A stretch of 64,000 bases of DNA from NCBI GenBank assembly GCA_017398355.1, contig JAFQGD010000025.1, positions 1 through 64,000 of the forward strand, given 5' to 3'. A model generated the notes under the pieces. That model did not search any database. It worked only from the letters and a program-made list of their open reading frames with translations, and was not told where the DNA came from. Shown here in pieces: positions 1 through 64,000 of this stretch. The translations under genes and the position numbers were made by a program. The first letter of the stretch is position 1, and each line of letters opens with the position of its first letter. Origin of the DNA: Akkermansia sp. (GTDB lineage: Bacteria; Verrucomicrobiota; Verrucomicrobiia; Verrucomicrobiales; Akkermansiaceae).

Positions 1-133
1 CATGGATAACGCATGGCTGCGAGCAGAGGGATATATCTCGTTTTATCAACTCCTCAAACGCTGATTGGAAACCGCCGTATGCCATAAATGGCACGTACGG
101 TGGTGTGAGAGGGGGACGAAAGTCCCCCTACTC
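1..133 (+). mobile_element. 3' end of a group II intron (domains V and VI)
   Basis: Positions 70-104 fold into a domain V-like hairpin: an ACCGCCGT arm pairs with ACGGTGGT around a short ATAAAT loop, with the internal GTACG typical of bacterial group II introns. Directly after it, 109-131 forms a second GC-rich hairpin (gggggac / gtccccc) with an unpaired A near its 3' base, as expected for domain VI and its branch point. The reading frame just upstream ends like an intron reverse transcriptase. The 3' splice junction is probably near 133. The 5' part of the element lies outside the window, so whether it is full length is unknown. Confidence 0.75.
2..64 (+). CDS. ltrA: C-terminal end of group II intron reverse transcriptase/maturase (partial)
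   Basis: Twenty codons (M-D-N-A-W-L ... L-L-K-R) end at a TGA at 62-64, six bases before the domain V hairpin. The NAWL ... G-Y/L-x-S pattern resembles the last residues of many group II intron-encoded reverse transcriptases, whose ORF usually stops just before domain V. The methionine shown is internal; the gene begins upstream of the window. The call rests mainly on the adjoining ribozyme structure. Confidence 0.55.
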   Translation: MDNAWLRAEGYISFYQLLKR

Positions 134-144
134 AATTTATTCTG

Positions 145-504
145 TCATTGGCCGGTGACGCTGCGCCACAGCTCAAAGGCAATCAGTATGCGCAGAACGA
201 GAGCAAAAGACATACCCCATGTGACAGCCAATGTCAATTTTCCCCTTGCCGTGAGTTTTTGTGTGCGAGCCATCCAGAAAAAGGCTACAGCTTGTACCAA
301 TGCAGAAAGACACAGAGCCGCTGCTTTGGCAAAGCCCATATAAACAAGGGGCTGCGCTAGTGGCCACAGGAAAGCTACGCAGCAGCTGAGCAAATCCTCC
401 ATCCCTCCCAGCCATGCAACGACGCCACTTGGAATCATGACACAAAGAAGAAGCGTAATTTGTGCCACTTTGCTGTATCTTTCCTTTTGAGTCGGGATGT
501 ACAT
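145..504 (-). CDS. Small polytopic membrane protein, unknown function
   Basis: This 119-residue protein starts MYIPTQKERY and has about three to four hydrophobic segments (roughly residues 14-34, 38-60, 62-78 and 92-110) separated by short charged loops, with positive charges near residues 80-88. I recognise no family. It is transcribed away from uvrB and ends only 12 bases from the group II intron's 3' end, so the intron sits just beyond its stop codon. The hydrophobic pattern makes it a plausible real inner-membrane protein, but no motif proves it. The overlapping frame on the same strand is less membrane-like and was dropped. Confidence 0.5.
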   Translation of the reverse strand: MYIPTQKERYSKVAQITLLLCVMIPSGVVAWLGGMEDLLSCCVAFLWPLAQPLVYMGFAKAAALCLSALVQAVAFFWMARTQKLTARGKLTLAVTWGMSFALVLRILIAFELWRSVTGQ

Positions 505-558
505 GGTGTAAAGCTATCATGCCTTATTTCCTGCATTCTGTCAATGCGCAACTGCAAT

Positions 559-2727
559 ATGTCAATCTTTCAGCTGGTTACAGATTACAAACCCTCGGGG
601 GATCAGGAGCAGGCTATCGGCAAGCTCCTCAAATCCCTGCAGGCCGGCAACAGACACCAGTGCCTACTGGGCGTGACCGGCAGTGGAAAGACTTTTACCA
701 TGGCCAATATCATTGCGGCACAAAACCGCCCCGTTCTAGTGCTTTCACATAACAAAACACTGGCGGCCCAGCTGTACTCGGAGCTGAAATCCTTTTTCCC
801 CCACAATGCGGTGGAGTATTTCGTTTCATATTTCGATTACTATCAACCGGAAGCATATATTGCCAGTACGGATACTTACATCGAAAAAGACAGCGCCATC
901 AATGAAGAAATTGATCGTTTGTGCCTCAATGCAATGCGCTCATTGCTGCTGCGGCAAGATGTGATTGTGGTGGCCAGTGTTTCTTGCATCTATGGCTTGG
1001 GCGCGCCGGAAGATTACCGCAACCTGACACTTTCCATCCACTCGGGGCAGGAGATAGATCGCGATGCATTGCTTGCATGCCTCACCGAACTGCTTTTCGA
1101 GCGCAATGATTATGATTTTCAGCGTGGTCGTTTTCGCGTGCGAGGGGATGTGGTCGAGATATACCCGGCGCAAAGTGATGGGGAGGCCATTCGCGTCGAG
1201 TTCTTTGGAGATGAAATAGATGCTATTTCTTTGATAGATGCAGCAACCGGACGTGTGCGTGAACGGCTGAGCAGCTACCTTTTCTTCCCGGTGAAGCAGT
1301 ATGTATCATCCCCGGAAAAACGCCTGCCGGCTATTGCCTCCATTCGCAAGGAATTGGAGGAGCGCGTTGCTTGGTTTGAGAAGCAAAATAAGTTGATAGA
1401 GGCTCAGCGCCTTAAAATGCGCACGGATTATGATTTGGAACTCATCAACGAAATAGGCTTTTGTAAGGGAATTGAAAACTACTCTCGCCATTTGGCCGGG
1501 CGTGCGCCGGGGTCTACTCCTTCTACCCTTCAAGATTATTTCCCGGCAGACCACCTTACCATCATTGATGAGTCCCATGCCACAGTACCCCAGATAGGCG
1601 GTATGTATGAGGGTGACCGCTCCCGAAAACAAGTCCTGATTGACCACGGTTTCCGTTTGCCTTCTGCTCTGGATAACCGCCCGCTGCGGTTTGATGAGTT
1701 CATGCAGCGCCAAGCTCAAATTGTATACCTGAGTGCTACTCCCGGCCCCTTCGAATATGTGAATTGCGTGCCCGGCAATCGTTCATATATTCCCATACTC
1801 AAGGCGAAGCGTGGTAATACGCATGCTCGCAGCAAGGAGGCCAGCCAAGCCATTACACATGCGCCGGAAGGATTTCGAGGGGTATTTTTCCACCAATTAT
1901 CAGAGCTTCGCGTGCCTCCGCATCCTTCTTCTTCTCCGGTGGAAAGCTTTAATCCCACGGGACTGGGGCAACCACTCATTGTGGAGCAGATTATTCGCCC
2001 CACCGGGCTGCTTGAGCCAAAAATCACTCTGCTCCCGCTGGAGGGGCAGATTGACAAAACTATTGAATTGTGCCATCAGCGTGTTTCAGTGCGTGAACGC
2101 GTGCTGGTGACAACCCTCACCAAGCGCACGGCAGAGGATTTGACGGATTATTTGCGCAATGTCGGTTTACAGGTGGAGTACATTCATGCTGATGTGGATG
2201 CGATTGAACGTGTGGAAATCTTGCGCAAGTTGCGTTCCGGAAAGGTGGATATATTGGTGGGTATCAACTTGTTGAGAGAGGGCTTAGATTTGCCGGAAGT
2301 TTCTTTAGTGTGCATTTTGGATGCGGATAAGGAAGGCTTCCTGCGTAATGAAACAAGCTTGGTGCAGACGGCCGGGCGTGCAGCTCGCCACGTGCATGGT
2401 GAATGCGTGCTCTTCTGTGATGTGGTGACAGATTCCATACGCCGTTTGGTTGATGAATCCGATCGCCGCCGGAGTATCCAATCTGCTTACAATGAATTGC
2501 ACGGCATTGTGCCACACACCGTGGCCAGAGCAGATCAATCCGCTTTGCGCTTGTACACGCCGGATGAGGAGGAAGAAGAGGATGTGCTGATGGCGGCGGA
2601 GGAAGAGGATGATACAGCAGCTATCCGCCGTTTGGAAAAAGAGATGAAAGAAGCCGCAGCACGGCTGGACTTCGAAGTCGCTGCCGTGCTGCGTGATAAG
2701 ATTCGCAAACTTAAATCTTTGCGTTAA
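559..2727 (+). CDS. uvrB: Excinuclease ABC subunit B (UvrB)
   Basis: UvrB is the damage-verifying ATPase of nucleotide excision repair; it receives DNA from UvrA and recruits UvrC. The 722-residue product has the Walker A motif GVTGSGKT (about residues 38-45), the YFDYYQPEAY beta-hairpin region, DESH (about 336-339), YLSATPG, the domain 3 signatures EQIIRPTGL and GINLLREGLDLPEVS, and a C-terminal UVR motif (about 690-722) for UvrC contact. I chose ATG 559 (MSIFQLV), because the family begins here with F-x-L-x-x-x-Y-x-P-x-G-D-Q; the frame is open further upstream (ATG 544 is also possible). About 65 extra residues lie between YLSATPG and EQIIRPTGL, making it longer than usual UvrB (about 660-680). 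It converges on the PBP gene with 11 bases between stops. Confidence 0.96.
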   Translation: MSIFQLVTDYKPSGDQEQAIGKLLKSLQAGNRHQCLLGVTGSGKTFTMANIIAAQNRPVLVLSHNKTLAAQLYSELKSFFPHNAVEYFVSYFDYYQPEAYIASTDTYIEKDSAINEEIDRLCLNAMRSLLLRQDVIVVASVSCIYGLGAPEDYRNLTLSIHSGQEIDRDALLACLTELLFERNDYDFQRGRFRVRGDVVEIYPAQSDGEAIRVEFFGDEIDAISLIDAATGRVRERLSSYLFFPVKQYVSSPEKRLPAIASIRKELEERVAWFEKQNKLIEAQRLKMRTDYDLELINEIGFCKGIENYSRHLAGRAPGSTPSTLQDYFPADHLTIIDESHATVPQIGGMYEGDRSRKQVLIDHGFRLPSALDNRPLRFDEFMQRQAQIVYLSATPGPFEYVNCVPGNRSYIPILKAKRGNTHARSKEASQAITHAPEGFRGVFFHQLSELRVPPHPSSSPVESFNPTGLGQPLIVEQIIRPTGLLEPKITLLPLEGQIDKTIELCHQRVSVRERVLVTTLTKRTAEDLTDYLRNVGLQVEYIHADVDAIERVEILRKLRSGKVDILVGINLLREGLDLPEVSLVCILDADKEGFLRNETSLVQTAGRAARHVHGECVLFCDVVTDSIRRLVDESDRRRSIQSAYNELHGIVPHTVARADQSALRLYTPDEEEEEDVLMAAEEEDDTAAIRRLEKEMKEAAARLDFEVAAVLRDKIRKLKSLR

Positions 2728-2738
2728 TTATTTCTTGG

Positions 2739-5057
2739 TTATCGGCGGGAACGTCCGTCATCCCACCCTCGTTGCTGGTGGCGGCGCTTGGCAGCTTCTT
2801 CTTTCTTGCGGCGTTCAGCTTCTTGCTGCTGGGCCTGGGCTTCTTCTGCCGCTTGGGCTTCAGCCTCTTCCTCGCTGGGTTTTTCTTCTTCCGTCACTCC
2901 GGTGGCTTGTTGCACCTCCTTGGTGGGAGCCGCCAACTCGGCTTCCATACTGGTTTTGATGCTTTCAAAGAAGTTTTTCACGATGGCTGCAGCCATGTGA
3001 CCGCCGGAAATGCGTTGGTGTGGGCGCCCTTCATAGAGTGCGGCATAGGCATAACGAGGGTTATCTGCCGGCAAGAACCCGGCAAACCATGCTAAGCGAC
3101 AATCATCGGAGGCTCGGCCCCACTGTGCCGTACCGGTTTTACCTGCATTGGATACATAGCTGAGCGCTGCGCGTCGCCCGGTACCGCCATTCACAACGGC
3201 TCTCATACCTTTGCGCACAGAAGCCATGGCTCCGGCCATATCTTTGAGGTTGTTTTGAATCGTCGGGGTGAATTGGAATACTACATTGCCACTAGAATCC
3301 AGCATTTGGCGAATCAGCTGGAGCTTAGGAAGATATTGGCCATTTGCAATGCCGGCAATGGCATGTGCCACTTGCAGCGGGGTTGCGAGCAATGGGCCTT
3401 GCCCAATGGCCATGTTGGCAGCATCCCCTTGCATGAAACCTCGCCCATAGTTGCGGTGCATCCAAGCATCGTCAGGCACGTTACCGGCCTTGTCGGGGAT
3501 AGGCAGCCCCGCCGTCGTACCGAAACCGAAACGGCGCGCGACTTCGCACAAACGCGCAGCGCCGAGTCGGGGCTCGCGTGTGGCTGCCACTTGATACATG
3601 AAGGGGTTGTTTGAAAGAACAAGCGCCGTTATGCAATTGATAGAACCTGTGAACTTGCTGTGGTTGCGGAACGTGTGACCCCCAATTCGCACACTAAACG
3701 GGCAGTTGATGTAGGTGCTTTCTTGGATGATGTTGTAGCGCAGAGCTGCCGCTACTGTAATGGTTTTGAACGTGGATGCCGGGGGATACACACCGGCAAA
3801 GGCTCGCGATACCAACGGTGTGTTCTTGTCATTGCGCAGGGCATCATAGTCTTTTTGAGAGATGGCCGGCACAAAGCAGTTGGGGTCAAAGTTGGGGACA
3901 GAGGCCAGTACGACCACCTCACCTGTGTGCACATCCACCATTGCAAATGCGCCACGTCCTTTGGTGTTTTCTCGCAGTGCTTTTTCTGCTATTTTTTGCC
4001 ATTCAAGATTCAGGGTTGTGACCACTGTACCGCCGGGGCGGGGTTTTACCTGCAATTCATCCAGAATCTTAGAGCCTTGCTCATCAAACATCAGACGCCA
4101 TATGCCCGGTTGCCCCGTAAGCTGCTTGTTGAACTGTTTTTCCAGTCCGGAGCGGCCTTCTTGGCGCTCGAAAATGGGGTCGTTGTGGTTGATAGGCCCG
4201 GTGGGCAGCTTGGCCTGTGCTCCGGTATACCCCAAAATGTGGCAGGCCGACATCTGCGCCGGGTAGTTGCGTATGTACATGGGCATCAGGTGCCCATACT
4301 CCACTTTTTCAAGCTTGCTCTGCGCGCCGGCAATTTCTTTTTTCCGGACTGTTGGGCCAACAGGGAGGGGCAACCAGCGGCGGTTGCGGTAATGATCCAG
4401 CAATTGTTCGTCCTTCTTTTCGCTTATTTTCAGCCCCAACCGTTCATAATCGTTCATCACCTTGCGGCCGATAGCGATGATGTTTTCATCACTTTCATCC
4501 TTTAATTGACCGTAGTTGATGGTGGGCTGATAGGCGATTTCCGAACAGGCCATGATTAGCCCGTTGCGGTCTGTGATAAGCCCTCGCGGTCCGGGTACGG
4601 TGAGTGACATGGTTCTTGCATTGCGCCGGGTCACAGCGTAGGCCACGCGTGAGGGGTCGTGTACGGTGGGGTCCTCCTCTGCCACAATGGGCGGGGGCTG
4701 GTCGGAGCTGATTCCTGTGGCATCAACGGGTATTTCCACATTGAGCGGGGAATTCGGATCTGCCGTTTGCTCGTAAGAATCCGCTTGCTCCACACCTTCC
4801 TGTGGTTCCGGTATGCGGTCCTCGCCACCCAGCTTTACCGTTTCAACCGTTTCTTCCACCTCGTCAATTTCAGCGACTACTTCGTTGTCTTCAATTGCAA
4901 CTATTTCTTCTTCTGTCTGTTGAGGTGATGCCTCCTGCGCTAATGATACACCACCCACACACCACAGCAAACTAGCTGTGGCAACACTTATTGCAAACTT
5001 TTGCTTATATACAAGCTTCACGCCTGCAATTCTATCATGCCACCCCATGCAACGCAA
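2739..5057 (-). CDS. Class B penicillin-binding protein (PBP2/FtsI-type transpeptidase)
   Basis: This D,D-transpeptidase cross-links peptidoglycan in the periplasm. Active-site motifs are all visible: STFK (about residues 428-431), SNN (about 481) and KTG (about 640). One hydrophobic segment lies at about residues 23-40, ending in G-V-S-L-A-Q, which could act as an anchor or a cleaved signal. A roughly 100-residue stretch very rich in Glu, Asp and Pro follows before the dimerisation domain (PGPRGLITDRNG, about 156-167). The C-terminal 70 residues are Ala/Glu/Gln/Lys-rich and probably helical or disordered. At 772 residues it exceeds the usual 600-650. Neighbours do not tell PBP2 from FtsI. 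The exact start is uncertain (ATG 5057 or 5048). Confidence 0.9.
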   Translation of the reverse strand: MRCMGWHDRIAGVKLVYKQKFAISVATASLLWCVGGVSLAQEASPQQTEEEIVAIEDNEVVAEIDEVEETVETVKLGGEDRIPEPQEGVEQADSYEQTADPNSPLNVEIPVDATGISSDQPPPIVAEEDPTVHDPSRVAYAVTRRNARTMSLTVPGPRGLITDRNGLIMACSEIAYQPTINYGQLKDESDENIIAIGRKVMNDYERLGLKISEKKDEQLLDHYRNRRWLPLPVGPTVRKKEIAGAQSKLEKVEYGHLMPMYIRNYPAQMSACHILGYTGAQAKLPTGPINHNDPIFERQEGRSGLEKQFNKQLTGQPGIWRLMFDEQGSKILDELQVKPRPGGTVVTTLNLEWQKIAEKALRENTKGRGAFAMVDVHTGEVVVLASVPNFDPNCFVPAISQKDYDALRNDKNTPLVSRAFAGVYPPASTFKTITVAAALRYNIIQESTYINCPFSVRIGGHTFRNHSKFTGSINCITALVLSNNPFMYQVAATREPRLGAARLCEVARRFGFGTTAGLPIPDKAGNVPDDAWMHRNYGRGFMQGDAANMAIGQGPLLATPLQVAHAIAGIANGQYLPKLQLIRQMLDSSGNVVFQFTPTIQNNLKDMAGAMASVRKGMRAVVNGGTGRRAALSYVSNAGKTGTAQWGRASDDCRLAWFAGFLPADNPRYAYAALYEGRPHQRISGGHMAAAIVKNFFESIKTSMEAELAAPTKEVQQATGVTEEEKPSEEEAEAQAAEEAQAQQQEAERRKKEEAAKRRHQQRGWDDGRSRR

Positions 5058-5250
5058 GCACGAATCCCCCCATATTCAGGACTCTCCTATCAGAAAGTTG
5101 TAGCTATTGAGTTGCGGATGAATGAGGGGCGCTGGAGACCGAACGAAGGGGGCGCAACAGAGCTGTTAAAAGTGAGGGAAACAAAGAAAACGCTTGAAGC
5201 AGGGGGAGAAGTGTGGCAAAGTGTGGGGGTACAATCAAGCAGATATTTCC

Positions 5251-6501
5251 ATGAGTACATATAAAATGATTGATGGTGGTGTGACGGCTGCCAAGGGTTA
5301 TGTGGCCAATGCTCTGAGCTGTGGTATTAAAAAACCGACAGCCACACGACTGGATTTGGCCTTAGTGTATTCCACTGAACCGACAACATCTGCCGGTACT
5401 TTTACGACAAACCGTGTGCGCGCCGCATGCGTACGCGTAAGCCAAAGCCACCTGCGTCGTGGCAATGTGCGCGCAATTATCGCTAATAGCGGAAATGCCA
5501 ATGCTTGCACGGGGGCCGCTGGTGTGGCCGTAGCTCGCAAGGAATGTTCAATTGTGGCTCGCCAATTGGGACTTAAAACGGCAGAGGTAGCCGTGTGTTC
5601 TACAGGCGTGATTGGTTTGCCTATGCCGATGATGCGCATTGAGTCCCGCATCCCCGAGTTGTGCAGTGATTTGTCCGCGGCCAAGGGGCATGATGTAGCA
5701 TCTGCCATCATCACCAGCGATACGCGAGAGAAAGAAGTGGCTGTGGAGGTGATGATTGAGGGGAAACCGGTGCGCATTGGCTCCTGTTGCAAGGGGGCGG
5801 GCATGATTTCTCCCTGCATGGCCACCATGATCTGTCTCATCTGCACAGATGCCGGCGTGTCGCGAGAGGATTTGGAAAGCACGGTGCGAGAGGGTGTCTC
5901 TCTCTCCTTCAACCGCATCACAATTGATGGTGATATGAGCACCAATGATACGACCCTTGTCTTGGCCAATGGTGCTTCCGGGGTGGCGCTTTCTCCTGCC
6001 CATCCTGAGTGGGACAAATTTGTAGAGGCCTTGCATTTCGTCATGATGGAGCAGGCTCGCCACATTGTACAGGACGGTGAGCGTGTGACTAAGTTTGTGA
6101 CGGTGCGCGTAGTGGGAGCTCCCAGCCCGCAGGAAGCCAAGCGAGTGGCGGAAGGTGTAGCGAAATCCGCCTTGGTGAAGAGCTCATGGAATGGTGGCGA
6201 CCCCAACTGGGGGCGCATTATCCACGCTGTTGGGTATTCCGGTCGTCGCGTGCGCGAAGAGAAGGTGGATATTGATATTGCCGGGTTGCCTGCTTGCCGG
6301 GGTGGCGAGCAGACAGATACCCCTAGTGATGATTTGCGCGACCGCGTGCAGGCTCGCGAGTTTGAGGTGCTCATCAACCTGAATATGGGGGCTGATGAAT
6401 ATGTGGTCTACACCACCGATTTATCTCCTGAGTATGTGGATTTCAACCGCTCGGAATATGCCTATTGGAACCAAGCTAAGCGAGATGGCCTGACGAAATA
6501 A
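5251..6501 (+). CDS. argJ: Bifunctional glutamate N-acetyltransferase / amino-acid N-acetyltransferase (ArgJ)
   Basis: ArgJ recycles the acetyl group from N-acetylornithine to glutamate in the cyclic arginine pathway and may also use acetyl-CoA. The precursor cleaves itself before a Thr; this is visible as CMATM with Thr at about residue 192, preceded by KGAGMISP. Other family signatures are NSGNANACTG, STGVIG, DGDMSTNDT, NGASG and GGDPNWGRI near the C terminus. ATG 5251 (MSTYKMIDGG) was chosen because the alignable N terminus starts there, although the frame is open to 5194. Length (416 residues) is normal. No other arginine gene is adjacent. A strong hairpin follows the stop. Confidence 0.95.
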   Translation: MSTYKMIDGGVTAAKGYVANALSCGIKKPTATRLDLALVYSTEPTTSAGTFTTNRVRAACVRVSQSHLRRGNVRAIIANSGNANACTGAAGVAVARKECSIVARQLGLKTAEVAVCSTGVIGLPMPMMRIESRIPELCSDLSAAKGHDVASAIITSDTREKEVAVEVMIEGKPVRIGSCCKGAGMISPCMATMICLICTDAGVSREDLESTVREGVSLSFNRITIDGDMSTNDTTLVLANGASGVALSPAHPEWDKFVEALHFVMMEQARHIVQDGERVTKFVTVRVVGAPSPQEAKRVAEGVAKSALVKSSWNGGDPNWGRIIHAVGYSGRRVREEKVDIDIAGLPACRGGEQTDTPSDDLRDRVQAREFEVLINLNMGADEYVVYTTDLSPEYVDFNRSEYAYWNQAKRDGLTK

Positions 6502-6522
6502 GCAGCTGCTTCAATTCTGCAT

Positions 6523-6563
6523 GAACGGGGTGTTCCGCCAGTAAGGGAACGCCCCGTTCTCTT
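6523..6563. terminator. Bidirectional terminator between argJ and exbD
   Basis: A 14-base-pair stem (gaacggggtgttcc pairing with ggaacgccccgttc, one G-U pair) closes a nine-base loop and is followed by TCTTT. It lies between the converging argJ and exbD genes and overlaps the last bases of neither stop by much, so it can serve both strands. Confidence 0.85.
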
Positions 6564-6985
6564 TACTGCGCGGATTGGTAATCTATGCGCACGGGTACTT
6601 CCTCCACCGGCAGACCGGCGGCAGTCAGAATATCCATAATTTGGATGAAACGCCCCATAGATGCACCGCGTGCTGCTGATACTTGAACCGTTGCATCGGG
6701 CTTGGCGCTGCGAATATCGCGTACGGCCGTGGGCAATTGATCTGCTGAGAGAATTTTGCCATCCAGCGCGATGGAACCATCGTCTGCTACCTCCAGCAGT
6801 ATCTGCTGCTTGTCCCCTTTTTCTCCGGCTATGTTGTGGGTTTGGGGGAGGGCGATATCCAGAACGGTCACTTGGCGTTTAATTTCTGTGTGAACGATAA
6901 AGAAAATAAGCAAAATGGTGAGGATATCCAGCATTGGAACGATGGAAATGCCTAGTGCAGCACTCTTGCGTGTGTAGATGTTCAT
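6563..6985 (-). CDS. exbD: ExbD/TolR family biopolymer transport protein
   Basis: ExbD is the small stator subunit that, with ExbB, uses the proton gradient to energise a TonB-type protein. The 140-residue product has a short cytoplasmic N terminus, one membrane segment (about residues 13-31, reading IVPMLDILTILLIFFIV) with the conserved Asp (D20) that carries protons, and a periplasmic domain. It lies 18 bases after exbB and is third in a TonB-ExbB-ExbD operon. TolR is an alternative name for the same fold, but no Pal or TolB gene is nearby. Confidence 0.9.
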   Translation of the reverse strand: MNIYTRKSAALGISIVPMLDILTILLIFFIVHTEIKRQVTVLDIALPQTHNIAGEKGDKQQILLEVADDGSIALDGKILSADQLPTAVRDIRSAKPDATVQVSAARGASMGRFIQIMDILTAAGLPVEEVPVRIDYQSAQ

Positions 6986-7003
6986 GTGAAGTGAATGGCA
7001 GGG

Positions 7004-7609
7004 TTATCCTTTGTTCACCAGTGAGAGTAGGCGTGTAAAAAAATCGTTGATGTAGGCGGCGCGGCGTTCCAAGCCTCGTTCAAAACATGTCTGGGCTATG
7101 ACCCCCGGTACGGCAATGGCAAGCCCAAAGATAGTGGTATAGAGCGCTTTGGAAATCCCCATGGCAATGCCTTGCTGCGCATCAGGGGTGCCGAAAACAC
7201 CGAAAATATCCACCAATCCCCACGCCGTACCGAGAATGCCGAGCATGGGAGCGATGTTGGTGATGAGGCTGATGATGGCCATGCCGGCACGCTCTGCATC
7301 TACGCGCAGGCGCAAGCGGGCCTCCGTGCGAATACTTATGTCTGCATCTTTGTGGTGCTGCAACACAAAGAGGACATCATCTGCCAGCGGGTGGGTGGAG
7401 TACATACATTGCTCTCGAAGAGAGCTTTCTGCACTGCCTATACCTTGTTCCATGCGTTGGAGATTGGGTGATAATTTCTTCAGAAAACGGTGGCTATTCG
7501 TAAAAAACAGATGATAGAAAATAGCAGCCAAAAGAATAATAGAGCAAGCAAGTAGTGGGTATCCGAAAGGGAAACAAGCATCCAGAAATTGTGATATGGT
7601 AGTAATCAT
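7004..7609 (-). CDS. exbB: ExbB/TolQ/MotA family proton channel
   Basis: The 201-residue product has the ExbB layout: an N-terminal membrane helix (about residues 15-36), a cytoplasmic loop, then two helices with the family motif around PMLGILGTAWGLVDIF (about 122-137) and TIFGLAIAVPGVIA (about 160-175). These line the proton channel with ExbD. It sits between the TonB-like gene (12 bases upstream) and exbD (18 bases downstream), so the three are surely one transcript. Confidence 0.9.
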   Translation of the reverse strand: MITTISQFLDACFPFGYPLLACSIILLAAIFYHLFFTNSHRFLKKLSPNLQRMEQGIGSAESSLREQCMYSTHPLADDVLFVLQHHKDADISIRTEARLRLRVDAERAGMAIISLITNIAPMLGILGTAWGLVDIFGVFGTPDAQQGIAMGISKALYTTIFGLAIAVPGVIAQTCFERGLERRAAYINDFFTRLLSLVNKG

Positions 7610-7621
7610 GATGATGAGGTG

Positions 7622-8848
7622 TTAATCGAAGTTGAATTCTATAAGGAGTTCCATGAGGTCCCCTACAACATCTGCTGCAACATTGGAGGGCATGGGCGGA
7701 AGGGTGGCTCGGCGTATGGCTCCCAGTGTGAAGGATTGTTGGATGGCTCCCGCGCCCCGGCGTGACATGAGCTGCATGTTGCGCAGATACCCCCGCTTAT
7801 CTATGCGGAGGCTGATGACGATAGTACCGGGGATAATATCTCCCCGGTGTTCATCACATGCGGCATACCATATACGGGCAATGCGTCTGTAAATTTCTGC
7901 CTCGTATCGGCCGCGTGGGGTGGCTGCCACGTTGAGTGATGGCTTGCGCCCCATCACGAACCTGCCGGTACTGCGGCTTCGGCGTTCGCGCGTTCGGAAA
8001 CCGGCCTGCTGCACGTGGTCTGCCAGGCTGGGGTCATACACAGATACGCGGCGCGGACTTGGGATGCTTGGCCTGTGGGGGGCGGGGACATTGACATCCG
8101 GGCGCCCCTTGCGGGCGGATGGTGGGCTGGGTTGCGCTTGCGAACGGGCTTCTTCTTGGCGCGTTTGAAGCAGGGTATCTCCTTCCGGGGTGGGAGTCGG
8201 TATTTTGGCAGAGTGTATTGCCTCCGGGGTGGTGTTATTTTGTCCATCCCCCAGATTGGTGTGGTGGTTTGCCGCATTGTCGGGAACCCCTTGTCCGGGG
8301 GGGATTGTGGGAGCATCTGGCAAGGGGGATTGGATTTCTATGGCTTGCGGTGGAGTGGGGCGCGTATCGCGTTTCCCTTCATGTTCCAAGTCTCCTTCTT
8401 GGCGCTCTTGGTCAAAGGTTACAATTTCCTCTTTCATTTCTCCTTGCATGGTGGGCAAGGGAGCATCGCTACGGCGTTCGGGCGCAGAATCATCCCCTGA
8501 AGCTTGGGTATTGTGTTTCCCCTCGAAATCTGCTTTTATGGGTTTGTGTTGTTCTTCATCTGCGCTTGTTTTAGCGAATGGGCGGGCTTTTTCCTGTTTG
8601 GGCGAAGTGCGGTGGATACGGATGTTGCGTTGAGTTTGCGGGTGCTCCTCCTCTCCTTCCATACACTTTTTATTACTCATTCCCGCTCTCTCCGGGAGAG
8701 ATAGTAATAACAGGACGGTTCCGATATGTACACAAATAGACAGGACGATGCACAAGCTCGCGAGCTTAAGGTGCTGTTTCCTGTTCTTTGCCTCCATGCC
8801 GCTATCAAACACCATTTCCTTCTTTGGTGCAAGTGTCTGCCGTGTCAA
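7622..8848 (-). CDS. TonB/TolA-like periplasm-spanning protein
   Basis: First gene of the exb operon. It has a short cytoplasmic N terminus, one membrane helix (about residues 30-50), a roughly 250-residue polar, Pro/Gln/Glu-rich spacer, and a C-terminal domain (about 310-408) with the TonB/TolA-like pattern of a helix (YRRIARIWYAACD) and strands (GTIVISLRIDKRGYL). It presumably transmits ExbBD energy across the periplasm to an outer-membrane receptor or the cell wall. The spacer is much longer than in E. coli TonB (239 residues in total), closer to TolA. The start may be Met-18 (8797), which better fits a short cytoplasmic tail. No TonB-dependent receptor is in this window. Confidence 0.75.
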   Translation of the reverse strand: MTRQTLAPKKEMVFDSGMEAKNRKQHLKLASLCIVLSICVHIGTVLLLLSLPERAGMSNKKCMEGEEEHPQTQRNIRIHRTSPKQEKARPFAKTSADEEQHKPIKADFEGKHNTQASGDDSAPERRSDAPLPTMQGEMKEEIVTFDQERQEGDLEHEGKRDTRPTPPQAIEIQSPLPDAPTIPPGQGVPDNAANHHTNLGDGQNNTTPEAIHSAKIPTPTPEGDTLLQTRQEEARSQAQPSPPSARKGRPDVNVPAPHRPSIPSPRRVSVYDPSLADHVQQAGFRTRERRSRSTGRFVMGRKPSLNVAATPRGRYEAEIYRRIARIWYAACDEHRGDIIPGTIVISLRIDKRGYLRNMQLMSRRGAGAIQQSFTLGAIRRATLPPMPSNVAADVVGDLMELLIEFNFD

Positions 8849-9062
8849 CTCTTTGTCTCCAATGAGTCATATTCCGCAAAAAATAAGGAGATTTAACATT
8901 ATTGGCTTGACGAATCCTTTTTCCGGTAATACAATCTGCCCGTCTTCGGATTCGGACTTTAAATAGAATCCTGGGCTTGAAAAGGGCCCATTTCATAGGG
9001 TAGTTGGGCAGCCGCAGATCTCACGATCTGCGGCTGACTTCGTTCTCAGAAGTGCAGAGAAT
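8849..9062. other. Intergenic region upstream of the TonB-like gene, with a dyad
   Basis: This gap carries the start region of the exb operon. A 12-base-pair dyad (cagccgcagatc / gatctgcggctg, 9009-9037) with a tiny loop lies in it. It is not followed by a T run on either strand, so it may be an operator or a weak second terminator for birA. The stretch 8870-8920 is AT-rich and could hold the exb promoter, but I see no convincing -35/-10 pair. Confidence 0.35.
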
Positions 9063-9097
9063 GCAAAAGGAGCAATCTGTATTGTCCAGATTGCTCC
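9063..9097 (-). terminator. Rho-independent terminator of birA
   Basis: On the minus strand an 11-base-pair perfect stem (ggagcaatctg / cagattgctcc) with a seven-base loop is followed by TTTTGC. It lies 29 bases after the birA stop. Confidence 0.85.
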
Positions 9098-9125
9098 TTC
9101 AAGAAAAAGATTTTCGGGAAAGAAA

Positions 9126-9851
9126 TCAAATGAGTTCTTTGAGACGATTGACCGTGATACCCGGTACGGTAATGGTGGAACCATCGGGACGGCGCAGTAT
9201 GGGCGAGCCATCGTGCTCTACGCCGGCAAAGAAACCACAGATGCGCTCTGTATCTGTAATGGCTACTACAGGGCGGCTTTCGCCCCATGCAGCTTCCAAC
9301 ATGTGAGTGACGGCATCTAAACCACCTTGCTGGAAATAATGGAAAATTTCTGCAATGTCGTCTCCCAGAATCGTGCGGAACTTTTTCACGGAAGGGCAGG
9401 AAGGCACCCAATCGGCCAAACGTGTGGGGGGGTCAATGGTAAGACCGTTCAGGGAATTGAGGTTGTTGAACATATTGACGCCAATGCCAATAGAAGCCAT
9501 GTTGGCAGAGGGGCGTTCTACCAGAATGCCGGCCAGCTTGGATTTTCCCACCAATACATCATTCGGCCAGCGTAAGCGAAGCCCCGGAATATCGTAGGCC
9601 CGCAGAGCATCCATAATGGCTGCACCTGCCACTAGTGGCAACAGCCCCCAGTGTATGTGTGAACGAGGATCAATAGGAAGATTATACGTAACCCATAGCC
9701 CGCCTTCTTCTCCTATCCATGGCCGATTGAAACGGCCTCGTCCCTTCGTTTGACGGCGGGTACTCACAATGGTCCACGCAGGCAATTTGCGAGCCACATT
9801 GAAGGTGGACTCGCACTCATCCAATTCTTCGATTTTCCATTTTATGCTCAC
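9126..9851 (-). CDS. birA: Biotin-[acetyl-CoA-carboxylase] ligase (BirA catalytic type)
   Basis: The enzyme activates biotin to biotinyl-AMP and attaches it to the carrier lysine of biotin-dependent carboxylases. Visible signatures are GRGR (residues 37-40, the adenylate-binding loop), RWPND (94-98, biotin pocket), K103/K105 and GIGVNM (122-127). A C-terminal SH3-like segment with GxxxxxxxDGSxxxxxPDGS follows. There is no N-terminal helix-turn-helix, so it is the monofunctional type that cannot act as a biotin repressor. Length (241) fits that class. Confidence 0.93.
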   Translation of the reverse strand: MSIKWKIEELDECESTFNVARKLPAWTIVSTRRQTKGRGRFNRPWIGEEGGLWVTYNLPIDPRSHIHWGLLPLVAGAAIMDALRAYDIPGLRLRWPNDVLVGKSKLAGILVERPSANMASIGIGVNMFNNLNSLNGLTIDPPTRLADWVPSCPSVKKFRTILGDDIAEIFHYFQQGGLDAVTHMLEAAWGESRPVVAITDTERICGFFAGVEHDGSPILRRPDGSTITVPGITVNRLKELI

Positions 9852-9929
9852 GGGCGTTATTCTACATCACATCGGGGGAAGCGTCCATAAAAATTACGCA
9901 ATTTCGTAAATTTATTTTATCAAAGAACA

Positions 9930-9958
9930 GGTGGTACCCGCCAAATGCGAATACCACC
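9930..9958 (-). terminator. Possible terminator of the phosphate transporter gene
   Basis: Arms ggtggta / taccacc enclose a 15-base loop; on the minus strand they are followed by TGTTCTTTG. The stem is short and the T run broken. It lies 32 bases after the transporter stop and before birA. Confidence 0.4.
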
Positions 9959-9989
9959 AGGGAGAAAGTTGCTTTATTGAGGGGGGAAT

Positions 9990-12335
9990 TTAACCTTCGT
10001 ATAATTCTTTGATACGCTCGATGAGCGCAAATGCGTGGCTGACCATGGCTCGCGTTTCGTTGAGAAGCGTGAGGTAGAGAATGCCGTTGCGCATACCGCT
10101 GTCATCTGTTGCACTATGCATCAGGTGGCGGGTAATACAATCAGCAAAGTCATTGCCGAGCTGCTCAGTGGATTCCAGCATATTCTTAATGCCATCATAA
10201 TCACCGGCTTTGAGCATATCAATCAAGTTCGGGTAGAAGCGCCCAATCTTTTCATTGAGTGCCAGCAAATCCTTGGCCTGATTTTCGTTGAGCCCTTCGT
10301 GTGTGTTGTCAATGTGGTTGAAGCTTGCTTTCACCAAAGTGAGCAAGCACTCGCAGGTTACGAGGGAAATCTCCGTAATGCGGAAGATAAGCTGCCCTCG
10401 GTCTGCTTGTGATGCCGGGATGGTGGGCAGGGTGGGTAATACTTCATTTTCCTTGATTTGCTGAATGTCTCGTTTCAGGTTTCGTGTTTTTTTGCGCAAG
10501 CGTTTCAGCGCATCACGGTCTTCTACCAAGAGTGCTTTCACCATCGCATTGTAGATGCCTACCATGCGCCCCAAACGGCCGGCAGCAGAGGCTCCGAAAT
10601 CACGCATGGAGCTTTCCTTGTTCACATCCAGAAGGCGGATTTCTTCGCGTACGGAATGAGCAAAGAATGTGGATTTGATGAGCAGTACGCCGGCTGTGGT
10701 GAGCATGATGACCATGCCCCATGTGCCACCATAACCCAATACCAATGCCACAAGCAAGGCTGCCAAGCAGGCGGCAATGCCGGTGATGAGCCAACCGCCA
10801 ACAACCGTGAGCACGCCCGTGATGCGGTATACCGCACTATCGCGTCCCCATGCGCGGTCTGCCAAGGAAGTACCCATGGATACCATGAAAATGACGTATG
10901 TGGTGGAGAGTGGAAGCCCCATGTCGGTGCCCACAGAGATGAGAAGCGCTGCAATGGTGAGGTTGACAGATGCACGAATCATATCGTAGTTCACATCCGT
11001 TTCTTCTTCCGGGGTAAGCGGTTTGAAGCGGTTGCCTACAAATTCTGCCACAGGACGGGGGGTGATTTTTTCGATGAATCGAGCGGTATTGAGAGCCGTG
11101 CGCACAATGACTCGCGCCGGTTGGCTGGAACCGAAGCGTTCTTTACCTTGGTTTGCAGAGGAAAGTTTCAGTTCCGTTTCTGTCACTTTGCGTGCTTTCT
11201 TGGAGAAGAAGAGAGCCAATACCATGATGAGACCTGCTCCCAGCAGGTAGTAGGCGCTGGCTGCAGCACCATCACCGGCCAAGATGTTGCCCATCTTAAG
11301 CGTGTATACCACTTCCGGTGTCACCTCGGGGGCAAAGAGCGCATCTTTTGCTGCCATGAAGACACCGATGAAGTTCACCATATCATTACCGGCAAAGGCG
11401 AGAGCCAATGATCCTGTACCGGCTAATACGGCTACACGCAAGGTGTTTATTTTGCAAATGTATTGCAGGAATGCAGAGAAAAGAATCCAGAAGATAGCAG
11501 CCCCACTCACGATAGCCGGTACTAGCCCGGCTTCGATGATGGCCTCAATATCAGACTTGAAGACACTACCTTTGAGCCCCTTGAAGAAAATGAAATAACT
11601 GATGGCGGTGAAAGCCAGACCACACCACAGCGCCCCAATGAGCTTGTACATGCGGTGGTAGCGGAATGTGAAGATGAGGCGTGCTAACCACATGACGATG
11701 GAACCCACCGTAAAGGCAATGGCCACTGAGGCAAAAATAGCGAGTACCATCTTCAGGCATCGTTCCTCGTTGATGTAATCAATGAGCGGGCAGGAGAGGA
11801 ATTCTCCGCTACTGACAATGGCCATACCAATGGCAGAGCCCAGCAAAGAGAATACAAGCGAAACGGTGGTCGATGTGGGAAGCCCCAATGTGTTGAACGT
11901 ATCCAGCAGGATAATGTTTGCCACCATCACAGCCAAATAAAGCAACATGACCTCGTGGAAAGTGAACATAGACGGCTCCATCACGCCGTTGCGCGCCACG
12001 CTCATCATGCCGCTAGAGAAACATGCGCCCAAAAGGACACCCACTGCTGCAACGGTTACAGCTTGATTATAGGTCCCGGCGCGACAACCCAGTGAGGAAT
12101 TGAGGAAGTTGCAAGCATCATTACTCACGCCGACAATCAGCCCGAAGACTGACAACAGCGCCAACATACCGAAGATGACGTAGTATATTTCCATGGTACT
12201 TGCCCCGTTTCTACCATGTTCTGCCATGTAATACAAGAAAAATAATGTGACGATTAGCAGAGTGAGTAGACCCTTTTTTCTTTTTTCTTTACACACAAAG
12301 CTTTCTTCGTTATAGTCATTGGTATGAAAAGTCAA
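9990..12335 (-). CDS. pit: Inorganic phosphate transporter (PiT family) with C-terminal PhoU-like domain
   Basis: A cation-coupled low-affinity phosphate carrier of the inner membrane. The two PiT signature repeats are visible: GVSNDACNF (residues 69-77) and AGNDMVNF (about 312-319), each followed by a hydrophobic core; LPTSTTVS and LPLSTTYVI are the paired re-entrant loops. About ten to twelve membrane segments fill residues 20-560. The last 180 residues are a charged helical domain (KKTRNLKRDIQQIKEN onward) like PhoU/DUF47, which in other bacteria is often a separate gene next to pit. The start overlaps the divergent exported-protein gene by 12 bases, so their promoters lie inside each other's coding ends. 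Confidence 0.92.
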   Translation of the reverse strand: MTFHTNDYNEESFVCKEKRKKGLLTLLIVTLFFLYYMAEHGRNGASTMEIYYVIFGMLALLSVFGLIVGVSNDACNFLNSSLGCRAGTYNQAVTVAAVGVLLGACFSSGMMSVARNGVMEPSMFTFHEVMLLYLAVMVANIILLDTFNTLGLPTSTTVSLVFSLLGSAIGMAIVSSGEFLSCPLIDYINEERCLKMVLAIFASVAIAFTVGSIVMWLARLIFTFRYHRMYKLIGALWCGLAFTAISYFIFFKGLKGSVFKSDIEAIIEAGLVPAIVSGAAIFWILFSAFLQYICKINTLRVAVLAGTGSLALAFAGNDMVNFIGVFMAAKDALFAPEVTPEVVYTLKMGNILAGDGAAASAYYLLGAGLIMVLALFFSKKARKVTETELKLSSANQGKERFGSSQPARVIVRTALNTARFIEKITPRPVAEFVGNRFKPLTPEEETDVNYDMIRASVNLTIAALLISVGTDMGLPLSTTYVIFMVSMGTSLADRAWGRDSAVYRITGVLTVVGGWLITGIAACLAALLVALVLGYGGTWGMVIMLTTAGVLLIKSTFFAHSVREEIRLLDVNKESSMRDFGASAAGRLGRMVGIYNAMVKALLVEDRDALKRLRKKTRNLKRDIQQIKENEVLPTLPTIPASQADRGQLIFRITEISLVTCECLLTLVKASFNHIDNTHEGLNENQAKDLLALNEKIGRFYPNLIDMLKAGDYDGIKNMLESTEQLGNDFADCITRHLMHSATDDSGMRNGILYLTLLNETRAMVSHAFALIERIKELYEG

Positions 12336-14420
12336 TCGGTTTTAGTTACATTGGCCTTGTTATCCGCAACTTTGCATGTTTCTGTAGATGCTAAGCAGGC
12401 ATCGGCCGGGGAAATGTTTACGGAGCTTGCTCAGCCGATGTCTAAAAAGGATGCAGACCTAGTTGCTCGGCGTGGCGTGTTGGGGGCTTTGGCGTATGTG
12501 CCGGTAGAAACGGATGGATTTATTGCTTTTGCTGATATGGGGAAACATATAGGTAGGGCCATATCCGGCGGTATGTTGTTGGATCAGCCGGTGGGACCGG
12601 TGCCACCGGAAATATTGGCATTGAAAAGTGTAGCTGTGAGTATGGGCGCCGGTGGGGCAGATGGTTTGCGTTTGCTATTGCCCGTGCTTGCTTCTGCTTC
12701 TCATCGGGAGGACGGTGTAGAAGGCTGGGTGGATGAGGCTGATTCAGCAACGGCGCAAAAGATGAAAGAGGCGATACAGCAGTTGGTGGAAGAGCAAAAG
12801 AGGAATGCTGTAGAAGATTTCCGGAATAACTGGCAGCTTAAGTCTATTTATGCTGTCGTTTCTTTGGATGAGAAGCAGCAAAAGCAGGTGGAACAGTGGG
12901 CCAACATGATAGTATCCATGCTCTTGGTTTCGTATGCTGATCAGGCTGAGACGTTGGAGTATGGGGCCTTCCGTGGTGTAAAAATCAAAAATGCCCCTGT
13001 TACACAAGGAGCGGGGAGAGACATCTGCATCATGGTGAAATCGGTAGATTCTTCGCTTGTTGTAGTGTTGTGTGGCAATCCTCAGGAAATTCGCGAGCCC
13101 GGTACAATAGAGCAGTCAGCGCTTGCTTCGTGTGCACTTTCTGCATGTGATGCCTGTTTGGATGATTTGTTTTTTGTGAGCCACAGTAGCCGGGATATGG
13201 TGCGCGTGATGGAAGAATGGAATCGCAGCAGCATATCTCATACGGCAGATATGGCGCGGCGTATTTTTGAGGTGTTGGGGGCAGCTGATGCGGCACAAAA
13301 GGTGGCGTTTGATAAGGCTGCAGTCGGTGTCAATGTGCTGCTGGAGCAGGTGTTGTCTGCATGTGGCGCTCAGCAAAATCAGGATAATACATTACTGTGC
13401 CGCATTAACAAGAAGAATTTGGTGTTGGAATATAGCGGTGATGCGATGGGAGCCGCCTACGAACCCGGTGTCTTGCGCTATGCCGCGCAGGCAAAGACCG
13501 CAGACAATATCCTGTATGCGGAGTCCACTCCTTTCTCTAGTAAAACGCCGGCCCCGAACTGGGAAAAAATACTCTCTGCTTTGTTGGATGTTGGGCGAGG
13601 TTATTCTTTGACATTACCTGCCGAAAGTAGAGCAGATGATGAAAAACTGTGGCGTACTTTGGAGGCGCTGCAACCGGAGTTTAATATGCTGGGACAAGCG
13701 TTTTCGACGGTTGGTAGCGGGTTGGGAAGAGGCGGTGCTGTACTCATAGATTCAGCGGCTGGCTTGCCTTCTTTCTTTGGAGGATCTCGCAACAATCAGA
13801 TTGCGATGCCTCGGTTAGCCTATTGTCTGCCGGTGACGCAGCGGGACTGTTTGTCACGAGGGTGGAATGAAATACTCACTGCTGCAGAGGGCGTGGCTGA
13901 AAAGTTGTTTGGGAGTCGCTTATTGATAAAGGCGCTTGCATTTCCATCAAAAAAAGTAGGAGTGGCTGATTCTTATAGCCTGTATATGCCGATATGTACG
14001 GAAAATATGATACCTAATGTAACGGTGAGCGATTCCGCTTTTGTTGCAGGTACATCATCTGCTTACAATGAAAAATTAGCAAATGAAGCCACGGGTACTA
14101 CGAAGTACCAGGGGGCTGTATTCGCCTTGCATTTCGAAAATCTTGCATCCACCTTGCGTGGAATTGCAGATTCCTATCGTTCCCGCATTCCGGCGGAGGA
14201 AGAGGCTGTCCCCATGGCTTTCTCTGATGATGTAACACCCGTAAGCGAGGAAAAATCAACCGCAGAGTTAACCACGTTGGAAAAGGTGTCTGAGACTCTG
14301 GAAGAGTTGGCGGTAGCTGCTGAGTTGACTGCCGATTTGGCGGAAAGTATGTATGGCTCTATTACCATTTCTGCCGACCGATGCACGCTGCGTACGGTTG
14401 TGAACTTGCAGCAGAAGTGA
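12324..14420 (+). CDS. Large exported protein, unknown function
   Basis: The 698-residue product has a typical signal peptide (residues 1-23; K then hydrophobic, ending V-S-V-D-A-K). The mature part is mixed alpha/beta without repeats. Residues 60-120 (QPVGPVPPEILALKS) and the rest loosely recall DUF3352-like exported proteins, which is a weak resemblance. It has few cysteines in pairs and no catalytic motif I can name. It starts inside the 5' end of the divergent pit gene (12-base overlap), which may mean shared regulation. Predicted periplasmic or surface location is the firmest statement possible. Confidence 0.75.
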   Translation: MKSQSVLVTLALLSATLHVSVDAKQASAGEMFTELAQPMSKKDADLVARRGVLGALAYVPVETDGFIAFADMGKHIGRAISGGMLLDQPVGPVPPEILALKSVAVSMGAGGADGLRLLLPVLASASHREDGVEGWVDEADSATAQKMKEAIQQLVEEQKRNAVEDFRNNWQLKSIYAVVSLDEKQQKQVEQWANMIVSMLLVSYADQAETLEYGAFRGVKIKNAPVTQGAGRDICIMVKSVDSSLVVVLCGNPQEIREPGTIEQSALASCALSACDACLDDLFFVSHSSRDMVRVMEEWNRSSISHTADMARRIFEVLGAADAAQKVAFDKAAVGVNVLLEQVLSACGAQQNQDNTLLCRINKKNLVLEYSGDAMGAAYEPGVLRYAAQAKTADNILYAESTPFSSKTPAPNWEKILSALLDVGRGYSLTLPAESRADDEKLWRTLEALQPEFNMLGQAFSTVGSGLGRGGAVLIDSAAGLPSFFGGSRNNQIAMPRLAYCLPVTQRDCLSRGWNEILTAAEGVAEKLFGSRLLIKALAFPSKKVGVADSYSLYMPICTENMIPNVTVSDSAFVAGTSSAYNEKLANEATGTTKYQGAVFALHFENLASTLRGIADSYRSRIPAEEEAVPMAFSDDVTPVSEEKSTAELTTLEKVSETLEELAVAAELTADLAESMYGSITISADRCTLRTVVNLQQK

Positions 14421-14486
14421 TTTTTTCGGTCAGTTTGAGCCACCTCCGCACCTTCGTTCCCGTGCGAAATGGGAGGGTACGGTTTT

Positions 14487-15833
14487 TTATCGCCGACGGC
14501 GGAAATAACCGCGTTCCCGGGGCCTCAGCACCAGGAGAGCCACTGCCCAGCACGCCCAGCATATCGAAGCGGTTGTCACGCTGAACCACACTCCGTTGGC
14601 AACACAAATGCTGGTTTGCCAGTATAAAGCAGCCAAACTGCCCAGAATGATGAGAAACCGCAAGATACCGGGTAGCCACGGAAGTATCAATAAGGCAAGC
14701 GCTATGCAGGCGGTGGCAATGGCGGGAATCCACACGTTTGTCTGGACTTGGGCCGGTTCCAGTACTCGCCCGCCACAGGGGCGAGCTGTTTTGGTGTATT
14801 CAATTTTTTCTTTTCCGATGAGCTGGGAGGTAGTGGCGGCCAGAAGCTGGAGCCTTTCAGCGTTTTCTCCACCCTCATGCGGTTGAGCGATGACGATGCA
14901 GGGCTTGTCTCCTAATGTTTTGACTTGCTCGCTTTTGCCACCCACAACATCCGCTAAAGGTATGTCTGTGGTGATGGCATGAGTAATGCGTGTTCGCCCG
15001 TGTTCATCCAATGGCAGACTGCGGCCACCAAAGCGGATATCGCGTCCTAAGCGTACGCCTACGTCTGCCGGGGTGAGTCCCAAGTGCATGAGTGCCAAAC
15101 GCAGGGGGAGTGTGGGGATTGTTTCACCATTCCAGCGCATGAGCAAAGGATAAGATATCTCTGCAAGGGAGGATGGCTTCTGGGTTAGCGGCTCATCATC
15201 AAGCCAATCGGGAGCCCAAGTTACCTTGAGGGCATCCGGAGATGCGGCCAAGCCATTGGGGTAGGGTTTGTTGGCGGCGGGCAGGCCGGTGGGGTCGCCT
15301 TCAACCTGGTCTGCGGGGATAGAAATGCTGCGCAGAGCCACCGGAGTGAAATCCGCTTGGGCGGCAGTGCGACCTCGCAGCCCTATGACTGCACTGTCGA
15401 ATCCTTGTAAGGCTTGGCAGAACATCTGGCGCGCCATGTCGCCCGGCTCTTCTTGCCACACAAAGGGTGCTGATACACCCACGGAACGAGCCCCGGCCTG
15501 CGACAGATAGCGCAGTATGACTGCCATATCCTGGGTTTGTAGAGGCAGGGCTGCAAAACAATTTTGCGCTGTTGTATCGCTGAGTTCCACTTTTCCCACT
15601 GCCGGGCAGATGAGGGTGCGTTTTTCATTCAGCACCGTTTCCATCTTCAACTCTTTACCGGGGATGCGGAGTTGGGCGTGTTCCTGTTTCTGCCACCCGT
15701 TCATATGCCCAATGAAGTCAAATACGGCTGTATCAGCTTCGGAGAAAAAGCTTTTACCGGCAAACCAGATACCGGCTATGAGGATGCTCCAAAAGACCCA
15801 GCCCTTGAGGCTTATAGAACGGCTTGTAGACAT
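14487..15833 (-). CDS. CHASE2-like extracytoplasmic sensor-domain protein
   Basis: An N-terminal membrane helix (about residues 10-28) is followed by a roughly 330-residue extracytoplasmic region with CHASE2-like features: D-x-x-x-F-D-F near the start, an alternating strand/helix body, and a later segment reading DKPCIVIAQPHEGG. Two to three membrane helices end the protein (about 365-438). There is no cytoplasmic kinase, cyclase or GGDEF domain behind it, so it cannot signal by itself as classic CHASE2 receptors do. Its start overlaps the sugar-kinase gene upstream by 22 bases, implying translational coupling. Function is unknown. Confidence 0.65.
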   Translation of the reverse strand: MSTSRSISLKGWVFWSILIAGIWFAGKSFFSEADTAVFDFIGHMNGWQKQEHAQLRIPGKELKMETVLNEKRTLICPAVGKVELSDTTAQNCFAALPLQTQDMAVILRYLSQAGARSVGVSAPFVWQEEPGDMARQMFCQALQGFDSAVIGLRGRTAAQADFTPVALRSISIPADQVEGDPTGLPAANKPYPNGLAASPDALKVTWAPDWLDDEPLTQKPSSLAEISYPLLMRWNGETIPTLPLRLALMHLGLTPADVGVRLGRDIRFGGRSLPLDEHGRTRITHAITTDIPLADVVGGKSEQVKTLGDKPCIVIAQPHEGGENAERLQLLAATTSQLIGKEKIEYTKTARPCGGRVLEPAQVQTNVWIPAIATACIALALLILPWLPGILRFLIILGSLAALYWQTSICVANGVWFSVTTASICWACWAVALLVLRPRERGYFRRRR

Positions 15834-16783
15834 GCTGCTGCTTGGGCTGCGGGTGAGCCGGCGGGGGCGAGAGAAATGGCCTGTCTAAGGGCGCTCAACC
15901 CCGCCGGTATGAGGTCGAGATACCATTTTTTGTGTTGATGAATGCCTATGTTAGCATAGGCACCCAGCGCTTGCATGATGCGTTGTAAGGCGCAGGCTGC
16001 GTAGATGCTGCGGTCGATGCGCAGGCCTCGCAGTTGTTCCCAGTATAGCAGAAGCTCAGCCTGCTCAGCCGGGCTTAGTTGCATGTAGGGATCCAGCAGC
16101 AGGGAGGCCATATCATATTCCGGCCTACCTGCTCTCATGCCTTGGAAATCGATGAGCCAGGCATCTCCTTGATAAAGCATGACGTTTTGGCTCTGAAAAT
16201 CTCTGTGTACGGCAGAAACCGGTAGTGCCGCCAAATATTCTGCCAGTGATACCATGGCTGCTTGCTGCATGAATGCTGCGGCTTCTTTGCCACAATATGT
16301 TTGTAGATAATGCTCAGCAAAGTACCCTTGTTCCCAGCGATAGAGAGCCACGTCAAATCCGGGCTGTAGCACCCAGTTTGGTTTGCAGGTGTGCAGCTTG
16401 TGAATGGATTGAATCGTCCGGACGTAGGCTTCTCTTCTTGTATGCCAATTTTCTTGTTTGAGGCTCAGCAGGTCTGTTTTGCCTAAATCTTGCACCAAGC
16501 ACGCGCCGCAGCCGTTTCCGCAATCCAATTCTTCCAGAATGGCAGGTACGAGGACGCCTGCTTTTCTGAGCCCATGTGCAGCAGGTAAGAATGAGTTGTT
16601 GTCAGCGCGCTCAGGTGTCCAATAGATGCCGATGCACCCGGGTAGCCGGGAGCTGCGCACAATGGCTCGCCCCGATGCCCCCGCTGCGATGACTTGTAGG
16701 CTTTCCGGGGGTACCATTAGCCCCGCATGTTGTTGCATGAGTCGGGCTAGAGTCAATCGCGCTTGTTCGGAAATTTGGTACAT
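15812..16783 (-). CDS. Aminoglycoside-phosphotransferase-fold kinase, AmgK-like (cell-wall sugar kinase)
   Basis: The 323-residue protein has the APH-fold catalytic loop VHRDFQSQN (about residues 190-198) and metal-binding LIDFQGM (about 209-215), followed by PEYDMASLLLDPY. HRDFxSQN together with IDFQ and YDxASLLxDxY is the pattern of AmgK, the anomeric kinase that phosphorylates N-acetylmuramic acid or N-acetylglucosamine in peptidoglycan recycling. The gene for the partner MurU is not in this window, so the substrate is inferred. It overlaps the CHASE2-like gene and follows a small membrane-protein gene by 22 bases. Confidence 0.8.
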   Translation of the reverse strand: MYQISEQARLTLARLMQQHAGLMVPPESLQVIAAGASGRAIVRSSRLPGCIGIYWTPERADNNSFLPAAHGLRKAGVLVPAILEELDCGNGCGACLVQDLGKTDLLSLKQENWHTRREAYVRTIQSIHKLHTCKPNWVLQPGFDVALYRWEQGYFAEHYLQTYCGKEAAAFMQQAAMVSLAEYLAALPVSAVHRDFQSQNVMLYQGDAWLIDFQGMRAGRPEYDMASLLLDPYMQLSPAEQAELLLYWEQLRGLRIDRSIYAACALQRIMQALGAYANIGIHQHKKWYLDLIPAGLSALRQAISLAPAGSPAAQAAACLQAVL

Positions 16784-16805
16784 GGGGCAGGGGAATACTG
16801 CAAAA

Positions 16806-17123
16806 TCAGGTGGAGGAATCGCTGTCGCCTTTCATCTGCGCCTTTTGTGCTGTTTTTTTGATATTTCCGGTGGTGTCGTTGCCGGACATCAGGATGGGAC
16901 CATGCCCCATTACTGCACTCTTCTCACACTGCACAGCAATCTGGGTGAGCAAATACAGCGCTGTGCCCACGGCCAAAGCCCATCCTTCCATGGCAAGGCC
17001 ATTCAGGAATGCTGCGTAGTCTTGCATTGGCTGCTGGTGTTGAAGATATGCCACCATTTTCACCACTCCGCAAAACGCGAAAAAGGCAGAGGTTAAATAT
17101 CCCAGTAGTACAGCAATAGCCAT
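16806..17123 (-). CDS. Small membrane protein, unknown
   Basis: A 105-residue protein with two hydrophobic helices (about residues 3-25 and 44-64) and a polar, Lys/Asp/Ser-rich C-terminal tail (about 80-105). It sits 22 bases before the AmgK-like kinase and 48 bases after aroC on the same strand, probably in one transcript. No family recognised. Confidence 0.6.
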   Translation of the reverse strand: MAIAVLLGYLTSAFFAFCGVVKMVAYLQHQQPMQDYAAFLNGLAMEGWALAVGTALYLLTQIAVQCEKSAVMGHGPILMSGNDTTGNIKKTAQKAQMKGDSDSST

Positions 17124-17171
17124 GCGCTTATTGTATCAGATTAGAGGGTTATGTCAAGCCGTGCGCTATCC

Positions 17172-18260
17172 TCACGCCATGCAGGAAACGCTCTGTTGGC
17201 GGAGCAGATGCTCGCAGAGCACGAGCCATGCCATGGCCTCCACTATAGGAACAGCTCGGGGTAAAACACATGGATCGTGCCGGCCTTTGCCTCGCAGTTT
17301 TACCTCTTGGCGGGCATCATTCACAGTATCTTGCTCTATCATGAGCGTGGCCGTGGGCTTGAAGGCCATACGCATGTTGATATCCTCCCCATTGGAAATG
17401 CCACCCTGAATACCGCCGGAGCGATTGGTGCGGGTGCGCACACGTTCGCCTTCCATGTAGAATTCATCATTGTGCTCGCTACCACAACAGCCTGCCGCTG
17501 CAAATCCTGAGCCCACCTCAAAGCCTTTGCATGCCGGTATGCTCATCATGGCATGCGCAAGGGTAGCTTCCAATTTATCGAATACGGGGTCTCCCAAGCC
17601 TACGGGGGTATTGCGCACTGTGCAGGCAACCACTCCGCCCAACGAGTCTCCTGCGCTGCGAGCTTCGCGGATGAGTTGAGCCATTTGCTCTGCGCTTGCA
17701 GTATCTGCTGTGCGCACAATGTTGCTTTCCACAACCGTGCGCTGTACTTCCTCCGCCTTTGTGGGGCACACGCAATGGCGCACTTGCTGCACCCATGCCA
17801 GTACATCTGTTTCCGGAGCCAGTGCTTTCACGACTGCACGCGCTACAGCTCCGGCTGCGACTCGCGCGATAGTCTCACGCGCGCTGGCTCGCCCACCCCC
17901 GGCCCACGCGCGAATGCCATACTTGGCATCGTAGCAGAAATCTGCGTGCGAGGGGCGGTACGTGTGCTGCATCTCATCATAGGCAGAGGAGCGGTGGTCT
18001 TTGTTGCGTACCAGCAAAGCAATGGGGGTGCCCAAAGTCAGTCCATCCAATACGCCACTGAGAATCTCTACCTTATCTTCTTCAGAACGGGGCGTGACGA
18101 TGTCGCTCTGACCCGGGCGTCGGCGGTCCAGCTCTCGTTGAATATCCTCTACTGCCAGAGGAACTCGGGCCGGACATCCATCTATCACAACACCCACTCC
18201 CACGCCATGGGATTCTCCCCATGTGCTGATTTTGAAAACGGAACCAAATGAACTGGACAT
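17172..18260 (-). CDS. aroC: Chorismate synthase
   Basis: This FMN-dependent enzyme makes chorismate from 5-enolpyruvylshikimate 3-phosphate, the last common step of the shikimate pathway. The three family signatures are present: GESHG (residues 15-19, STWGESHG), the middle pattern [16 protein letters not shown] (about 115-130) and the C-terminal stretch with [13 protein letters not shown] (about 279-291). Length (362) is normal. It feeds pheA, which lies 12 kb away in this window. Confidence 0.96.
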
Positions 18261-18311
18261 AATCTTGTGCGGAGGATGATACCTGATGCCTGTGGGAAAA
18301 GCAAGTGCGTA

Positions 18312-19073
18312 TTATTCTTTGTGGAAACTGCGAAGGTATTGCCAATTGATTGCGGCCAGGTAGCCGGTGAGTACCATGTTGAACCACATGCCGCTGATGA
18401 GACATAATAGACAAAGTGCGCATGCCAAGACGAGTCCCACCATGCTGGCAATACGATAGTTATCTAATAGCGTGCCGAGCAATTTACCGCCATCCAGCGG
18501 GAAAAGCGGGAGCAGGTTGAAGATGCTCCAATACACGCAGATGATGAATAGGGTGTAGTAGCAGTTGAGCCAGAAAATGGATAAACTCCCGCTTTCTACG
18601 GCTTCTATGAGGGGGCTGTATGCCCAGTCCGCTATGGGAAGTCCCAGCGGTTCAAATATTGATATGATGACTCCGGCTATGGGATTGCCCAAATGGATTA
18701 GCCCCATGACAAATCCGCCCAAGATGCCCAGTAGCAAAGAGGCCAACGGTCCTGCAAGCACCATCAAAAAATAGCCCCGGCGCGTGCGCGGAGGGTAGGG
18801 AGTGTAGGTGACTCCTCCCAATCCGGCGATTTCGATGCTGGGGGGGCCACTCCCCAAAAAACGCCCGGTGAGCGCGTGCCCAAATTCATGCACTAGCAAA
18901 CAAAGCATGCCGGATACCACAAAAATCAGCACATGAGATACATCTGACCCGTTGCTGATGCCCAGCCCTCCCCCCAATAGTGCCAACACAAGCCAAGAGA
19001 AGGGGCGTATGAGAACCGGTACCCCCAAAAGTTCAAAATAGAGACTACCCTTTGGTACAGAAGAACATTGCAT
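18312..19073 (-). CDS. Site-2 protease family (M50) intramembrane metalloprotease
   Basis: A polytopic zinc protease with the HExxH motif in VHEFGHAL (H62, E63, H66) and the second metal-ligand motif NLLPLFPLDGG (about 186-196, Asp194). About five hydrophobic segments span the 253 residues. No PDZ or CBS domain is present, so it belongs to the compact SpoIVFB-like group rather than RseP. The target is unknown. It lies 51 bases upstream of aroC on the same strand. Confidence 0.88.
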   Translation of the reverse strand: MQCSSVPKGSLYFELLGVPVLIRPFSWLVLALLGGGLGISNGSDVSHVLIFVVSGMLCLLVHEFGHALTGRFLGSGPPSIEIAGLGGVTYTPYPPRTRRGYFLMVLAGPLASLLLGILGGFVMGLIHLGNPIAGVIISIFEPLGLPIADWAYSPLIEAVESGSLSIFWLNCYYTLFIICVYWSIFNLLPLFPLDGGKLLGTLLDNYRIASMVGLVLACALCLLCLISGMWFNMVLTGYLAAINWQYLRSFHKE

Positions 19074-19147
19074 GCCCTTTTTTACCCTAATTCGCCTTTT
19101 CTTGCAATGCTATTTGACAAAAAAATGAATTTTTTTCAAAAAAAAGC

Positions 19148-19176
19148 TTGCAATCTATGTGAAATGGGAGTAATAT
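19148..19176 (+). promoter_or_regulatory. Sigma-70 type promoter for tRNA-Asn
   Basis: A -35 box TTGCAA (19148-19153) and a -10 box TAATAT (19171-19176) are separated by 17 bases, placing the start near 19183, about 26 bases before the tRNA. A GCCCGCAC run just after the -10 resembles the GC-rich discriminator of stable-RNA promoters. Confidence 0.75.
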
Positions 19177-19208
19177 TTGCCCGCACCCATTCCGATGGGG
19201 ATAGCAAA

Positions 19209-19280
19209 TCCGGCGTAGCTCAGCGGGAGAGCGGGTGACTGTTAATCACTAGGTCGTTGGTTCGATCCCAACCGCCGGAG
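19209..19280 (+). tRNA. tRNA-Asn (anticodon GTT)
   Basis: The 72-base sequence folds into a cloverleaf: acceptor TCCGGCG pairs with CGCCGGA, the D arm carries GCTCAGCGGGAGAGC, the anticodon loop reads CTGTTAA with GTT at 19241-19243, and the T arm has GGTTCGATCC. The discriminator base is G and no CCA is encoded, so a CCA-adding enzyme must complete it. Confidence 0.96.
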
Positions 19281-19282
19281 GA

Positions 19283-19326
19283 AAGGGGCCTTGCAAGCGA
19301 GAGTTTGCAAGGCCCCTTGATTTTTC
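19283..19326 (+). terminator. Terminator after tRNA-Asn
   Basis: A perfect 14-base-pair stem (aaggggccttgcaa / ttgcaaggcccctt, 19283-19318) with an eight-base loop is followed by GATTTTTCTTG. Confidence 0.9.
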
Positions 19327-19362
19327 TTGATTTTTGCGCTCAGCGCTCTACAATCGCCCCTG

Positions 19363-20172
19363 ATGAGGATGAAACTGACCATGCTTGGTACGGGCAATGC
19401 TGCGGTGACCCACTGCTATAATACTTGCTTTGCATTGCAACAGGGAACTGAAACATTTTTGGTAGATGCCGGTGGGGGAAATACGATTCTTGCGCAATTG
19501 GAAAAGGCGGATATTTCTCTGGATTCTGTTCACCACTTGTTCATTACGCATGCTCACACAGATCACATTTTGGGGTGCGTGTGGGTGGTGCGCATGATTG
19601 CGCAAGCTATGAATAGCGGGAAATATGCCGGTAGTTTGAATGTATGGGGCGCTGCTCCGGTGTTGAATGTACTGGAGTGGATTTGTCGGCATACTCTACC
19701 AGACAAAGTGTGCGTACATTTAGGTGTTGATATCATTTTGCATGCGCTGGAGGATGGCGCTTCTTTCTCCGTCTTAAATGGCATTCCTGCAACAGCTTTC
19801 GATATTGGCTCCACCAAGGCGTTGCAATTTGGCTTCCGATTACAACTGCCGAATGACCTTTCGTTCGTTTGTTTGGGTGATGAGCCCTTCAATGAGCGTA
19901 CCCGCTGCTATGCAGAGTGCGCAGATTGGCTCCTTTGCGAGGCCTTTTGCCTCTATGCCGACCGCGAGCGCTTTAAACCATACGAAAAACACCACAGCAC
20001 CGCATTGGATGCCGGCCGCCTCGCCGCGGATTTGAGGGTCAAAAACCTACTCCTCTACCACACGGAGGATAAAACTCTTGCATCCCGTAAGTCCGCTTAT
20101 TCCCTTGAAGCGGCAACTCATTTCGCTGGCTCTATCTACGTGCCGGATGATTTGGAGAAAATCTACTTGTGA
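19363..20172 (+). CDS. Metallo-beta-lactamase-fold hydrolase, RNase Z-like
   Basis: The metal-binding HxHxDH motif is at residues 62-68 (THAHTDH), preceded by LGTGNA near the N terminus and followed later by LGDEPF and HST; all fit the RNase Z/phosphodiesterase branch (LGTG-A-A ... FLVDAG). The 269-residue length fits. True RNase Z enzymes also have a long exosite arm, which I do not see clearly, so the substrate (RNA, phosphodiester or thioester) is open. The start is ATG 19363 or 19369, because the frame upstream runs into the tRNA terminator. Confidence 0.85.
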   Translation: MRMKLTMLGTGNAAVTHCYNTCFALQQGTETFLVDAGGGNTILAQLEKADISLDSVHHLFITHAHTDHILGCVWVVRMIAQAMNSGKYAGSLNVWGAAPVLNVLEWICRHTLPDKVCVHLGVDIILHALEDGASFSVLNGIPATAFDIGSTKALQFGFRLQLPNDLSFVCLGDEPFNERTRCYAECADWLLCEAFCLYADRERFKPYEKHHSTALDAGRLAADLRVKNLLLYHTEDKTLASRKSAYSLEAATHFAGSIYVPDDLEKIYL

Positions 20173-20338
20173 TGGGGCGAATGCGGAAAGGTGGAGACAA
20201 TGCTTTTTGCCTGTAATCGTGTGTCCTTAATTCTAAAAGCGACTTTCGCCAAGTGTAACCTATGTTGAGTGGCGCGCACTACTGCTGATTCCTCCGAACT
20301 TTTATCAATATTCCAATGTAAATAAATTGAGTTTTTTT

Positions 20339-20364
20339 CTGTACATCGCATTTCAAATGCGATA
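20339..20364. promoter_or_regulatory. Palindromic site, copy 1
   Basis: A perfect dyad of nine-base arms (atcgcattt / aaatgcgat) around one central C spans 20345-20363, preceded by CTGTAC. The 26-base unit 20339-20364 recurs 134 bases downstream with only the central base changed. Likely a dimeric regulator's binding site. Confidence 0.6.
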
Positions 20365-20472
20365 ATTTCTAACAGTCTCTCTATTAATTAATAGAAACAA
20401 ACAAAAAGTGATACGCTTTACCCTTAAAATTAATCAAAGTGCACGATTTATTAGTTGATTGCGTGAAAAGAG

Positions 20473-20498
20473 CTGTACATCGCATTTGAAATGCGATA
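20473..20498. promoter_or_regulatory. Palindromic site, copy 2
   Basis: The same unit as 20339-20364 with a central G: perfect nine-base arms at 20479-20497, again preceded by CTGTAC. It lies 36 bases before the MBOAT start codon, where a repressor or activator could act directly. Confidence 0.6.
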
Positions 20499-20534
20499 TA
20501 CTCAGCGCGCGAAACAAACTAAATAAATACTGCT

Positions 20535-22013
20535 GTGCTGTTCAATTCGTGGGAATTTATCATACTCTTGGTGATAACCTTGATTTGCTTCTATTCTGTG
20601 CCACAATGTGCAGCTCGGAAGTGTATACAGACAACGGTATTTATCATCGCCAGCGCCATTTTTTATGCTTGGGAAGATTGGCGTTTACTTATTCTTCTCC
20701 TTTTATCCTGCGGGGGCAATGCTGTAGCTACAGTACATATCCTGCGAAAGCGAATAGCGGGAGATGAAAGCGGTGTAAAACGATGGGTGAAAGGAACTGT
20801 TGCTGCTAATTTACTGCTGCTGGGTATCTTTAAGTATGCAGGCTTGATGCTGGGGCTGGTTCCCGGCATTCCTGATTCCTGGGTGCAGTGGGCATGCTCA
20901 ATACCTCTACCCATTGGTATTTCTTTTTATACTTTCCATGGTATCAGCATGGTTGTTGATATGAGCCGTGGCAAGGTACATGCATATGACGGGATGCTGG
21001 ACACCAAAAAAAAATCCGGCCTGTATATAACCACGCTGCGTGATATGGGCTTGTATCTGCTTATGTTCCCACAACTGATTGCAGGCCCCATTATCAAAGC
21101 TCACTATTTTTGGCCGCAACTCAAAGAAAAACTTTGGCATGCCATTGATTGGTCTCGCGCCTGCCGTTATTTGATTACGGGGTATTTCTTCAAAATGGTG
21201 GTGGCCGATAATTTAGCCCCGGTAACAGAGATGCTGGTATCTGCTCGGTATGTACAGAGTTCTGATGGCATTATTCTTTTGATTCTTCTTTTGGGCTATA
21301 GCGTGCAAATTTTTGCAGATTTTTGCGGCTATTCGATGATCGCCATAGGATTGGCATCGTTGTTTGGGTATCGATTCCCCATCAATTTTAATTTCCCCTA
21401 CATCAGCACCAGTCTTACGCAATTCTGGCAGCGCTGGAATATGACCCTTTCTGCCTGGCTCAGAGATTATTTATACATCCCATTGGGGGGGAATAGAAAA
21501 GGTCGCGCACGCACCTACGTCAATCTTTTTCTGGTGATGTTTTTGGGTGGCCTTTGGCATGGGGCTGATTGGAAGTTCGCGTTGTGGGGTAGCCTGCATG
21601 GTCTTGTCCTGGCCTTGGAACGTTTGGTTGGGCAGACAACTTGGGGGAAAAAGTTGAGGATTCCGCAGTGGATATCAATTCCGTACTGCTTGTTTGTTGT
21701 GTGCTCCTTGTGGATTACGTTCCTGATGCCAGATATAGAGATGGTGGAGCTGTTCTTCCGGCAAGTGTGTACGAATTTCTGTACCTCTTTATCTGGCGTA
21801 TTCATGAGCAGGGATGTGTATTGTGTGCTCCTTTTTTCCTCCTTTGTTCTCGTGTATCACATATGGGGCTGGATGCGCGAAAATAAACAGCAACACCTGC
21901 CGGTTTATCGAGGTTCCCTGTCATATCCGGGAGCGCTTGTGTATGGATTCATGCTCTTTATGATTCTCACGAACTCCGGGCCTCAATCCGGCTTTGTTTA
22001 TTTTCAATTCTGA
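20535..22013 (+). CDS. MBOAT family membrane O-acyltransferase (AlgI/PatA-like)
   Basis: A polytopic enzyme that passes acyl groups, usually acetyl, across the inner membrane for O-acetylation of a polysaccharide. The conserved run PIGISFYTFHGIS (about residues 135-147), AGPI, FWQRWNMTLSAWLRDYLYIPLGGNR (split here as FWxRWNxTLSxWLRDY and IPLGG) and GGLWHGA with the catalytic His (about 342) are all present. About eleven hydrophobic segments fill its 492 residues. The next gene starts in the stop codon (TGATG), and encodes an SGNH-like partner, the usual AlgI-AlgX/J or PatA-PatB arrangement. Confidence 0.92.
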   Translation: MLFNSWEFIILLVITLICFYSVPQCAARKCIQTTVFIIASAIFYAWEDWRLLILLLLSCGGNAVATVHILRKRIAGDESGVKRWVKGTVAANLLLLGIFKYAGLMLGLVPGIPDSWVQWACSIPLPIGISFYTFHGISMVVDMSRGKVHAYDGMLDTKKKSGLYITTLRDMGLYLLMFPQLIAGPIIKAHYFWPQLKEKLWHAIDWSRACRYLITGYFFKMVVADNLAPVTEMLVSARYVQSSDGIILLILLLGYSVQIFADFCGYSMIAIGLASLFGYRFPINFNFPYISTSLTQFWQRWNMTLSAWLRDYLYIPLGGNRKGRARTYVNLFLVMFLGGLWHGADWKFALWGSLHGLVLALERLVGQTTWGKKLRIPQWISIPYCLFVVCSLWITFLMPDIEMVELFFRQVCTNFCTSLSGVFMSRDVYCVLLFSSFVLVYHIWGWMRENKQQHLPVYRGSLSYPGALVYGFMLFMILTNSGPQSGFVYFQF

Positions 22014-22882
22014 TGAACGTTACCCTCAAAAAGAAAAGGCGTTGGTACCTTGTATTGACCGCAATACTGGGGTGTTTGGCCTGTTTGGGAATACAGCGTA
22101 GCCTTTTCTGTTGGCTGGAAAATCATCGCGGCAACTTTGTGTCGCCGCTGGGCTTAGAAATCTCTTTGATTCGTTTGCAGAATATTCAAAAGTTGAAAGG
22201 GGATACTCTCATGATGGGCTCTTCCATCACGGAGCGTTTCCGCTCGAATGAAACAACTGCTGTGCTGGGAATCCCCGGTAACTCTTTCGTGTCCGGCTTG
22301 GAGCTGATGGAGAATGTGGTGGAGTTTCCTGTCGGAACAACCTATATCCTGGAAACAAACAACATTTTGAATGAACCCAATGAACTGGTGCTCGTTGATG
22401 CGAGGAAGTGGGATTTTCGCGTGTTTCGAGGCAGCCCCCATTTTTCCGTTGCGGCAAAACCCAGCAATCTGATATTGAGCTACTTGGCGTTTGTTCTACG
22501 ACCCGGAGCGGATAATTCTTCCACGAACTGCGATGCTGTTCCGGCTCTTTCGCCTGAGCCCTTGGTTCAGGTGAACGACATGACAGCCGAAGAACAGACA
22601 GAATGGAGGCGGGTAATAGATGGCGTGCGCAAGATACGCCAAAAAGGTGGTCGTATATGCATGGTTCGTTTGCCGGTCAGCGATGCCTCACGCTATCAAG
22701 CTTCGTATGAGGCTGCTTGCAAAATTGCTAAATTTGCGCAGATCCCTGTGTTGAATTACAATACTCCCTATTGGCGAAACTCTCTGCATTTCACGGACGG
22801 CACGCATTTGGATTCCAGAGCCCGCAGTACATCGATGTTTCGTGATGTGATTGTGCGCGATGCCAAAAATTGCGCTCGCTGA
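22013..22882 (+). CDS. Membrane-anchored SGNH/DltD-like partner of MBOAT
   Basis: A 289-residue protein with one N-terminal membrane helix (about residues 11-30) and an extracytoplasmic domain. GSS (69-71, in MMGSSITERF) stands where SGNH enzymes have the nucleophilic Ser, and DGTHLD (about 264-269) carries the Asp/His of the catalytic pair. It probably moves acyl groups delivered by the MBOAT protein onto a glycan in the periplasm. The start overlaps the MBOAT stop by one base. Confidence 0.8.
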   Translation: MNVTLKKKRRWYLVLTAILGCLACLGIQRSLFCWLENHRGNFVSPLGLEISLIRLQNIQKLKGDTLMMGSSITERFRSNETTAVLGIPGNSFVSGLELMENVVEFPVGTTYILETNNILNEPNELVLVDARKWDFRVFRGSPHFSVAAKPSNLILSYLAFVLRPGADNSSTNCDAVPALSPEPLVQVNDMTAEEQTEWRRVIDGVRKIRQKGGRICMVRLPVSDASRYQASYEAACKIAKFAQIPVLNYNTPYWRNSLHFTDGTHLDSRARSTSMFRDVIVRDAKNCAR

Positions 22883-22883
22883 G

Positions 22884-22947
22884 TTCCGACCACAAGTAAA
22901 ACGCCCTCGGCCGGAATGAGCCGAGGGCGTTTTGCTTGTGGTCGGAA
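22884..22947. terminator. Bidirectional terminator between MBOAT/SGNH pair and fabH
   Basis: A near-perfect hairpin of about 29 base pairs: TTCCGACCACAAG pairs with CTTGTGGTCGGAA at the outside, and AAAACGCCCTCGGC with GCCGAGGGCGTTTT inside, with one mismatch. The internal A and T runs make it work in both directions. Confidence 0.92.
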
Positions 22948-22957
22948 ATGAGAAAAC

Positions 22958-23974
22958 TCACAGGCGGATGGCGGCAGAGCTCCAAGTGAGGCCGGCACCG
23001 AAGGTAACCATCAGCACGATGTCACCCTTCTTGGCGCGCCCGGAGCGGATTGCTTCGTCCAAAGCAATGGCACAGGCGGCGCCGGAGGTGTTGCCGTACT
23101 TTTGCAGATTGATGAATACGCGATCCTGCGGGATGCCGAGACGCTGAGCCACGGCGTTGATGATGCGCAGGTTGGCTTGGTGCGGAATCACAAGAGATAC
23201 ATCTTCCGGCTTGATGCCGGTGCGGTTGATGAGGGAGAGGGCAGAATCCTTCATGTGTGCAACCGCATGGCGGAATACCTCGTTGCCGCGCATGGCCAAG
23301 GTGTAGAGCTTCTCGTGGATGTTTTCCTCTGTGGTGGGAATGGCAGAGCCACCACCCGGTACCATCAACAAATCTGTCAGCGTACCGTCTGCACCAATAT
23401 CAGATGCGAGAATGGCGCTGTCGCCCTCAATGCCTGTGCCGGTGCGCAACACGGCTGCGCCTGCGCCATCACCGAAAAGTACGCAGGTGGTGCGGTCTTC
23501 CCAGTTCACAATGTGACTCAGCTTCTCTGAAGATATAATCAGCGCGGTACGAGCTTGCCCACAGCCAATGTACTGCACTGCGGTTTTCAACGCGAACAGG
23601 AAGCTGGAGCATGCGGCGGAAATATCAAATGCGGCTGCGTTGACGGCTCCCAAGTTGGCCTGCACATAGCAAGCAGTAGAGGGGGTGAAGGTATCGGGGG
23701 TTACGGTGCCCACAATAATCAGGTCAATTTCTTCTGCCGTTACCCCGGCTGCTTCCATGGCTTTGCGAGCTGCTTGCGTAGCCATATCACTCGTCTTTTC
23801 GTTGGGGGCGGCGATGCGGCGCTCCTCGATACCGGTGCGCTCTATAATCCATTCGTTAGAGGTCTCTACCATCTTCTCCAAATCAGAGTTGGTGAGCCGC
23901 TGCTCCGGTACGTATGACCCCGTGCCAATCAGGGCTACCGGCAGTCGTTTGAAGGGCTTTGTAAGATCATTCAT
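22958..23974 (-). CDS. fabH: 3-oxoacyl-[acyl-carrier-protein] synthase III
   Basis: FabH condenses acetyl-CoA with malonyl-ACP to start fatty-acid synthesis. The catalytic triad is visible: Cys122 in SAACSSF, His in IPHQAN (about 265) and Asn in YGNTSGA (about 295). The glycine-rich loop GDGAGA and the N-terminal GTGSYVPE fit the family, as does the length (338). It stands alone here, without plsX or fabD next to it. Confidence 0.95.
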   Translation of the reverse strand: MNDLTKPFKRLPVALIGTGSYVPEQRLTNSDLEKMVETSNEWIIERTGIEERRIAAPNEKTSDMATQAARKAMEAAGVTAEEIDLIIVGTVTPDTFTPSTACYVQANLGAVNAAAFDISAACSSFLFALKTAVQYIGCGQARTALIISSEKLSHIVNWEDRTTCVLFGDGAGAAVLRTGTGIEGDSAILASDIGADGTLTDLLMVPGGGSAIPTTEENIHEKLYTLAMRGNEVFRHAVAHMKDSALSLINRTGIKPEDVSLVIPHQANLRIINAVAQRLGIPQDRVFINLQKYGNTSGAACAIALDEAIRSGRAKKGDIVLMVTFGAGLTWSSAAIRL

Positions 23975-24161
23975 AGCTCGTGTTGTGAGCAGGGGGATGT
24001 TTTGCAGACACAGAATGCCTATCCCCGCTCTCAGGCTTCAATCTACCATAAAGCTAGAGCCATGGCGAGCTTTTTTTGTGTTCTTCCCTTTCTTTCCTTT
24101 GTCAACTTTTTCGGTGCGTGCAGCATTTTTGAAAAAACTTAGCAATTCTGTACAATCTTGC

Positions 24162-24189
24162 TTGACATCTCTGTAACTTCTGCTACAAT
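24162..24189 (+). promoter_or_regulatory. Consensus sigma-70 promoter for rpmE
   Basis: TTGACA (24162-24167) and TACAAT (24184-24189) are 16 bases apart. Transcription would start near 24196, giving a leader of about 33 bases before the rpmE ATG. Confidence 0.85.
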
Positions 24190-24228
24190 TCTTCGCGCGC
24201 TGCGACGGTAACGCAGCCATCCATTATT

Positions 24229-24498
24229 ATGAAGGCAGACCTCCATCCCAAGTACAATCCCGTTGTGTTCGTGGACATTACCACGGGCCGCCGCTTCATC
24301 ACCCGTTCCACTGTCACTTCCGCTAAGACGGAGGTTATCGACGGTGTAGAGCACTACGTTGTTTCCTGCGGTATCACTTCCGACTCACACCCCTTCTTCA
24401 CGGGTAAGAATCAGTTTGTGGATACCGAAGGTCGTATCGACAAGTTCCAGAAGCGTTTCGGCGCTGTACGCCGTGCCAAGAAGCCTTCTCTGGCCTAA
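24229..24498 (+). CDS. rpmE2: 50S ribosomal protein bL31, type B
   Basis: A component of the large ribosomal subunit. MKADLHPKYNPVVFVD at the N terminus and SDSHPFFTGKNQFVDTEGRIDKFQKRF fit bL31 closely, split here at SHPFxTG. The 89-residue length and the absence of the CxxC zinc ligands show the zinc-independent type B form. It has its own strong promoter and terminator. Confidence 0.96.
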   Translation: MKADLHPKYNPVVFVDITTGRRFITRSTVTSAKTEVIDGVEHYVVSCGITSDSHPFFTGKNQFVDTEGRIDKFQKRFGAVRRAKKPSLA

Positions 24499-24528
24499 AA
24501 TCTTTTCTACTTTCTATTTTAAGGTTCA

Positions 24529-24567
24529 GAACCGTGGTTGGATGCGTCCGACCACGGTTCGTTCTTT
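24529..24567 (+). terminator. Terminator after rpmE
   Basis: A 13-base-pair stem (gaaccgtggttgg / ccgaccacggttc, one G-U) with a six-base loop, followed by GTTCTTT. Confidence 0.9.
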
Positions 24568-24648
24568 CGCGTGCGCGTATATTTGAGTGATGCCTCAATT
24601 TGCAGTTGAAGAAAAGGTGCAGAGCTGATAGAATAGCCACGTACCACT

Positions 24649-25767
24649 ATGAAGTATTTTTCACTAGCCGGGCGACTCTTGCTTCTTGCCGTCATCTTGA
24701 CTGCATGTGGCTTTGCTGTGTGGCTGTGGAATCGAGCAGAAGAATTGGCTGCACCGGTGTTGCAACCCATTAATCAATCCTATGTAGGCTATTCCAATGT
24801 ACCGAATAAAGTGTTGGGGCTGAAGTTGGAAACTTTTAAGTTCAAAGGCTGGGATGGGGGAGAAGTGCAAGCCGTCATAGCGGAGCAGGAGGGGGAGGAA
24901 TCCTCCCGGCAGCTTTCCGTCATCGGTGATTTAACCGTCAACAAGGCCGAGGATTTGAACCGCATAGATTATGTGCTCATATGTGTGGATTGGGATCATG
25001 GCATCCGCTCGGCCATTCCCTTGGCTGAATCATTTACCGCAGCTGGGCTCAAGTGTGTGTTGTGGGATCCGCGAGGAACGGGAGACCGCCGCCAGTACTG
25101 CACGCATGGGCTCAAAGAATGTGCAGATGTGCCGAAGCTGATAAATGAGTTGGTAAGCCGGAGTGGCAAGGAGAATCCTGTCATCGTCGGTGTGGGGCAG
25201 GGCTATGGCGCGGGGCTGATGCTACAGGCTGCGGCAGAAGAACCACGCATTCAGGGTATCATATCGGTAGATGCATGTGCTTCCCTCCGCGAATCCGTGG
25301 AACGCACACTCCCCGGGGGGCGGGCGCTTTCCCCTCTCACTATTTGGCTCATGGATATTCGTATAAACAGCTGCGTGGGCATAGAGTGTTTTGATGTAGC
25401 GCCGGTGGAAAGTGCATCTCGCATCAGTCGCAACGTACCTGTTCTTGTGGTTAACCTTGTGCAGGATAACCCCGTGAGTACCATTAAGGATGCCCTGACG
25501 ATTTATCGCCAGTTGCCAAGCGATTTGCGCGAGGTGTGGACGATGGCCGGGGCCGGGGATGCGTTGGATGCTACGCATCGTTCTGTGCCCGTGGGCAAAG
25601 GGCCCGATGGTCGCCCCCGCATGGTGGAGATAGGCCTGTTGCGCGATTCTGACTGCGCTGCCGTTTCCATGATTCATTGGCTCAATGATCAATTTGTTCC
25701 CACCTTGGATGCTCCGTTGACGGTGGCACCGCCTCGTCCTGAATTAACTCCTGATTCTCATCTGTAA
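24649..25767 (+). CDS. Membrane-attached alpha/beta-hydrolase-like protein lacking the usual serine
   Basis: Residues 1-27 form a signal or anchor; LTAC with Cys20 fits a lipobox, although hydrophobic residues continue after it. The rest has an alpha/beta-hydrolase pattern: DWDHGIRS, then VLWDPRGTGDRR (a D-x-R-G-x-G loop as in S9/S15 hydrolases), then VGVGQGYGAG (about 180-189) where the nucleophile elbow GxSxG should be. Gln or Gly replaces Ser, so it is probably not a hydrolase of the standard type. An OmpA-domain gene starts 11 bases after it. Confidence 0.7.
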   Translation: MKYFSLAGRLLLLAVILTACGFAVWLWNRAEELAAPVLQPINQSYVGYSNVPNKVLGLKLETFKFKGWDGGEVQAVIAEQEGEESSRQLSVIGDLTVNKAEDLNRIDYVLICVDWDHGIRSAIPLAESFTAAGLKCVLWDPRGTGDRRQYCTHGLKECADVPKLINELVSRSGKENPVIVGVGQGYGAGLMLQAAAEEPRIQGIISVDACASLRESVERTLPGGRALSPLTIWLMDIRINSCVGIECFDVAPVESASRISRNVPVLVVNLVQDNPVSTIKDALTIYRQLPSDLREVWTMAGAGDALDATHRSVPVGKGPDGRPRMVEIGLLRDSDCAAVSMIHWLNDQFVPTLDAPLTVAPPRPELTPDSHL

Positions 25768-25778
25768 GCACACGCGCC

Positions 25779-27071
25779 ATGTCATCATCTTATTCTACCA
25801 GATCGGTTGATGCAGTGCCGGAAAGGCATCAGAACCGCAAGCGCAGGGGGTATGAGCTGACGCGCCAGCGAGACATGCTCCCGCTGGCTCTTGGTGCGGC
25901 TTGCGCGGCCATCGTGTTGCATGTAGCAATCTTCCTGTATGCTCCGTCCATCATCCTGCTGCCTTTTAGTACAGTATTGGATCCTCAGGAGCGTGTGGAG
26001 GATGAGATAATCCGCGTTTTTGTGAAGGAAAAGCCGGAGGAGGAGTATGCAGAAGCAGAGGATTCCGAAGCACCTGTGGATGCCCCCCAAGAGATTGAAC
26101 AAATTGAGCAGGAACCCACGGAAATAGATATATTGGATATCGAGGTGGAGGACCTGACCATGGCTCCCGGAGAAACTGATTTGGCGGTGCCGGAACCCAT
26201 CAATACCCCGGAGGAGGTTACCCCCATCTCCGATATGAAACCCAGCGAGTTGAATTTGGATGAGTTTGCCCCCGCACCCATGCCAGAGGAGGCTCTTTCC
26301 ATGCCTGAGCCTACCCCGGTGAATAGTAATGTGGTGGTGGCTAATGCAATGGCGCAACCGGAAGATATTCAAGAAGCATCTCGCCTCATGGATGATGAAT
26401 TGCGCCGCCAGGCCAAAGAAGCCAATTCCAAGCTTCCCGGCGATACCCGCAGCCTTGCCGAGCTAATGGGGGTGAGCAACCCCGGCTCCAAGTCCGGTGT
26501 GGCGCGTCTGGGGACGGACGTTTTGTTTGCCTTCAATGAGAGCAGGCTCAAGAATTCTGCCCGCATCCCCATGTTGCAATTGGCCGCACTCGTGCAGAAA
26601 AACCTGAATACGCATTTCATCATCGAAGGGCATACGGATAGCTTTGGCTCGGTGCAGTACAATGCCTTGCTTTCCATGCAGCGCGCCGCCGCCGTGCGCG
26701 AGTGGTTGCGGGGCAACGGTGTGCCGGTCGAAAATGTACACATCCGCGCATGCGGCAACATGACTCCCTTTGTCAGCACCAAGGGCACACGCGACCAACA
26801 GGCCCTCAACCGCCGTGTGGAAATTCACATGCGCAAGAAAGATGAAAAGCTGCCCCCCGGGTGCGCTCCGCATACCTACAAGGTAGATTTGGAAACGCCC
26901 GTATCCGTGCAGATTGCATCCGGTATCACGGTGCCGACCACTTTCTCATCTTTCTCTGCCAAGCAACAAACTGCTACTACCCCGGCACCGGCTGCAAAGT
27001 CCGGGAATCAGCCGAATGCCTCCATTCGCAGCCGCTTGCGCAATGCCACCGGTAAAGGTAAAAAGAAATGA
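25779..27071 (+). CDS. OmpA-domain protein with N-terminal membrane anchor and acidic linker
   Basis: One membrane helix (about residues 33-55) is followed by a roughly 150-residue Glu/Pro-rich linker, then an OmpA C-terminal-like peptidoglycan-binding domain (about 245-360) with IIEGHTDS (the key Asp), YNALLSMQRAAAVREWL and NRRVEI. The C-terminal tail is Ala/Pro/Lys-rich. The layout, inner-membrane anchor plus OmpA domain, resembles MotB-like or TonB-linked cell-wall tethers rather than an outer-membrane porin. It overlaps the HAD gene by four bases. Confidence 0.85.
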   Translation: MSSSYSTRSVDAVPERHQNRKRRGYELTRQRDMLPLALGAACAAIVLHVAIFLYAPSIILLPFSTVLDPQERVEDEIIRVFVKEKPEEEYAEAEDSEAPVDAPQEIEQIEQEPTEIDILDIEVEDLTMAPGETDLAVPEPINTPEEVTPISDMKPSELNLDEFAPAPMPEEALSMPEPTPVNSNVVVANAMAQPEDIQEASRLMDDELRRQAKEANSKLPGDTRSLAELMGVSNPGSKSGVARLGTDVLFAFNESRLKNSARIPMLQLAALVQKNLNTHFIIEGHTDSFGSVQYNALLSMQRAAAVREWLRGNGVPVENVHIRACGNMTPFVSTKGTRDQQALNRRVEIHMRKKDEKLPPGCAPHTYKVDLETPVSVQIASGITVPTTFSSFSAKQQTATTPAPAAKSGNQPNASIRSRLRNATGKGKKK

Positions 27072-27904
27072 ACAGCAACATCGAGGAGCTGAGCCTGCCG
27101 CCCGGCGTGGCAGCTCCCTTTGCGGGGGAGTGTCGCTACTTGGTATCTTTGGATTTTGATGGCACCTTGTGGTGCGAACAAACGCGCCAAATCCCGGCTC
27201 CCTTTTTTGAAATGATGCAGCGGTGGCGGCCTTTCGGGGTGCGTTGGGGAATCAACACCGGACGCAGCCTGCCCTACCTCATGCAGGATTTGATGTCTTC
27301 ATCCCCTCATCTGCCGGATTTCATTTGCACCTGTGAGCGCTACATCTACATGGCAGATGCGGCTGGGCGACTCCTGCCGGATGCCGTCCACAATGCAGAG
27401 TGTGCCTCCATCAACGCTTCTGTGCGCGCCCGCTTTGCGCCCATTTTGCAGCATACCATGGAGGGGCTCAAGCTCCGGCATCCTGAATGGCAATGGGAAT
27501 ATGCAGCAGATGATCCCCTTTCCATTGAAGCAATAGATGCGGCCACGATGGATGCTATGGCACCGGATATGAACAGCCTGGCCGCGCAAGATGCTACCAT
27601 ATCCCTGCAACGCGCGGGGCGTTATCTTCGCTTTGCTGATGCTCGCTTCAACAAAGGCACCGTGTTGCAGCGTGTTGCTGCCCGCTGGGCGGTCCCTGCC
27701 ACTCGTATCGCCATCTTGGGTGATGGACACAACGACCTGCATGCCTTCCAGACTTTGCCCCAAGCCTTTTGTGCAGCCCCCTCTACAGCACACCCGGAGG
27801 TTTGCTCTTGGTTGCAGGCGCACGGCGGCTTTGTCTCCCCGGAACCCGGTGTGTTGCAGGCCTTGCAACACTGGGCGAACCGGGCAATCTGTGCAACTCT
27901 TTAA
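27068..27904 (+). CDS. HAD-superfamily hydrolase (Cof/HAD-IIB-like phosphatase)
   Basis: HAD motif I is LDFDGT (residues 28-33, nucleophile D29), motif II is in INTGRS (about 62-67), and motif IV is GDGHNDLHAF (about 219-228). The cap region and 278-residue length fit the Cof-type sugar-phosphate or nucleotide phosphatases. Its start lies within the stop of the OmpA-domain gene (ATGA), so the two are translationally coupled. The substrate cannot be told. Its 3' end overlaps the convergent gmk gene by four bases. Confidence 0.85.
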   Translation: MNSNIEELSLPPGVAAPFAGECRYLVSLDFDGTLWCEQTRQIPAPFFEMMQRWRPFGVRWGINTGRSLPYLMQDLMSSSPHLPDFICTCERYIYMADAAGRLLPDAVHNAECASINASVRARFAPILQHTMEGLKLRHPEWQWEYAADDPLSIEAIDAATMDAMAPDMNSLAAQDATISLQRAGRYLRFADARFNKGTVLQRVAARWAVPATRIAILGDGHNDLHAFQTLPQAFCAAPSTAHPEVCSWLQAHGGFVSPEPGVLQALQHWANRAICATL

Positions 27905-28482
27905 TGCAGGCAGGTGCGCATGCTCAGCGTAGAGAGCAGGGCAGTAAAGCGGGCATAGTCGCTTTCTTTATCTGCGGAGACGAGGGCAAATTGGTACTCG
28001 CCTTGGCGGGCATCTTCCATGGCTGCATTGTGCAAACGGAGTTGGATGACATCTTCTGCATCCGTTTGGCGGCCACGGAGGCGGGCCTCCAGCTCTGCGG
28101 CGGGTACGTGGATGTAGACATCTGCGTAGGCTTTGCTGATGATTTCATCCGTGCAGGCGCGAATGGAGGCTGCACCTTGTACATCAATATCCATCACGAC
28201 GTTCTTGCCGGCCAAAAGTAATTTTACAATATCAGCTTTGAGTGTGCCGTAGGAGTTGCCGTGCACTGTGGCATGTTCCAAAAATTCGCCACTTTTTACC
28301 TTTTCTGCAAACGATTCGGGGGAGAGGAAGTGATAGTCCACACCATCCTGTTCACCGGGGCGGGGTTGGCGGGTGGTGCAGGAGATGGAGTAGGAGGTGA
28401 GCCCGGCAGCCTCAGCGCGGCGGCAAAGGGTGGTTTTGCCGGAGCCGGAGGGGCCGGATACAATGAGAAGTGTTCCAATCAT
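27901..28482 (-). CDS. gmk: Guanylate kinase
   Basis: This enzyme phosphorylates GMP to GDP with ATP. The P-loop GPSGSGKT is at residues 10-17, and the GMP-binding part has SCTTRQPRPGEQDGVDYHF (SxTTRxPRxGE, about 34-50). MDIDVQGA (about 97-104) is the third signature. Length 193 is normal. It follows yicC by 10 bases; yicC-gmk is a common bacterial pair. Confidence 0.95.
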   Translation of the reverse strand: MIGTLLIVSGPSGSGKTTLCRRAEAAGLTSYSISCTTRQPRPGEQDGVDYHFLSPESFAEKVKSGEFLEHATVHGNSYGTLKADIVKLLLAGKNVVMDIDVQGAASIRACTDEIISKAYADVYIHVPAAELEARLRGRQTDAEDVIQLRLHNAAMEDARQGEYQFALVSADKESDYARFTALLSTLSMRTCLH

Positions 28483-28492
28483 GGTTGAGGTG

Positions 28493-29368
28493 TTATTCTA
28501 CGTTTTGAACTTGTTCGCGGATTTTTTCCAGCTCGGTTTTGGCTGCTACAACGATTTGGGCTAACTCTGCATCGTTGGCCTTGGAGCCGGTGGTGTTGAG
28601 CTCGCGGAAAATTTCTTGGCACATAAAATCCAGAGTGCGCCCGACTGCTTCCGTTTTGTCGCATATATTGGCGAATTGCTCCAGGTGAGAGGCCAAGCGT
28701 GTGGTTTCTTCGCTCACATCGCACTTGTCTGCAAAAAGGGCAATTTCCTTGATAATGCGCTCATCGTCCGCTGGCAGGGGAAGCCCGCTTTCTTCCAGAC
28801 GCTTGAGCATGATTTCTTTGTGGCGCTGTGCTACGCCGGATGCCCTAGCGATGATGTTTTCGCGGAAGATGTGTAGTGAGGCAATGCGGGTGAGCATATC
28901 GTGGCGCAGGTTGGCTCCTTCTTGCGCCCGCAACTGCAAGAATGCTTGCAGGGCTTGTTGCACTGCGGGCTCGAGGGCTTCCCACACATCTTCAGGGGTG
29001 ATGTCTGCTTCTGTTTCCTCGGTGATGACGCCGAGCCGTATCAGCGCATCCAAGGAGGTTTCGATACCGCGCCCCAGCGCGCTTTCGGCCTCGGCCAGTC
29101 TCTCTTTGAGCATGGCGAGTTTATCTTGGTTGAGCGTGAGCCCGGCGCTCGTATCGTTCCCGGCTTGCAGGGAAATAGAGACATTGATGCGGCCACGGGA
29201 AACTTGCCCGGCAATCAAGTCTCTCACACGCGTTTCCAGCTCGCTCCATGCGCGAGGAATGGCGATGGCGATTTCTGTTTGTTTACGATTCACGCCGGAA
29301 ATTTCGACGCGCAGGGTAGAGCCTTTTAGTGGAGCGCTTCCGGCTCCGAATCCAGTCATGCTATTCAT
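28493..29368 (-). CDS. yicC: YicC family endoribonuclease
   Basis: Begins MNSMTGFGAG, the family's hallmark N terminus, and ends with the DUF1732 C-terminal part (GRTLDFMCQEIFRELNTTGSK, read here as LDFxxQExxRExNTxGSK). YicC proteins cleave RNA and influence small-RNA turnover. Length 291 is normal. Its start overlaps the delta' gene stop by four bases, and gmk follows. Confidence 0.93.
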   Translation of the reverse strand: MNSMTGFGAGSAPLKGSTLRVEISGVNRKQTEIAIAIPRAWSELETRVRDLIAGQVSRGRINVSISLQAGNDTSAGLTLNQDKLAMLKERLAEAESALGRGIETSLDALIRLGVITEETEADITPEDVWEALEPAVQQALQAFLQLRAQEGANLRHDMLTRIASLHIFRENIIARASGVAQRHKEIMLKRLEESGLPLPADDERIIKEIALFADKCDVSEETTRLASHLEQFANICDKTEAVGRTLDFMCQEIFRELNTTGSKANDAELAQIVVAAKTELEKIREQVQNVE

Positions 29369-30342
29369 AATGAATTATTACCAATAATGTCCAGAAGTCT
29401 GGAATCGAGAGCCAGAGCTTCATTTACGTTAAAGTTGAGGTCGCTGCGCAGCAAATCCACACTTTGCATGCGCCGCAATAGGGAATGTACGCTGCACTTG
29501 CTCGCTAATTCTTCGATTTCCGGCGTGAGTACGCGTACATCCGGCGCGTGAGATGCTACTAATAGGGCTTGTCCCAGGCACAGGGAGAGCAATTCTATCA
29601 TCTGCGAGCGTTCCCCCAAGTATTCCGTCTCAATCATAGCGACGGTTGCATCTTTTTGGCGGGCTTCCCAGTCGCGCACATCGGTTCCCTCAGAGATGGC
29701 CTTGGCTTCCGCCTTCAGCTCGGAGGTGATGCGCTCGCTGATTGCTTCTTTACGCTTGGTCAATAAGGTCTGGAAATCGGCCCGCAGGGCTAAGGCTGCC
29801 ACATCTTCTCCCACCTTGGGCAAGGCTGCTTTAACATAGGGGAGAAAACATTTTTGCGCCGGGGTGAGGTGCAGCGCAGAGTCTTTCGTGCGCAAATCCA
29901 AGCGTACGCAGCGCGAAAGAATCGTGGGAAGCAAGCGATTCGGCAATTCGGTTATGAGGACGATGAGTGTTTGTGGCGGCGGTTCCTCCAGCGTTTTCAG
30001 GAAAGCGTTGGCGGCTTCATCCATCAGTCGGTCAGCCTCCAGCAAGATGACCAATTTTGTATCGCCTTCATCTGCTTTCAGGGTGAGGAATGGTTCTACG
30101 CTGCGCACCGTGTCAATGGTGATGGTGCGTATTTTGGAGCCCGGCCGCAGCACCCTGCACATGGGGTGGCGCAGGTTTTCCGGCGCATCTGCCACTGCGC
30201 CATTCAGTTCTTTGGCCAGCGCCAACGCCAATGCGTGTGTACCCGCTGCGGGGGGTCCTGTCAGCAAGATGGCGTGTGGCAATCTCCCGCCACGGCGGGC
30301 GTTTTGCAGCAGGTTCCAAGCTTGTTCGCGGGTGAAAGCCAT
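29365..30342 (-). CDS. holB: DNA polymerase III subunit delta'
   Basis: Part of the clamp-loader complex. The 325-residue product, starting at MAFTREQAW, has LPHAILLTGPPAAGTHALA, where the P-loop is degenerate (GTH for GKT), as is common for delta', which does not hydrolyse ATP. KLVILLEADRLMDEAANAFLKTLEEPP (the SRC-less sensor region with LLEAD-x-L and NAxLKTLEEPP) is the family's best-known stretch. ATG 30342 was preferred because the longer frame overlaps pheA, which stops at 30362. Confidence 0.9.
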   Translation of the reverse strand: MAFTREQAWNLLQNARRGGRLPHAILLTGPPAAGTHALALALAKELNGAVADAPENLRHPMCRVLRPGSKIRTITIDTVRSVEPFLTLKADEGDTKLVILLEADRLMDEAANAFLKTLEEPPPQTLIVLITELPNRLLPTILSRCVRLDLRTKDSALHLTPAQKCFLPYVKAALPKVGEDVAALALRADFQTLLTKRKEAISERITSELKAEAKAISEGTDVRDWEARQKDATVAMIETEYLGERSQMIELLSLCLGQALLVASHAPDVRVLTPEIEELASKCSVHSLLRRMQSVDLLRSDLNFNVNEALALDSRLLDIIGNNSL

Positions 30343-30361
30343 GAGTCGGTGCAGGCGGGGA

Positions 30362-31426
30362 TTAGTGTTCGGGGTAGGAACCGAGCACCTTGAACATGGG
30401 GCACTTGGCATGCAGCTCATCCAAGCAGGATTTGAGCGGCTCGCAGCTTTCATGCCCTTCTACATCTATATAGAACAGGTATTCCCAAGCTACGTCTCGT
30501 GTGGGTCGGGAATCAATACAATAGATATTGATATCGTGCTTCTTGAGAATCATCAGAATATCTGCCAAGCTACCGGGTGTATGCGGTACACCGAAGCAAA
30601 TTGTTGTGCGATCCTGCGCAGAGGGCTTTGTGCTTTGGTTTCCAATGACGGCAAAGCGTGTCGTATTGGTAGCTTTGTCCTGAATGCGTGTTTCCAACAC
30701 CGGCAAGTCATTGAGCTTGGCTGCCAGCTCACTACCAAGCGCCGCAGCACCTTCGGCTGCACGCTCGCGTGCCAGTTTGGCAGCTGCGGTTGTGGAGGCT
30801 GTCGGTATTTGTTCTGCTTGCGGGAAATTGTGTTGCAGCCACAAGCGGCATTGCCCCAGCACTTGCGGGTGGGAAAAAATGATACGGATTTCCTCTTTAG
30901 GAATGGCCGCCATGAGGCAATTTTGCACACTTTGGTGCATTTGGGCGCAAATGCGCAGACTGGTGCCGCCCAGCAAATCCATGGCTTGGGTGACGGAGCC
31001 ATCCGTGCTATTTTCGATGGGGATGACACCGTAGTTGATTTGACCTCTCTCCACCGCCGTGAACACCTCACGGAACGAGGGGTAGGGGAAGAGTTCCACA
31101 CTTTCTCCAAAGCGGGAAAGTGCGGCTTGGTGGCTCCAGGTACCTTCCGGCCCCAAGTAGCCGATTTTCATGTTCCCCTCCAGCAGAAATGAGCAGCTCA
31201 CAATTTGGCGATAGATGCTCAGTAAGCTTTTCTCCGGCAGTTCTCCATTGTTGAGCTTCATCAGCTTATCAATAAGGGCCGTCTCTCGCTCCGGTACAAA
31301 AGTGGGCGCTCCGCTGGTTTTTTTTATCTCACCCACGCCATGCACACACCTGGCTCGCTGCTTCAGCAACTCCACAATTTGTGCATCAATGCTATCTATC
31401 TCTTTTCGCAGCTCGTCCAGTCCCAT
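30362..31426 (-). CDS. pheA: Bifunctional chorismate mutase / prephenate dehydratase
   Basis: Makes phenylpyruvate from chorismate for phenylalanine. Domains: chorismate mutase (about residues 1-85, LRKEIDSIDAQIVELLKQR), prephenate dehydratase (about 86-265, GPEGTWSHQAA, IPIENSTDGSV and the catalytic TRF in NTTRFAVIG), and a C-terminal ACT domain (about 275-350, with SRP and WEYLFYID) for feedback by phenylalanine. Length 354 is normal. It heads a run of pheA-holB-yicC-gmk, all on this strand and closely spaced. Confidence 0.96.
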   Translation of the reverse strand: MGLDELRKEIDSIDAQIVELLKQRARCVHGVGEIKKTSGAPTFVPERETALIDKLMKLNNGELPEKSLLSIYRQIVSCSFLLEGNMKIGYLGPEGTWSHQAALSRFGESVELFPYPSFREVFTAVERGQINYGVIPIENSTDGSVTQAMDLLGGTSLRICAQMHQSVQNCLMAAIPKEEIRIIFSHPQVLGQCRLWLQHNFPQAEQIPTASTTAAAKLARERAAEGAAALGSELAAKLNDLPVLETRIQDKATNTTRFAVIGNQSTKPSAQDRTTICFGVPHTPGSLADILMILKKHDINIYCIDSRPTRDVAWEYLFYIDVEGHESCEPLKSCLDELHAKCPMFKVLGSYPEH

Positions 31427-31630
31427 AATGTTATGCGCCGTAGCCTAGCATATATGCCCCCCTTTTTCAATGCTAAAGTGTGCCTTCGCGCTGCGCGTGT
31501 ATCTTCCCTGGGGTGCTTTATTGCACAAGTAGGGGAGGCTCCCCATTTTTGGCATTTGTTTTATGTGATACAGGGGCATAATCCAACCGTTTTCTAATGT
31601 TGGTGGGCGGGGGCGCATCATAGGGGGTAT

Positions 31631-33997
31631 ATGAAACCTCGACTTTCACGCTCCCTGCGGCGCATCTTGGCAGGTATTGTTGTCTGCGGGCATACAGCCT
31701 TTGCAGCGAGTCTCGATTGGAATGGCTCTGCCGACAATCATGTATGGAACACGAACACGGATAACGAAATCTGGCAGAGTGGCGGTGCAAATGCCGCTTT
31801 TGCCGCCGGGGATGATGTGACCTTCGTGAGCACGACCGGTACCCCGGATGCTACCGTCATCATTGATAGCGATATTCAGGCCGGCACGGTGGATGTGGCG
31901 GGGGATTACACGTTCAATGCCTCGGCTCCGGCTTCCGTTAGCGCTGTGTTTGGCGGCACCGGCAGCCTTACCAAGAGCGGAGAATCTCCGTTGATGCTGA
32001 ATTCAACCGGTGCTTCTGCCGGGGTAAGCCTTGCTGTGGCATCCGGGGAGTTGTCTCTGGGTGGCAATGCTGCATACAACGGAGCAACGGTCGGCACCGG
32101 AAGCACACTGATAGTGGCAGAAGGGGCAGATGTCCGCTTTGCAGGGGCTTCCTTGGAGGCTGTAGCAGAGAGCAGTTCCATCAATGTGGAAGGTATGCTT
32201 ACGGCTGATGTAGCAGCTCAAGTCAACACCTTGAACAATTCCGGTACAAGCACGTTCAACGGGGCATTAAATGCCGGTACCGTGGAAAATACAGGCAGTT
32301 TGAACATCAACGAGGATTCTTCCATTTCCTCCTTGAGCGGAACCGGTTCTTTGGATGTTGCGGCGGATAAAACTTTGATGCTGGAGGATGATGCCACGGT
32401 GGGAAAGTTGAACAACGCGGGGAGTATCTCCGCGAGCAACTCCGTGCAGCTCAGCGAGAGTACCTCGAATGGTGGTACAATTTCTGCCGATACTCTGAGT
32501 CTGGTTGGTGAAGATTCATTCACAGCCGTGGCGGCTCGTCATCTCGTGTTCCGTGGCCCGGTTCCCACTCTTTCTGCGGCTTCGCTGAGCGGAGTAGATG
32601 CCGCGCTGGATGTAAACTTGGAGCAAGTGGTTCGCGGCTCCGGCGACTATACTCTTGCCACGACCACCAACCTGGCCCCCGGTACGTATACGCTTACTCA
32701 AGAAACGATTGAGCGTGAATTGTATTGGGGTTATAACGCCACCTTGGAACAGCGCGGGAACAATCTTGTCATGGTTTTGGACTCGGCCGATGCCAATTAC
32801 TTTGGCCGCAACGTACGCTCGGCAAATGCCAAGGCCGGTGCGCGGTTGTTGGATGCCGCCTTTGGGCAGATAGACCCGCAAACTCAGGCAAACCGTGCTA
32901 CGCATCCGGATCTGGCCGGTGTGATGGATGCTTTGGATGAATACATTGCGAATGGTAATCATAAAGGTGTCAGCAAAGTGGCTACGGCTGTGTCCGGCGC
33001 TGCGGTGACGGCTATGGGAGCTGCCTGGCGAAACCAAATGGAACGCCAACTGCGCGCTATCCGCAATCGTACAACAACACTGAGCGGCGGTATGCCCTGC
33101 GAGCAAGTGGTGGACCCCAAGGGCGAGCGCTGCCCCACGCCTCCTTATACCGTATGGGCCAATGCGGAAATTGATTACCAGCACTTGGATAACAATGGCA
33201 CCGAGCCGGGATATAAGCTGAACAGCATTGGTGGTACTGTCGGCTTTGCCGCCGAGACATCTGATGATATGATGCTGGGGGCCGCCTTTACCGGCATGGC
33301 CGGCAGATTGCGTACCAAAGGCTCCGGTAGCGATGCCTCCGGGGATTTGGATGCCTACTATGCCAGCGTCTTTGCCCGCAAGGAGAATGGCTGCGTGACT
33401 CATACCCTCGTGGGTACCGTCGGCTTTGCCGATGCCATGCTGAAACGCCATGTCAGCTACCCGGGCGGTTCATACGCAACCAAAGGTAAGGCAGATGGCA
33501 TTGGTTACGGCGTGATGTATGAGGTAGCCCGCACCTACCGCATGAATCCGGAGTACATGGCCAACGCTTGGTGGCAGCCCGTCTTCAATGTGGCTTATGT
33601 GCATAGTAGCATGGATGGCTTCACCGAAACGGGCTCTGATGCGGCGCTGCGTGTGGGCAAGCAGGACCGCAACAATGTCATCTTCGGTTTGGGGGCTCGC
33701 ATGCAAACACAAGTGGACCACGAATGGCTCAACCGCTCGGCTGTGTGGGAAATGCGCATGCTGGGCAAGGCTACTGCCGGTACACGCCGCCAGAAGGCAA
33801 ATGTGAGCATTCCCGGTGTGGAGCGCTCTGCCGGGGTGCGTGGGGCGGAAGAAGGTGTAGTAGGCTTGGAGCTGGGAATTGGTATGACCATGCCTGTGGC
33901 ACCCGGCTGTGGCTCCATCTTCATGGATTGCTCTGCTGAGTTTGCCAATAACTATAGCGCAGTAAACGGAGTTTTGGGCTACAGGGTTGATTTCTGA
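31631..33997 (+). CDS. Autotransporter with C-terminal beta-barrel
   Basis: A signal peptide (about residues 1-25, Arg-rich then hydrophobic, ending FAAS) is followed by a passenger of short beta-strand repeats rich in Gly, Ser, Asn and Thr (about 26-400; the GTGSL, SLAVASGEL and NNSGTSTF patterns are typical of autotransporter-associated repeats). Residues 510-788 have the beta-barrel pattern of alternating aromatic residues and end in YRVDF, the terminal Phe recognised for outer-membrane assembly. The passenger carries no protease or lipase motif, so adhesion or surface-layer roles are likelier. Two Cys in the CEQVVDPKGERCPTPP loop could form a disulphide. Confidence 0.9.
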   Translation: MKPRLSRSLRRILAGIVVCGHTAFAASLDWNGSADNHVWNTNTDNEIWQSGGANAAFAAGDDVTFVSTTGTPDATVIIDSDIQAGTVDVAGDYTFNASAPASVSAVFGGTGSLTKSGESPLMLNSTGASAGVSLAVASGELSLGGNAAYNGATVGTGSTLIVAEGADVRFAGASLEAVAESSSINVEGMLTADVAAQVNTLNNSGTSTFNGALNAGTVENTGSLNINEDSSISSLSGTGSLDVAADKTLMLEDDATVGKLNNAGSISASNSVQLSESTSNGGTISADTLSLVGEDSFTAVAARHLVFRGPVPTLSAASLSGVDAALDVNLEQVVRGSGDYTLATTTNLAPGTYTLTQETIERELYWGYNATLEQRGNNLVMVLDSADANYFGRNVRSANAKAGARLLDAAFGQIDPQTQANRATHPDLAGVMDALDEYIANGNHKGVSKVATAVSGAAVTAMGAAWRNQMERQLRAIRNRTTTLSGGMPCEQVVDPKGERCPTPPYTVWANAEIDYQHLDNNGTEPGYKLNSIGGTVGFAAETSDDMMLGAAFTGMAGRLRTKGSGSDASGDLDAYYASVFARKENGCVTHTLVGTVGFADAMLKRHVSYPGGSYATKGKADGIGYGVMYEVARTYRMNPEYMANAWWQPVFNVAYVHSSMDGFTETGSDAALRVGKQDRNNVIFGLGARMQTQVDHEWLNRSAVWEMRMLGKATAGTRRQKANVSIPGVERSAGVRGAEEGVVGLELGIGMTMPVAPGCGSIFMDCSAEFANNYSAVNGVLGYRVDF

Positions 33998-34032
33998 CTT
34001 GACCCCGGCGCACGGAGTGGTAGCATGGGGGT

Positions 34033-37000
34033 ATGAGTACCCCTGACAGCCATCCTGCCGCCCCGAATTCTGCACAAACAAACGCTCCCGATGCCTCTGC
34101 ACCGGGGGCGCTTGTATCGCGTTTCGATGTGTGGCAGCGCCATTTGCTGGATTTGTCGCTGCGCAACAATATGCTGAGCGCGCGCATAGAACGCAGCCAG
34201 ATTGAGCTTGTGTTGCCGGATCTGGCCTCCTTTGAAGATGCGCTTGCGGATAACAAAACATTCGAGCTGAAAGGGTTGCCGGAGGATGCGAAGCTGCCGG
34301 AGGATAAGACAGAAGCCCAAACGTACCTGCAGGGGGAGGCGGAGCGTATGTTCCGCAAGCATGCCTTGCTCTGTCTTTCCGGGGGGCGCTTGCCGGTGCC
34401 ACGCCGTGTGCAGAAGCTTTACCGCGACGCCCGGCGCGATTTGGAGGAGCTGGGCAGCAACACCTTGTATGTGGCAGTGGGCTTTTTGCGCTGGAAGCGC
34501 CCGGCAGAGAAAGAGGCCTCCCACTTGGCGCCGCTCTTGCTGGTACCTGTGAGCCTGAGCCGCACACAGCAAGGATACCGCCTGCGCAGTGCGGAGGGTG
34601 AGAGCCGCATCAACCTTACCTTGCTGGAGCTGTTGCGCCAGGAGTTTGATGTCTCCATGCCGGAATTGGAAGGCGAATTACCTCATGATGAGCATGGGTT
34701 GGATTTCCGCCGTATCTTGGAAATTGTGCGTGCTGCCATTGGTAAGTTCACAGAATGGCAGGTGGAGGAGCGCTGCTCCCTTGGCATTTTCTCATTTGCC
34801 AAGTATTTGATGTGGCGGGATATGATGGAGCGTCGCGAGGCGCTTATGCAAAATGCTGTAGTGGGGCATATTGCCGAAAAATCACGCGGTGCATTCCCCG
34901 GGCCACAGGGATTCCCCACGGTGCTGGAGATGGAAAAGAACCTGCACCCATCAGCATTGTGCGCCCCCTTGTCCTACGATTCCTCGCAGCTTTCCGCTGT
35001 TTTGGCGGCAGCAGAGGGCAAGAGCTTTGTGCTTATTGGGCCTCCCGGTACCGGCAAAAGCCAAACGATTGCCAACATGGTGGCCCAATGCTTGGCCACC
35101 GGCAAGAGCGTGCTCTTTGTGGCAGAAAAATCCGCAGCCCTCAACGTTGTGTACAACCGTCTGCGCAAGGTCGGTCTGGGGGATTTTTGCTTGGAGCTGC
35201 ACTCCAACAAAGCCTCTCGTGGCGAGGTGCTGCGTCAGTTCGCCGCTGTGCGGGATATGGTGGATAGCTTTGATGCCGGCGAGTGGAAAGAAAAAGCGGA
35301 TTCCATGGAGGAAAGCCGGCGTGTGCTGCAAAATCTGCCTGCTGCATTGCATGCACGCCGGGAAGATGGTATATCCCTTTGTTCCCACATTGCAACGGCC
35401 TTGTCTTCCCCTCAAGTACCGCGCATTCCTGCCGCCAAGGATGAGCCGGCAGAGCAGGATTATGTGGCCCGGTTGAAGCAGAGTGCAGGCCGCTTGGCCG
35501 CTGCCGCTGCCCCTGTGGCGGCTTTGTTTGGCACGCCCTGCATGCTGCTTGCCATGCCTCCATCTGCCACGGAGGCCGATTATGCCACGCTGGAGAGCGC
35601 TCTGCAGGATTGGGCTCAAAGCAGCTCTGCGTTGGTTGAGGCACGTCGCGAGTTGATGTCCTCGTTGGGCCTTGCTTTGCCGCAGGAAATGCAGGGGCTG
35701 GATATGCTCACCGAAACTCTACCGCAATTCGTCTCTTGCTTGGGGCGCTGCCGGGCTGAGGCTTCTGCTCCCGTGGCGTATGAAGACATAGCGCCCTTGG
35801 TGGAGTCATACACCGCCGCGCGGGCCAAGCTGTCCGTGCCATACCCGGAGGATGCGGAGCTGAGCCCGGAATTGCCCACATTGTATGCAGAGTGGAAAGC
35901 CGCCACCCTATCGTGGGCCTTGCCTCGCTGGTGGAAGAGCCGCAAAGTGGAAAAATCGCTGCGGATACTGTCCTTTACCCGCGAAAAAATGGATTGCGGG
36001 GGCGATTTGGCTGCACTGTTGGCCATGAAAAAGGCCCGAGAAACCTGGGAAAGTGTGTTGACCGGGCGTGCAGTCGCCGCTTTGCCGACAAACGCTTATG
36101 CTACAGCTTTGCAACGCTGGCAAGCAGGCCGCTCCCGCTTGTTGCAGCTCCGCTGTGTGGAGCAAGCCGGGCAGATTCCTGCTGCACCTGATGCGGTGGC
36201 GCCATTTGCAAATGCCTTGTTGGACAATCGAAAACTGTGGCGCGATGTTGCCCTGTGGCGCGATGCCGCTACAGCCGCCCGCAGCACCGGCATGGCAGAA
36301 CTACCCGCCTGGCTGGAGGCGGGCACATGCACCCCGGCACAGTTGGCAGAAACGGCTCTTGTCAACCATGCCTGGCGGCGTGCTTCCTCTATTATCGCCT
36401 CCGGTTCGTCCCTTGCCGGGTTCTCTGCTGCTCTTTATGAACATGAAATGGCGGATTTTGACCGCACGGATTCCGCCATGCTCAAGCTGGCCGGGGAAAA
36501 TGTGCGCTCCGTTCTCTACCACCGCGCGCAGCAGATTGCTCGCCCGGAATACCGCGAGGAGCTCAACACCTTGCAGCGCGAGCTTAGCAAACAACGTGGC
36601 CATATGCCCTTGCGCCGCCTCCTGGAGTCCATGCCCCGCATCCTGCCTTTGCTCAAACCCTGCATGCTGATGAGCCCACTCTCTGCCTCTCAGTACTTGG
36701 GGGCCGGGCGGGAGCCATTTGATGTGGTCATCTTCGACGAAGCCTCCCAGATTCCGGTGTGGGATGCCATTGGGGCCATTGCTCGTGGGCGCAGTGCCGT
36801 CATCGTGGGCGATCCTCGCCAAATGCCGCCCACCAGCTTCTTTGCCCGCCAAAAAGCAGAGGATGATCCGGAGGATGATTCTGCTGTGGAGAAAGATATG
36901 GAAAGCATTCTTGATGAATGTATTGCCTGTGGCGTGCCGCAGTTGAAGCTGCGTTGGCATTACCGCTCCCGCTCAGAAAACCTCATTGCTTTCTCCAACA

Positions 37001-38538
37001 AGCAGTACTATGAGGGGCAGCTTGTTACCTTCCCGAGCCCGGCCACCAAGGATGCCGCTCTCCAATACCACGCCATTGACGGTGTGTATGAAAAAGGAAG
37101 CTCCCGCACCAACCCGGCAGAAGCGCGCGCCTTGGTAGACCATGTGATTGCCACCCTCAAGTCCCCCGGTTTTGTCTACAATGAAATGACAAGCATAGGC
37201 ATTGTTACCTTCAACATTCAGCAGCAGGAGCTCATTGCAGATATGCTGGATGAAGCACGCGCGGCAGATGCATCGCTGGAACCCTTCTTCGATGAAAACC
37301 TGAGCGAAGCCGTCTTTGTGAAGAATCTTGAAAGTGTGCAGGGGGATGAGCGCGGTGTCATCTACTTCTCCACCACTTTTGGCCCGGATGCCACCGGGGC
37401 TGTTTCTATGAACTTTGGCCCGCTCAACCAGCAAGGCGGGGAGCGCCGCCTCAACGTGGCCATCACCCGCTCTCGCGCCGGTATGCATGTGTTCTCCTCT
37501 TTGCGCCCGGAGATGATAGACCTCTCCCGCACCTCTGCCCGCGGTGTGGCAGATTTGCGCGGCTTCTTGGAGTGGAGTCGTCTCGGTAGCTCCGGTTCTT
37601 TGGCTGCGGCTTCTTCATGCAGCAAGTTCGGGGATGTGGTGGCATCTGCACTTTCCCGCCGTGGGTGGACCTGCCACAAAGGTGTCGGCGTGAGCGACCA
37701 ACGCATCGAACTCGCCGTAGTGCACCCCGAACACCCCGAAACATACCTAGCCGCCATCGCTACCGATAGCGTGGAATCCGACATCTCTACCCGCGACCGT
37801 TTGAAGCTTCGCGATAGCGTCCTTGGTGGCCTGGGGTGGGATTTGATTCGCACTTGGGTGCTGGATTGGTGGCACCGCCCGGAGGATTCGGCCGATAACT
37901 TGGATGCCCGCCTGCGGGAGATTGTGGAACGGGGGCCGCGCCCGCGCACCGAATACCCGGATTTGATTAAAACAGCCCCTGCCACTAGCGAGGCAGAGCA
38001 GCCGGTTTCCCCTGCGGCAGCGGCTCCGGCAGAGCTCCCCCAAGCTGCTCCGTACCGTTGCTATGGCCGCTCCGTAAAGGACCCGAGCAGTTTGCAGGAA
38101 GGCTCGCTTTATAAGCATGTGCTGGAAGCGGTTCGCATTGAGGGGCCTCTCACTCTTAATCGCTTATGTGTGGCGCTTTGTGCCAACCCCACCCCGGCAC
38201 TCTGTGGCCGCGTGTCCACGGCCATTGCCCCCATGCTCGAATCGCTGGTGCAGGAGGGGAGCCTTTTGCGCGAATGGCAGCCCGATGGTCTGGGCGAGCA
38301 GGCCGTGTTCCGCCTCCCCGAACAGCCGGCGGTGCGCCTCCGCGAGCGTGGGGAGCGAGAGTGGGACGAAATACCCCCTGCGGAAATCCGTACCGTTGCA
38401 GAGCAGGTGCGCCGCGCCAACAGTTGCTTTGCCGGCTCAGATGCCCACATCAAAGCAACGGCTCATTTCTTCGGTGCATCCCGCCTCAGCCCACGCATTG
38501 CCGAGCACATCGCCCGCATCATCTCCCTGCCGAGCTAA
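34033..38538 (+). CDS. DUF4011/superfamily 1 helicase with C-terminal nuclease-like and DUF3320 domains
   Basis: A 1501-residue protein. Residues 20-200 match DUF4011 (FDVWQRHLLDLSLRNNML). A UvrD/Upf1-like SF1 helicase follows: Walker A GPPGTGKS (about 336-343), DEAS (about 902-905), GDPRQMPP, and VQGDERGVIYFS with NVAITRSR near 1100-1160. About 1195-1300 is a PD-(D/E)XK-type segment (MTES_1575-like), but the usual IDLAV...ECDG reads RIELAV...ATDS, so catalytic residues are altered. About 1360-1440 resembles DUF3320. Related multidomain helicases occur in phage-defence loci, but also alone; the role here is undecided. Confidence 0.88.
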   Translation: MSTPDSHPAAPNSAQTNAPDASAPGALVSRFDVWQRHLLDLSLRNNMLSARIERSQIELVLPDLASFEDALADNKTFELKGLPEDAKLPEDKTEAQTYLQGEAERMFRKHALLCLSGGRLPVPRRVQKLYRDARRDLEELGSNTLYVAVGFLRWKRPAEKEASHLAPLLLVPVSLSRTQQGYRLRSAEGESRINLTLLELLRQEFDVSMPELEGELPHDEHGLDFRRILEIVRAAIGKFTEWQVEERCSLGIFSFAKYLMWRDMMERREALMQNAVVGHIAEKSRGAFPGPQGFPTVLEMEKNLHPSALCAPLSYDSSQLSAVLAAAEGKSFVLIGPPGTGKSQTIANMVAQCLATGKSVLFVAEKSAALNVVYNRLRKVGLGDFCLELHSNKASRGEVLRQFAAVRDMVDSFDAGEWKEKADSMEESRRVLQNLPAALHARREDGISLCSHIATALSSPQVPRIPAAKDEPAEQDYVARLKQSAGRLAAAAAPVAALFGTPCMLLAMPPSATEADYATLESALQDWAQSSSALVEARRELMSSLGLALPQEMQGLDMLTETLPQFVSCLGRCRAEASAPVAYEDIAPLVESYTAARAKLSVPYPEDAELSPELPTLYAEWKAATLSWALPRWWKSRKVEKSLRILSFTREKMDCGGDLAALLAMKKARETWESVLTGRAVAALPTNAYATALQRWQAGRSRLLQLRCVEQAGQIPAAPDAVAPFANALLDNRKLWRDVALWRDAATAARSTGMAELPAWLEAGTCTPAQLAETALVNHAWRRASSIIASGSSLAGFSAALYEHEMADFDRTDSAMLKLAGENVRSVLYHRAQQIARPEYREELNTLQRELSKQRGHMPLRRLLESMPRILPLLKPCMLMSPLSASQYLGAGREPFDVVIFDEASQIPVWDAIGAIARGRSAVIVGDPRQMPPTSFFARQKAEDDPEDDSAVEKDMESILDECIACGVPQLKLRWHYRSRSENLIAFSNKQYYEGQLVTFPSPATKDAALQYHAIDGVYEKGSSRTNPAEARALVDHVIATLKSPGFVYNEMTSIGIVTFNIQQQELIADMLDEARAADASLEPFFDENLSEAVFVKNLESVQGDERGVIYFSTTFGPDATGAVSMNFGPLNQQGGERRLNVAITRSRAGMHVFSSLRPEMIDLSRTSARGVADLRGFLEWSRLGSSGSLAAASSCSKFGDVVASALSRRGWTCHKGVGVSDQRIELAVVHPEHPETYLAAIATDSVESDISTRDRLKLRDSVLGGLGWDLIRTWVLDWWHRPEDSADNLDARLREIVERGPRPRTEYPDLIKTAPATSEAEQPVSPAAAAPAELPQAAPYRCYGRSVKDPSSLQEGSLYKHVLEAVRIEGPLTLNRLCVALCANPTPALCGRVSTAIAPMLESLVQEGSLLREWQPDGLGEQAVFRLPEQPAVRLRERGEREWDEIPPAEIRTVAEQVRRANSCFAGSDAHIKATAHFFGASRLSPRIAEHIARIISLPS

Positions 38539-38558
38539 GACGGCGGCAGGGGGCTGCT

Positions 38559-39470
38559 TTAGCCCAAGGTGAGGGCGGTTAGGAAAAGAATCATGTGCAG
38601 GGAGGAGAGCCCCAGCAGCACATTCATACGCTTGTCTGCCGGGGTGCGGGAAAGCTTCAGCATGATGAAGCCGCCCAGTACAATGGCTGCCAGCCAGCAG
38701 AGATTCCAGTTCACCCCGGGCAGGAAAAAGGCAGTCTGCTTGAGGGTGGCATACGGGGCCACCAAGAAAGCCATGGCGAGGCCGCGAGCGCGTTTTTCCC
38801 CTAAGCGGACGGCGAGTGTGCGCTTGCCGGTGGTGGCATCTTCCTTGCGGTCGCGGATGTTGTTGACCTCAATCAAGAGGCAGGAAAGCAGCCCGCATTG
38901 TATCCCCACGATAAAGGCGGCTCCGTAGATGGGGAGAAGAACCTCTTGCCACCCTATTTGCACAAACACAGTGCCCGCCACTGCCACCAGCCCAAAAAAG
39001 AGCAGCACAAAAAGCTCCCCTAAACCATGGTAGGCCAAGGGGTAGGGCCCCCCGGTGTAGCAATAGGCGCATATCATGCAGGGTATGCCAATAGCTATGA
39101 TAACCCATCCCTGCGCCAGGATGAGCGGCAAACTAAGCACGGCGGCGGCGGCCAGAAAGGCACACCCCCAGAGCTTGACGGCAAGCGCGCTCATATCCCC
39201 GCTGGCGGTGATGCGGCGCGGCCCTTGCCGCTTGGCTGTATCCGCATGGTGGGTGGCATCCAGTGAGTCATTGAAAAGGTTGCAGGCTATTTGGATGCAC
39301 ATACAGCTCAGCGCCGTGAATAGTGCCAACTGCCAATCAAGCCTTATTCCGAATTCCGGTGCAAATTGCTGGAATTTCCACACAATCATGCAGCCGGCCC
39401 ATACTGCCACGAGCCCGGCCGGCAGGGTCTTGGGGCGGGCGGCGAGAAAGAGTGCTTGTATCTTATTCAT
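38559..39470 (-). CDS. menA: 1,4-dihydroxy-2-naphthoate polyprenyltransferase
   Basis: An inner-membrane UbiA-family enzyme that adds the isoprenoid tail in menaquinone synthesis. The first Asp-rich motif NDSLDATHHAD (residues 67-77) and the second NNIRDRKEDATTGKRTLAVRLG (read as NNxRDxxxDxxxGKxTLxVRxG, about 203-224) are diagnostic for MenA. Eight or nine membrane helices span its 303 residues. Its start overlaps the DUF3820 gene by four bases. Confidence 0.93.
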   Translation of the reverse strand: MNKIQALFLAARPKTLPAGLVAVWAGCMIVWKFQQFAPEFGIRLDWQLALFTALSCMCIQIACNLFNDSLDATHHADTAKRQGPRRITASGDMSALAVKLWGCAFLAAAAVLSLPLILAQGWVIIAIGIPCMICAYCYTGGPYPLAYHGLGELFVLLFFGLVAVAGTVFVQIGWQEVLLPIYGAAFIVGIQCGLLSCLLIEVNNIRDRKEDATTGKRTLAVRLGEKRARGLAMAFLVAPYATLKQTAFFLPGVNWNLCWLAAIVLGGFIMLKLSRTPADKRMNVLLGLSSLHMILFLTALTLG

Positions 39471-39763
39471 TTTTTTCGGGGAAATTTACGTCGGCCGCCG
39501 TTCGCGGCGCGAAAAGGCTCGAACAGTCTGTCCAAACCGCTATTTTTGATGAGAAGCGTTTGTTCCATGAGGCGGCCAAGCTTTCCTTTGGGCCAGCCGC
39601 GTTGCCAAAACCAATCAAGGTACTCCGTAGGCAAATCCATGAGGGGGCAGCCCTGTGGCGGGTAATGCGCGGGGCCATACATGCCGTAGGGCATGTGCAT
39701 GGCGGCTATCTCTGCCAGCAGCGCGCGCAAATCCTCCGCTCCGGGGATGGGGGCTTCCTCCAT
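39467..39763 (-). CDS. DUF3820 family protein
   Basis: A 98-residue protein with MPYGMYG, LPTEYLDWFWQRGWPKGKLG: the M-P-x-G-x-x-G ... L-P-x-x-Y-L-x-W-F ... G-x-P-x-G-x-L-G pattern of DUF3820, annotated elsewhere as a putative quorum-sensing-regulated factor. Its function is not established. It lies between pyrC (12 bases upstream) and menA (four-base overlap), so it is part of this operon. Confidence 0.85.
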   Translation of the reverse strand: MEEAPIPGAEDLRALLAEIAAMHMPYGMYGPAHYPPQGCPLMDLPTEYLDWFWQRGWPKGKLGRLMEQTLLIKNSGLDRLFEPFRAANGGRRKFPRKK

Positions 39764-39775
39764 GGTATCGCAATA

Positions 39776-40786
39776 TCAGTCTTTCTTGATGCTCCAGGCA
39801 ATCTCCGCCCCGGCATACATAGGCACCACCTGCTGGCCGAAGCTGCGGTAGCTGGCCGGTACCTGCATGGGGGTATCGGTGAGCGTGATTCGCTTGGGCA
39901 CCGGGCTAAGCCCAAAAATTCGGCAAGCATTGCCGGAGACAAAATCCTGCAACTTGCCCAGCGCCCCGTGCTCGGCAAAGAGGGCCGCCAAGCGTGGCAA
40001 AGCCAGAGGTGCCGTAAACACACCGGCTGCGCACCCGCAGCACTCCTTCCTGTGCAGGGGGTGGGGCGCGGAATCGCTGCCGAACATCAACCTGGGGTGG
40101 CCATCCAGTGCCGCCTGCAGCAGCGCATCGCGGTCGCCCGGGCGCTTGGCGATAGGCTTGCAGAAAAGGTGCGGGTTCAAAGCCCCGCCCGCTACATCAT
40201 CCAGCGTGATGATGAGGTGTTGCAGCGTCACTGTTGCGCAGAGATTCTCGAATTCATCCAGCAGTTGGAGTGCCGCCGCCGTGGTGATGTGCTCCATGCT
40301 GATGCGCAGCTTGGGATAGCGCGTGGCCAAATTGCGGTAGACGGAGAGAAACTCCGCTTCGCGGTCCATGACAAAACCGTGGCTCTCGCCATGCACCAGC
40401 AGCGGTATCCCCATCTCCTCCATCATGCGCAGTGTGCTATCTGCCTCTTCCATGTGGGCAATGCCTCCTTCGCTATTCGTTGTGATGCCGGCCGGGTAGA
40501 GCTTGAATCCAAAAAACTCCGGCGTCCGGCAGATGGCTTGCAGCCCCGCCTCCGTCTGCGGCGTGAAAAAGAGCGTCATGTAGCGAGTAAACGCCGCCCC
40601 GTCCATTGCCTCCCGGATGCGCGCAGAGTACGCCTCCAGCATCTCCGGCGTTGTTACCGGCGGTACCAAATTCGGCATGATAACCGCCCCCGCAAAATCG
40701 GCAGAAAGCGGGGCTGTCAGTTTCAACATATCACCATCTCTCAGGTGCAAATGCATATCCAGCGGCGAATCTAGCGTTATCTCCAT
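39776..40786 (-). CDS. pyrC: Dihydroorotase (class II)
   Basis: This zinc enzyme closes carbamoyl-aspartate to dihydroorotate in pyrimidine synthesis. The N-terminal DMHLHLRDG (residues 10-18) carries the two His metal ligands; the Lys in FGFKLYPAG (about 94) is the one that becomes carboxylated; LVHGES and MEHI hold further His ligands. GSDSAPH near the C terminus has the last Asp. It begins with [10 protein letters not shown] and is of normal length (336). Confidence 0.95.
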
Positions 40787-41074
40787 GCCCCCATTCTACC
40801 ATGATTCCCCATTCCTTTCAAGCTTTACTCCCGCCGCCGAACCGAGCAAATGCTTCAGCCCGCGCATTTCGACAGAATTGCTACGGCCTTTCTTGCTTGC
40901 AACAGTTTCGGTAAATGACCGCTTTTTGTTGCGCTGCTCCGCTTTTTTAGAAAAAATAGCGACAAATAAAGCAAAATGCTTGCCAGCATTTCTTTCTTTT
41001 GATATTTTAATGATGTTGCTTCTATGGTTGGAATGAAGCGTAATACCAAAAGAAATCAACAGGAAAGTTGGACC
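40787..41074. other. Region between pyrC and the GTPase cluster
   Basis: 288 bases without a credible gene. It holds the divergent start regions of pyrC and of the GTPase cluster. A weak promoter candidate for the latter is TTGATA (40999-41004) with TATGGT (41023-41028), spaced 18 bases. AGGAAAG (41061-41067) is a good ribosome-binding site for the next gene. Base composition falls sharply here compared with pyrC. Confidence 0.4.
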
Positions 41075-42379
41075 ATGTCCGAATCGATGAAAAGTTATTG
41101 GTGGAGTCATCCGTGTGAGGTTGGAATCTTCAACTTTGGGGATTTGATAGGTCCTCTGTTGTTGAATGCCTACGGGCTTGTAGATTATATAGAAACAGCC
41201 TCCCGTGTGGATGATGCTGATGTGTTATTTGCCGGCTCTCTTCTGCAAAGCTTGTCCCCGGAGAAGCATACTACGATTATCGGAAGCGGTATGCTGACGG
41301 ATCAGCGCCTGCATTTCCCCCACGCTAAGATTTTGGCATTGCGGGGGCAATTAACAAAAGAAAGATTGTCTGTGCAAGACGATATCCCGTTGGGCGACCC
41401 GGGGTTGCTCATATCACGAATCTTGCCTATCGAAGTCACAAAGGAGGAGGATAAGCCCATAGGCATTGTGCCGCATTGGAAGCACTATGCATCCCCTAGG
41501 TTGGATTCATACAGGTGCGACCCCCGTTACAAAATCATCAATCCTCGTTGTGAGCCGCAATGCGTAGCGCAAGAGATATGCTCATGTTCCGTCATTATTG
41601 CGTCTTCTCTGCATGCTCTCATCGTAGCAGATGCCTACGGCATCCCCAATGTGCGATTGGATTTTGATGATGAGAGTGTCGATGTCCGCGATTTTAAATG
41701 TCTGGATTATTATTCAGCCATCGGGCGCTCGAAAGAAGATGCAAAGATAACGCCTGAGAATCTGATGCAAGTTGATCCTTCTACTATTAACTCTTCTTAT
41801 CAAAAAAATATCGCAAAGGTACAAGATGCTCTTCACAAAGTTTTGCTGAGCTTTGCACAGGATGTTCGCAAAAACTACGGTGAGCTGTATCAAGAACCCA
41901 ATGTATCCCTCCATACGGCTATGCGAATGGCTGATTGCGGTGATGTGCGGCGCATGAACTATATCGGCGATTTGTATTACCGTGGAGAAATTGTTTTGAA
42001 ATCTCCGGACGAAGCATTCTATTGGTACAAAACCGCTGCGGACAGGGGCTACCACTGGGGAATGTTCAATCTCGGTAAATGCTATTACGAAGGCGTGGGC
42101 GTGGATAAGAATGATGCTGAAGCTCGGCGTTGGTATAAACGCGCTGCGGATTTCGGAAACTTCTGGGCTTATGAAGAACTGGCAACCTGGTTTAATGACG
42201 CCGATAGTATGCGGTACTTATCAGATTGCTATTTTAACGGATATGCCGGGTACAGAACCATAGAAAAGGAAGAAAGTCTGCAAAAGGGCAAAGAGTGGCT
42301 TGAAAAAGCCACTGCGGCAGAACTGGTCGCCTCGAATATGCCAGAAGAAAAAACGGCGGAAGATAACTGGGGATTCTAA
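41075..42379 (+). CDS. Polysaccharide pyruvyltransferase-like protein fused to Sel1 repeats
   Basis: ATG 41075 (MSESMKSYWW) has AGGAAAG seven bases ahead. Residues 1-260 resemble polysaccharide pyruvyltransferases: NFGDLIGPLLL near the start, LFAGSLLQ, IIGSGML, LALRGQLTKERL, LGDPGLL and the helix SSLHALIVADAYGIPN that family members use for nucleotide-sugar binding. Residues about 295-400 contain Sel1-type repeats (GDLYYRGE...AFYWYKTAADRGYHWGMFNLGKCYYEG), which usually bind partner proteins. I know of no common fusion of this kind. It opens the GTPase cluster and ends 43 bases before the first GTPase. Confidence 0.8.
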   Translation: MSESMKSYWWSHPCEVGIFNFGDLIGPLLLNAYGLVDYIETASRVDDADVLFAGSLLQSLSPEKHTTIIGSGMLTDQRLHFPHAKILALRGQLTKERLSVQDDIPLGDPGLLISRILPIEVTKEEDKPIGIVPHWKHYASPRLDSYRCDPRYKIINPRCEPQCVAQEICSCSVIIASSLHALIVADAYGIPNVRLDFDDESVDVRDFKCLDYYSAIGRSKEDAKITPENLMQVDPSTINSSYQKNIAKVQDALHKVLLSFAQDVRKNYGELYQEPNVSLHTAMRMADCGDVRRMNYIGDLYYRGEIVLKSPDEAFYWYKTAADRGYHWGMFNLGKCYYEGVGVDKNDAEARRWYKRAADFGNFWAYEELATWFNDADSMRYLSDCYFNGYAGYRTIEKEESLQKGKEWLEKATAAELVASNMPEEKTAEDNWGF

Positions 42380-42422
42380 TAACTTACTAATATTCAAAAA
42401 CCTTTACCATTCCATATACTCC

Positions 42423-44732
42423 ATGACAACGTTACTCAATCAGGACATCGTGCAGTTGCGTCAGCAGAAGGCGCCGCAGCTGGAATCCATGCTGGCATCT
42501 GCCGGTGATTTGCATCAGATACTGGCACAGATCATGAGCTCACCACTGGTGCAGCGCAAACCTATAGAAGGAACTCAGTTGCTTGCCCGTCTTGCCACTC
42601 TTCAGGAACAACTGACCAATAAAGTACAACTTTTCCGCAACGGCGTTATCACCGTGTCGGTTGCAGGTGTGGAGAAATCCGGTAAGACCACACTGCTCAA
42701 AAACCTGACAGGGATAGAGAACTTGCCAACAGCAGATGAACGCTGCACTTCTGTCTCCTGCGAAATCCTGTTCGCAGACTCTCCTGCCAACGAGGGGCTC
42801 GACATCATTTATTATACCCGGGAAGAGCTACTGAGCGTGGTGCAGCGTCAGCTTACCTACTTGCAGCAGGAAAGCGACCTCTGGAATGACGGCCGGGCAC
42901 ATACATGGGCTGCCACGCCTGATTCCATCGAGATGTTCAGTTACTATCCGCTACCCGACGTAACCGATATTGCCGAAGAGAAAATGCTGCTGTATGAAGG
43001 TGCTCTTTCGCAATTGAAAGCAATTCAGGCCGGCATCAAACAATTTGCAGCCAAACTGGGAACCACCGAACGCGACACTCTGGCCAATCTCCCCATGTAC
43101 GCCAGTCACAAGACAGAAGGCAACGCTTGTGTAAGCGTCATGCAGCCCATCATCCGCAAAATCACCGTGCGCAAGCGCTTTGCCGGCGGCGCCCCCTTCC
43201 TGCGGCTGTGTGACACGCCCGGCGTGGATGACCCGAATCCCCAGGCTCTCAACCACACTTTCCAAGCCATCAAGGCTGAGACGGATTTGCTTATCATCGC
43301 CAACCGTCCCGGTAATATGCCCAGCATTACCCAGCCACTGGCCATGTTCCTCAGCAATCTCAAGAAACTGGATACCACGGCTCCGCTCCGCGACCGCTCC
43401 ATCTTCTTTGTCAACTGGCATCGAGATATCGACCCCGAGCAGAAGAATGCCAACATCCGCATTCAGAAGGTTCATGAAAAGAATGTGTTCCCGGCATCTT
43501 CCATCTACGGCCCATGCGATATCATGAACAATGAGGCCATCAACGAGTTCCTCAACCATGTGAACGGCAGACTTCGCAATGATATTCCCCGGCAGGATAA
43601 TGAACTCATCCAGAACTTCACCCGCGAATGGAAGAGCATTCAAGCCTGTGTCCGCACGCAGGTGCTCGATATGCTGCGAGACCAGGCACCGCCCATGCCG
43701 GACGAAATGCAGCGCGACCTTGACTTCAAGCTGGATGCCTGGTTTGACAAGCGATTCGACAGTTCATCATCCAACAGAAACGAAACCGAATATTTCATGG
43801 GCTGTCTCCGCACTCGCATGAATGAGAAAACCCGGGGGTGCCGCACCCACGCCACCCTGGAGAAGCTCCGCGACCGGGTCAAATCTATCCGTGACGAAAA
43901 GAGCGAACGCATCAAGAACTGGCTGAAGGAAAACGCCTCTGAGGATAAGTGCAAGATGATGATTGATGCTCACACCAGCCCGGAAGCGGAAATCCTGCCC
44001 AAGCTGGCAGAGCAGATGACCGAGCTTGTGCAGGAACTGACTGCGGTGGCAGAAGATATCGGCCCGGTCATTCAGGACGATGTGTATCAGGTCATCACTG
44101 AAGCTCTCGGGCAGGATGTGGCAGCTCAGCTGTGCCCCGGCAGTACGCCGGCGGAAAGCCTTGGTTCTCTCTGCACAAAACTGGAAGCCACCAGCCGGGA
44201 TGAGGATGTGGCATTCATCACGCGGAACCTTCGTGAATTTGCCGGCATTTCCATGCAGATGCGCTGCATCATGCGCCACGAACTGCGCCCCGCACTCAAT
44301 CTGCTCGATTCTTTCCGCTGGCATGCAGACCGCCGCCAGGAACTGGTGAAGGATGTGGCAGACATGATAGGCACCGCACCCCAGGGTGAGATGTGCAAAA
44401 AATGGCTGACGAACGCAAAGCTTTGCTCCTTAAGTGATGAAGCCAGGATTCACAGCGATTTCTACAAAAAGCTTTTCACCACCAGCATAATGGTTATCGA
44501 TGCTGTTCTGAGCTCCAATTCCAACAAGTTCGCCAAGCTCATGGAAGATTACATGGCCGATGCCAGCCAGACCCTGGCTACCCAGCGCCGCTGCGAAAAC
44601 GGCTGGCGCAAGGCTCTGCGCCCCTACGGCAATATCATCCTTGCCGCAGAATGGGCCCGCGTGGCCGGACAGGCCGCCAATGCCAAGCAATACGCCGAAC
44701 TGATAGACAATCTCGAAGATTCCCTTTCTTAA
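42423..44732 (+). CDS. Dynamin-like large GTPase A
   Basis: 769 residues from ATG 42423 (MTTLLNQDI); the frame is open upstream but overlaps the Sel1 gene. Motifs: G1 GVEKSGKT (about residues 81-88), G2 Thr in RCTSVSCEI, G3 DTPGVDDP (about 263-270), and VNWHRD as a non-canonical G4 in place of N/TKxD. The rest is mostly helical and charged, as in dynamin stalks; there is no obvious membrane segment, so it may bind membranes by a partner. The G domain is large (about 300 residues), as in bacterial dynamin-like proteins. GTPase B follows 21 bases later. Confidence 0.85.
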   Translation: MTTLLNQDIVQLRQQKAPQLESMLASAGDLHQILAQIMSSPLVQRKPIEGTQLLARLATLQEQLTNKVQLFRNGVITVSVAGVEKSGKTTLLKNLTGIENLPTADERCTSVSCEILFADSPANEGLDIIYYTREELLSVVQRQLTYLQQESDLWNDGRAHTWAATPDSIEMFSYYPLPDVTDIAEEKMLLYEGALSQLKAIQAGIKQFAAKLGTTERDTLANLPMYASHKTEGNACVSVMQPIIRKITVRKRFAGGAPFLRLCDTPGVDDPNPQALNHTFQAIKAETDLLIIANRPGNMPSITQPLAMFLSNLKKLDTTAPLRDRSIFFVNWHRDIDPEQKNANIRIQKVHEKNVFPASSIYGPCDIMNNEAINEFLNHVNGRLRNDIPRQDNELIQNFTREWKSIQACVRTQVLDMLRDQAPPMPDEMQRDLDFKLDAWFDKRFDSSSSNRNETEYFMGCLRTRMNEKTRGCRTHATLEKLRDRVKSIRDEKSERIKNWLKENASEDKCKMMIDAHTSPEAEILPKLAEQMTELVQELTAVAEDIGPVIQDDVYQVITEALGQDVAAQLCPGSTPAESLGSLCTKLEATSRDEDVAFITRNLREFAGISMQMRCIMRHELRPALNLLDSFRWHADRRQELVKDVADMIGTAPQGEMCKKWLTNAKLCSLSDEARIHSDFYKKLFTTSIMVIDAVLSSNSNKFAKLMEDYMADASQTLATQRRCENGWRKALRPYGNIILAAEWARVAGQAANAKQYAELIDNLEDSLS

Positions 44733-44753
44733 ACTTTCCAACCACGCAACACC

Positions 44754-46535
44754 ATGAATATACAAGACATACTCCAATCCGCCCTCTCTCTCTCCGAGAA
44801 ATACAAGACCTCCACGCAGACCGAACGGCTCCGCTCACTAGCCGAAGCCATTAAGCAGGATAAGCTCAAAGTCGTGGTACTCGGCGATTTCAAAGCCGGC
44901 AAGTCCACGCTGCTCAACCGCCTGTTCATCCGCAAGGACATGCTTCCGACCGACCATCTGGAAGCCACCGCAGTGCCGACTCACCTCAGCAACGGCTCCA
45001 TGGGAATGAACACATGGATGCGCAACCCCGATGGCGAAGATGTGCTGGTAACTGAGCGCCGGACATTCACCGACGCTGATGTTGCCGCCACCGTCACCGC
45101 TGCCACAGAAGAAGAACGCGCCAGCAAGGCTCAGCGGTACAGCCGGGTCAGTATCACCATGCCCGGTATTCTGCCGGAAAACATCATTCTGGTCGATACC
45201 CCCGGGCTCAATACCCCCAACACCGCCATTTACTGCGGCACGCTGGCAGAGGCGCGCACCGCAGATGCCATCCTGTATGTGGTACGTGCCAAGCAGCTCA
45301 GCTCCAGAGAACAGGCACTCATCACCGATTTAGCAGGTGGCCAGCAACTCAAAGTGCCTGTACATATTATCCTGACTCATGATTCAGCCGACAATATTGC
45401 CCAGTCTCAGTTGCAGAATATCTGCCAGGCCATTCAGGCACAGCTCAAGCTCTGCAAGGTGAATTGCGGTGTTTCCGTATTCTCGCTGGACGGTCATTCT
45501 GCATCCACAAGCTCTGTTGCAGAACGCATCAACACCTCATTTGATGATGGGTTCGGTTTTGGAGAAGTTCCCGCAGCTGCTCCGGTTGAAGCAACAGCCG
45601 AAACTGGTGATATCGAAAGCGAACTGCTCGCTTTCTTCAATGGTGAAGTGCGCCGCGGTCGCGCTGCTCGCATTGCCCGCGAACTTACTCCCCTGCTGGC
45701 TTCCCTGAAGGCTGCCGTGCAGGCACGCCTGACCATGGCCGAGGCCAATGAAGCGGAGATTAAAAAAATTGAGGAAAAGAAAGCGGAAATTCAGCAGGAA
45801 TATCTCCGCGTGGTCAAGTCTCTGCTGATGGATGTTCGAACCGCTCAATACACATTCAGCAACAATGTTGTTTCTGATCTGGATGCACTGCGAGATAAAC
45901 ACATTGATGCACTGAACAAACTGCAAACAACAGGTGACATTCTTGCATCCATCAGCGACTGGCATCAGGACATGCCACAGGAACTCCAGCGCGTCCTGAC
46001 CACGAGCAAATTAGACCTTGAACGTGATATCATGGCTATTTGCCAGAAGCACAATCAGGCAATTAAAGATAAGCTTGCTCCGGACGAAATTGAGACTAAT
46101 ATGCCAAGCGACTGGCTGACCAAGTTTGTTAATTTCGTTCCGAACTGGGCACTGATTCTGGCAGATTACATTATTTTTGACATCATCTCACCGCTCCCCT
46201 CCCTGTTGGATGTTCCCCTGCGCATGATTGCAGACAAGGTTCCCTTCATTCGCGACCTCATGCCGGCCAACATTGCAGCAAGCCTTGCCCGGACGATGGC
46301 CGGCAACAAACTTACCGAATGCATCAAGGATATTCAGCAGCAAGTTCACACACAACTGGACGCTAAGTTCGATGAACTGAATCAGAAACTGAAAGCCCAG
46401 CTGCAGGAAGCCGACATCTTCGCGGAGCAGGATGCCGCTATTGCCGAATTCCGCAATGGTACACTGACTATCGCCCAGAAACAGCAGCTGGAAGCTGAAA
46501 TGAAACAAATTGCCCAGTGGAGTCAAAATATCTAA
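44754..46535 (+). CDS. Dynamin-like GTPase B with hydrophobic paddle
   Basis: 593 residues. G1 GDFKAGKS (about residues 44-51), G2 Thr in ATAVPTHL, G3 DTPGLN (about 148-153), and LTHDSAD as G4. Two helical regions (about 300-400 and 540-593) surround a hydrophobic part (about 459-500, containing VPNWALILADYIIFDIISPL), placed like the membrane-inserting paddle of bacterial dynamin-like proteins. Two helices rich in Glu/Lys at about 330-345 could form a coiled coil. No Shine-Dalgarno sequence is visible. The next gene starts 13 bases after the stop. Confidence 0.87.
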   Translation: MNIQDILQSALSLSEKYKTSTQTERLRSLAEAIKQDKLKVVVLGDFKAGKSTLLNRLFIRKDMLPTDHLEATAVPTHLSNGSMGMNTWMRNPDGEDVLVTERRTFTDADVAATVTAATEEERASKAQRYSRVSITMPGILPENIILVDTPGLNTPNTAIYCGTLAEARTADAILYVVRAKQLSSREQALITDLAGGQQLKVPVHIILTHDSADNIAQSQLQNICQAIQAQLKLCKVNCGVSVFSLDGHSASTSSVAERINTSFDDGFGFGEVPAAAPVEATAETGDIESELLAFFNGEVRRGRAARIARELTPLLASLKAAVQARLTMAEANEAEIKKIEEKKAEIQQEYLRVVKSLLMDVRTAQYTFSNNVVSDLDALRDKHIDALNKLQTTGDILASISDWHQDMPQELQRVLTTSKLDLERDIMAICQKHNQAIKDKLAPDEIETNMPSDWLTKFVNFVPNWALILADYIIFDIISPLPSLLDVPLRMIADKVPFIRDLMPANIAASLARTMAGNKLTECIKDIQQQVHTQLDAKFDELNQKLKAQLQEADIFAEQDAAIAEFRNGTLTIAQKQQLEAEMKQIAQWSQNI

Positions 46536-46548
46536 CTTTACCAAACTT

Positions 46549-49023
46549 ATGATGATTCAGACAAATCTTCGCAGCGAGAAGCTGGAACAATACAATTTCT
46601 TCCGTTCTCGCCTGATTTCCCTTTGCGATGAAGCCACTCCTGTTCTGGAAAAGGCTCAGCTGATTCAGAAACGTCACCTGACCTATAGCACCCCGGCTGA
46701 GAAACTGAAGGCTGACACCTACACCCTAGTACTCATCGGCGGGTTTCAAAGCGGCAAATCCACCCTGTTCAACTACCTTTGTGATGGCCGGGAGCTTTCC
46801 CCCGTTGGTCCCTGTGGCGGTGGCATCCGCACCAGCGGCTGCATGGTGACCGCCCATCCCGTCAAAGAAGGTGAATCTGAACGAGCCATAGTCACCTGGC
46901 GCTCCCCGGAGGAGCTGTTGGCTGCGTTGGGTAACCCTCTCATCAAATATTTCGAGAATCCCGTTTCCTTCTCGGCTCTGACCCCAAACGAAGTAAATCT
47001 GGACAAGGAGGAAGATCGAAATAAACTGGCACAACTGGCTAAGCAGGAACTTACTGACCCAACAGCGGATTTGAGCGATGAAAACATGGAGCTTCTCCGC
47101 TTTACGCTTGTGGTCTGTCGGTTCTACAAGCAGTTTGAGCAGCGCTGTAAAACTGGCAAGAACGAATGTATGCCAGATGAAACGGTGAAGCTCACTTCCT
47201 ATCCCCAAACGTGGGATTACAAATGGGTCAACATTCAGGAAGAAAACACATGGACAGAGCTCCCCGATTTCTCGGAAGAAGAAGTGCAATTTGTTTTCTG
47301 TGGTGGGGTGGAACTCTTCCTCGATTCACCCATTCTGCGTAATATCGGATGCAGCATCATCGACTGTCCGGGACTTTTTATCTCCAAATGGGATACGGAA
47401 ATTGCCTCCCGTTGCATCCGTGAAGCAAACGCCATTCTGTACTTGTTGAAAGGGCAGGATCAGCTCTCACAGGAGGCCATTACGGCCCTGCGGGAATGCA
47501 TCCGCTTGGGTGGCGCGCATAAAATTATTTTTGGAGCCAATTTACGTAAGTCGCCCGCAATGTGGAATCGTGTTCTGCAGATGGGCGTTCTGCCCCAGTT
47601 AAAACGGAATGGTTTCAGCAATCCTGTTGTGTACAACTTTCATGCATCCATTGCCCTGCGCATGCGTGAACTGATGTATGAAGAATACGGAATGCTCTCC
47701 CAGCCTTCCCGGTCAGCCATCGAATACGACATTGAGCTGAGCGGTATTCCTTCCAGCGTGAAAGATTATCTGCATGCGCAGCTTGATGAATTCATCCCGA
47801 TGATGACCAGTCCCGCGACCAGAAAATTGGCCAACTACGCAGACAATTACCCGGAATTGGAAAAGCTCAGCGGGGTTCCGGATTTCGTGGGTGCTGCCAG
47901 CAACCATGTGCTGGAGACCCGCGCTACCAGTGTACTGATTCATGAGGGCTCAAAACAGATTGAAGGCTCTCTGTCTCAAGCCAAAGCAGAAATGGAGCAG
48001 AAGATTCAACTTCTTCAAGCTGATTTAAATGCTGCTGAGGAATTGCTTAAAGAAGAAAAGAGTAAGCTGGAAAACTTTAGGAGTAACAAGAAACTTCATG
48101 AGGACGCTCTAACTTTACGCTTGGATAAATGTAAAGAAATTATTTACACAACATACAATCAGGAGATAACAGGGTTGATAAAAGAAAAAGTAGAAGACAT
48201 AAAAGAAATCACCAAAAAGCATATTCCTTCGTCTATCTCCGCGAAATTGGGAGATGCGTGGAACCGGTGTGCAAGTAGCATCGACAAATGGGTCGGCTCG
48301 AATTTAGCAGAATTGAAGATCGTTGATAGAAATAAACTTAAGCAAAAATACGCTGAAGCACTGGGTGGTCTCTTATCGGAGGTTTTGACTCAAGTAAAAA
48401 ATCAGATTGAAGAAAATTTCACCAAGCAGAGTGCCTATACAGAATTGAGCAAAGATTTTGAAGCTAGACGCCAAAGTCTCATGCGAGATGTTGCAGCTTT
48501 TAAACAGCTAGGCTGTCTTGCTTCTATTGAAGTAAAATTCCCTGACTCTTTCACCGATGCTGTAAAAGGCATGGCATTGCCCAAAGCAACAGAATTACTT
48601 GAGGCTGCATTTAAAGAACAGAACAAATTTTCTGAATGGATTTGGGATGTTTTGACCTTTGGGTTGAAAAGTTTGTGTGTCAGCGGTAAAACGTGGGCAG
48701 AGAAAATTGTAGATAAGTACCTTCCTGCGTTCGCTAAGATAACGAGCAATCATCTTATGACTTGCATGGAACAAGAAGAGCCCGCAGGCCCAGTAAGAGA
48801 GCTAATGAATGCAGTCAAAGCATTTAAAGAATGTTTCGAAAATGCAGAGATGCAAATTGTTGAAGCACATAACACTGCACAAAGATACGTGAATGAAGCT
48901 CAAAACAAGGTAAGTCTCGTATCCGAACTTGAGTCTACCTGCCGAACTATATCAGCCTTGCTGGAAAAACTTCGTACGCTAGAGAACGAAATCAAACAAC
49001 GTTTTCCTCAATTATCAGCTTAA
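46549..49023 (+). CDS. Dynamin-like GTPase C with altered G3 and long coiled coil
   Basis: 824 residues from ATG 46549 (or the next ATG, 46552). G1 is GGFQSGKS (about residues 64-71), and G3 reads DCPGLF (about 271-276) instead of DTPG. The G domain carries a long insert (about 120-250) before G3. Residues about 470-530 form a strong coiled coil (AKAEMEQKIQLLQADLN and similar heptads), and a hydrophobic patch lies at about 695-710 (EWIWDVLTFGLKSLCV). The first 480 residues are GC-rich; from about 47990 on the DNA is AT-rich and codon choice changes, so the C-terminal half may have another origin. Confidence 0.85.
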   Translation: MMIQTNLRSEKLEQYNFFRSRLISLCDEATPVLEKAQLIQKRHLTYSTPAEKLKADTYTLVLIGGFQSGKSTLFNYLCDGRELSPVGPCGGGIRTSGCMVTAHPVKEGESERAIVTWRSPEELLAALGNPLIKYFENPVSFSALTPNEVNLDKEEDRNKLAQLAKQELTDPTADLSDENMELLRFTLVVCRFYKQFEQRCKTGKNECMPDETVKLTSYPQTWDYKWVNIQEENTWTELPDFSEEEVQFVFCGGVELFLDSPILRNIGCSIIDCPGLFISKWDTEIASRCIREANAILYLLKGQDQLSQEAITALRECIRLGGAHKIIFGANLRKSPAMWNRVLQMGVLPQLKRNGFSNPVVYNFHASIALRMRELMYEEYGMLSQPSRSAIEYDIELSGIPSSVKDYLHAQLDEFIPMMTSPATRKLANYADNYPELEKLSGVPDFVGAASNHVLETRATSVLIHEGSKQIEGSLSQAKAEMEQKIQLLQADLNAAEELLKEEKSKLENFRSNKKLHEDALTLRLDKCKEIIYTTYNQEITGLIKEKVEDIKEITKKHIPSSISAKLGDAWNRCASSIDKWVGSNLAELKIVDRNKLKQKYAEALGGLLSEVLTQVKNQIEENFTKQSAYTELSKDFEARRQSLMRDVAAFKQLGCLASIEVKFPDSFTDAVKGMALPKATELLEAAFKEQNKFSEWIWDVLTFGLKSLCVSGKTWAEKIVDKYLPAFAKITSNHLMTCMEQEEPAGPVRELMNAVKAFKECFENAEMQIVEAHNTAQRYVNEAQNKVSLVSELESTCRTISALLEKLRTLENEIKQRFPQLSA

Positions 49024-49031
49024 AACTATGG

Positions 49032-49070
49032 CCGTTCGACGGTTTGCTCTCATCGCCGTCGAACGGTAAA
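49032..49070 (+). terminator. Hairpin between GTPase C and the LRAT gene (terminator or attenuator)
   Basis: A perfect 11-base-pair stem (ccgttcgacgg / ccgtcgaacgg) with a 13-base loop, followed by TAAAATTTC. It lies nine bases after the GTPase C stop, inside an otherwise tightly packed cluster. It could end transcription, lower downstream expression or protect the upstream message. Confidence 0.6.
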
Positions 49071-49094
49071 ATTTCTACATAGGGAATCATAAAT

Positions 49095-50141
49095 ATGTTA
49101 CTCGGACATTTTTTACATCTGATAAGCGATACGATTCCAGCTCCTATAGCACCTGAAGAATTAAAGCCGGGAAACATCGTGGTGGCGGTTGCTGATATGC
49201 AACAACTGAAAGAAACGGGGTTACCGACCGAAATTCGATTTGGAATTGTTTGTGATGACGGAGATGTGATATGCCAATTTTGTGAATCGGAGGGAGAGGT
49301 AATTCCTGAACATCCGCAATTTACCATTAAAAAACTTTCATTGGATGATTTTGCGGAAAAGAGTATGCTCGTATACGTGATTCCGTTCGAGTGTCAACTT
49401 GGTTCAGATATAGTTATTATGTCGGCAAAAATGCATATTGGATTAACCTACTACGAGTTGCGTAGTTATCCGGGAGATGATTTCGTGGCTGAATGTTTGA
49501 GTGGGCTTTCCGCTGAAGAATTGATGCAAAAAACACCCATTGCTGGTCAGCACTGGTGGACACCGCTACATATGACACTGCGTCAGGGGCTGAAGTGGCT
49601 GGGTGTCGATGTGCCAAGTGATTGGCTTCCTGAAGCTGCAGATGTACAGGTATTTGATCAGACCCATCACGGTATTGCTATAGAGGGGAATCAGGTTATA
49701 CACTTTTCGACCCGTCGCGTACCAGATGGATCGAACCGCATTAAAGCAGACTCTTTGAAAGAATTCCGCAGCATAGGGGATGACGCTTATAGCGGATCGC
49801 CTGTTAAATACAAGGAAGAAACAACCGAGCAACGTCTGTCTAGTCGCAATCGTGCGGTGTGGATATTCTGCCATTCGGGCAGATGGGAAAGGTATAACCT
49901 GATGGACAATAACTGTGAGCATTTTAGTCGCTATTGTCGCGTGGGGAAGAAAGAATCCCGCCAAGTTATTGCGGCAGTTATGGAAGCTCTGGGAGCGCTT
50001 ATTACTATTTTGCCTAGAAGTTTGCCCTTCCAGCCTCTAATCATCGCGCTGGGCCTGCTGATGAAGAATGGAGCCCGAGTGCTTGGTCGCCCGGAAGCAG
50101 CCCGCGACTCCCTTGCTGAGTCTCTGTTTATTATTGAATGA
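49095..50141 (+). CDS. LRAT-fold (NlpC/P60 superfamily) protein with a degenerate N-terminal copy
   Basis: The 348-residue protein starts after AGGGA (49081-49085). Residues about 145-285 carry the LRAT signatures: THHGIAIEGNQVIHFS (catalytic His at about 191-192) and NLMDNNCEHFSRYC with NCEHF (Cys about 273), the residues that form a thioester in LRAT/HRAS-like phospholipid acyltransferases. Residues about 22-145 look like a second, decayed copy: FGIVCDDGDVICQF lacks the His, and ELRSYPGDDFVAECLSG lacks the Cys. The last 50 residues include a hydrophobic helix (about 294-325) that may anchor it. It probably acts on lipids or thioesters at membranes near the GTPases. Confidence 0.82.
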   Translation: MLLGHFLHLISDTIPAPIAPEELKPGNIVVAVADMQQLKETGLPTEIRFGIVCDDGDVICQFCESEGEVIPEHPQFTIKKLSLDDFAEKSMLVYVIPFECQLGSDIVIMSAKMHIGLTYYELRSYPGDDFVAECLSGLSAEELMQKTPIAGQHWWTPLHMTLRQGLKWLGVDVPSDWLPEAADVQVFDQTHHGIAIEGNQVIHFSTRRVPDGSNRIKADSLKEFRSIGDDAYSGSPVKYKEETTEQRLSSRNRAVWIFCHSGRWERYNLMDNNCEHFSRYCRVGKKESRQVIAAVMEALGALITILPRSLPFQPLIIALGLLMKNGARVLGRPEAARDSLAESLFIIE

Positions 50142-50190
50142 CACTTTACACGTTTTCCCGATAAATCAAACAACATTCTGTCGCACCATC

Positions 50191-50799
50191 ATGAAAATCT
50201 GGACTTATAATACAAACGATGGATGGCAACCATCTTCACCACCTGTCGGACTGACCTCTCTCCGGCTCAATAAGACCCGGCAGAAGCGGTTTCTCATCAT
50301 CCGCAAGGAAGCTGATGGGCTATGCACACTGCAGATGCAGTTACCCGAGCAACCGGAAATGAAAATTGCAATTAGCGACCTGACAGAAAAGCAGGCCCGC
50401 AATATTGCCATTGCTTACTTGGAGCAGAAGTTCATTGATTGTTCCGATGTAGAAAAGGTGGCGTCTGCAGAACAACTGACCTCTGCTCCAGCTATGTTCC
50501 CGGAATGGTACAGAGGAAATTACAGCACAGCGCCGGACTGCATGAGCAAAGCCGCAGAATGCCTCCGCACCCGCGCCTTCAGCGCGGGGTCCGGAATGAA
50601 GCTTATCATTGCGGATGATGCTGATTTCTTGGATGAATCACGCGCTGATATCATTCTTTCTGCTTCTGATGATGATGTCAAACAAACACCTGATATCGAT
50701 GCTGAACTACGTAAAACATTCCTCATCAGAGTTGGTGTCTCCTTAGTTTCTGCATTGGCCACATATGCCTTCATCAGGCGGATGAGAAAGAAAAACTGA
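50191..50799 (+). CDS. Tail-anchored protein, unknown family
   Basis: 202 residues from ATG 50191 (MKIWTYNTNDGW), chosen because the frame upstream overlaps the LRAT gene. The body is polar and mixed alpha/beta, without a motif I know; residues about 177-195 (IRVGVSLVSALATYAFI) form one membrane helix followed by RRMRKKN, the layout of a tail-anchored inner-membrane protein with its body in the cytoplasm. The small GTPase gene starts three bases after its stop, so the two are tightly coupled. Confidence 0.7.
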   Translation: MKIWTYNTNDGWQPSSPPVGLTSLRLNKTRQKRFLIIRKEADGLCTLQMQLPEQPEMKIAISDLTEKQARNIAIAYLEQKFIDCSDVEKVASAEQLTSAPAMFPEWYRGNYSTAPDCMSKAAECLRTRAFSAGSGMKLIIADDADFLDESRADIILSASDDDVKQTPDIDAELRKTFLIRVGVSLVSALATYAFIRRMRKKN

Positions 50800-50802
50800 T
50801 AC

Positions 50803-51396
50803 ATGATAAAGGTAGCTGTAGCCGGTGATTTCCAAGATGGTAAATCCACTCTCATTAACGCTATGCGTGGTTGTAACTGTGCTGAAACAGGCTTTGGCAT
50901 CGCTACGACAAAAGAGGTCAGAGAATATCCCCTGCCTGGTACCGGAATCATCCTTATTGATACGCCGGGTTTCAATGCCGATGATGACGACAATGCGCAG
51001 GCCTGTGTGGGAATTGAACAGGCAGATGCCTGTTTCTATATGCTCAGCAACACCCAATTCACCAGACGTATGTTTCGCGGACTAAAAAATGCGCTGAAAT
51101 ACCCCGACGGTAGCTATAAACCACTTATTCCTTTCATCAATGATAGAGGTTGCAATAACAAAGGGATGGCAAAAGCCAGCATAGCATCCATGAGATTCTA
51201 TGGCCTTGAGCCCATCCTGTTCGGTGATGAAATGCCGGTTATTCATGCCGAAGCTTGGCAGAAAGGTTGCACTTGTGAGGCGGAATACGAGCTGGGCATG
51301 CGCCGCATCAAGTTTTTACTGGGGATGGAGCCTGTGCAGAGGGTTTCTCCATTGGAAAGAATTTGCATTTTGAATAAACTTGTTGAAACTCATTAA
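50803..51396 (+). CDS. Small GTPase of the cluster
   Basis: 197 residues, essentially a lone G domain: G1 GDFQDGKS (residues 8-15), G2 Thr in GIATTKEV (about 35-36), G3 DTPGFN (53-58). G4 is not canonical; INDRG (about 112-116) stands in its place. There is no stalk or membrane segment. By size and G1 it resembles YfjP/Era-type or AIG-like domains more than dynamins. Its overlap-like spacing with the tail-anchored gene suggests that protein recruits it to the membrane. Confidence 0.8.
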   Translation: MIKVAVAGDFQDGKSTLINAMRGCNCAETGFGIATTKEVREYPLPGTGIILIDTPGFNADDDDNAQACVGIEQADACFYMLSNTQFTRRMFRGLKNALKYPDGSYKPLIPFINDRGCNNKGMAKASIASMRFYGLEPILFGDEMPVIHAEAWQKGCTCEAEYELGMRRIKFLLGMEPVQRVSPLERICILNKLVETH

Positions 51397-51405
51397 GTTA
51401 AGATT

Positions 51406-51819
51406 ATGATTGAATGGTTTAGCAATGCCATTAGTTTGAATGATTTGGCAAAGGATGTTGGCAAGTTAAGAAAAGAACTTGAAAATCTCCGAGATACGCA
51501 AAGCTCTCGTCTTTATAATGTAAAGGAGCGTCTTCGTAATGCAGAAGGGCGTCTTCGTAATGCAGAGGGCTCATTGTGGGGGGAAGATGGGAGACCGGAA
51601 GAAGAGCGCGTTTGGTTTCGTTTAATGCGTTTGGAAAACAGTTTGTGGGGGAATGAAAACATTAAAATACACGCATGGGGACGCATTGAGGAACTGATGG
51701 AGAAAGTTCAAAAACTGGAGGCTGAGAATAAAGCGTTGAAGCAGCAAATGAACGAAATGCGCGATTTGAAGAAGATTCTCATAAAAGCAGTCAATAAGCA
51801 ACTGGGGAAGATATCTTAG
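51406..51819 (+). CDS. Coiled-coil protein with an internal tandem repeat
   Basis: 137 residues with two coiled-coil parts (about 13-56 and 95-125). A 21-base unit is repeated in tandem, giving RLRNAEG twice, and SLWG occurs twice around an acidic turn (about 57 and 80). The protein is highly charged and has no membrane segment. It begins nine bases after the small GTPase stop. Likely an assembly or bridging partner; no family recognised. Local DNA is AT-rich. Confidence 0.7.
   Translation: MIEWFSNAISLNDLAKDVGKLRKELENLRDTQSSRLYNVKERLRNAEGRLRNAEGSLWGEDGRPEEERVWFRLMRLENSLWGNENIKIHAWGRIEELMEKVQKLEAENKALKQQMNEMRDLKKILIKAVNKQLGKIS
51538..51579 (+). repeat. Tandem 21-base repeat inside the coiled-coil gene
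   Basis: Two adjacent copies, 51538-51558 and 51559-51579, of gcgtcttcgtaatgcag followed by aagg or aggg; they differ at a single position or two. Being in frame, copy number changes would lengthen the coil by seven residues (one heptad). Confidence 0.9.
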
Positions 51820-51833
51820 AAATTCCACTGAGT

Positions 51834-52802
51834 ATGGACATAAAACGAAAGCGCCTCTTTTGGGGCGGCGTGTTGGCAGATCCGGCTTTGGGGTCTGAGA
51901 GTGGGCATAAGATAGCCCAGCAACTGGCTGCTTTTATCAATACTCCGAACACGACGGTGTATGATAAGGCCATCGACAGCGTGTACCTGAGCACGCACAC
52001 CGGGGGCTCGCAGCTGCACCACCTCGTCGATGGGCAGCATGATATCTTCGGGGCGTTCGAGGCAGCGGCCAAGGCACTGCCGGATGACAGCACCTGGCAG
52101 GAGGTGATGGGTACAGCGCATCACTTGGGCAAAGATTTGTTTTCTGTCTCCGGATTGCCGGTTGTATCACTCCGTCCGGAGCAGTTCCAGAGCATGAGTG
52201 CTTGGCTGAGTGATCATTTGAGTATTTCCAAACGTTGGTTGGGCGATTTGTTGAAAATCAATGGACTGGAGCTATTCAGCGGGGTGCTGTCGGTGACTGC
52301 TGTGGTAGTGGGATGCCAACAGGCAGACATGCGCCAATTGGCTGAATTGAGCGCAGCGAGTGGCTTGGCTGGTATTCTTTCAGCCAATCCTATAGGCCTT
52401 TGTGCGGCTGCTATTGCCCTAGTCTTGGCGTGGAAGCACCGCCGCTCTACGGCTGATTTGGGGCGCAGCTTGCTGGTGGGTGGAGTAACAGCCGGGGCTG
52501 CGTTCGCAGCCGGTTCTACGGTGGCAGCTTTAGGAATAGGTTCCGGTCTGCTGCCTGCTGTGGCCGGAGTGCTGTTGAGCGTGGTGACGGGTTTTTATGT
52601 GCGCAATTTTTTGGTGAAAAAGCTTTATCCGCCAACGGAAACAAGCTTTGCCGGACTTTTGCCCCCACCGCAGGAGGAATTGCAGTGGGTTGTGCCCGAT
52701 ATGGATGAGGTACAAACGGACGTATGGAGGGCCATGCTGTGCTATGAATACCCCATGTCGACAACTGTGAGCATGGCTTTGCAACGTGCGTTGAAACAAT
52801 AG
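51834..52802 (+). CDS. Polytopic membrane protein, unknown family
   Basis: 322 residues. The N-terminal 170 residues are soluble and rich in His (THTGGSQLHHLVDGQHD, HHLGKDLF). Residues about 140-260 hold three or four glycine/alanine-rich hydrophobic segments (GVLSVTAVVVG, ANPIGLCAAAIALVLAW, LLVGGVTAGAAFAAGSTVAALGIGSG, AVAGVLLSVVTGFY). The C-terminal 65 residues are polar. The alanine/glycine-rich helices recall GTPase-linked membrane proteins such as DUF697, but no sequence motif confirms that. It starts 14 bases after the coiled-coil gene. Confidence 0.72.
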   Translation: MDIKRKRLFWGGVLADPALGSESGHKIAQQLAAFINTPNTTVYDKAIDSVYLSTHTGGSQLHHLVDGQHDIFGAFEAAAKALPDDSTWQEVMGTAHHLGKDLFSVSGLPVVSLRPEQFQSMSAWLSDHLSISKRWLGDLLKINGLELFSGVLSVTAVVVGCQQADMRQLAELSAASGLAGILSANPIGLCAAAIALVLAWKHRRSTADLGRSLLVGGVTAGAAFAAGSTVAALGIGSGLLPAVAGVLLSVVTGFYVRNFLVKKLYPPTETSFAGLLPPPQEELQWVVPDMDEVQTDVWRAMLCYEYPMSTTVSMALQRALKQ

Positions 52803-52809
52803 TTCTCTT

Positions 52810-53028
52810 ATGAAAACAACACAATATATAATACTGATGGCTTGCGCGTTTTCTTTGTGCGCATGTGGTGATGGGAGTGTTTCTCCGGATGAAATAGAGG
52901 ATGGAGGTCACTATGTCGGCGAAAAAAATCCGGAAACGGGAAAGGTGGAATTGCGTGAAGAGACGCTAGAGGAAGCGGCTCAGAGAGAGACCGGGAAAGT
53001 GATCGTGGACAAGCTGAATCCGCTCTAG
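52810..53028 (+). CDS. Small lipoprotein
   Basis: 72 residues. A signal peptide with lipobox ending in Cys19 (SLCACG), followed by D20-like Gly/Asp and a short acidic domain (KNPETGKVELREETLEEAA). It begins seven bases after the polytopic protein and is probably the last gene of the GTPase cluster. No family recognised. Confidence 0.72.
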   Translation: MKTTQYIILMACAFSLCACGDGSVSPDEIEDGGHYVGEKNPETGKVELREETLEEAAQRETGKVIVDKLNPL

Positions 53029-53069
53029 GATGAACGGAGTGCTTGGTTTATCTTGACTGTGCCAGGGAA

Positions 53070-53103
53070 AAAAGCGCCGGCGGAGCGGAAGTCGCTCCGC
53101 CGG
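53070..53103 (-). terminator. Terminator of the DUF1232 gene
   Basis: On the minus strand an 11-base-pair perfect stem (ccggcggagcg / cgctccgccgg) with a five-base loop is followed by CGCTTTTTT. It lies 53 bases after the DUF1232 gene. The stem may also end the GTPase cluster on the plus strand, though without a T run. Confidence 0.82.
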
Positions 53104-53155
53104 AGTGCTATCCGGCATAGAGGGGCGTATGGATGACGCCTACCGTGCGATGGCT

Positions 53156-54043
53156 TCACACATCAATCGCTTCGTCTTTTTGCTCTTGGGTGATGGAGGT
53201 GAGCTCATCGTTGAGCTCTTGTTGCATATCCGCTGGTATTTCCTCTTTCTTTTGCAGGAAGAAGGGAGTGATGGCTGCGAGGGCCATGGAGATGATACCC
53301 ATGTCATCCAGCCAGCCGATGACGGGGATGATATCCGGGATACAATCCAAGGGGCTGATGGTGTAGAGCAGCACGGCTGCGAGGATGGCGATGTTGCGAG
53401 GGGTGAGGAGGGTATCAGCCTTGCCGTGGCGCAGCATGTTGTAGATGAGGTTGACGCGCTTGAAGGCGGGGGATTTTTTGCCGGCTGTGCGCAGCCACTT
53501 TTCAGCAGTGGCTAAGATGACTTTGCGGTTTTCGGGGTCTTTCATGCGCTGCACCCATTCGGATTGTTCGAAGTCAGCCAGCGTTTTATATATTTTATCT
53601 TTGAAAGAGGCGGGGGCAGGGCTCTGGGCTGCTTCTGTAGCCGCATCTTGTTCGGTATCTTGAGGTTCAGTAGTGGCAGGGGGGCTGCTGGGCTCATCTT
53701 CTTGCGCGGAGGCCGCGGGCGATTGGAGGGATTGCAGGATGATGGGGCGCAGGTCCTCTGTGGCGAGTTTTTTGTTGTCCACCCAAGCATCGATGATGAT
53801 GGTGAGGATTTCTTCCAGGCGGGAGGCGGTGATGGTGGCTTGGATGTAGAGCTCGGAGCCGGGCTCTCCCACGGAAATGTGCCAGAGCTTGCGGTTTGCA
53901 GAGGCGGGGGCAAGCGCCAGGGGACAGCCGATTTTGCTTTGAGCAATGGAGACGGCTTTGTTGAGGGCTGCGCGGCCCACCATGGTATCGGAGAGCAGGT
54001 TGATAGCTACGTGTTGGGTTTTATGTAAGATGGATTTAAGCAT
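53156..54043 (-). CDS. DUF1232 (YkvA-like) membrane protein
   Basis: 295 residues. The C-terminal part (about 210-270) has YTISPLDCIPDIIPVIGWLDDMGII, the pattern Y-x-x-S-P-x-D-x-I-P-D-x-I-P-x-x-G-x-x-D-D of DUF1232, with two membrane helices. A Pro/Ala/Glu-rich linker (about 110-150) separates it from an N-terminal domain of unknown type. The family's function is not settled. It faces the GTPase cluster tail to tail. Confidence 0.85.
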   Translation of the reverse strand: MLKSILHKTQHVAINLLSDTMVGRAALNKAVSIAQSKIGCPLALAPASANRKLWHISVGEPGSELYIQATITASRLEEILTIIIDAWVDNKKLATEDLRPIILQSLQSPAASAQEDEPSSPPATTEPQDTEQDAATEAAQSPAPASFKDKIYKTLADFEQSEWVQRMKDPENRKVILATAEKWLRTAGKKSPAFKRVNLIYNMLRHGKADTLLTPRNIAILAAVLLYTISPLDCIPDIIPVIGWLDDMGIISMALAAITPFFLQKKEEIPADMQQELNDELTSITQEQKDEAIDV

Positions 54044-54155
54044 GCCGGTGGTAGGGGAGGGTATAATAGAGAGATGTTGGAGGGAAGAATTCTGATGAAA
54101 GAAAGGGGAAAAAAACTTGCCCCTTTCTACGGTGTCTTGTTGTGTGAAAAGGTGG

Positions 54156-54653
54156 TTATATTTGCACGGTTTCTACGCCATCCCACGAGGTACAGGAGAA
54201 AGAACCGATGCCGGGGTCACTCTCGCAGAGGAGGACGGCACCCCGCAGAGCCCGAGTGGCCAGGATTTTGCTGCGGTCTGTGGCAGAGAGGGGACCGGGG
54301 GTGGCAGATTCAACGATGAGGGGCTGCATGTGGCCGTCTTTGTGGCAAATCATGCAGCGTTGGGGTTCTGTTGATTCTTCTGTAATGACGAGACAACCGG
54401 CATTGTGGATTTGTTCGAGTGTGTTCCAGAAGAAGCCCCCGCCGGTATCGTGGTTGCGGGTGTCGGGGTAGCGGCAGTTGCGGCAACGGTAGCCAAGAAT
54501 GGGGCCGCGCAGCTCTTCTACGACACCGCTGGGCGCCGGATTAAGCTTGCCGGATGGCGAGGTGGTGACCTTTACCTCCGTACGGTGAATGGCTTGTTGT
54601 AGTTGTTGGAGCTGGTGGCCGCCGCAGTTGGGACATGTAAACGTGATATACAT
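54156..54653 (-). CDS. Zinc-ribbon protein, unknown function
   Basis: 165 residues from ATG 54653 (MYITFTCPNC). Three Cys pairs (CPNC at residues 7-10, CRNC at about 57-60, CMIC at about 100-103, followed by HKDGH) look like zinc-binding knuckles. The C-terminal 45 residues are a mixed domain. The longer frame up to 54767 covers the divergent promoter area and reads as low-complexity, so it was rejected. No family recognised. Confidence 0.7.
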   Translation of the reverse strand: MYITFTCPNCGGHQLQQLQQAIHRTEVKVTTSPSGKLNPAPSGVVEELRGPILGYRCRNCRYPDTRNHDTGGGFFWNTLEQIHNAGCLVITEESTEPQRCMICHKDGHMQPLIVESATPGPLSATDRSKILATRALRGAVLLCESDPGIGSFSCTSWDGVETVQI

Positions 54654-54727
54654 GGTGGATTGGAGTCTCGTGACGGAGTTAAAAATATCGCAAACTCGAT
54701 ATTCTGTCAATGAAAAACTGAATAGAA

Positions 54728-55168
54728 ATGAAAAAAAGCGTAGACGTTGTGAATATCGGCTTGCCAAAGTGTGGCGTTAATGCTATATTGCGCTCTGTGA
54801 AAGCGCAAAATCAAGACGAGTTAAAGTTGAATGTTAAGTTGTGGCTCAAGGCCAACAACTACAGCTACGCTTGGCTTGCGGGGAAGTGTTTCGTGACGGA
54901 GGCGACGGTGCGCAATTGGATGGCCCGCAAGGTGATTCCGGCATCAAAGGAGTTTATCATCCGCGAGTTGATGAAGGATATGCCTTTGTCGCTCCCCTCT
55001 CGTGTGCAAGTGACGGAGGAGACGCATGTGACACTGAGCTTGGATGCCAACACGAGGCGTGTGCTGGAAAAGAAGGCCTTTGCCCAGGGTAAGACGCTTT
55101 CCGAATTCTTGGCTGATGAGGTGCCACGCTTGGGTGATGAAGAGTCGGAGGAAACAAAGGAGGCCTGA
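54728..55168 (+). CDS. DNA-binding protein with HTH and ribbon-helix-helix-like parts
   Basis: 146 residues from the longest start. Residues about 35-80 (LWLKANNYSYAWLAGKCFVTEATVRNWMARKVIP) read as a helix-turn-helix, with A-x-x-x-x-V-T-x-x-T-V-R-N-W as the core; about 98-135 (VTLSLDANTRRVLEKKAF..GKTLSEFLADEV) looks like a ribbon-helix-helix with a strand then two helices. A strong promoter lies inside the first 21 codons, so the true start may be GTG 54797 or later. Its function is probably regulation; the target is unknown. Confidence 0.65.
   Translation: MKKSVDVVNIGLPKCGVNAILRSVKAQNQDELKLNVKLWLKANNYSYAWLAGKCFVTEATVRNWMARKVIPASKEFIIRELMKDMPLSLPSRVQVTEETHVTLSLDANTRRVLEKKAFAQGKTLSEFLADEVPRLGDEESEETKEA
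54761..54789 (+). promoter_or_regulatory. Promoter within the 5' end of the regulator frame
   Basis: TTGCCA (54761-54766) and TATATT (54784-54789) are 17 bases apart, predicting a start near 54796. An inverted repeat (ttgcgct / agcgcaa, 54788-54808) covers the start point, where a repressor would block initiation; autoregulation by the encoded protein is possible. Confidence 0.6.
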
Positions 55169-55216
55169 TAAGGGCTTTCTCCACCTACGGATATCATCAC
55201 CTTCCAGATGAGTGAG

Positions 55217-55239
55217 CCGCGCCGAATGGCGCGGTTTTT
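55217..55239 (+). terminator. Terminator after the regulator gene
   Basis: A seven-base-pair GC stem (ccgcgcc / ggcgcgg) with a GAAT tetraloop, followed by TTTTTG. Confidence 0.85.
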
Positions 55240-55259
55240 GCTGTGGCGCAAAAGGAGAT

Positions 55260-55288
55260 TTGACAAGACGGAATGCGGTGTGTAGAAT
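55260..55288 (+). promoter_or_regulatory. Consensus promoter of the Ser/Thr kinase gene
   Basis: TTGACA (55260-55265) and TAGAAT (55283-55288) with 17 bases between; the start would be near 55295, about 28 bases before the kinase ATG. Confidence 0.85.
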
Positions 55289-55322
55289 GGGGGGGAGTAG
55301 CAGTTAGTGTAGCAGGAAATAT

Positions 55323-57017
55323 ATGGATATCGTATCGTTACCACCGGGTACCTTTATAGGAAGTTACAAGATACTCAAGGCTCAAGGGCAGGGGGGATTT
55401 GGTATTACCTATATTGCATGGGATAAGGGATTGGAGCGAAATGTGGTACTCAAGGAGTGTTTCCCGTCCACCATTTGTCGCCGTACGGATACGGGAGGCT
55501 TGGCACCGCTGCAGCCTCATTTGGAGGATATGTATGTAGCGGCTATGGCGGATATGCGCCGGGAGGCGATGATGCTGGCCAAGCTGAGCCACCCCGGGAT
55601 AGTGCCGGTGTATGATGTATTCGAATCGCAGGGCAGTTTATTTTATGTGATGCCGTGGCTGGATGGCGGGAGCTTGAAGGAGCGGATGGAGGAAGCGCAG
55701 GAAACGGAGCAGCCCATTGCCCCGGAGCAGGCCTTGGAGTGGCTGGTACTTGTGCTGGATGCGCTGGTGTATCTGCACAATCAAGGGGTGATTCACCGCG
55801 ATTTGAAGCCGGATAACATTGTATTCAATGCGGAGAATAAACCCGTACTCATTGATTTTGGATCTGCCCGCAAGTATGTGGAGCATTCGGTGTCTCAGGG
55901 TGAGTTTTCGTGGCGTTATGCTGCGCCGGAACACATCACCGGCAAGGGGAACTTGGGGCCGTGGACGGATATGTATTCCCTCGCTACAACGTGGTATGAG
56001 CTGCTGAGCGGTTGCGATGCCGAGGATACGATACACCGTTTGCAAAAGGATGAGTTGGTGCCACTGCGCAAGTTGAAGCCGGCGCGGAAACTCCCGCGCG
56101 CATTGGTGGAGTCAATTGACCGCAATATGGCATTGGAGCCGGACGACCGCTGTGAGACAGCGGAGCAGTGGCGCGATTGGCTGCTTAAGAGTGCCCAGCC
56201 ACGCGGGCTGAGGATGCGCCAGCGCTGGTTTAGCTTTCCGCGGTGGGTGTGGTTGCTGTTGTTTGGGGTAGCGGTGACGCTGGGGCGCTGCATTGGGCAG
56301 TTGCAGGTGGAGGCGAATAAATCAAAACCAGATCCAAAGCAACAATATTTTGTGAAGATGGAGGATGGCACTCTCCTGGTGCAGAGGGATGATACAAGTG
56401 CTGTAGATTTGACACCGGTGATGTACATTCCCCACGGCGGGGATGATACTACCGGTCGTGCTAGCGCACCGGAACCGGGGAGCCCGGAGTTCCTGGATAA
56501 GTTGTTTGCCGATTTTTGTACGTATCATGCAGCGGTTATTGAGGATTTTCGCAAGAAAAAAGATGAGTGGCTTCGGCAACGCAGCGAGAATGTGCAGGAG
56601 TTTGAGCGTCAGTTGACCGCCATGCAAGAGACACTCTTACCGCAAATCCGTAAGACACCGCGCCCCGCCGAGCCTATCGGTGATTTGGGTAACCCCTGGC
56701 TGCGTTTGCAATTGAAGGTAGATGCTCAGGTGGGCGCCTTGTGCAAGAAGTTTGTGGATAAAGACCGCCCCATGCTTTGGGCTATGGAGGCTGAGATAGA
56801 GCAGATGCAAGAGATGCTGAGGGAGCCTGCATCTCATTACCCGAAGGGCTCAACGGATGAATTGGCGAGGCTCCCGATGCTGACGGAGCGCTTGGAAAAA
56901 GAAATTATCGGCGATGCCAATGAGGCGGTATCGCAAAAGATGCCCTGGAGCCAAGGCAATGCAATCGTCAGCGATTGGCTCTCGCAGGGCGGGGCTGATT
57001 TGGGTACTCAGCAATAG
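55323..57017 (+). CDS. Membrane Ser/Thr protein kinase (PknB/Hanks type)
   Basis: The N-terminal kinase domain (about residues 12-285) has the Gly-rich loop GQGGFG (22-27), Lys44, HRDLKPDN (about 158-165) and DFGSA (about 180-184), the latter with the APE equivalent AAPEH. One membrane helix is at about 304-322, and the C-terminal 240 residues are outside: polar, with Glu/Lys-rich coiled helices and no PASTA repeats. The substrate is unknown. It converges with a PAS-SpoIIE phosphatase gene, so it may be in a phosphorylation circuit with it. Confidence 0.93.
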   Translation: MDIVSLPPGTFIGSYKILKAQGQGGFGITYIAWDKGLERNVVLKECFPSTICRRTDTGGLAPLQPHLEDMYVAAMADMRREAMMLAKLSHPGIVPVYDVFESQGSLFYVMPWLDGGSLKERMEEAQETEQPIAPEQALEWLVLVLDALVYLHNQGVIHRDLKPDNIVFNAENKPVLIDFGSARKYVEHSVSQGEFSWRYAAPEHITGKGNLGPWTDMYSLATTWYELLSGCDAEDTIHRLQKDELVPLRKLKPARKLPRALVESIDRNMALEPDDRCETAEQWRDWLLKSAQPRGLRMRQRWFSFPRWVWLLLFGVAVTLGRCIGQLQVEANKSKPDPKQQYFVKMEDGTLLVQRDDTSAVDLTPVMYIPHGGDDTTGRASAPEPGSPEFLDKLFADFCTYHAAVIEDFRKKKDEWLRQRSENVQEFERQLTAMQETLLPQIRKTPRPAEPIGDLGNPWLRLQLKVDAQVGALCKKFVDKDRPMLWAMEAEIEQMQEMLREPASHYPKGSTDELARLPMLTERLEKEIIGDANEAVSQKMPWSQGNAIVSDWLSQGGADLGTQQ

Positions 57018-57025
57018 GGCTGCGT

Positions 57026-58663
57026 TCAAATGCTTTCTTCGGTAAACTCTACGCCGAGGATACTGATATCATCATCTTGCTGGGGTTTGCCGGTGAATTG
57101 CTGCATGCCGGCAAGGGCGATGTCGATAGTCTCGCGGATGTTTTGGGGGGCTCGCCGACTCAGGAACTCCATGATGCGGTTGGCTCCTATTTCCTCGCGT
57201 TCGGCATTCATTGCTTCGATGAGCCCATCCGTGTAGAGCATGAGTTTGGTGCCGGGTTCCAGTATGATTTCGCTTTCGCGATACATGGCAGATTCCAGCA
57301 GACCCAGTGCGGGTGAGCGGGGGATGGGCGGCCGAATGGCGGATCCATCCGGGCTCAGGATAATGGGGGCCGGATGCCCGGCACCGGAGAGGGTGAGACG
57401 GCGTGTCTTGAGATCCAGATATACATAGCAGGCGGTGGAGAACATGGTAATGTTGGCCTGGCTAAAGATGCGGTAGAGCTGGCGGTTTAATGATGAAAGC
57501 AACAGGCCGGGCGTGTCTGCCAAGCTGGAGGCTTGCTCCATGAGCCCACGCAGCATGGAGGCGATGAGCGCGGCGCGTACGCCGTGTCCCATCACATCGC
57601 ATATCAACATGCCGATGCCGGATTCACCCACCGGGTAGACATCATAAAAATCCCCGGCAACGCCGCTGGATGGCATGTACACATGGTGGAATCTGGCAAT
57701 GCGGCGCAGCCCCTTTTCCTCCCACACGCGGTCGGCTATGCGCTGCGGTTGCAAGGCGCGCTGCACTTCGCGAGCAAGGCTGATTTCATGCTCCAGGATA
57801 CGGTTGCGCTCATCCAACTGCTGCGCCATGTTCTGGTAGCGGTGCTGGGTCTCAATCAGTTCCGTAACATCAGATGAGATACCGACAATGCCTTTGATGG
57901 AACCATCGGAAGCATACCACGGGAATTTGGAGATGCGGCTCCACGAGCGATGCCCGCCTTTCCACGTTTCCAAGTGGATGCGGTTGGTGATAGGTTTGCG
58001 GCTTTCCATGACCTCCAGCTCCTCTTGGCGTGCAACGGTGGCATCTGCAAAGAAGTTTGTATCCTTGCTGCCGATGAGGTCGGAGGGGGTGGGAACACCC
58101 ATCTTGCGGGCGGTGGCTTCATTGGCCAGCACGAAACGGGATTCCCGGTTTTTGAAGTAGATATTATCCGGCAGGTAGTTGATGAGCGTGCGGAAGAGGT
58201 CTTTTTCTTCCATGGCGTGCAGGTCTGTCATCTTGCGACGGGTGATATCGACCCACACACCTACGAGACGCAGCGGTTTTTTTTGTTCATTGCGCTCCAA
58301 CAGGCCGTTGACTCGAATCCAGCGCCAGCCGCGCGAGCGCTGGTTGAGCAGGCGCACCTCGACTCGTAGCGGGGTGGTCATGGGCCAGTTGAGGTAGCGC
58401 TGCACTTCGGAGAGGAAGAAGGCCCGGTCATCCTCATGAATGGTCATTTCCGGCTCTGTGAAGATATTGGGCGCGTGCTCGCGGATGGGCAGCCCCATCA
58501 TGCGTAGGCATTGCTCGGTGTAGTATATCTCGCCGGATTCCAAGTTCCAGCAATACACCCCTTCCTCCGCTGCGCGTAGGGCTTTGCGGACGATTTTCCA
58601 GTTGAATACACCTGGAACGGACTGGGATGCCGGATGCTGGGGCTCACCGTGGCTCATTACCAT
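57026..58663 (-). CDS. PAS-domain SpoIIE/PP2C-type protein phosphatase
   Basis: 545 residues. Two PAS domains (about 25-140 and 155-275; both end in GVWVDITRRK / GIVGISSDVTE, the PAC pattern) are followed by a short coiled linker (LDERNRILEHEISLAREVQRAL) and a SpoIIE/PP2C domain (about 325-540) with GVAGDFYDV, ICDVMGHGVRAAL, GAGHPAP and YTDGLIEA, which carry the metal ligands (Asp). It removes phosphate from Ser/Thr, for example of an anti-sigma-factor antagonist, in response to the PAS signal. Its 3' end faces the kinase gene eight bases away. Confidence 0.93.
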   Translation of the reverse strand: MVMSHGEPQHPASQSVPGVFNWKIVRKALRAAEEGVYCWNLESGEIYYTEQCLRMMGLPIREHAPNIFTEPEMTIHEDDRAFFLSEVQRYLNWPMTTPLRVEVRLLNQRSRGWRWIRVNGLLERNEQKKPLRLVGVWVDITRRKMTDLHAMEEKDLFRTLINYLPDNIYFKNRESRFVLANEATARKMGVPTPSDLIGSKDTNFFADATVARQEELEVMESRKPITNRIHLETWKGGHRSWSRISKFPWYASDGSIKGIVGISSDVTELIETQHRYQNMAQQLDERNRILEHEISLAREVQRALQPQRIADRVWEEKGLRRIARFHHVYMPSSGVAGDFYDVYPVGESGIGMLICDVMGHGVRAALIASMLRGLMEQASSLADTPGLLLSSLNRQLYRIFSQANITMFSTACYVYLDLKTRRLTLSGAGHPAPIILSPDGSAIRPPIPRSPALGLLESAMYRESEIILEPGTKLMLYTDGLIEAMNAEREEIGANRIMEFLSRRAPQNIRETIDIALAGMQQFTGKPQQDDDISILGVEFTEESI

Positions 58664-58800
58664 ACAATCTACGCCAAAGCGAGCCGTCTTTCAAGCAGAA
58701 TCCGCTCTAATACCGGCAAAAAATGCGAAAAAATGGGCAGGGGCGGAGCTGGACATTGTTTTTCTTTACAAGCGGAGGACTTTTTTATAGTATACGCAAC

Positions 58801-59868
58801 ATGCGCGCGCAGTTGGGTGTGATTGTTTTATTGGGTATGTTGGGAACAGCAAGCTGCACTTCTAGCCCCCAGAAGAGCCAAAGTATTGGTATGGCAGCCG
58901 GCATCTATTCGGATTATACGGCAGCTTTGAATGCGGTATTGGATGCTATGAGGCGGGGAAAGAATCCCATTACTTTGCGCGTGAAAGGGAATGGCCAGCA
59001 GGTAGCTGAGCGGTTGACACAGGACAGTGTGAAGTACGCCATGGTGACAAAGGTGAAAACGATGGCCATAGGGGATTACATTGCACTGCACCCCAGCTAT
59101 GTGGATGACACGTTGCTGCTGGCTGTACACCGGGGCGATTTGCCGGAGTCTGCGTTGTCTTCATCTCAGCGGGCGGCTTTGCACAAGGTGCAAGGTGTGG
59201 TGCGTGGTATCATGCGGCAGCACTCCGGGCAATATGAACGTGCATTGGCCCTGCATGATTATATATTGAGAACATGCAGGTATGACACCTCGATGAAAAA
59301 TTGGAACCACGCGACGGTGACGGTGGACCTCATCAATACGCACCGCTCGGTGTGTGATGGCTACACCCGCCTGTACCATATTCTTCTTTCTATTGCCGGG
59401 ATTGAAAACTGCATTGTTGTGGGGTCGAGTGGTAAAGATGTGTCACACTCTTGGAATATGGCCAAACTGGAGGGTAAGTGGACGCATATTGACTGCACCT
59501 ACGATGACCCGGTACCGGATGAGCCGGGCCGCACGATGCGCCATTATTTTGGAATGTCTGACGCTATGATTGCGCGCAACCATACATGGAATCGCGCGGC
59601 GTACCCCACTGCCGACTCATCTGCCATGTATTATCCCACAACGCGAGGCTTGCGTTTTGAGACAATGGAAGAATTCCTGCATTATTGCCGGAGCTATGCT
59701 GCAGCCGGGCACAAAAGCATTGCTGCTTATGTGCAGGAGCTGGCAAATTCCGGTGCAAATGCCAAGGCTCTCTTGGAGCAAACACAGCTGCGCCTACGCA
59801 TGAATGTAGTGGAGCGTTTGCAGGTAGACACTGCCACCCCCGGGGTGTTATACTGCTACTTCCGCTGA
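58801..59868 (+). CDS. Exported transglutaminase-like protein
   Basis: 355 residues from ATG 58801 (MRAQLGVIVLL), with a signal sequence ending near TASC, which could be a weak lipobox. The transglutaminase-like triad is visible: Cys in RSVCDGYTRLY (about residue 184), His in SHSWNM (about 216) and Asp in HIDCTYDDP (about 230). Family members include proteases and peptide cross-linking enzymes. The frame is open further up to 58723, but there the start does not give a signal peptide. No related gene is next to it. Confidence 0.85.
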   Translation: MRAQLGVIVLLGMLGTASCTSSPQKSQSIGMAAGIYSDYTAALNAVLDAMRRGKNPITLRVKGNGQQVAERLTQDSVKYAMVTKVKTMAIGDYIALHPSYVDDTLLLAVHRGDLPESALSSSQRAALHKVQGVVRGIMRQHSGQYERALALHDYILRTCRYDTSMKNWNHATVTVDLINTHRSVCDGYTRLYHILLSIAGIENCIVVGSSGKDVSHSWNMAKLEGKWTHIDCTYDDPVPDEPGRTMRHYFGMSDAMIARNHTWNRAAYPTADSSAMYYPTTRGLRFETMEEFLHYCRSYAAAGHKSIAAYVQELANSGANAKALLEQTQLRLRMNVVERLQVDTATPGVLYCYFR

Positions 59869-59887
59869 TGATGTTTGCGGCTGTGTA

Positions 59888-60532
59888 TCAATCATCCAGA
59901 TCGTTGAGTACAATTTCAGGGTGGGCGAAGGGGTAGTGGTAGCCGGAAAATGATGTGCCCAAGCCTCGGGGCTCCCAGTATGCCCGCATGTTGGCAGGGG
60001 GGAATATCTCGTCCTTATCCGCAATGTAGGCTTTATCCCAAGCGAGGGTTGGTGCTGGGCTATCCTTGCTCCATGCGGCGAGGTTTTCCAGCTCTGCGAT
60101 TTTTTCAAATGCATCACGGTCCGGGTAGGGTCCATCCGGCATGTAGCGGGAGGCATCTTGGTGTTCTGCTGCGGCATTGGTGCCACTGCGTGCAAGATTG
60201 CGCATTGTGCGCAGTACGACGCGCAAGCGCATGCCGTATCGGTCATCTACCGGGTATGGGGTACCGTTGAGGGCGATGGCTTTGTATAGCGGCAGCTCTT
60301 GGCATGTTTGCTCTGCAACCCAGATGCCGAATGACCATGCGAAGAGGTAGATGCGGCGGTAGTTGCCAAGCACTGCCGTGGTAAGCGGGGTAATGGCTGT
60401 GTAGTTGCAAATGGCAAGTACATCGTACCCGGCGGGGCAAATGTGGTTGATGGCATTGGGCGTGGCGGCCCAGCCCAGCATGTAGAGGATGAGATCCTGC
60501 TTGCCTTCTTTCCTGAGCCAGTATTGCTGCAT
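59888..60532 (-). CDS. bioG: BioG-like carboxylesterase (pimeloyl-ACP methyl ester esterase family)
   Basis: 214 residues from ATG 60532 (MQQYWLRKEG). It resembles the DUF452/BioG family: an alpha/beta hydrolase with the nucleophile elbow LFAWSFGIWVA (Ser about 65), LNGTPYPVDDRYG after it, and a C-terminal His in SGYHYPFAHPE. BioG frees pimeloyl-ACP for biotin synthesis; birA is in this window but bioF, bioC and others are not, so the role is inferred. It follows queD by 16 bases. Confidence 0.75.
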   Translation of the reverse strand: MQQYWLRKEGKQDLILYMLGWAATPNAINHICPAGYDVLAICNYTAITPLTTAVLGNYRRIYLFAWSFGIWVAEQTCQELPLYKAIALNGTPYPVDDRYGMRLRVVLRTMRNLARSGTNAAAEHQDASRYMPDGPYPDRDAFEKIAELENLAAWSKDSPAPTLAWDKAYIADKDEIFPPANMRAYWEPRGLGTSFSGYHYPFAHPEIVLNDLDD

Positions 60533-60548
60533 GTGTGGGGGGCGGGCG

Positions 60549-60998
60549 TTAGGCTTGGTATTCTGCCCAAGATGAGCTGGTTTCCCACACGCGCACGCGC
60601 TCCAGGCGCACGCAATCGCGCACAGGGTAGTTGCAAGCTCCCTTGGCTGCACGTTTGAGTGCTGCTGCGGCGTGTTGATATACGGCAAAAGCCATTGCTT
60701 CGCTGGTGGGATCCTGCTTCTCAAAGGGGATGATGCGGTCGCCGTAGATGGCGCGGAACTCTTCGTAATGCGGGTCCTGCGTATTCATGCAGAGCGCATG
60801 GTCAAATTGTTCCAAGAAATCGCCCATCATTTCCTTGATAGCTTTAAAATCCAGCACCATATCCTGTGTATCCAAGCTTTCGGCACAGAAAACAAGCTCC
60901 ACACTCCGGGTATGCCCATGCGGAAATTGGCAGTTACCGGGGTGCTTGGAGAGCAGGTGCCCACTCTCTAATTCAATGCTTTTGCATATGCGGAACAT
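60549..60998 (-). CDS. queD: 6-carboxytetrahydropterin synthase (QueD family)
   Basis: 149 residues. Zinc-binding His14 (SGHLL) and HGH (27-29) and the catalytic Cys23 of CxxxHGH are present; D in LDFKAIKEMM and E in VRVWET (about 137) complete the pattern. The enzyme acts in queuosine (preQ0) or pterin synthesis. It lies between fucU (eight bases upstream) and the BioG-like gene in one operon. Confidence 0.9.
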   Translation of the reverse strand: MFRICKSIELESGHLLSKHPGNCQFPHGHTRSVELVFCAESLDTQDMVLDFKAIKEMMGDFLEQFDHALCMNTQDPHYEEFRAIYGDRIIPFEKQDPTSEAMAFAVYQHAAAALKRAAKGACNYPVRDCVRLERVRVWETSSSWAEYQA

Positions 60999-61006
60999 GG
61001 GCTATA

Positions 61007-61426
61007 TCAGGCAATGGGGGTGACGCCTTTCTTGAGGATGATGTTGCCGTATTTGGCGGTTTCTCCGCTCACAACAACGGCATAGGCCTGCTTAGCCCGC
61101 TCATAGAAGGCGTAGCGCTCCATGCGCTCAATTTCCCCGGTGTAGCCCATGGCCTTGCGGTATTTTTCTTCTACGGTAGGGTCGAGCGTATCGCCGGGTA
61201 CGGCTTCCATCATGATGACGGGGGTGGCGTAGCTATCCAGCTCAAACAGAGGAATCATGCCGGCCAGCAGAGCATCTACACCAATGCCATCGGCGCGCAC
61301 TACGGTCGTGTTGAAGGTGTGCCCGGGGAAGTGGGCATCAGAAAGCACAATTTCATCTCCATGGCCCATTTCGGCCATGATTTTGAGCAGGGACGGAGAT
61401 ATAACGGGGGAAATTCCTTTCAGCAT
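61007..61426 (-). CDS. fucU: L-fucose mutarotase / RbsD family
   Basis: 139 residues. The N-terminal [16 protein letters not shown] (His22 and Asp30) and the C-terminal [11 protein letters not shown] match FucU, which interconverts fucose anomers; RbsD is the ribose relative. FucU is preferred because of the length and the P-G-H after DAHF. It suits a bacterium that takes fucose from mucin, but no other fucose gene is nearby. Confidence 0.88.
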
Positions 61427-61473
61427 AGCAAGTGTATGCTGCCACAGATTGGGGGCGTTGTCAATGCCGAACT

Positions 61474-62328
61474 TCAGTGGACCTCCTGTGAGCTGCGAGG
61501 TATAGAGGTACCGCGGATGCCACTACTACTGCGGCTGCCGAGTCTGTGCTTGGCGGATGTGGAGCGGCGATGCAGTTTGTTGCCCGGCAGGTACTTTGAA
61601 AGATAGGGCAGGAGCTTATCCATGACTAGGATGTTGCCATCTGAGGTGATGTGGACGTGATCGCGGGTGCGAATATCCACCACCTTGCCGTTTTGGAGTC
61701 TAGCGCGTTGCATGTATCTGCCGTTGGCATCTGCCAAGATGGGGCGGGTATTGAGGAATTGGGCTCCGTTGTTTCTACAGGTCCAATCCATGATACGGAT
61801 GATGCCTTGGAGTTGCTTATCAAGCGGTTGCTCGTCCATGATGGGGGGGCCCATCAAGATGAGGCGGGCATTGTGCTTGCGCACGATGCTCACGATCTCC
61901 ATAAGCTTGCCGTAGTATGCTTTTTGCCAATCAATGGAAAGGGGCTCTCCCAAGCCTTTCATACCGTGTATGTTTTGCGGGTCATTGGTGCCCACCCACA
62001 TGACAACGATTTGCGGCTTGTGTGCAACCATGTTCTTTTCCAATACTTGGGGCCAGTTGTAGAAGTCCGGGCGGCTAAGCCCTGTGGATTTTTTGCCGAT
62101 GGGAATCAGCGTGAGATTGGCATAACCATCCAATGCTTTCTTCATTTGGGGCCCCAAACCTTCCATGAGTGAATCCCCCGTGAGGAGTATTCGTGTGGGG
62201 TGCTGCACGGTGCCCTCGCCCTCTCTCACTAGGTTGCGTGCAATGGGTGCTGCCACCGGTGCTGATTCTGCCACGGCGGAGGAACAAAGGAGCATGAGCC
62301 CCAGCATGGATGCTTGAAGGATTTTCAT
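61474..62328 (-). CDS. Exported SGNH hydrolase (GDSL type), first copy
   Basis: 284 residues from ATG 62328 (signal peptide about 1-20, ending AVAES). GDSL at 51-54 carries the nucleophile Ser, then WVGTND and a C-terminal D-H-V-H-I-T with the catalytic Asp/His (about 233-236). The fold matches DUF459-like enzymes that work with MBOAT acyltransferases on polysaccharides. The 30-residue C-terminal tail is Arg/Ser-rich. It starts within the stop of the second SGNH gene (four-base overlap). Confidence 0.87.
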
Positions 62329-63800
62329 CTTTTCTTCCTTTTCTTTTTGGTGGAGGGAACGTATTTGACGGTGACGGCCAGCGGTGCGGGGCCGGCTTTT
62401 TTCACCTCCTCTTCGGTGAGACACTGTTCAGGGTGGTTTGCGCTGAATTCTACCAAATGTTTTTCTAACACAGGCATTAACTGGTCGATGACGACGCGGT
62501 TGCCTTCCGGTGTCAGGTGTGTTTTGTCTGCCCGGCGTAAGCGCACGATTTTGCCGTCCTTTTCCTTACGGAAGGCCAAGAAGTCACCATTTTCATCGGA
62601 CAGGGTGAGCTTGGTGTCGATAAAGGGGATGCCTGTGCGTGTGCAGTATTCTTCCTGCGCCTTGCTGGTTTCTGCCAGCAAGCGGCTGTAGCGCCCGCCA
62701 ATGGCCGGTAAACCAACCCAGATGACCTTTGCGCCGTTATTTTGAGCAAGGTCAACAATTTCCTGCATTTTCATGGCGTAGGTGTCTCTCCATACTTGCC
62801 CGCCGGTGGGGGTAAAAGAGCCGTTGTGCTTGATGGGTTGGCCATCATTTGCGCCGATAAAGACCACAAGGATATCAGGCTTATGCTCCTCAATCGCGTC
62901 GCGCATGTGGCCGGGCCAATCAAAGAAATCCGGGCGGCAGAGGCCGGTGGAGTATTTGGCAGAAAGGATGAAACGCAGTCCCTTGCGATGGCGCATGAGG
63001 CGATGTGTGCGCGGTCCCAAATCTTCCATCAGGGAATCGCCCATCATCATAATTTTACAGCGTACAGGGGGAGCCTGTTTCACAACAGAAGTATCTACTT
63101 CTTCCTTTGCCGGTTCTGCGGGTGCGGGGGTGTCTTCTACCACCAATTGCGGTTGGCTGGGTTGCTCCGGCGCGGGGGGTGGTTCGCTCACATCTTCCAC
63201 CAAGGGGGACGGGGGCGGTGTGGGTTGCTCTATGTCACCTTCTGTTCCCGGGGCGCTGGGGGTGTGTTCTGCTGTGGCTGGCGGGGGAGGCCAAGGCAGC
63301 GGCTCCGCCTTATCTGTTGTAAGGGGAGAATCATCGAATAAAGGCAGAGTGGAGGGTTCAGCCTCGTTGTATCCGACTGCCGGGAGCGGGTCTGTTTCAT
63401 CATCCGACTCTTCCATTATGTCGGCAACGGGTAGGGGCTGTGCCGGAGGGGGGGGCGGCTGGGGTGTTGGTGGCGGTGGCTCCGGTGACGGTTCCTGTTC
63501 AGGCTTCGGTGCCGGTTCTTCGGCTATTTCCGGCTCTACCTCATCTGCATATTCTTCGGGTGCTTCACCACTACCCAAGGCAATCCATTTATCGAGCCAG
63601 TCGCGCTGTGCCTGATTATATTCCGTAAGCCCGGCATATTCCGCAACCACAGTTAACCAGTCGGCTGCTTTGATGGCGTAGGGAGTCCCTTCATCTTTCA
63701 GTTTGCCGGCATAGGTATCCGCATTTTGCAGCACATAGATGCCACCTACCACGAGGGTAGCGAGGCATATTTTGAAGGCTTGCGGCAGTTGCGGTTTCAT
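62325..63800 (-). CDS. Membrane-anchored SGNH hydrolase (DUF459-like) with Pro-rich linker
   Basis: 491 residues. One N-terminal membrane helix (about 10-27), a roughly 150-residue linker very rich in Pro and Glu (about 80-240), then an SGNH domain with GDSLMEDLG (about 250-258), GANDG and DKTHLTPEG (catalytic Asp/His about 428-431). It shares its key motifs (GDSLMExLG, STGLxRPDFxxWP) with the copy downstream, so the two are paralogues. It follows a partial MBOAT gene by 12 bases. It probably transfers or removes acyl groups on a periplasmic glycan. Confidence 0.87.
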   Translation of the reverse strand: MKPQLPQAFKICLATLVVGGIYVLQNADTYAGKLKDEGTPYAIKAADWLTVVAEYAGLTEYNQAQRDWLDKWIALGSGEAPEEYADEVEPEIAEEPAPKPEQEPSPEPPPPTPQPPPPPAQPLPVADIMEESDDETDPLPAVGYNEAEPSTLPLFDDSPLTTDKAEPLPWPPPPATAEHTPSAPGTEGDIEQPTPPPSPLVEDVSEPPPAPEQPSQPQLVVEDTPAPAEPAKEEVDTSVVKQAPPVRCKIMMMGDSLMEDLGPRTHRLMRHRKGLRFILSAKYSTGLCRPDFFDWPGHMRDAIEEHKPDILVVFIGANDGQPIKHNGSFTPTGGQVWRDTYAMKMQEIVDLAQNNGAKVIWVGLPAIGGRYSRLLAETSKAQEEYCTRTGIPFIDTKLTLSDENGDFLAFRKEKDGKIVRLRRADKTHLTPEGNRVVIDQLMPVLEKHLVEFSANHPEQCLTEEEVKKAGPAPLAVTVKYVPSTKKKRKKR

Positions 63801-63812
63801 GTCAGGCTTTTA

Positions 63813-64000
63813 TCAGAAGTTGAAGTAGATGAAAGGCAGGGTACCCTCCGGCCCCATGTTCATGATAAGCCCACACAGTAGGGCGATAACGGCGGCTTGT
63901 ATCACCCAAGGTAAGCGTGCTTGAACCCCGGTGAAATGGCGGTACAGCCAGGGTCCTATCCATTGGATGGCAAGACCGCAGATGATGGCAAGCAAGACCA
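63813..64000 (-). CDS. MBOAT family O-acyltransferase, C-terminal end (partial)
   Basis: The frame runs off the window edge. The visible C terminus has two hydrophobic helices and ends GTLPFIYFNF, like the other MBOAT protein in this window, which ends SGPQSGFVYFQF. Given the SGNH partners that follow, a second AlgI-type acyltransferase is likely. The catalytic His lies outside the window. Confidence 0.65.
   Translation of the reverse strand, partial: VLLAIICGLAIQWIGPWLYRHFTGVQARLPWVIQAAVIALLCGLIMNMGPEGTLPFIYFNF

Follow-up and report, generated by a model that had tools for sequence, protein, structure and literature searches.

A cassette of genes for dynamin-like GTPases and a previously undescribed polytopic membrane protein is present in the window, the whole 64,000-nucleotide stretch of an Akkermansia sp. 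contig that was analysed. The cassette is co-inherited. Its products are between one and four dynamin-like GTPases, in most cases also a lone small GTPase, and the polytopic protein, here termed the hallmark protein, to which Akkermansia adds an LRAT-fold protein and a protein with a single transmembrane (TM) segment. It has the appearance of a membrane-remodelling system not reported before, perhaps directed against phages. Searches of the literature, with subscription papers mostly outside reach, found no published description of this gene set.

Organization of the locus

Ten plus-strand ORFs lie between 41075 and 53028, as the initial annotation had described, and from the second gene onward they are separated by gaps of approximately 4–72 bp. 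The GC content of the cassette (0.493) is lower than that of the flanks (0.537–0.547). A PDC-S37 candidate defence gene is located 2.5 kb upstream, within the window.

The first gene (41075..42379) encodes a protein with PS_pyruv_trans (1.4e-7) and Sel1 (1.9e-19) Pfam matches. It had been counted as part of the island, and is not conserved with the rest. Homologs are present in only four other genomes of the genus and in none of the island loci, and comparison with locus L102 reveals matches to the Sel1 repeats only. With no homolog in the genus placed in an island locus, this gene was rejected as a member and is probably outside the system.

Dynamin-like GTPases, small GTPase and coiled-coil protein

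Three unlike dynamin-like GTPases follow. DLP1 (42423..44732; 769 aa) contains a Pfam Dynamin_N domain (3.3e-8) and has a profile match to SynDLP Slr0869 (1.5e-8) in the G-domain region only; homologs are found in seven relatives, and in L099 and L100. In DLP2 (44754..46535; 593 aa) the Dynamin_N match is stronger (1.6e-17), and profile positions 16–370 align with 48–407 of BDLP (2j68; E 7.4e-24), which extends beyond the G domain into the stalk. Further profile matches of DLP2 are to IniA (1.8e-18) and C. jejuni DLP chains, and hydropathy indicates a paddle-like hydrophobic segment at residues 466–485. DLP3, the largest (46552..49023; 823 aa), has a Dynamin_N match of 3.5e-6 and a short profile match to 2j68 (5.2e-7), with homologs in Akkermansia, L099, L100, L102, L103 and L105. 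In all three, the Dynamin_N G domain includes the G1 and G3 motifs, which places them in the dynamin superfamily.

A lone small GTPase (50803..51396) matches MMR_HSR1 (2.8e-10) and Dynamin_N (3.6e-8) in Pfam, and homologs occur in L031, L099, L100, L103 and L105. Each of the four GTPases thus has both motifs, and the earlier description of three dynamin-like proteins and a lone G domain holds. In five Akkermansia relatives a DO-GTPase2-type protein takes the place of the small GTPase. The next gene (51406..51819) encodes a coiled-coil protein, a probable partner of the small GTPase. At the equivalent place in L031 there are two coiled-coil ORFs, with a common C-terminal 'AVxxQLG' end, and in L100 a single 335-aa protein combines a small G domain with a coiled coil.

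The LRAT-fold protein and its single-TM partner

The genes for the LRAT-fold, single-TM, coiled-coil, polytopic and lipoprotein products were all found where the initial annotation had placed them, but the LRAT product (49095..50141; Pfam LRAT 9.1e-16) is not a single-domain protein. It holds two LRAT-fold domains in tandem, a degenerate one (approximately residues 19–139) followed by one of catalytic type (approximately 153–285), and has a hydrophobic C-terminal region. In the second domain the catalytic H191/H192, H203 and C274 are conserved, the Cys in 10 of 11 aligned sequences; motif alignment shows that the His-His-Cys catalytic set is absent from the first. A structure model (pLDDT 81) supports the assignment: residues 19–139 superimpose on PLAAT3 with a VIA Z of 14.0 (rmsd 2.1 over 99 residues), and all six of the best Foldseek matches are members of the PLAAT family. 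The best reading of these features is that the protein is a putative recruited phospholipid deacylase/acyltransferase.

The LRAT fold, the HH..H..NCEHF pattern and the hydrophobic C terminus are shared with the human PLAAT3/LRAT family. The window protein differs in being bacterial, in its tandem arrangement with a non-catalytic first domain, and in being encoded with dynamins.

The adjacent protein (50191..50799) has one C-terminal hydrophobic segment (residues 176–195), resembling a tail anchor. It is linked by profiles to its equivalents in relatives (2.5e-10 and 4e-6), and a 45 % identical copy is present in L031. The LRAT and single-TM genes co-vary in all 11 loci compared, those with an intact hallmark copy in the genus, 10 having both and one having neither. 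In the loci seen, LRAT is an addition at the level of Akkermansia.

The hallmark protein and small lipoprotein

The hallmark protein (51834..52802), which the initial annotation listed without singling it out, is the most conserved and widest-spread component and defines the system. Hydropathy reveals several hydrophobic segments. Its N-terminal domain is highly conserved in alignments, with the motif YDKAIDSVY..GGS..HHL.DGQH..DDS..HL.KD..S..G. No Pfam, NCBIfam or PADLOC family matches it above cut-off. A Paenibacillus copy reaches 21 bits against a C19orf12-like Pfam family, below the cut-off of 30, and the window copy gives no match to that family. Comparison of an AF2 model with the PDB and with viral models yielded no Foldseek match below 1e-3 (best VIA Z 5.2).

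The small lipoprotein (52810..53028) has a signal peptide and an 'LCAC' lipobox. Copies with 45–46 % identity are present in L062 and L063. In G034 and G007, which hold truncated remnants, the lipoprotein gene likewise sits next to the hallmark gene.

Distribution and co-occurrence

A scan of genome contigs detected the hallmark family in Verrucomicrobiota, Lentisphaerae, Nitrospira, Planctomycetes and Firmicutes. The gene is patchy in Akkermansia, being present in 13 of 76 genomes of the genus, and was found in 5 of 388 sampled genomes of the phylum. This rules out a fixed housekeeping operon. A dynamin-like GTPase adjoins the hallmark gene in all 11 intact copies within the genus. Outside it, dynamin-like and small GTPases accompany the hallmark in L099, L100, L102, L103 and L105; the order dynamin–dynamin–dynamin–small GTPase–hallmark is also found in an Opitutales genome, and the Paenibacillus loci L111 and L113 combine three dynamin-like GTPases with the hallmark. 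Most of the Firmicutes copies found have instead a 390-aa partner, with no dynamin-like GTPase within 10 kb. This partner matches PADLOC LeoBC (5.7e-6), though its profile match is poor and it matches no solved structure; the indication that it might be a dynamin stalk lacking the GTPase is weak.

Most of the gene set thus turns up jointly, and in comparable order, in other genomes, including some of other phyla, and the clustering reflects more than chance proximity. The outcomes named in advance as speaking against a system, an absence of co-occurrence or a set of fixed housekeeping genes, were not found; the cassette is also patchy and variable in composition. That unrelated genes have come together by chance, a view to which only the unrelated first gene lends anything, is already contradicted by recurrence in independent genomes and phyla and is exceedingly improbable.

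The wide distribution also bears on a possible role that has nothing to do with stress, either in forming vesicles or compartments or as a device aimed at other bacteria or the host. Vesicles could be shaped by dynamin-like proteins together with a lipid enzyme, and the habitat is the gut. However, the hallmark gene also occurs in environmental Firmicutes, Lentisphaerae and Nitrospira, and no secretion genes were recognized among the family-scanned neighbours, so this role is considered unlikely.

Flanking genes and possible function

Downstream of the cassette lie a convergent gene for a DUF1232 protein (53156..54043, minus strand; 9.2e-13) and a gene for a transmembrane Ser/Thr kinase (55323..57017, plus strand; Pkinase 1.1e-36). 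Both are frequent associates. The DUF1232 gene adjoins the hallmark in 8 of 13 loci, although the domain occurs in 38 of 76 genomes of the genus overall, and a kinase homolog is near the hallmark in 8 of 13 loci. Ser/Thr kinases are the main signal in the flanks, in excess over those of PyrC loci (5 of 59 vs 1 of 47). An empty-site comparison at MenA/PyrC was uninformative, because the neighbourhood beyond PyrC is unlike that of the window in the relatives tested.

The initial annotation had suggested looking for recurrence near defence genes. The gene order does recur, but among the 25 most frequent families the kinases are the only recurrent PADLOC-type excess in the flanks; because the comparison lists those 25 families, rarer matches such as AbiH are missing from it. 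An AbiH gene (1.6e-37) lies approximately 1 kb upstream of a dynamin gene in L037, and BrxC/D-like (BREX-like) ATPases adjoin two Paenibacillus cassettes. Defence enrichment in the flanks is weak.

The reading preferred here, and on balance judged probable, is that of a modular, GTPase-driven membrane-remodelling system with a recruited phospholipid deacylase/acyltransferase, acting against phages or stress. The membrane-remodelling role is well founded on the strength of family membership. The LRAT fold and the dynamin families likewise bear out the original proposal in so far as a lipid-modifying fold is encoded with membrane GTPases, apart from the first gene, which belongs elsewhere. A role in conflict, whether against phages or against stress, is likelier than a housekeeping one. 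Several observations weigh against the preferred reading: most of the Firmicutes copies found lack a dynamin-like GTPase within 10 kb, the recurrent PADLOC-type excess in the flanks is confined to kinases, and phages, plasmids and viral contigs yielded no copy.

Anti-phage defence proper would be a special form of this reading, in which the GTPases act as membrane sensors of infection, with the LRAT and hallmark proteins as executors of abortive membrane damage. The patchy, variable composition, the partial LeoA/LeoBC matches, the neighbouring AbiH and BrxC/D-like genes and the PDC-S37 candidate are consistent with it. Against it are the restriction of the flank excess to kinases, the lack of a full-length match to any known defence system, and the hallmark itself, copies of which were not found on phages, plasmids or viral contigs. 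A phage defence role is only suggested, and this form of the reading is credible without being favoured.

A similar standing is given to envelope-stress repair or lipid homeostasis, whereby the GTPases and LRAT protein would restore or tune the inner membrane, the kinase would sense stress, and the system would have no part in phage defence. The occurrence of the transmembrane kinase and the DUF1232 protein close to 8 of 13 copies, the active-site residues of the LRAT domain, and the relationship of DLP2 to IniA, which has antibiotic-inducible membrane roles, are compatible with this. The rarity of the cassette in the genus and its strong variability would be unusual for a repair function.

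If the preferred membrane-remodelling system operates as its components suggest, the hydrophobic C-terminal half of the hallmark protein would anchor the machine in the inner membrane. The conserved N-terminal domain might dock the GTPases, a guess because no solved relative of the fold was found. The small GTPase and its coiled-coil partner would form a switch. When the membrane is damaged or a phage attacks, the dynamin-like proteins would assemble on the membrane. The tandem LRAT protein, which its inactive first domain and the single-TM partner would hold in place, could then deacylate or transacylate phospholipids locally. This lipid change may seal the membrane, or lead to its breakdown if damage persists. 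The flanking kinase/DUF1232 pair may regulate the system.

Comparison with known systems

Grouped bacterial dynamin-like GTPases are also a feature of LeoABC/LeoBC. PADLOC LeoA/LeoBC models match DLP2, DLP3 and the small G domain only partially (best 2e-12, approximately 86 residues), with no full-length match, and the NCBIfam LeoA family scores 19 bits against a cut-off of 325. BDLP and IniA give DLP2 better profile scores than LeoA (4aur) does. To our knowledge, neither an LRAT enzyme nor a lone small GTPase nor the hallmark protein belongs to the Leo models. C. jejuni DLP1/DLP2 (5owv) and Nostoc BDLP (2j68), both matched by DLP2 of the window, provide a precedent for adjacent, unlike dynamin-like GTPases; the Akkermansia cassette differs in having at least three unlike GTPases, a lipid enzyme and the hallmark.

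GTPase-centric conflict systems built on DO-GTPases have been described (Kaur et al., 2020; PMC7159879). These resemble the cassette in being membrane-proximal and modular, and through the DO-GTPase2-type protein in five relatives (PF19993 in L037, 3.5e-14). PF19993 matches none of the window proteins, and GAP1, the third component of those systems, has no match among the window and relative proteins scanned. In the Akkermansia cassette dynamins and LRAT are central, whereas LRAT goes unmentioned in that description (Kaur et al., 2020). Bacillus subtilis DynA clusters at the membrane and delays phage lysis (PMC8844932); it is likewise a membrane dynamin-like protein with an anti-phage effect, but a single fused protein with no cassette. 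PLAAT phospholipases, once recruited to the surface of an organelle, cause its deformation and leakage (PMC9338259).

Bacterial dynamin-like proteins are widespread, and their roles are largely unsettled. We know of few defined partners for multi-dynamin operons. In the hallmark protein the cassette offers such a partner, conserved in several phyla, and in the LRAT protein a candidate effector for lipid modification whose active-site residues are intact. More speculatively, it may represent a cross-phylum form of dynamin-driven membrane immunity, in which the hallmark is a membrane executor licensed by dynamins and a small GTPase switch, and the PLAAT-like phospholipase a swappable effector, like immune GTPases with organelle-degrading PLAATs. 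The cassette makes it testable whether bacterial dynamins act with phospholipases in sealing or destroying membranes, as a counterpart to animal immune GTPases and PLAATs.

Island content and layout

All ten plus-strand ORFs that the initial annotation placed in the island (41075–53028) are present, and profile searches bore out its PS_pyruv_trans/Sel1 protein (41075–42379), three Dynamin_N proteins (DLP1, 42423–44732; DLP2, 44754–46535; DLP3, 46552–49023), LRAT protein (49095–50141) and lone small G domain (50803–51396). G1 and G3 motifs were found in all four GTPases by motif check. Also as claimed, hydropathy gives the sixth protein (50191–50799) a single C-terminal transmembrane (TM) segment and the polytopic ninth (51834–52802) several, while a motif check found a lipobox in the tenth, a lipoprotein (52810–53028). 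Family searches with these last three proteins matched no known family. Intergenic gaps are short, no strong plus-strand terminator was seen inside the island, and GC content is lower (0.493) than in the flanks (0.537–0.547). The T-run of a strong hairpin at 53077–53103 lies on the minus strand, where it would terminate the convergent unit. Upstream, a helicase-like 1501-aa protein (34033–38538) is hit by PDC-S37, a candidate defence family in PADLOC (E 0, 1019 bits).

The first gene, originally counted as a member, was dropped: comparison of relatives shows that it is not conserved together with the remaining genes. A kinase (55323–57017) and a DUF1232 protein (53156–54043) occur near 8 of 13 loci encoding the ninth protein, here called the hallmark, and are treated as frequent associates of the unit; DUF1232 proteins overall occur in 38/76 genus genomes. 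The kinase, of the Ser/Thr type, adjoins an opposite-strand PAS-SpoIIE phosphatase, with which it may form a regulatory pair (together 55323–58663).

Protein families

The best profile match of DLP2 is Nostoc BDLP (positions 16–370; 7.4e-24), followed by IniA and Campylobacter jejuni DLP chains. DLP3 matches BDLP more weakly, and DLP1 matches SynDLP (1.5e-8). The model of the LRAT protein (pLDDT 81) has two LRAT-like halves, with residues 19–139 superposing on human PLAAT3 (Z 14.0, rmsd 2.1 over 99 residues). The second half retains HHG, IHFS and NNCEHF; the first appears to read R/Q/K/F, Q and G at the His, His and Cys motif positions.

The hallmark N-terminal domain is strongly conserved across the family in alignment, with N36, N39, Y43, D48, G57-G58, H62-H63-L64, D66-G67-Q68-H69, D85, H97, D101, D138 and N143 invariant. 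The clustered invariant His and Asp residues may mark a metal site or a catalytic one. The all-helical structure model (pLDDT 80) has no convincing relative among solved structures.

Recurrence within and beyond Akkermansia

Homologues of DLP2 (5/59 genomes) and of the LRAT protein (9/59) were all found inside Akkermansia, the genus to which the window is assigned. The hallmark occurs in 13/76 genus genomes, and synteny in the fetched loci shows 11 intact copies (G000, G010, G016, G018, G020, G021, G023, G035, G071, G095 and G097), every one of them next to one or more dynamin-like GTPases; in G018 this neighbour lies at a contig edge and is partial. The LRAT gene is present in 10 of these, all except G097, and the single-TM protein in exactly the same ten, its divergent versions being linked by profile comparison (2.5e-10, 4e-6 and 9.7e-7). 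G000 and G021 have a lone GTPase like that of the window, G016, G020 and G095 have one of a further type, and G023, G010, G018, G035 and G071 have one of the DO-GTPase2 type; for the last group PF19993 was tested on the L037 copy (3.5e-14), and the others were assigned because they resemble that copy in sequence. Genes in relatives were called with a simple script that takes the longest ORF and may overlook small genes. G034 and G007 carry a truncated hallmark gene and lack GTPases and LRAT close by, but keep the lipoprotein, the DUF1232 gene and the kinase; these look like decayed alleles.

Further LRAT-related genes were observed. Next to its hallmark gene, G018 has a second, divergent copy on the other strand (L093 5833–6918; L036 6473–7561), with Ser replacing the catalytic Cys. 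On G021 contig 72, L040 160–4579 holds a stand-alone tandem-LRAT homologue adjoining a KAP-family P-loop NTPase, with no dynamin within the stretch examined, and a short LRAT-like fragment lies on G000 contig 46 (L044 8854–9111), elsewhere in that genome. An AbiH abortive-infection gene (L037 5123–6136; Pfam 1.6e-37) adjoins a partial LRAT ORF, approximately 1 kb upstream of the G035 dynamin/LRAT cassette.

When the hallmark alignment was scanned against 84,980 species genomes, 29 loci were found, in taxa including Spartobacteria, Opitutales, Lentisphaerae, Nitrospira, one planctomycete and Firmicutes; this spread is a lower bound since the pattern detects close relatives only. The Opitutales locus L100 has the window order without LRAT (DLP1-DLP2-DLP3-small GTPase-hallmark); its small GTPase runs on into a coiled coil, resembling a fusion of the seventh and eighth genes of the island (the latter at 51406–51819). 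Dynamin-like genes also precede the hallmark gene in L099, L102, L103 and L105. A 390-aa protein (184 aa in L110) follows it in 13 loci, comprising all the Firmicutes, Nitrospira and planctomycete loci. Two Paenibacillus cassettes (L111 7834–17873; L113 1827–11969), differing in gene order, combine the hallmark, three dynamin-like GTPases, a BrxC/D-like ATPase (1.4e-24 and 6.4e-25) and the 390-aa protein, which has a hydrophobic hairpin.

The island set is real and recurrent. Its patchy distribution, module swapping among loci and lower GC would fit phage defence proper, as would DO-GTPase2 in relatives, which ties the system to conflict systems (PMC7159879), AbiH near the L037 copy, the BREX-like ATPases in Paenibacillus and the PDC-S37 gene 2.5 kb upstream. 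However, when flanks of hallmark and PyrC loci were compared, just Ser/Thr kinases stood out among the 25 most frequent families (5/59 vs 1/47), the PADLOC kinase models behind this excess are generic, and scans of plasmids, phages and viral contigs found no copy of the system. Given these mixed points, phage defence proper is therefore regarded as a possible but somewhat doubtful role.

Proposed mechanism

The observed starting points are that the genes are inherited together, that the proteins belong to the families named, that active-site residues are intact and that membrane segments are predicted. From family knowledge, the dynamin-like proteins would undergo GTP-driven assembly on membrane and the LRAT domain would perform acyl-chain chemistry. 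The hallmark may anchor the machine, the small GTPase may form a switch with the coiled coil, and the first LRAT domain, apparently dead, may help in targeting or regulation, with stress or phage as the putative trigger. The literature offers two analogues: phage lysis is delayed by DynA (PMC8844932), and PLAATs, once recruited, disrupt organelle membranes (PMC9338259). No prior description of the gene set was found in the literature libraries searched, and the island is best filed among bacterial multi-dynamin systems, its defining feature being a new family of hallmark membrane proteins.
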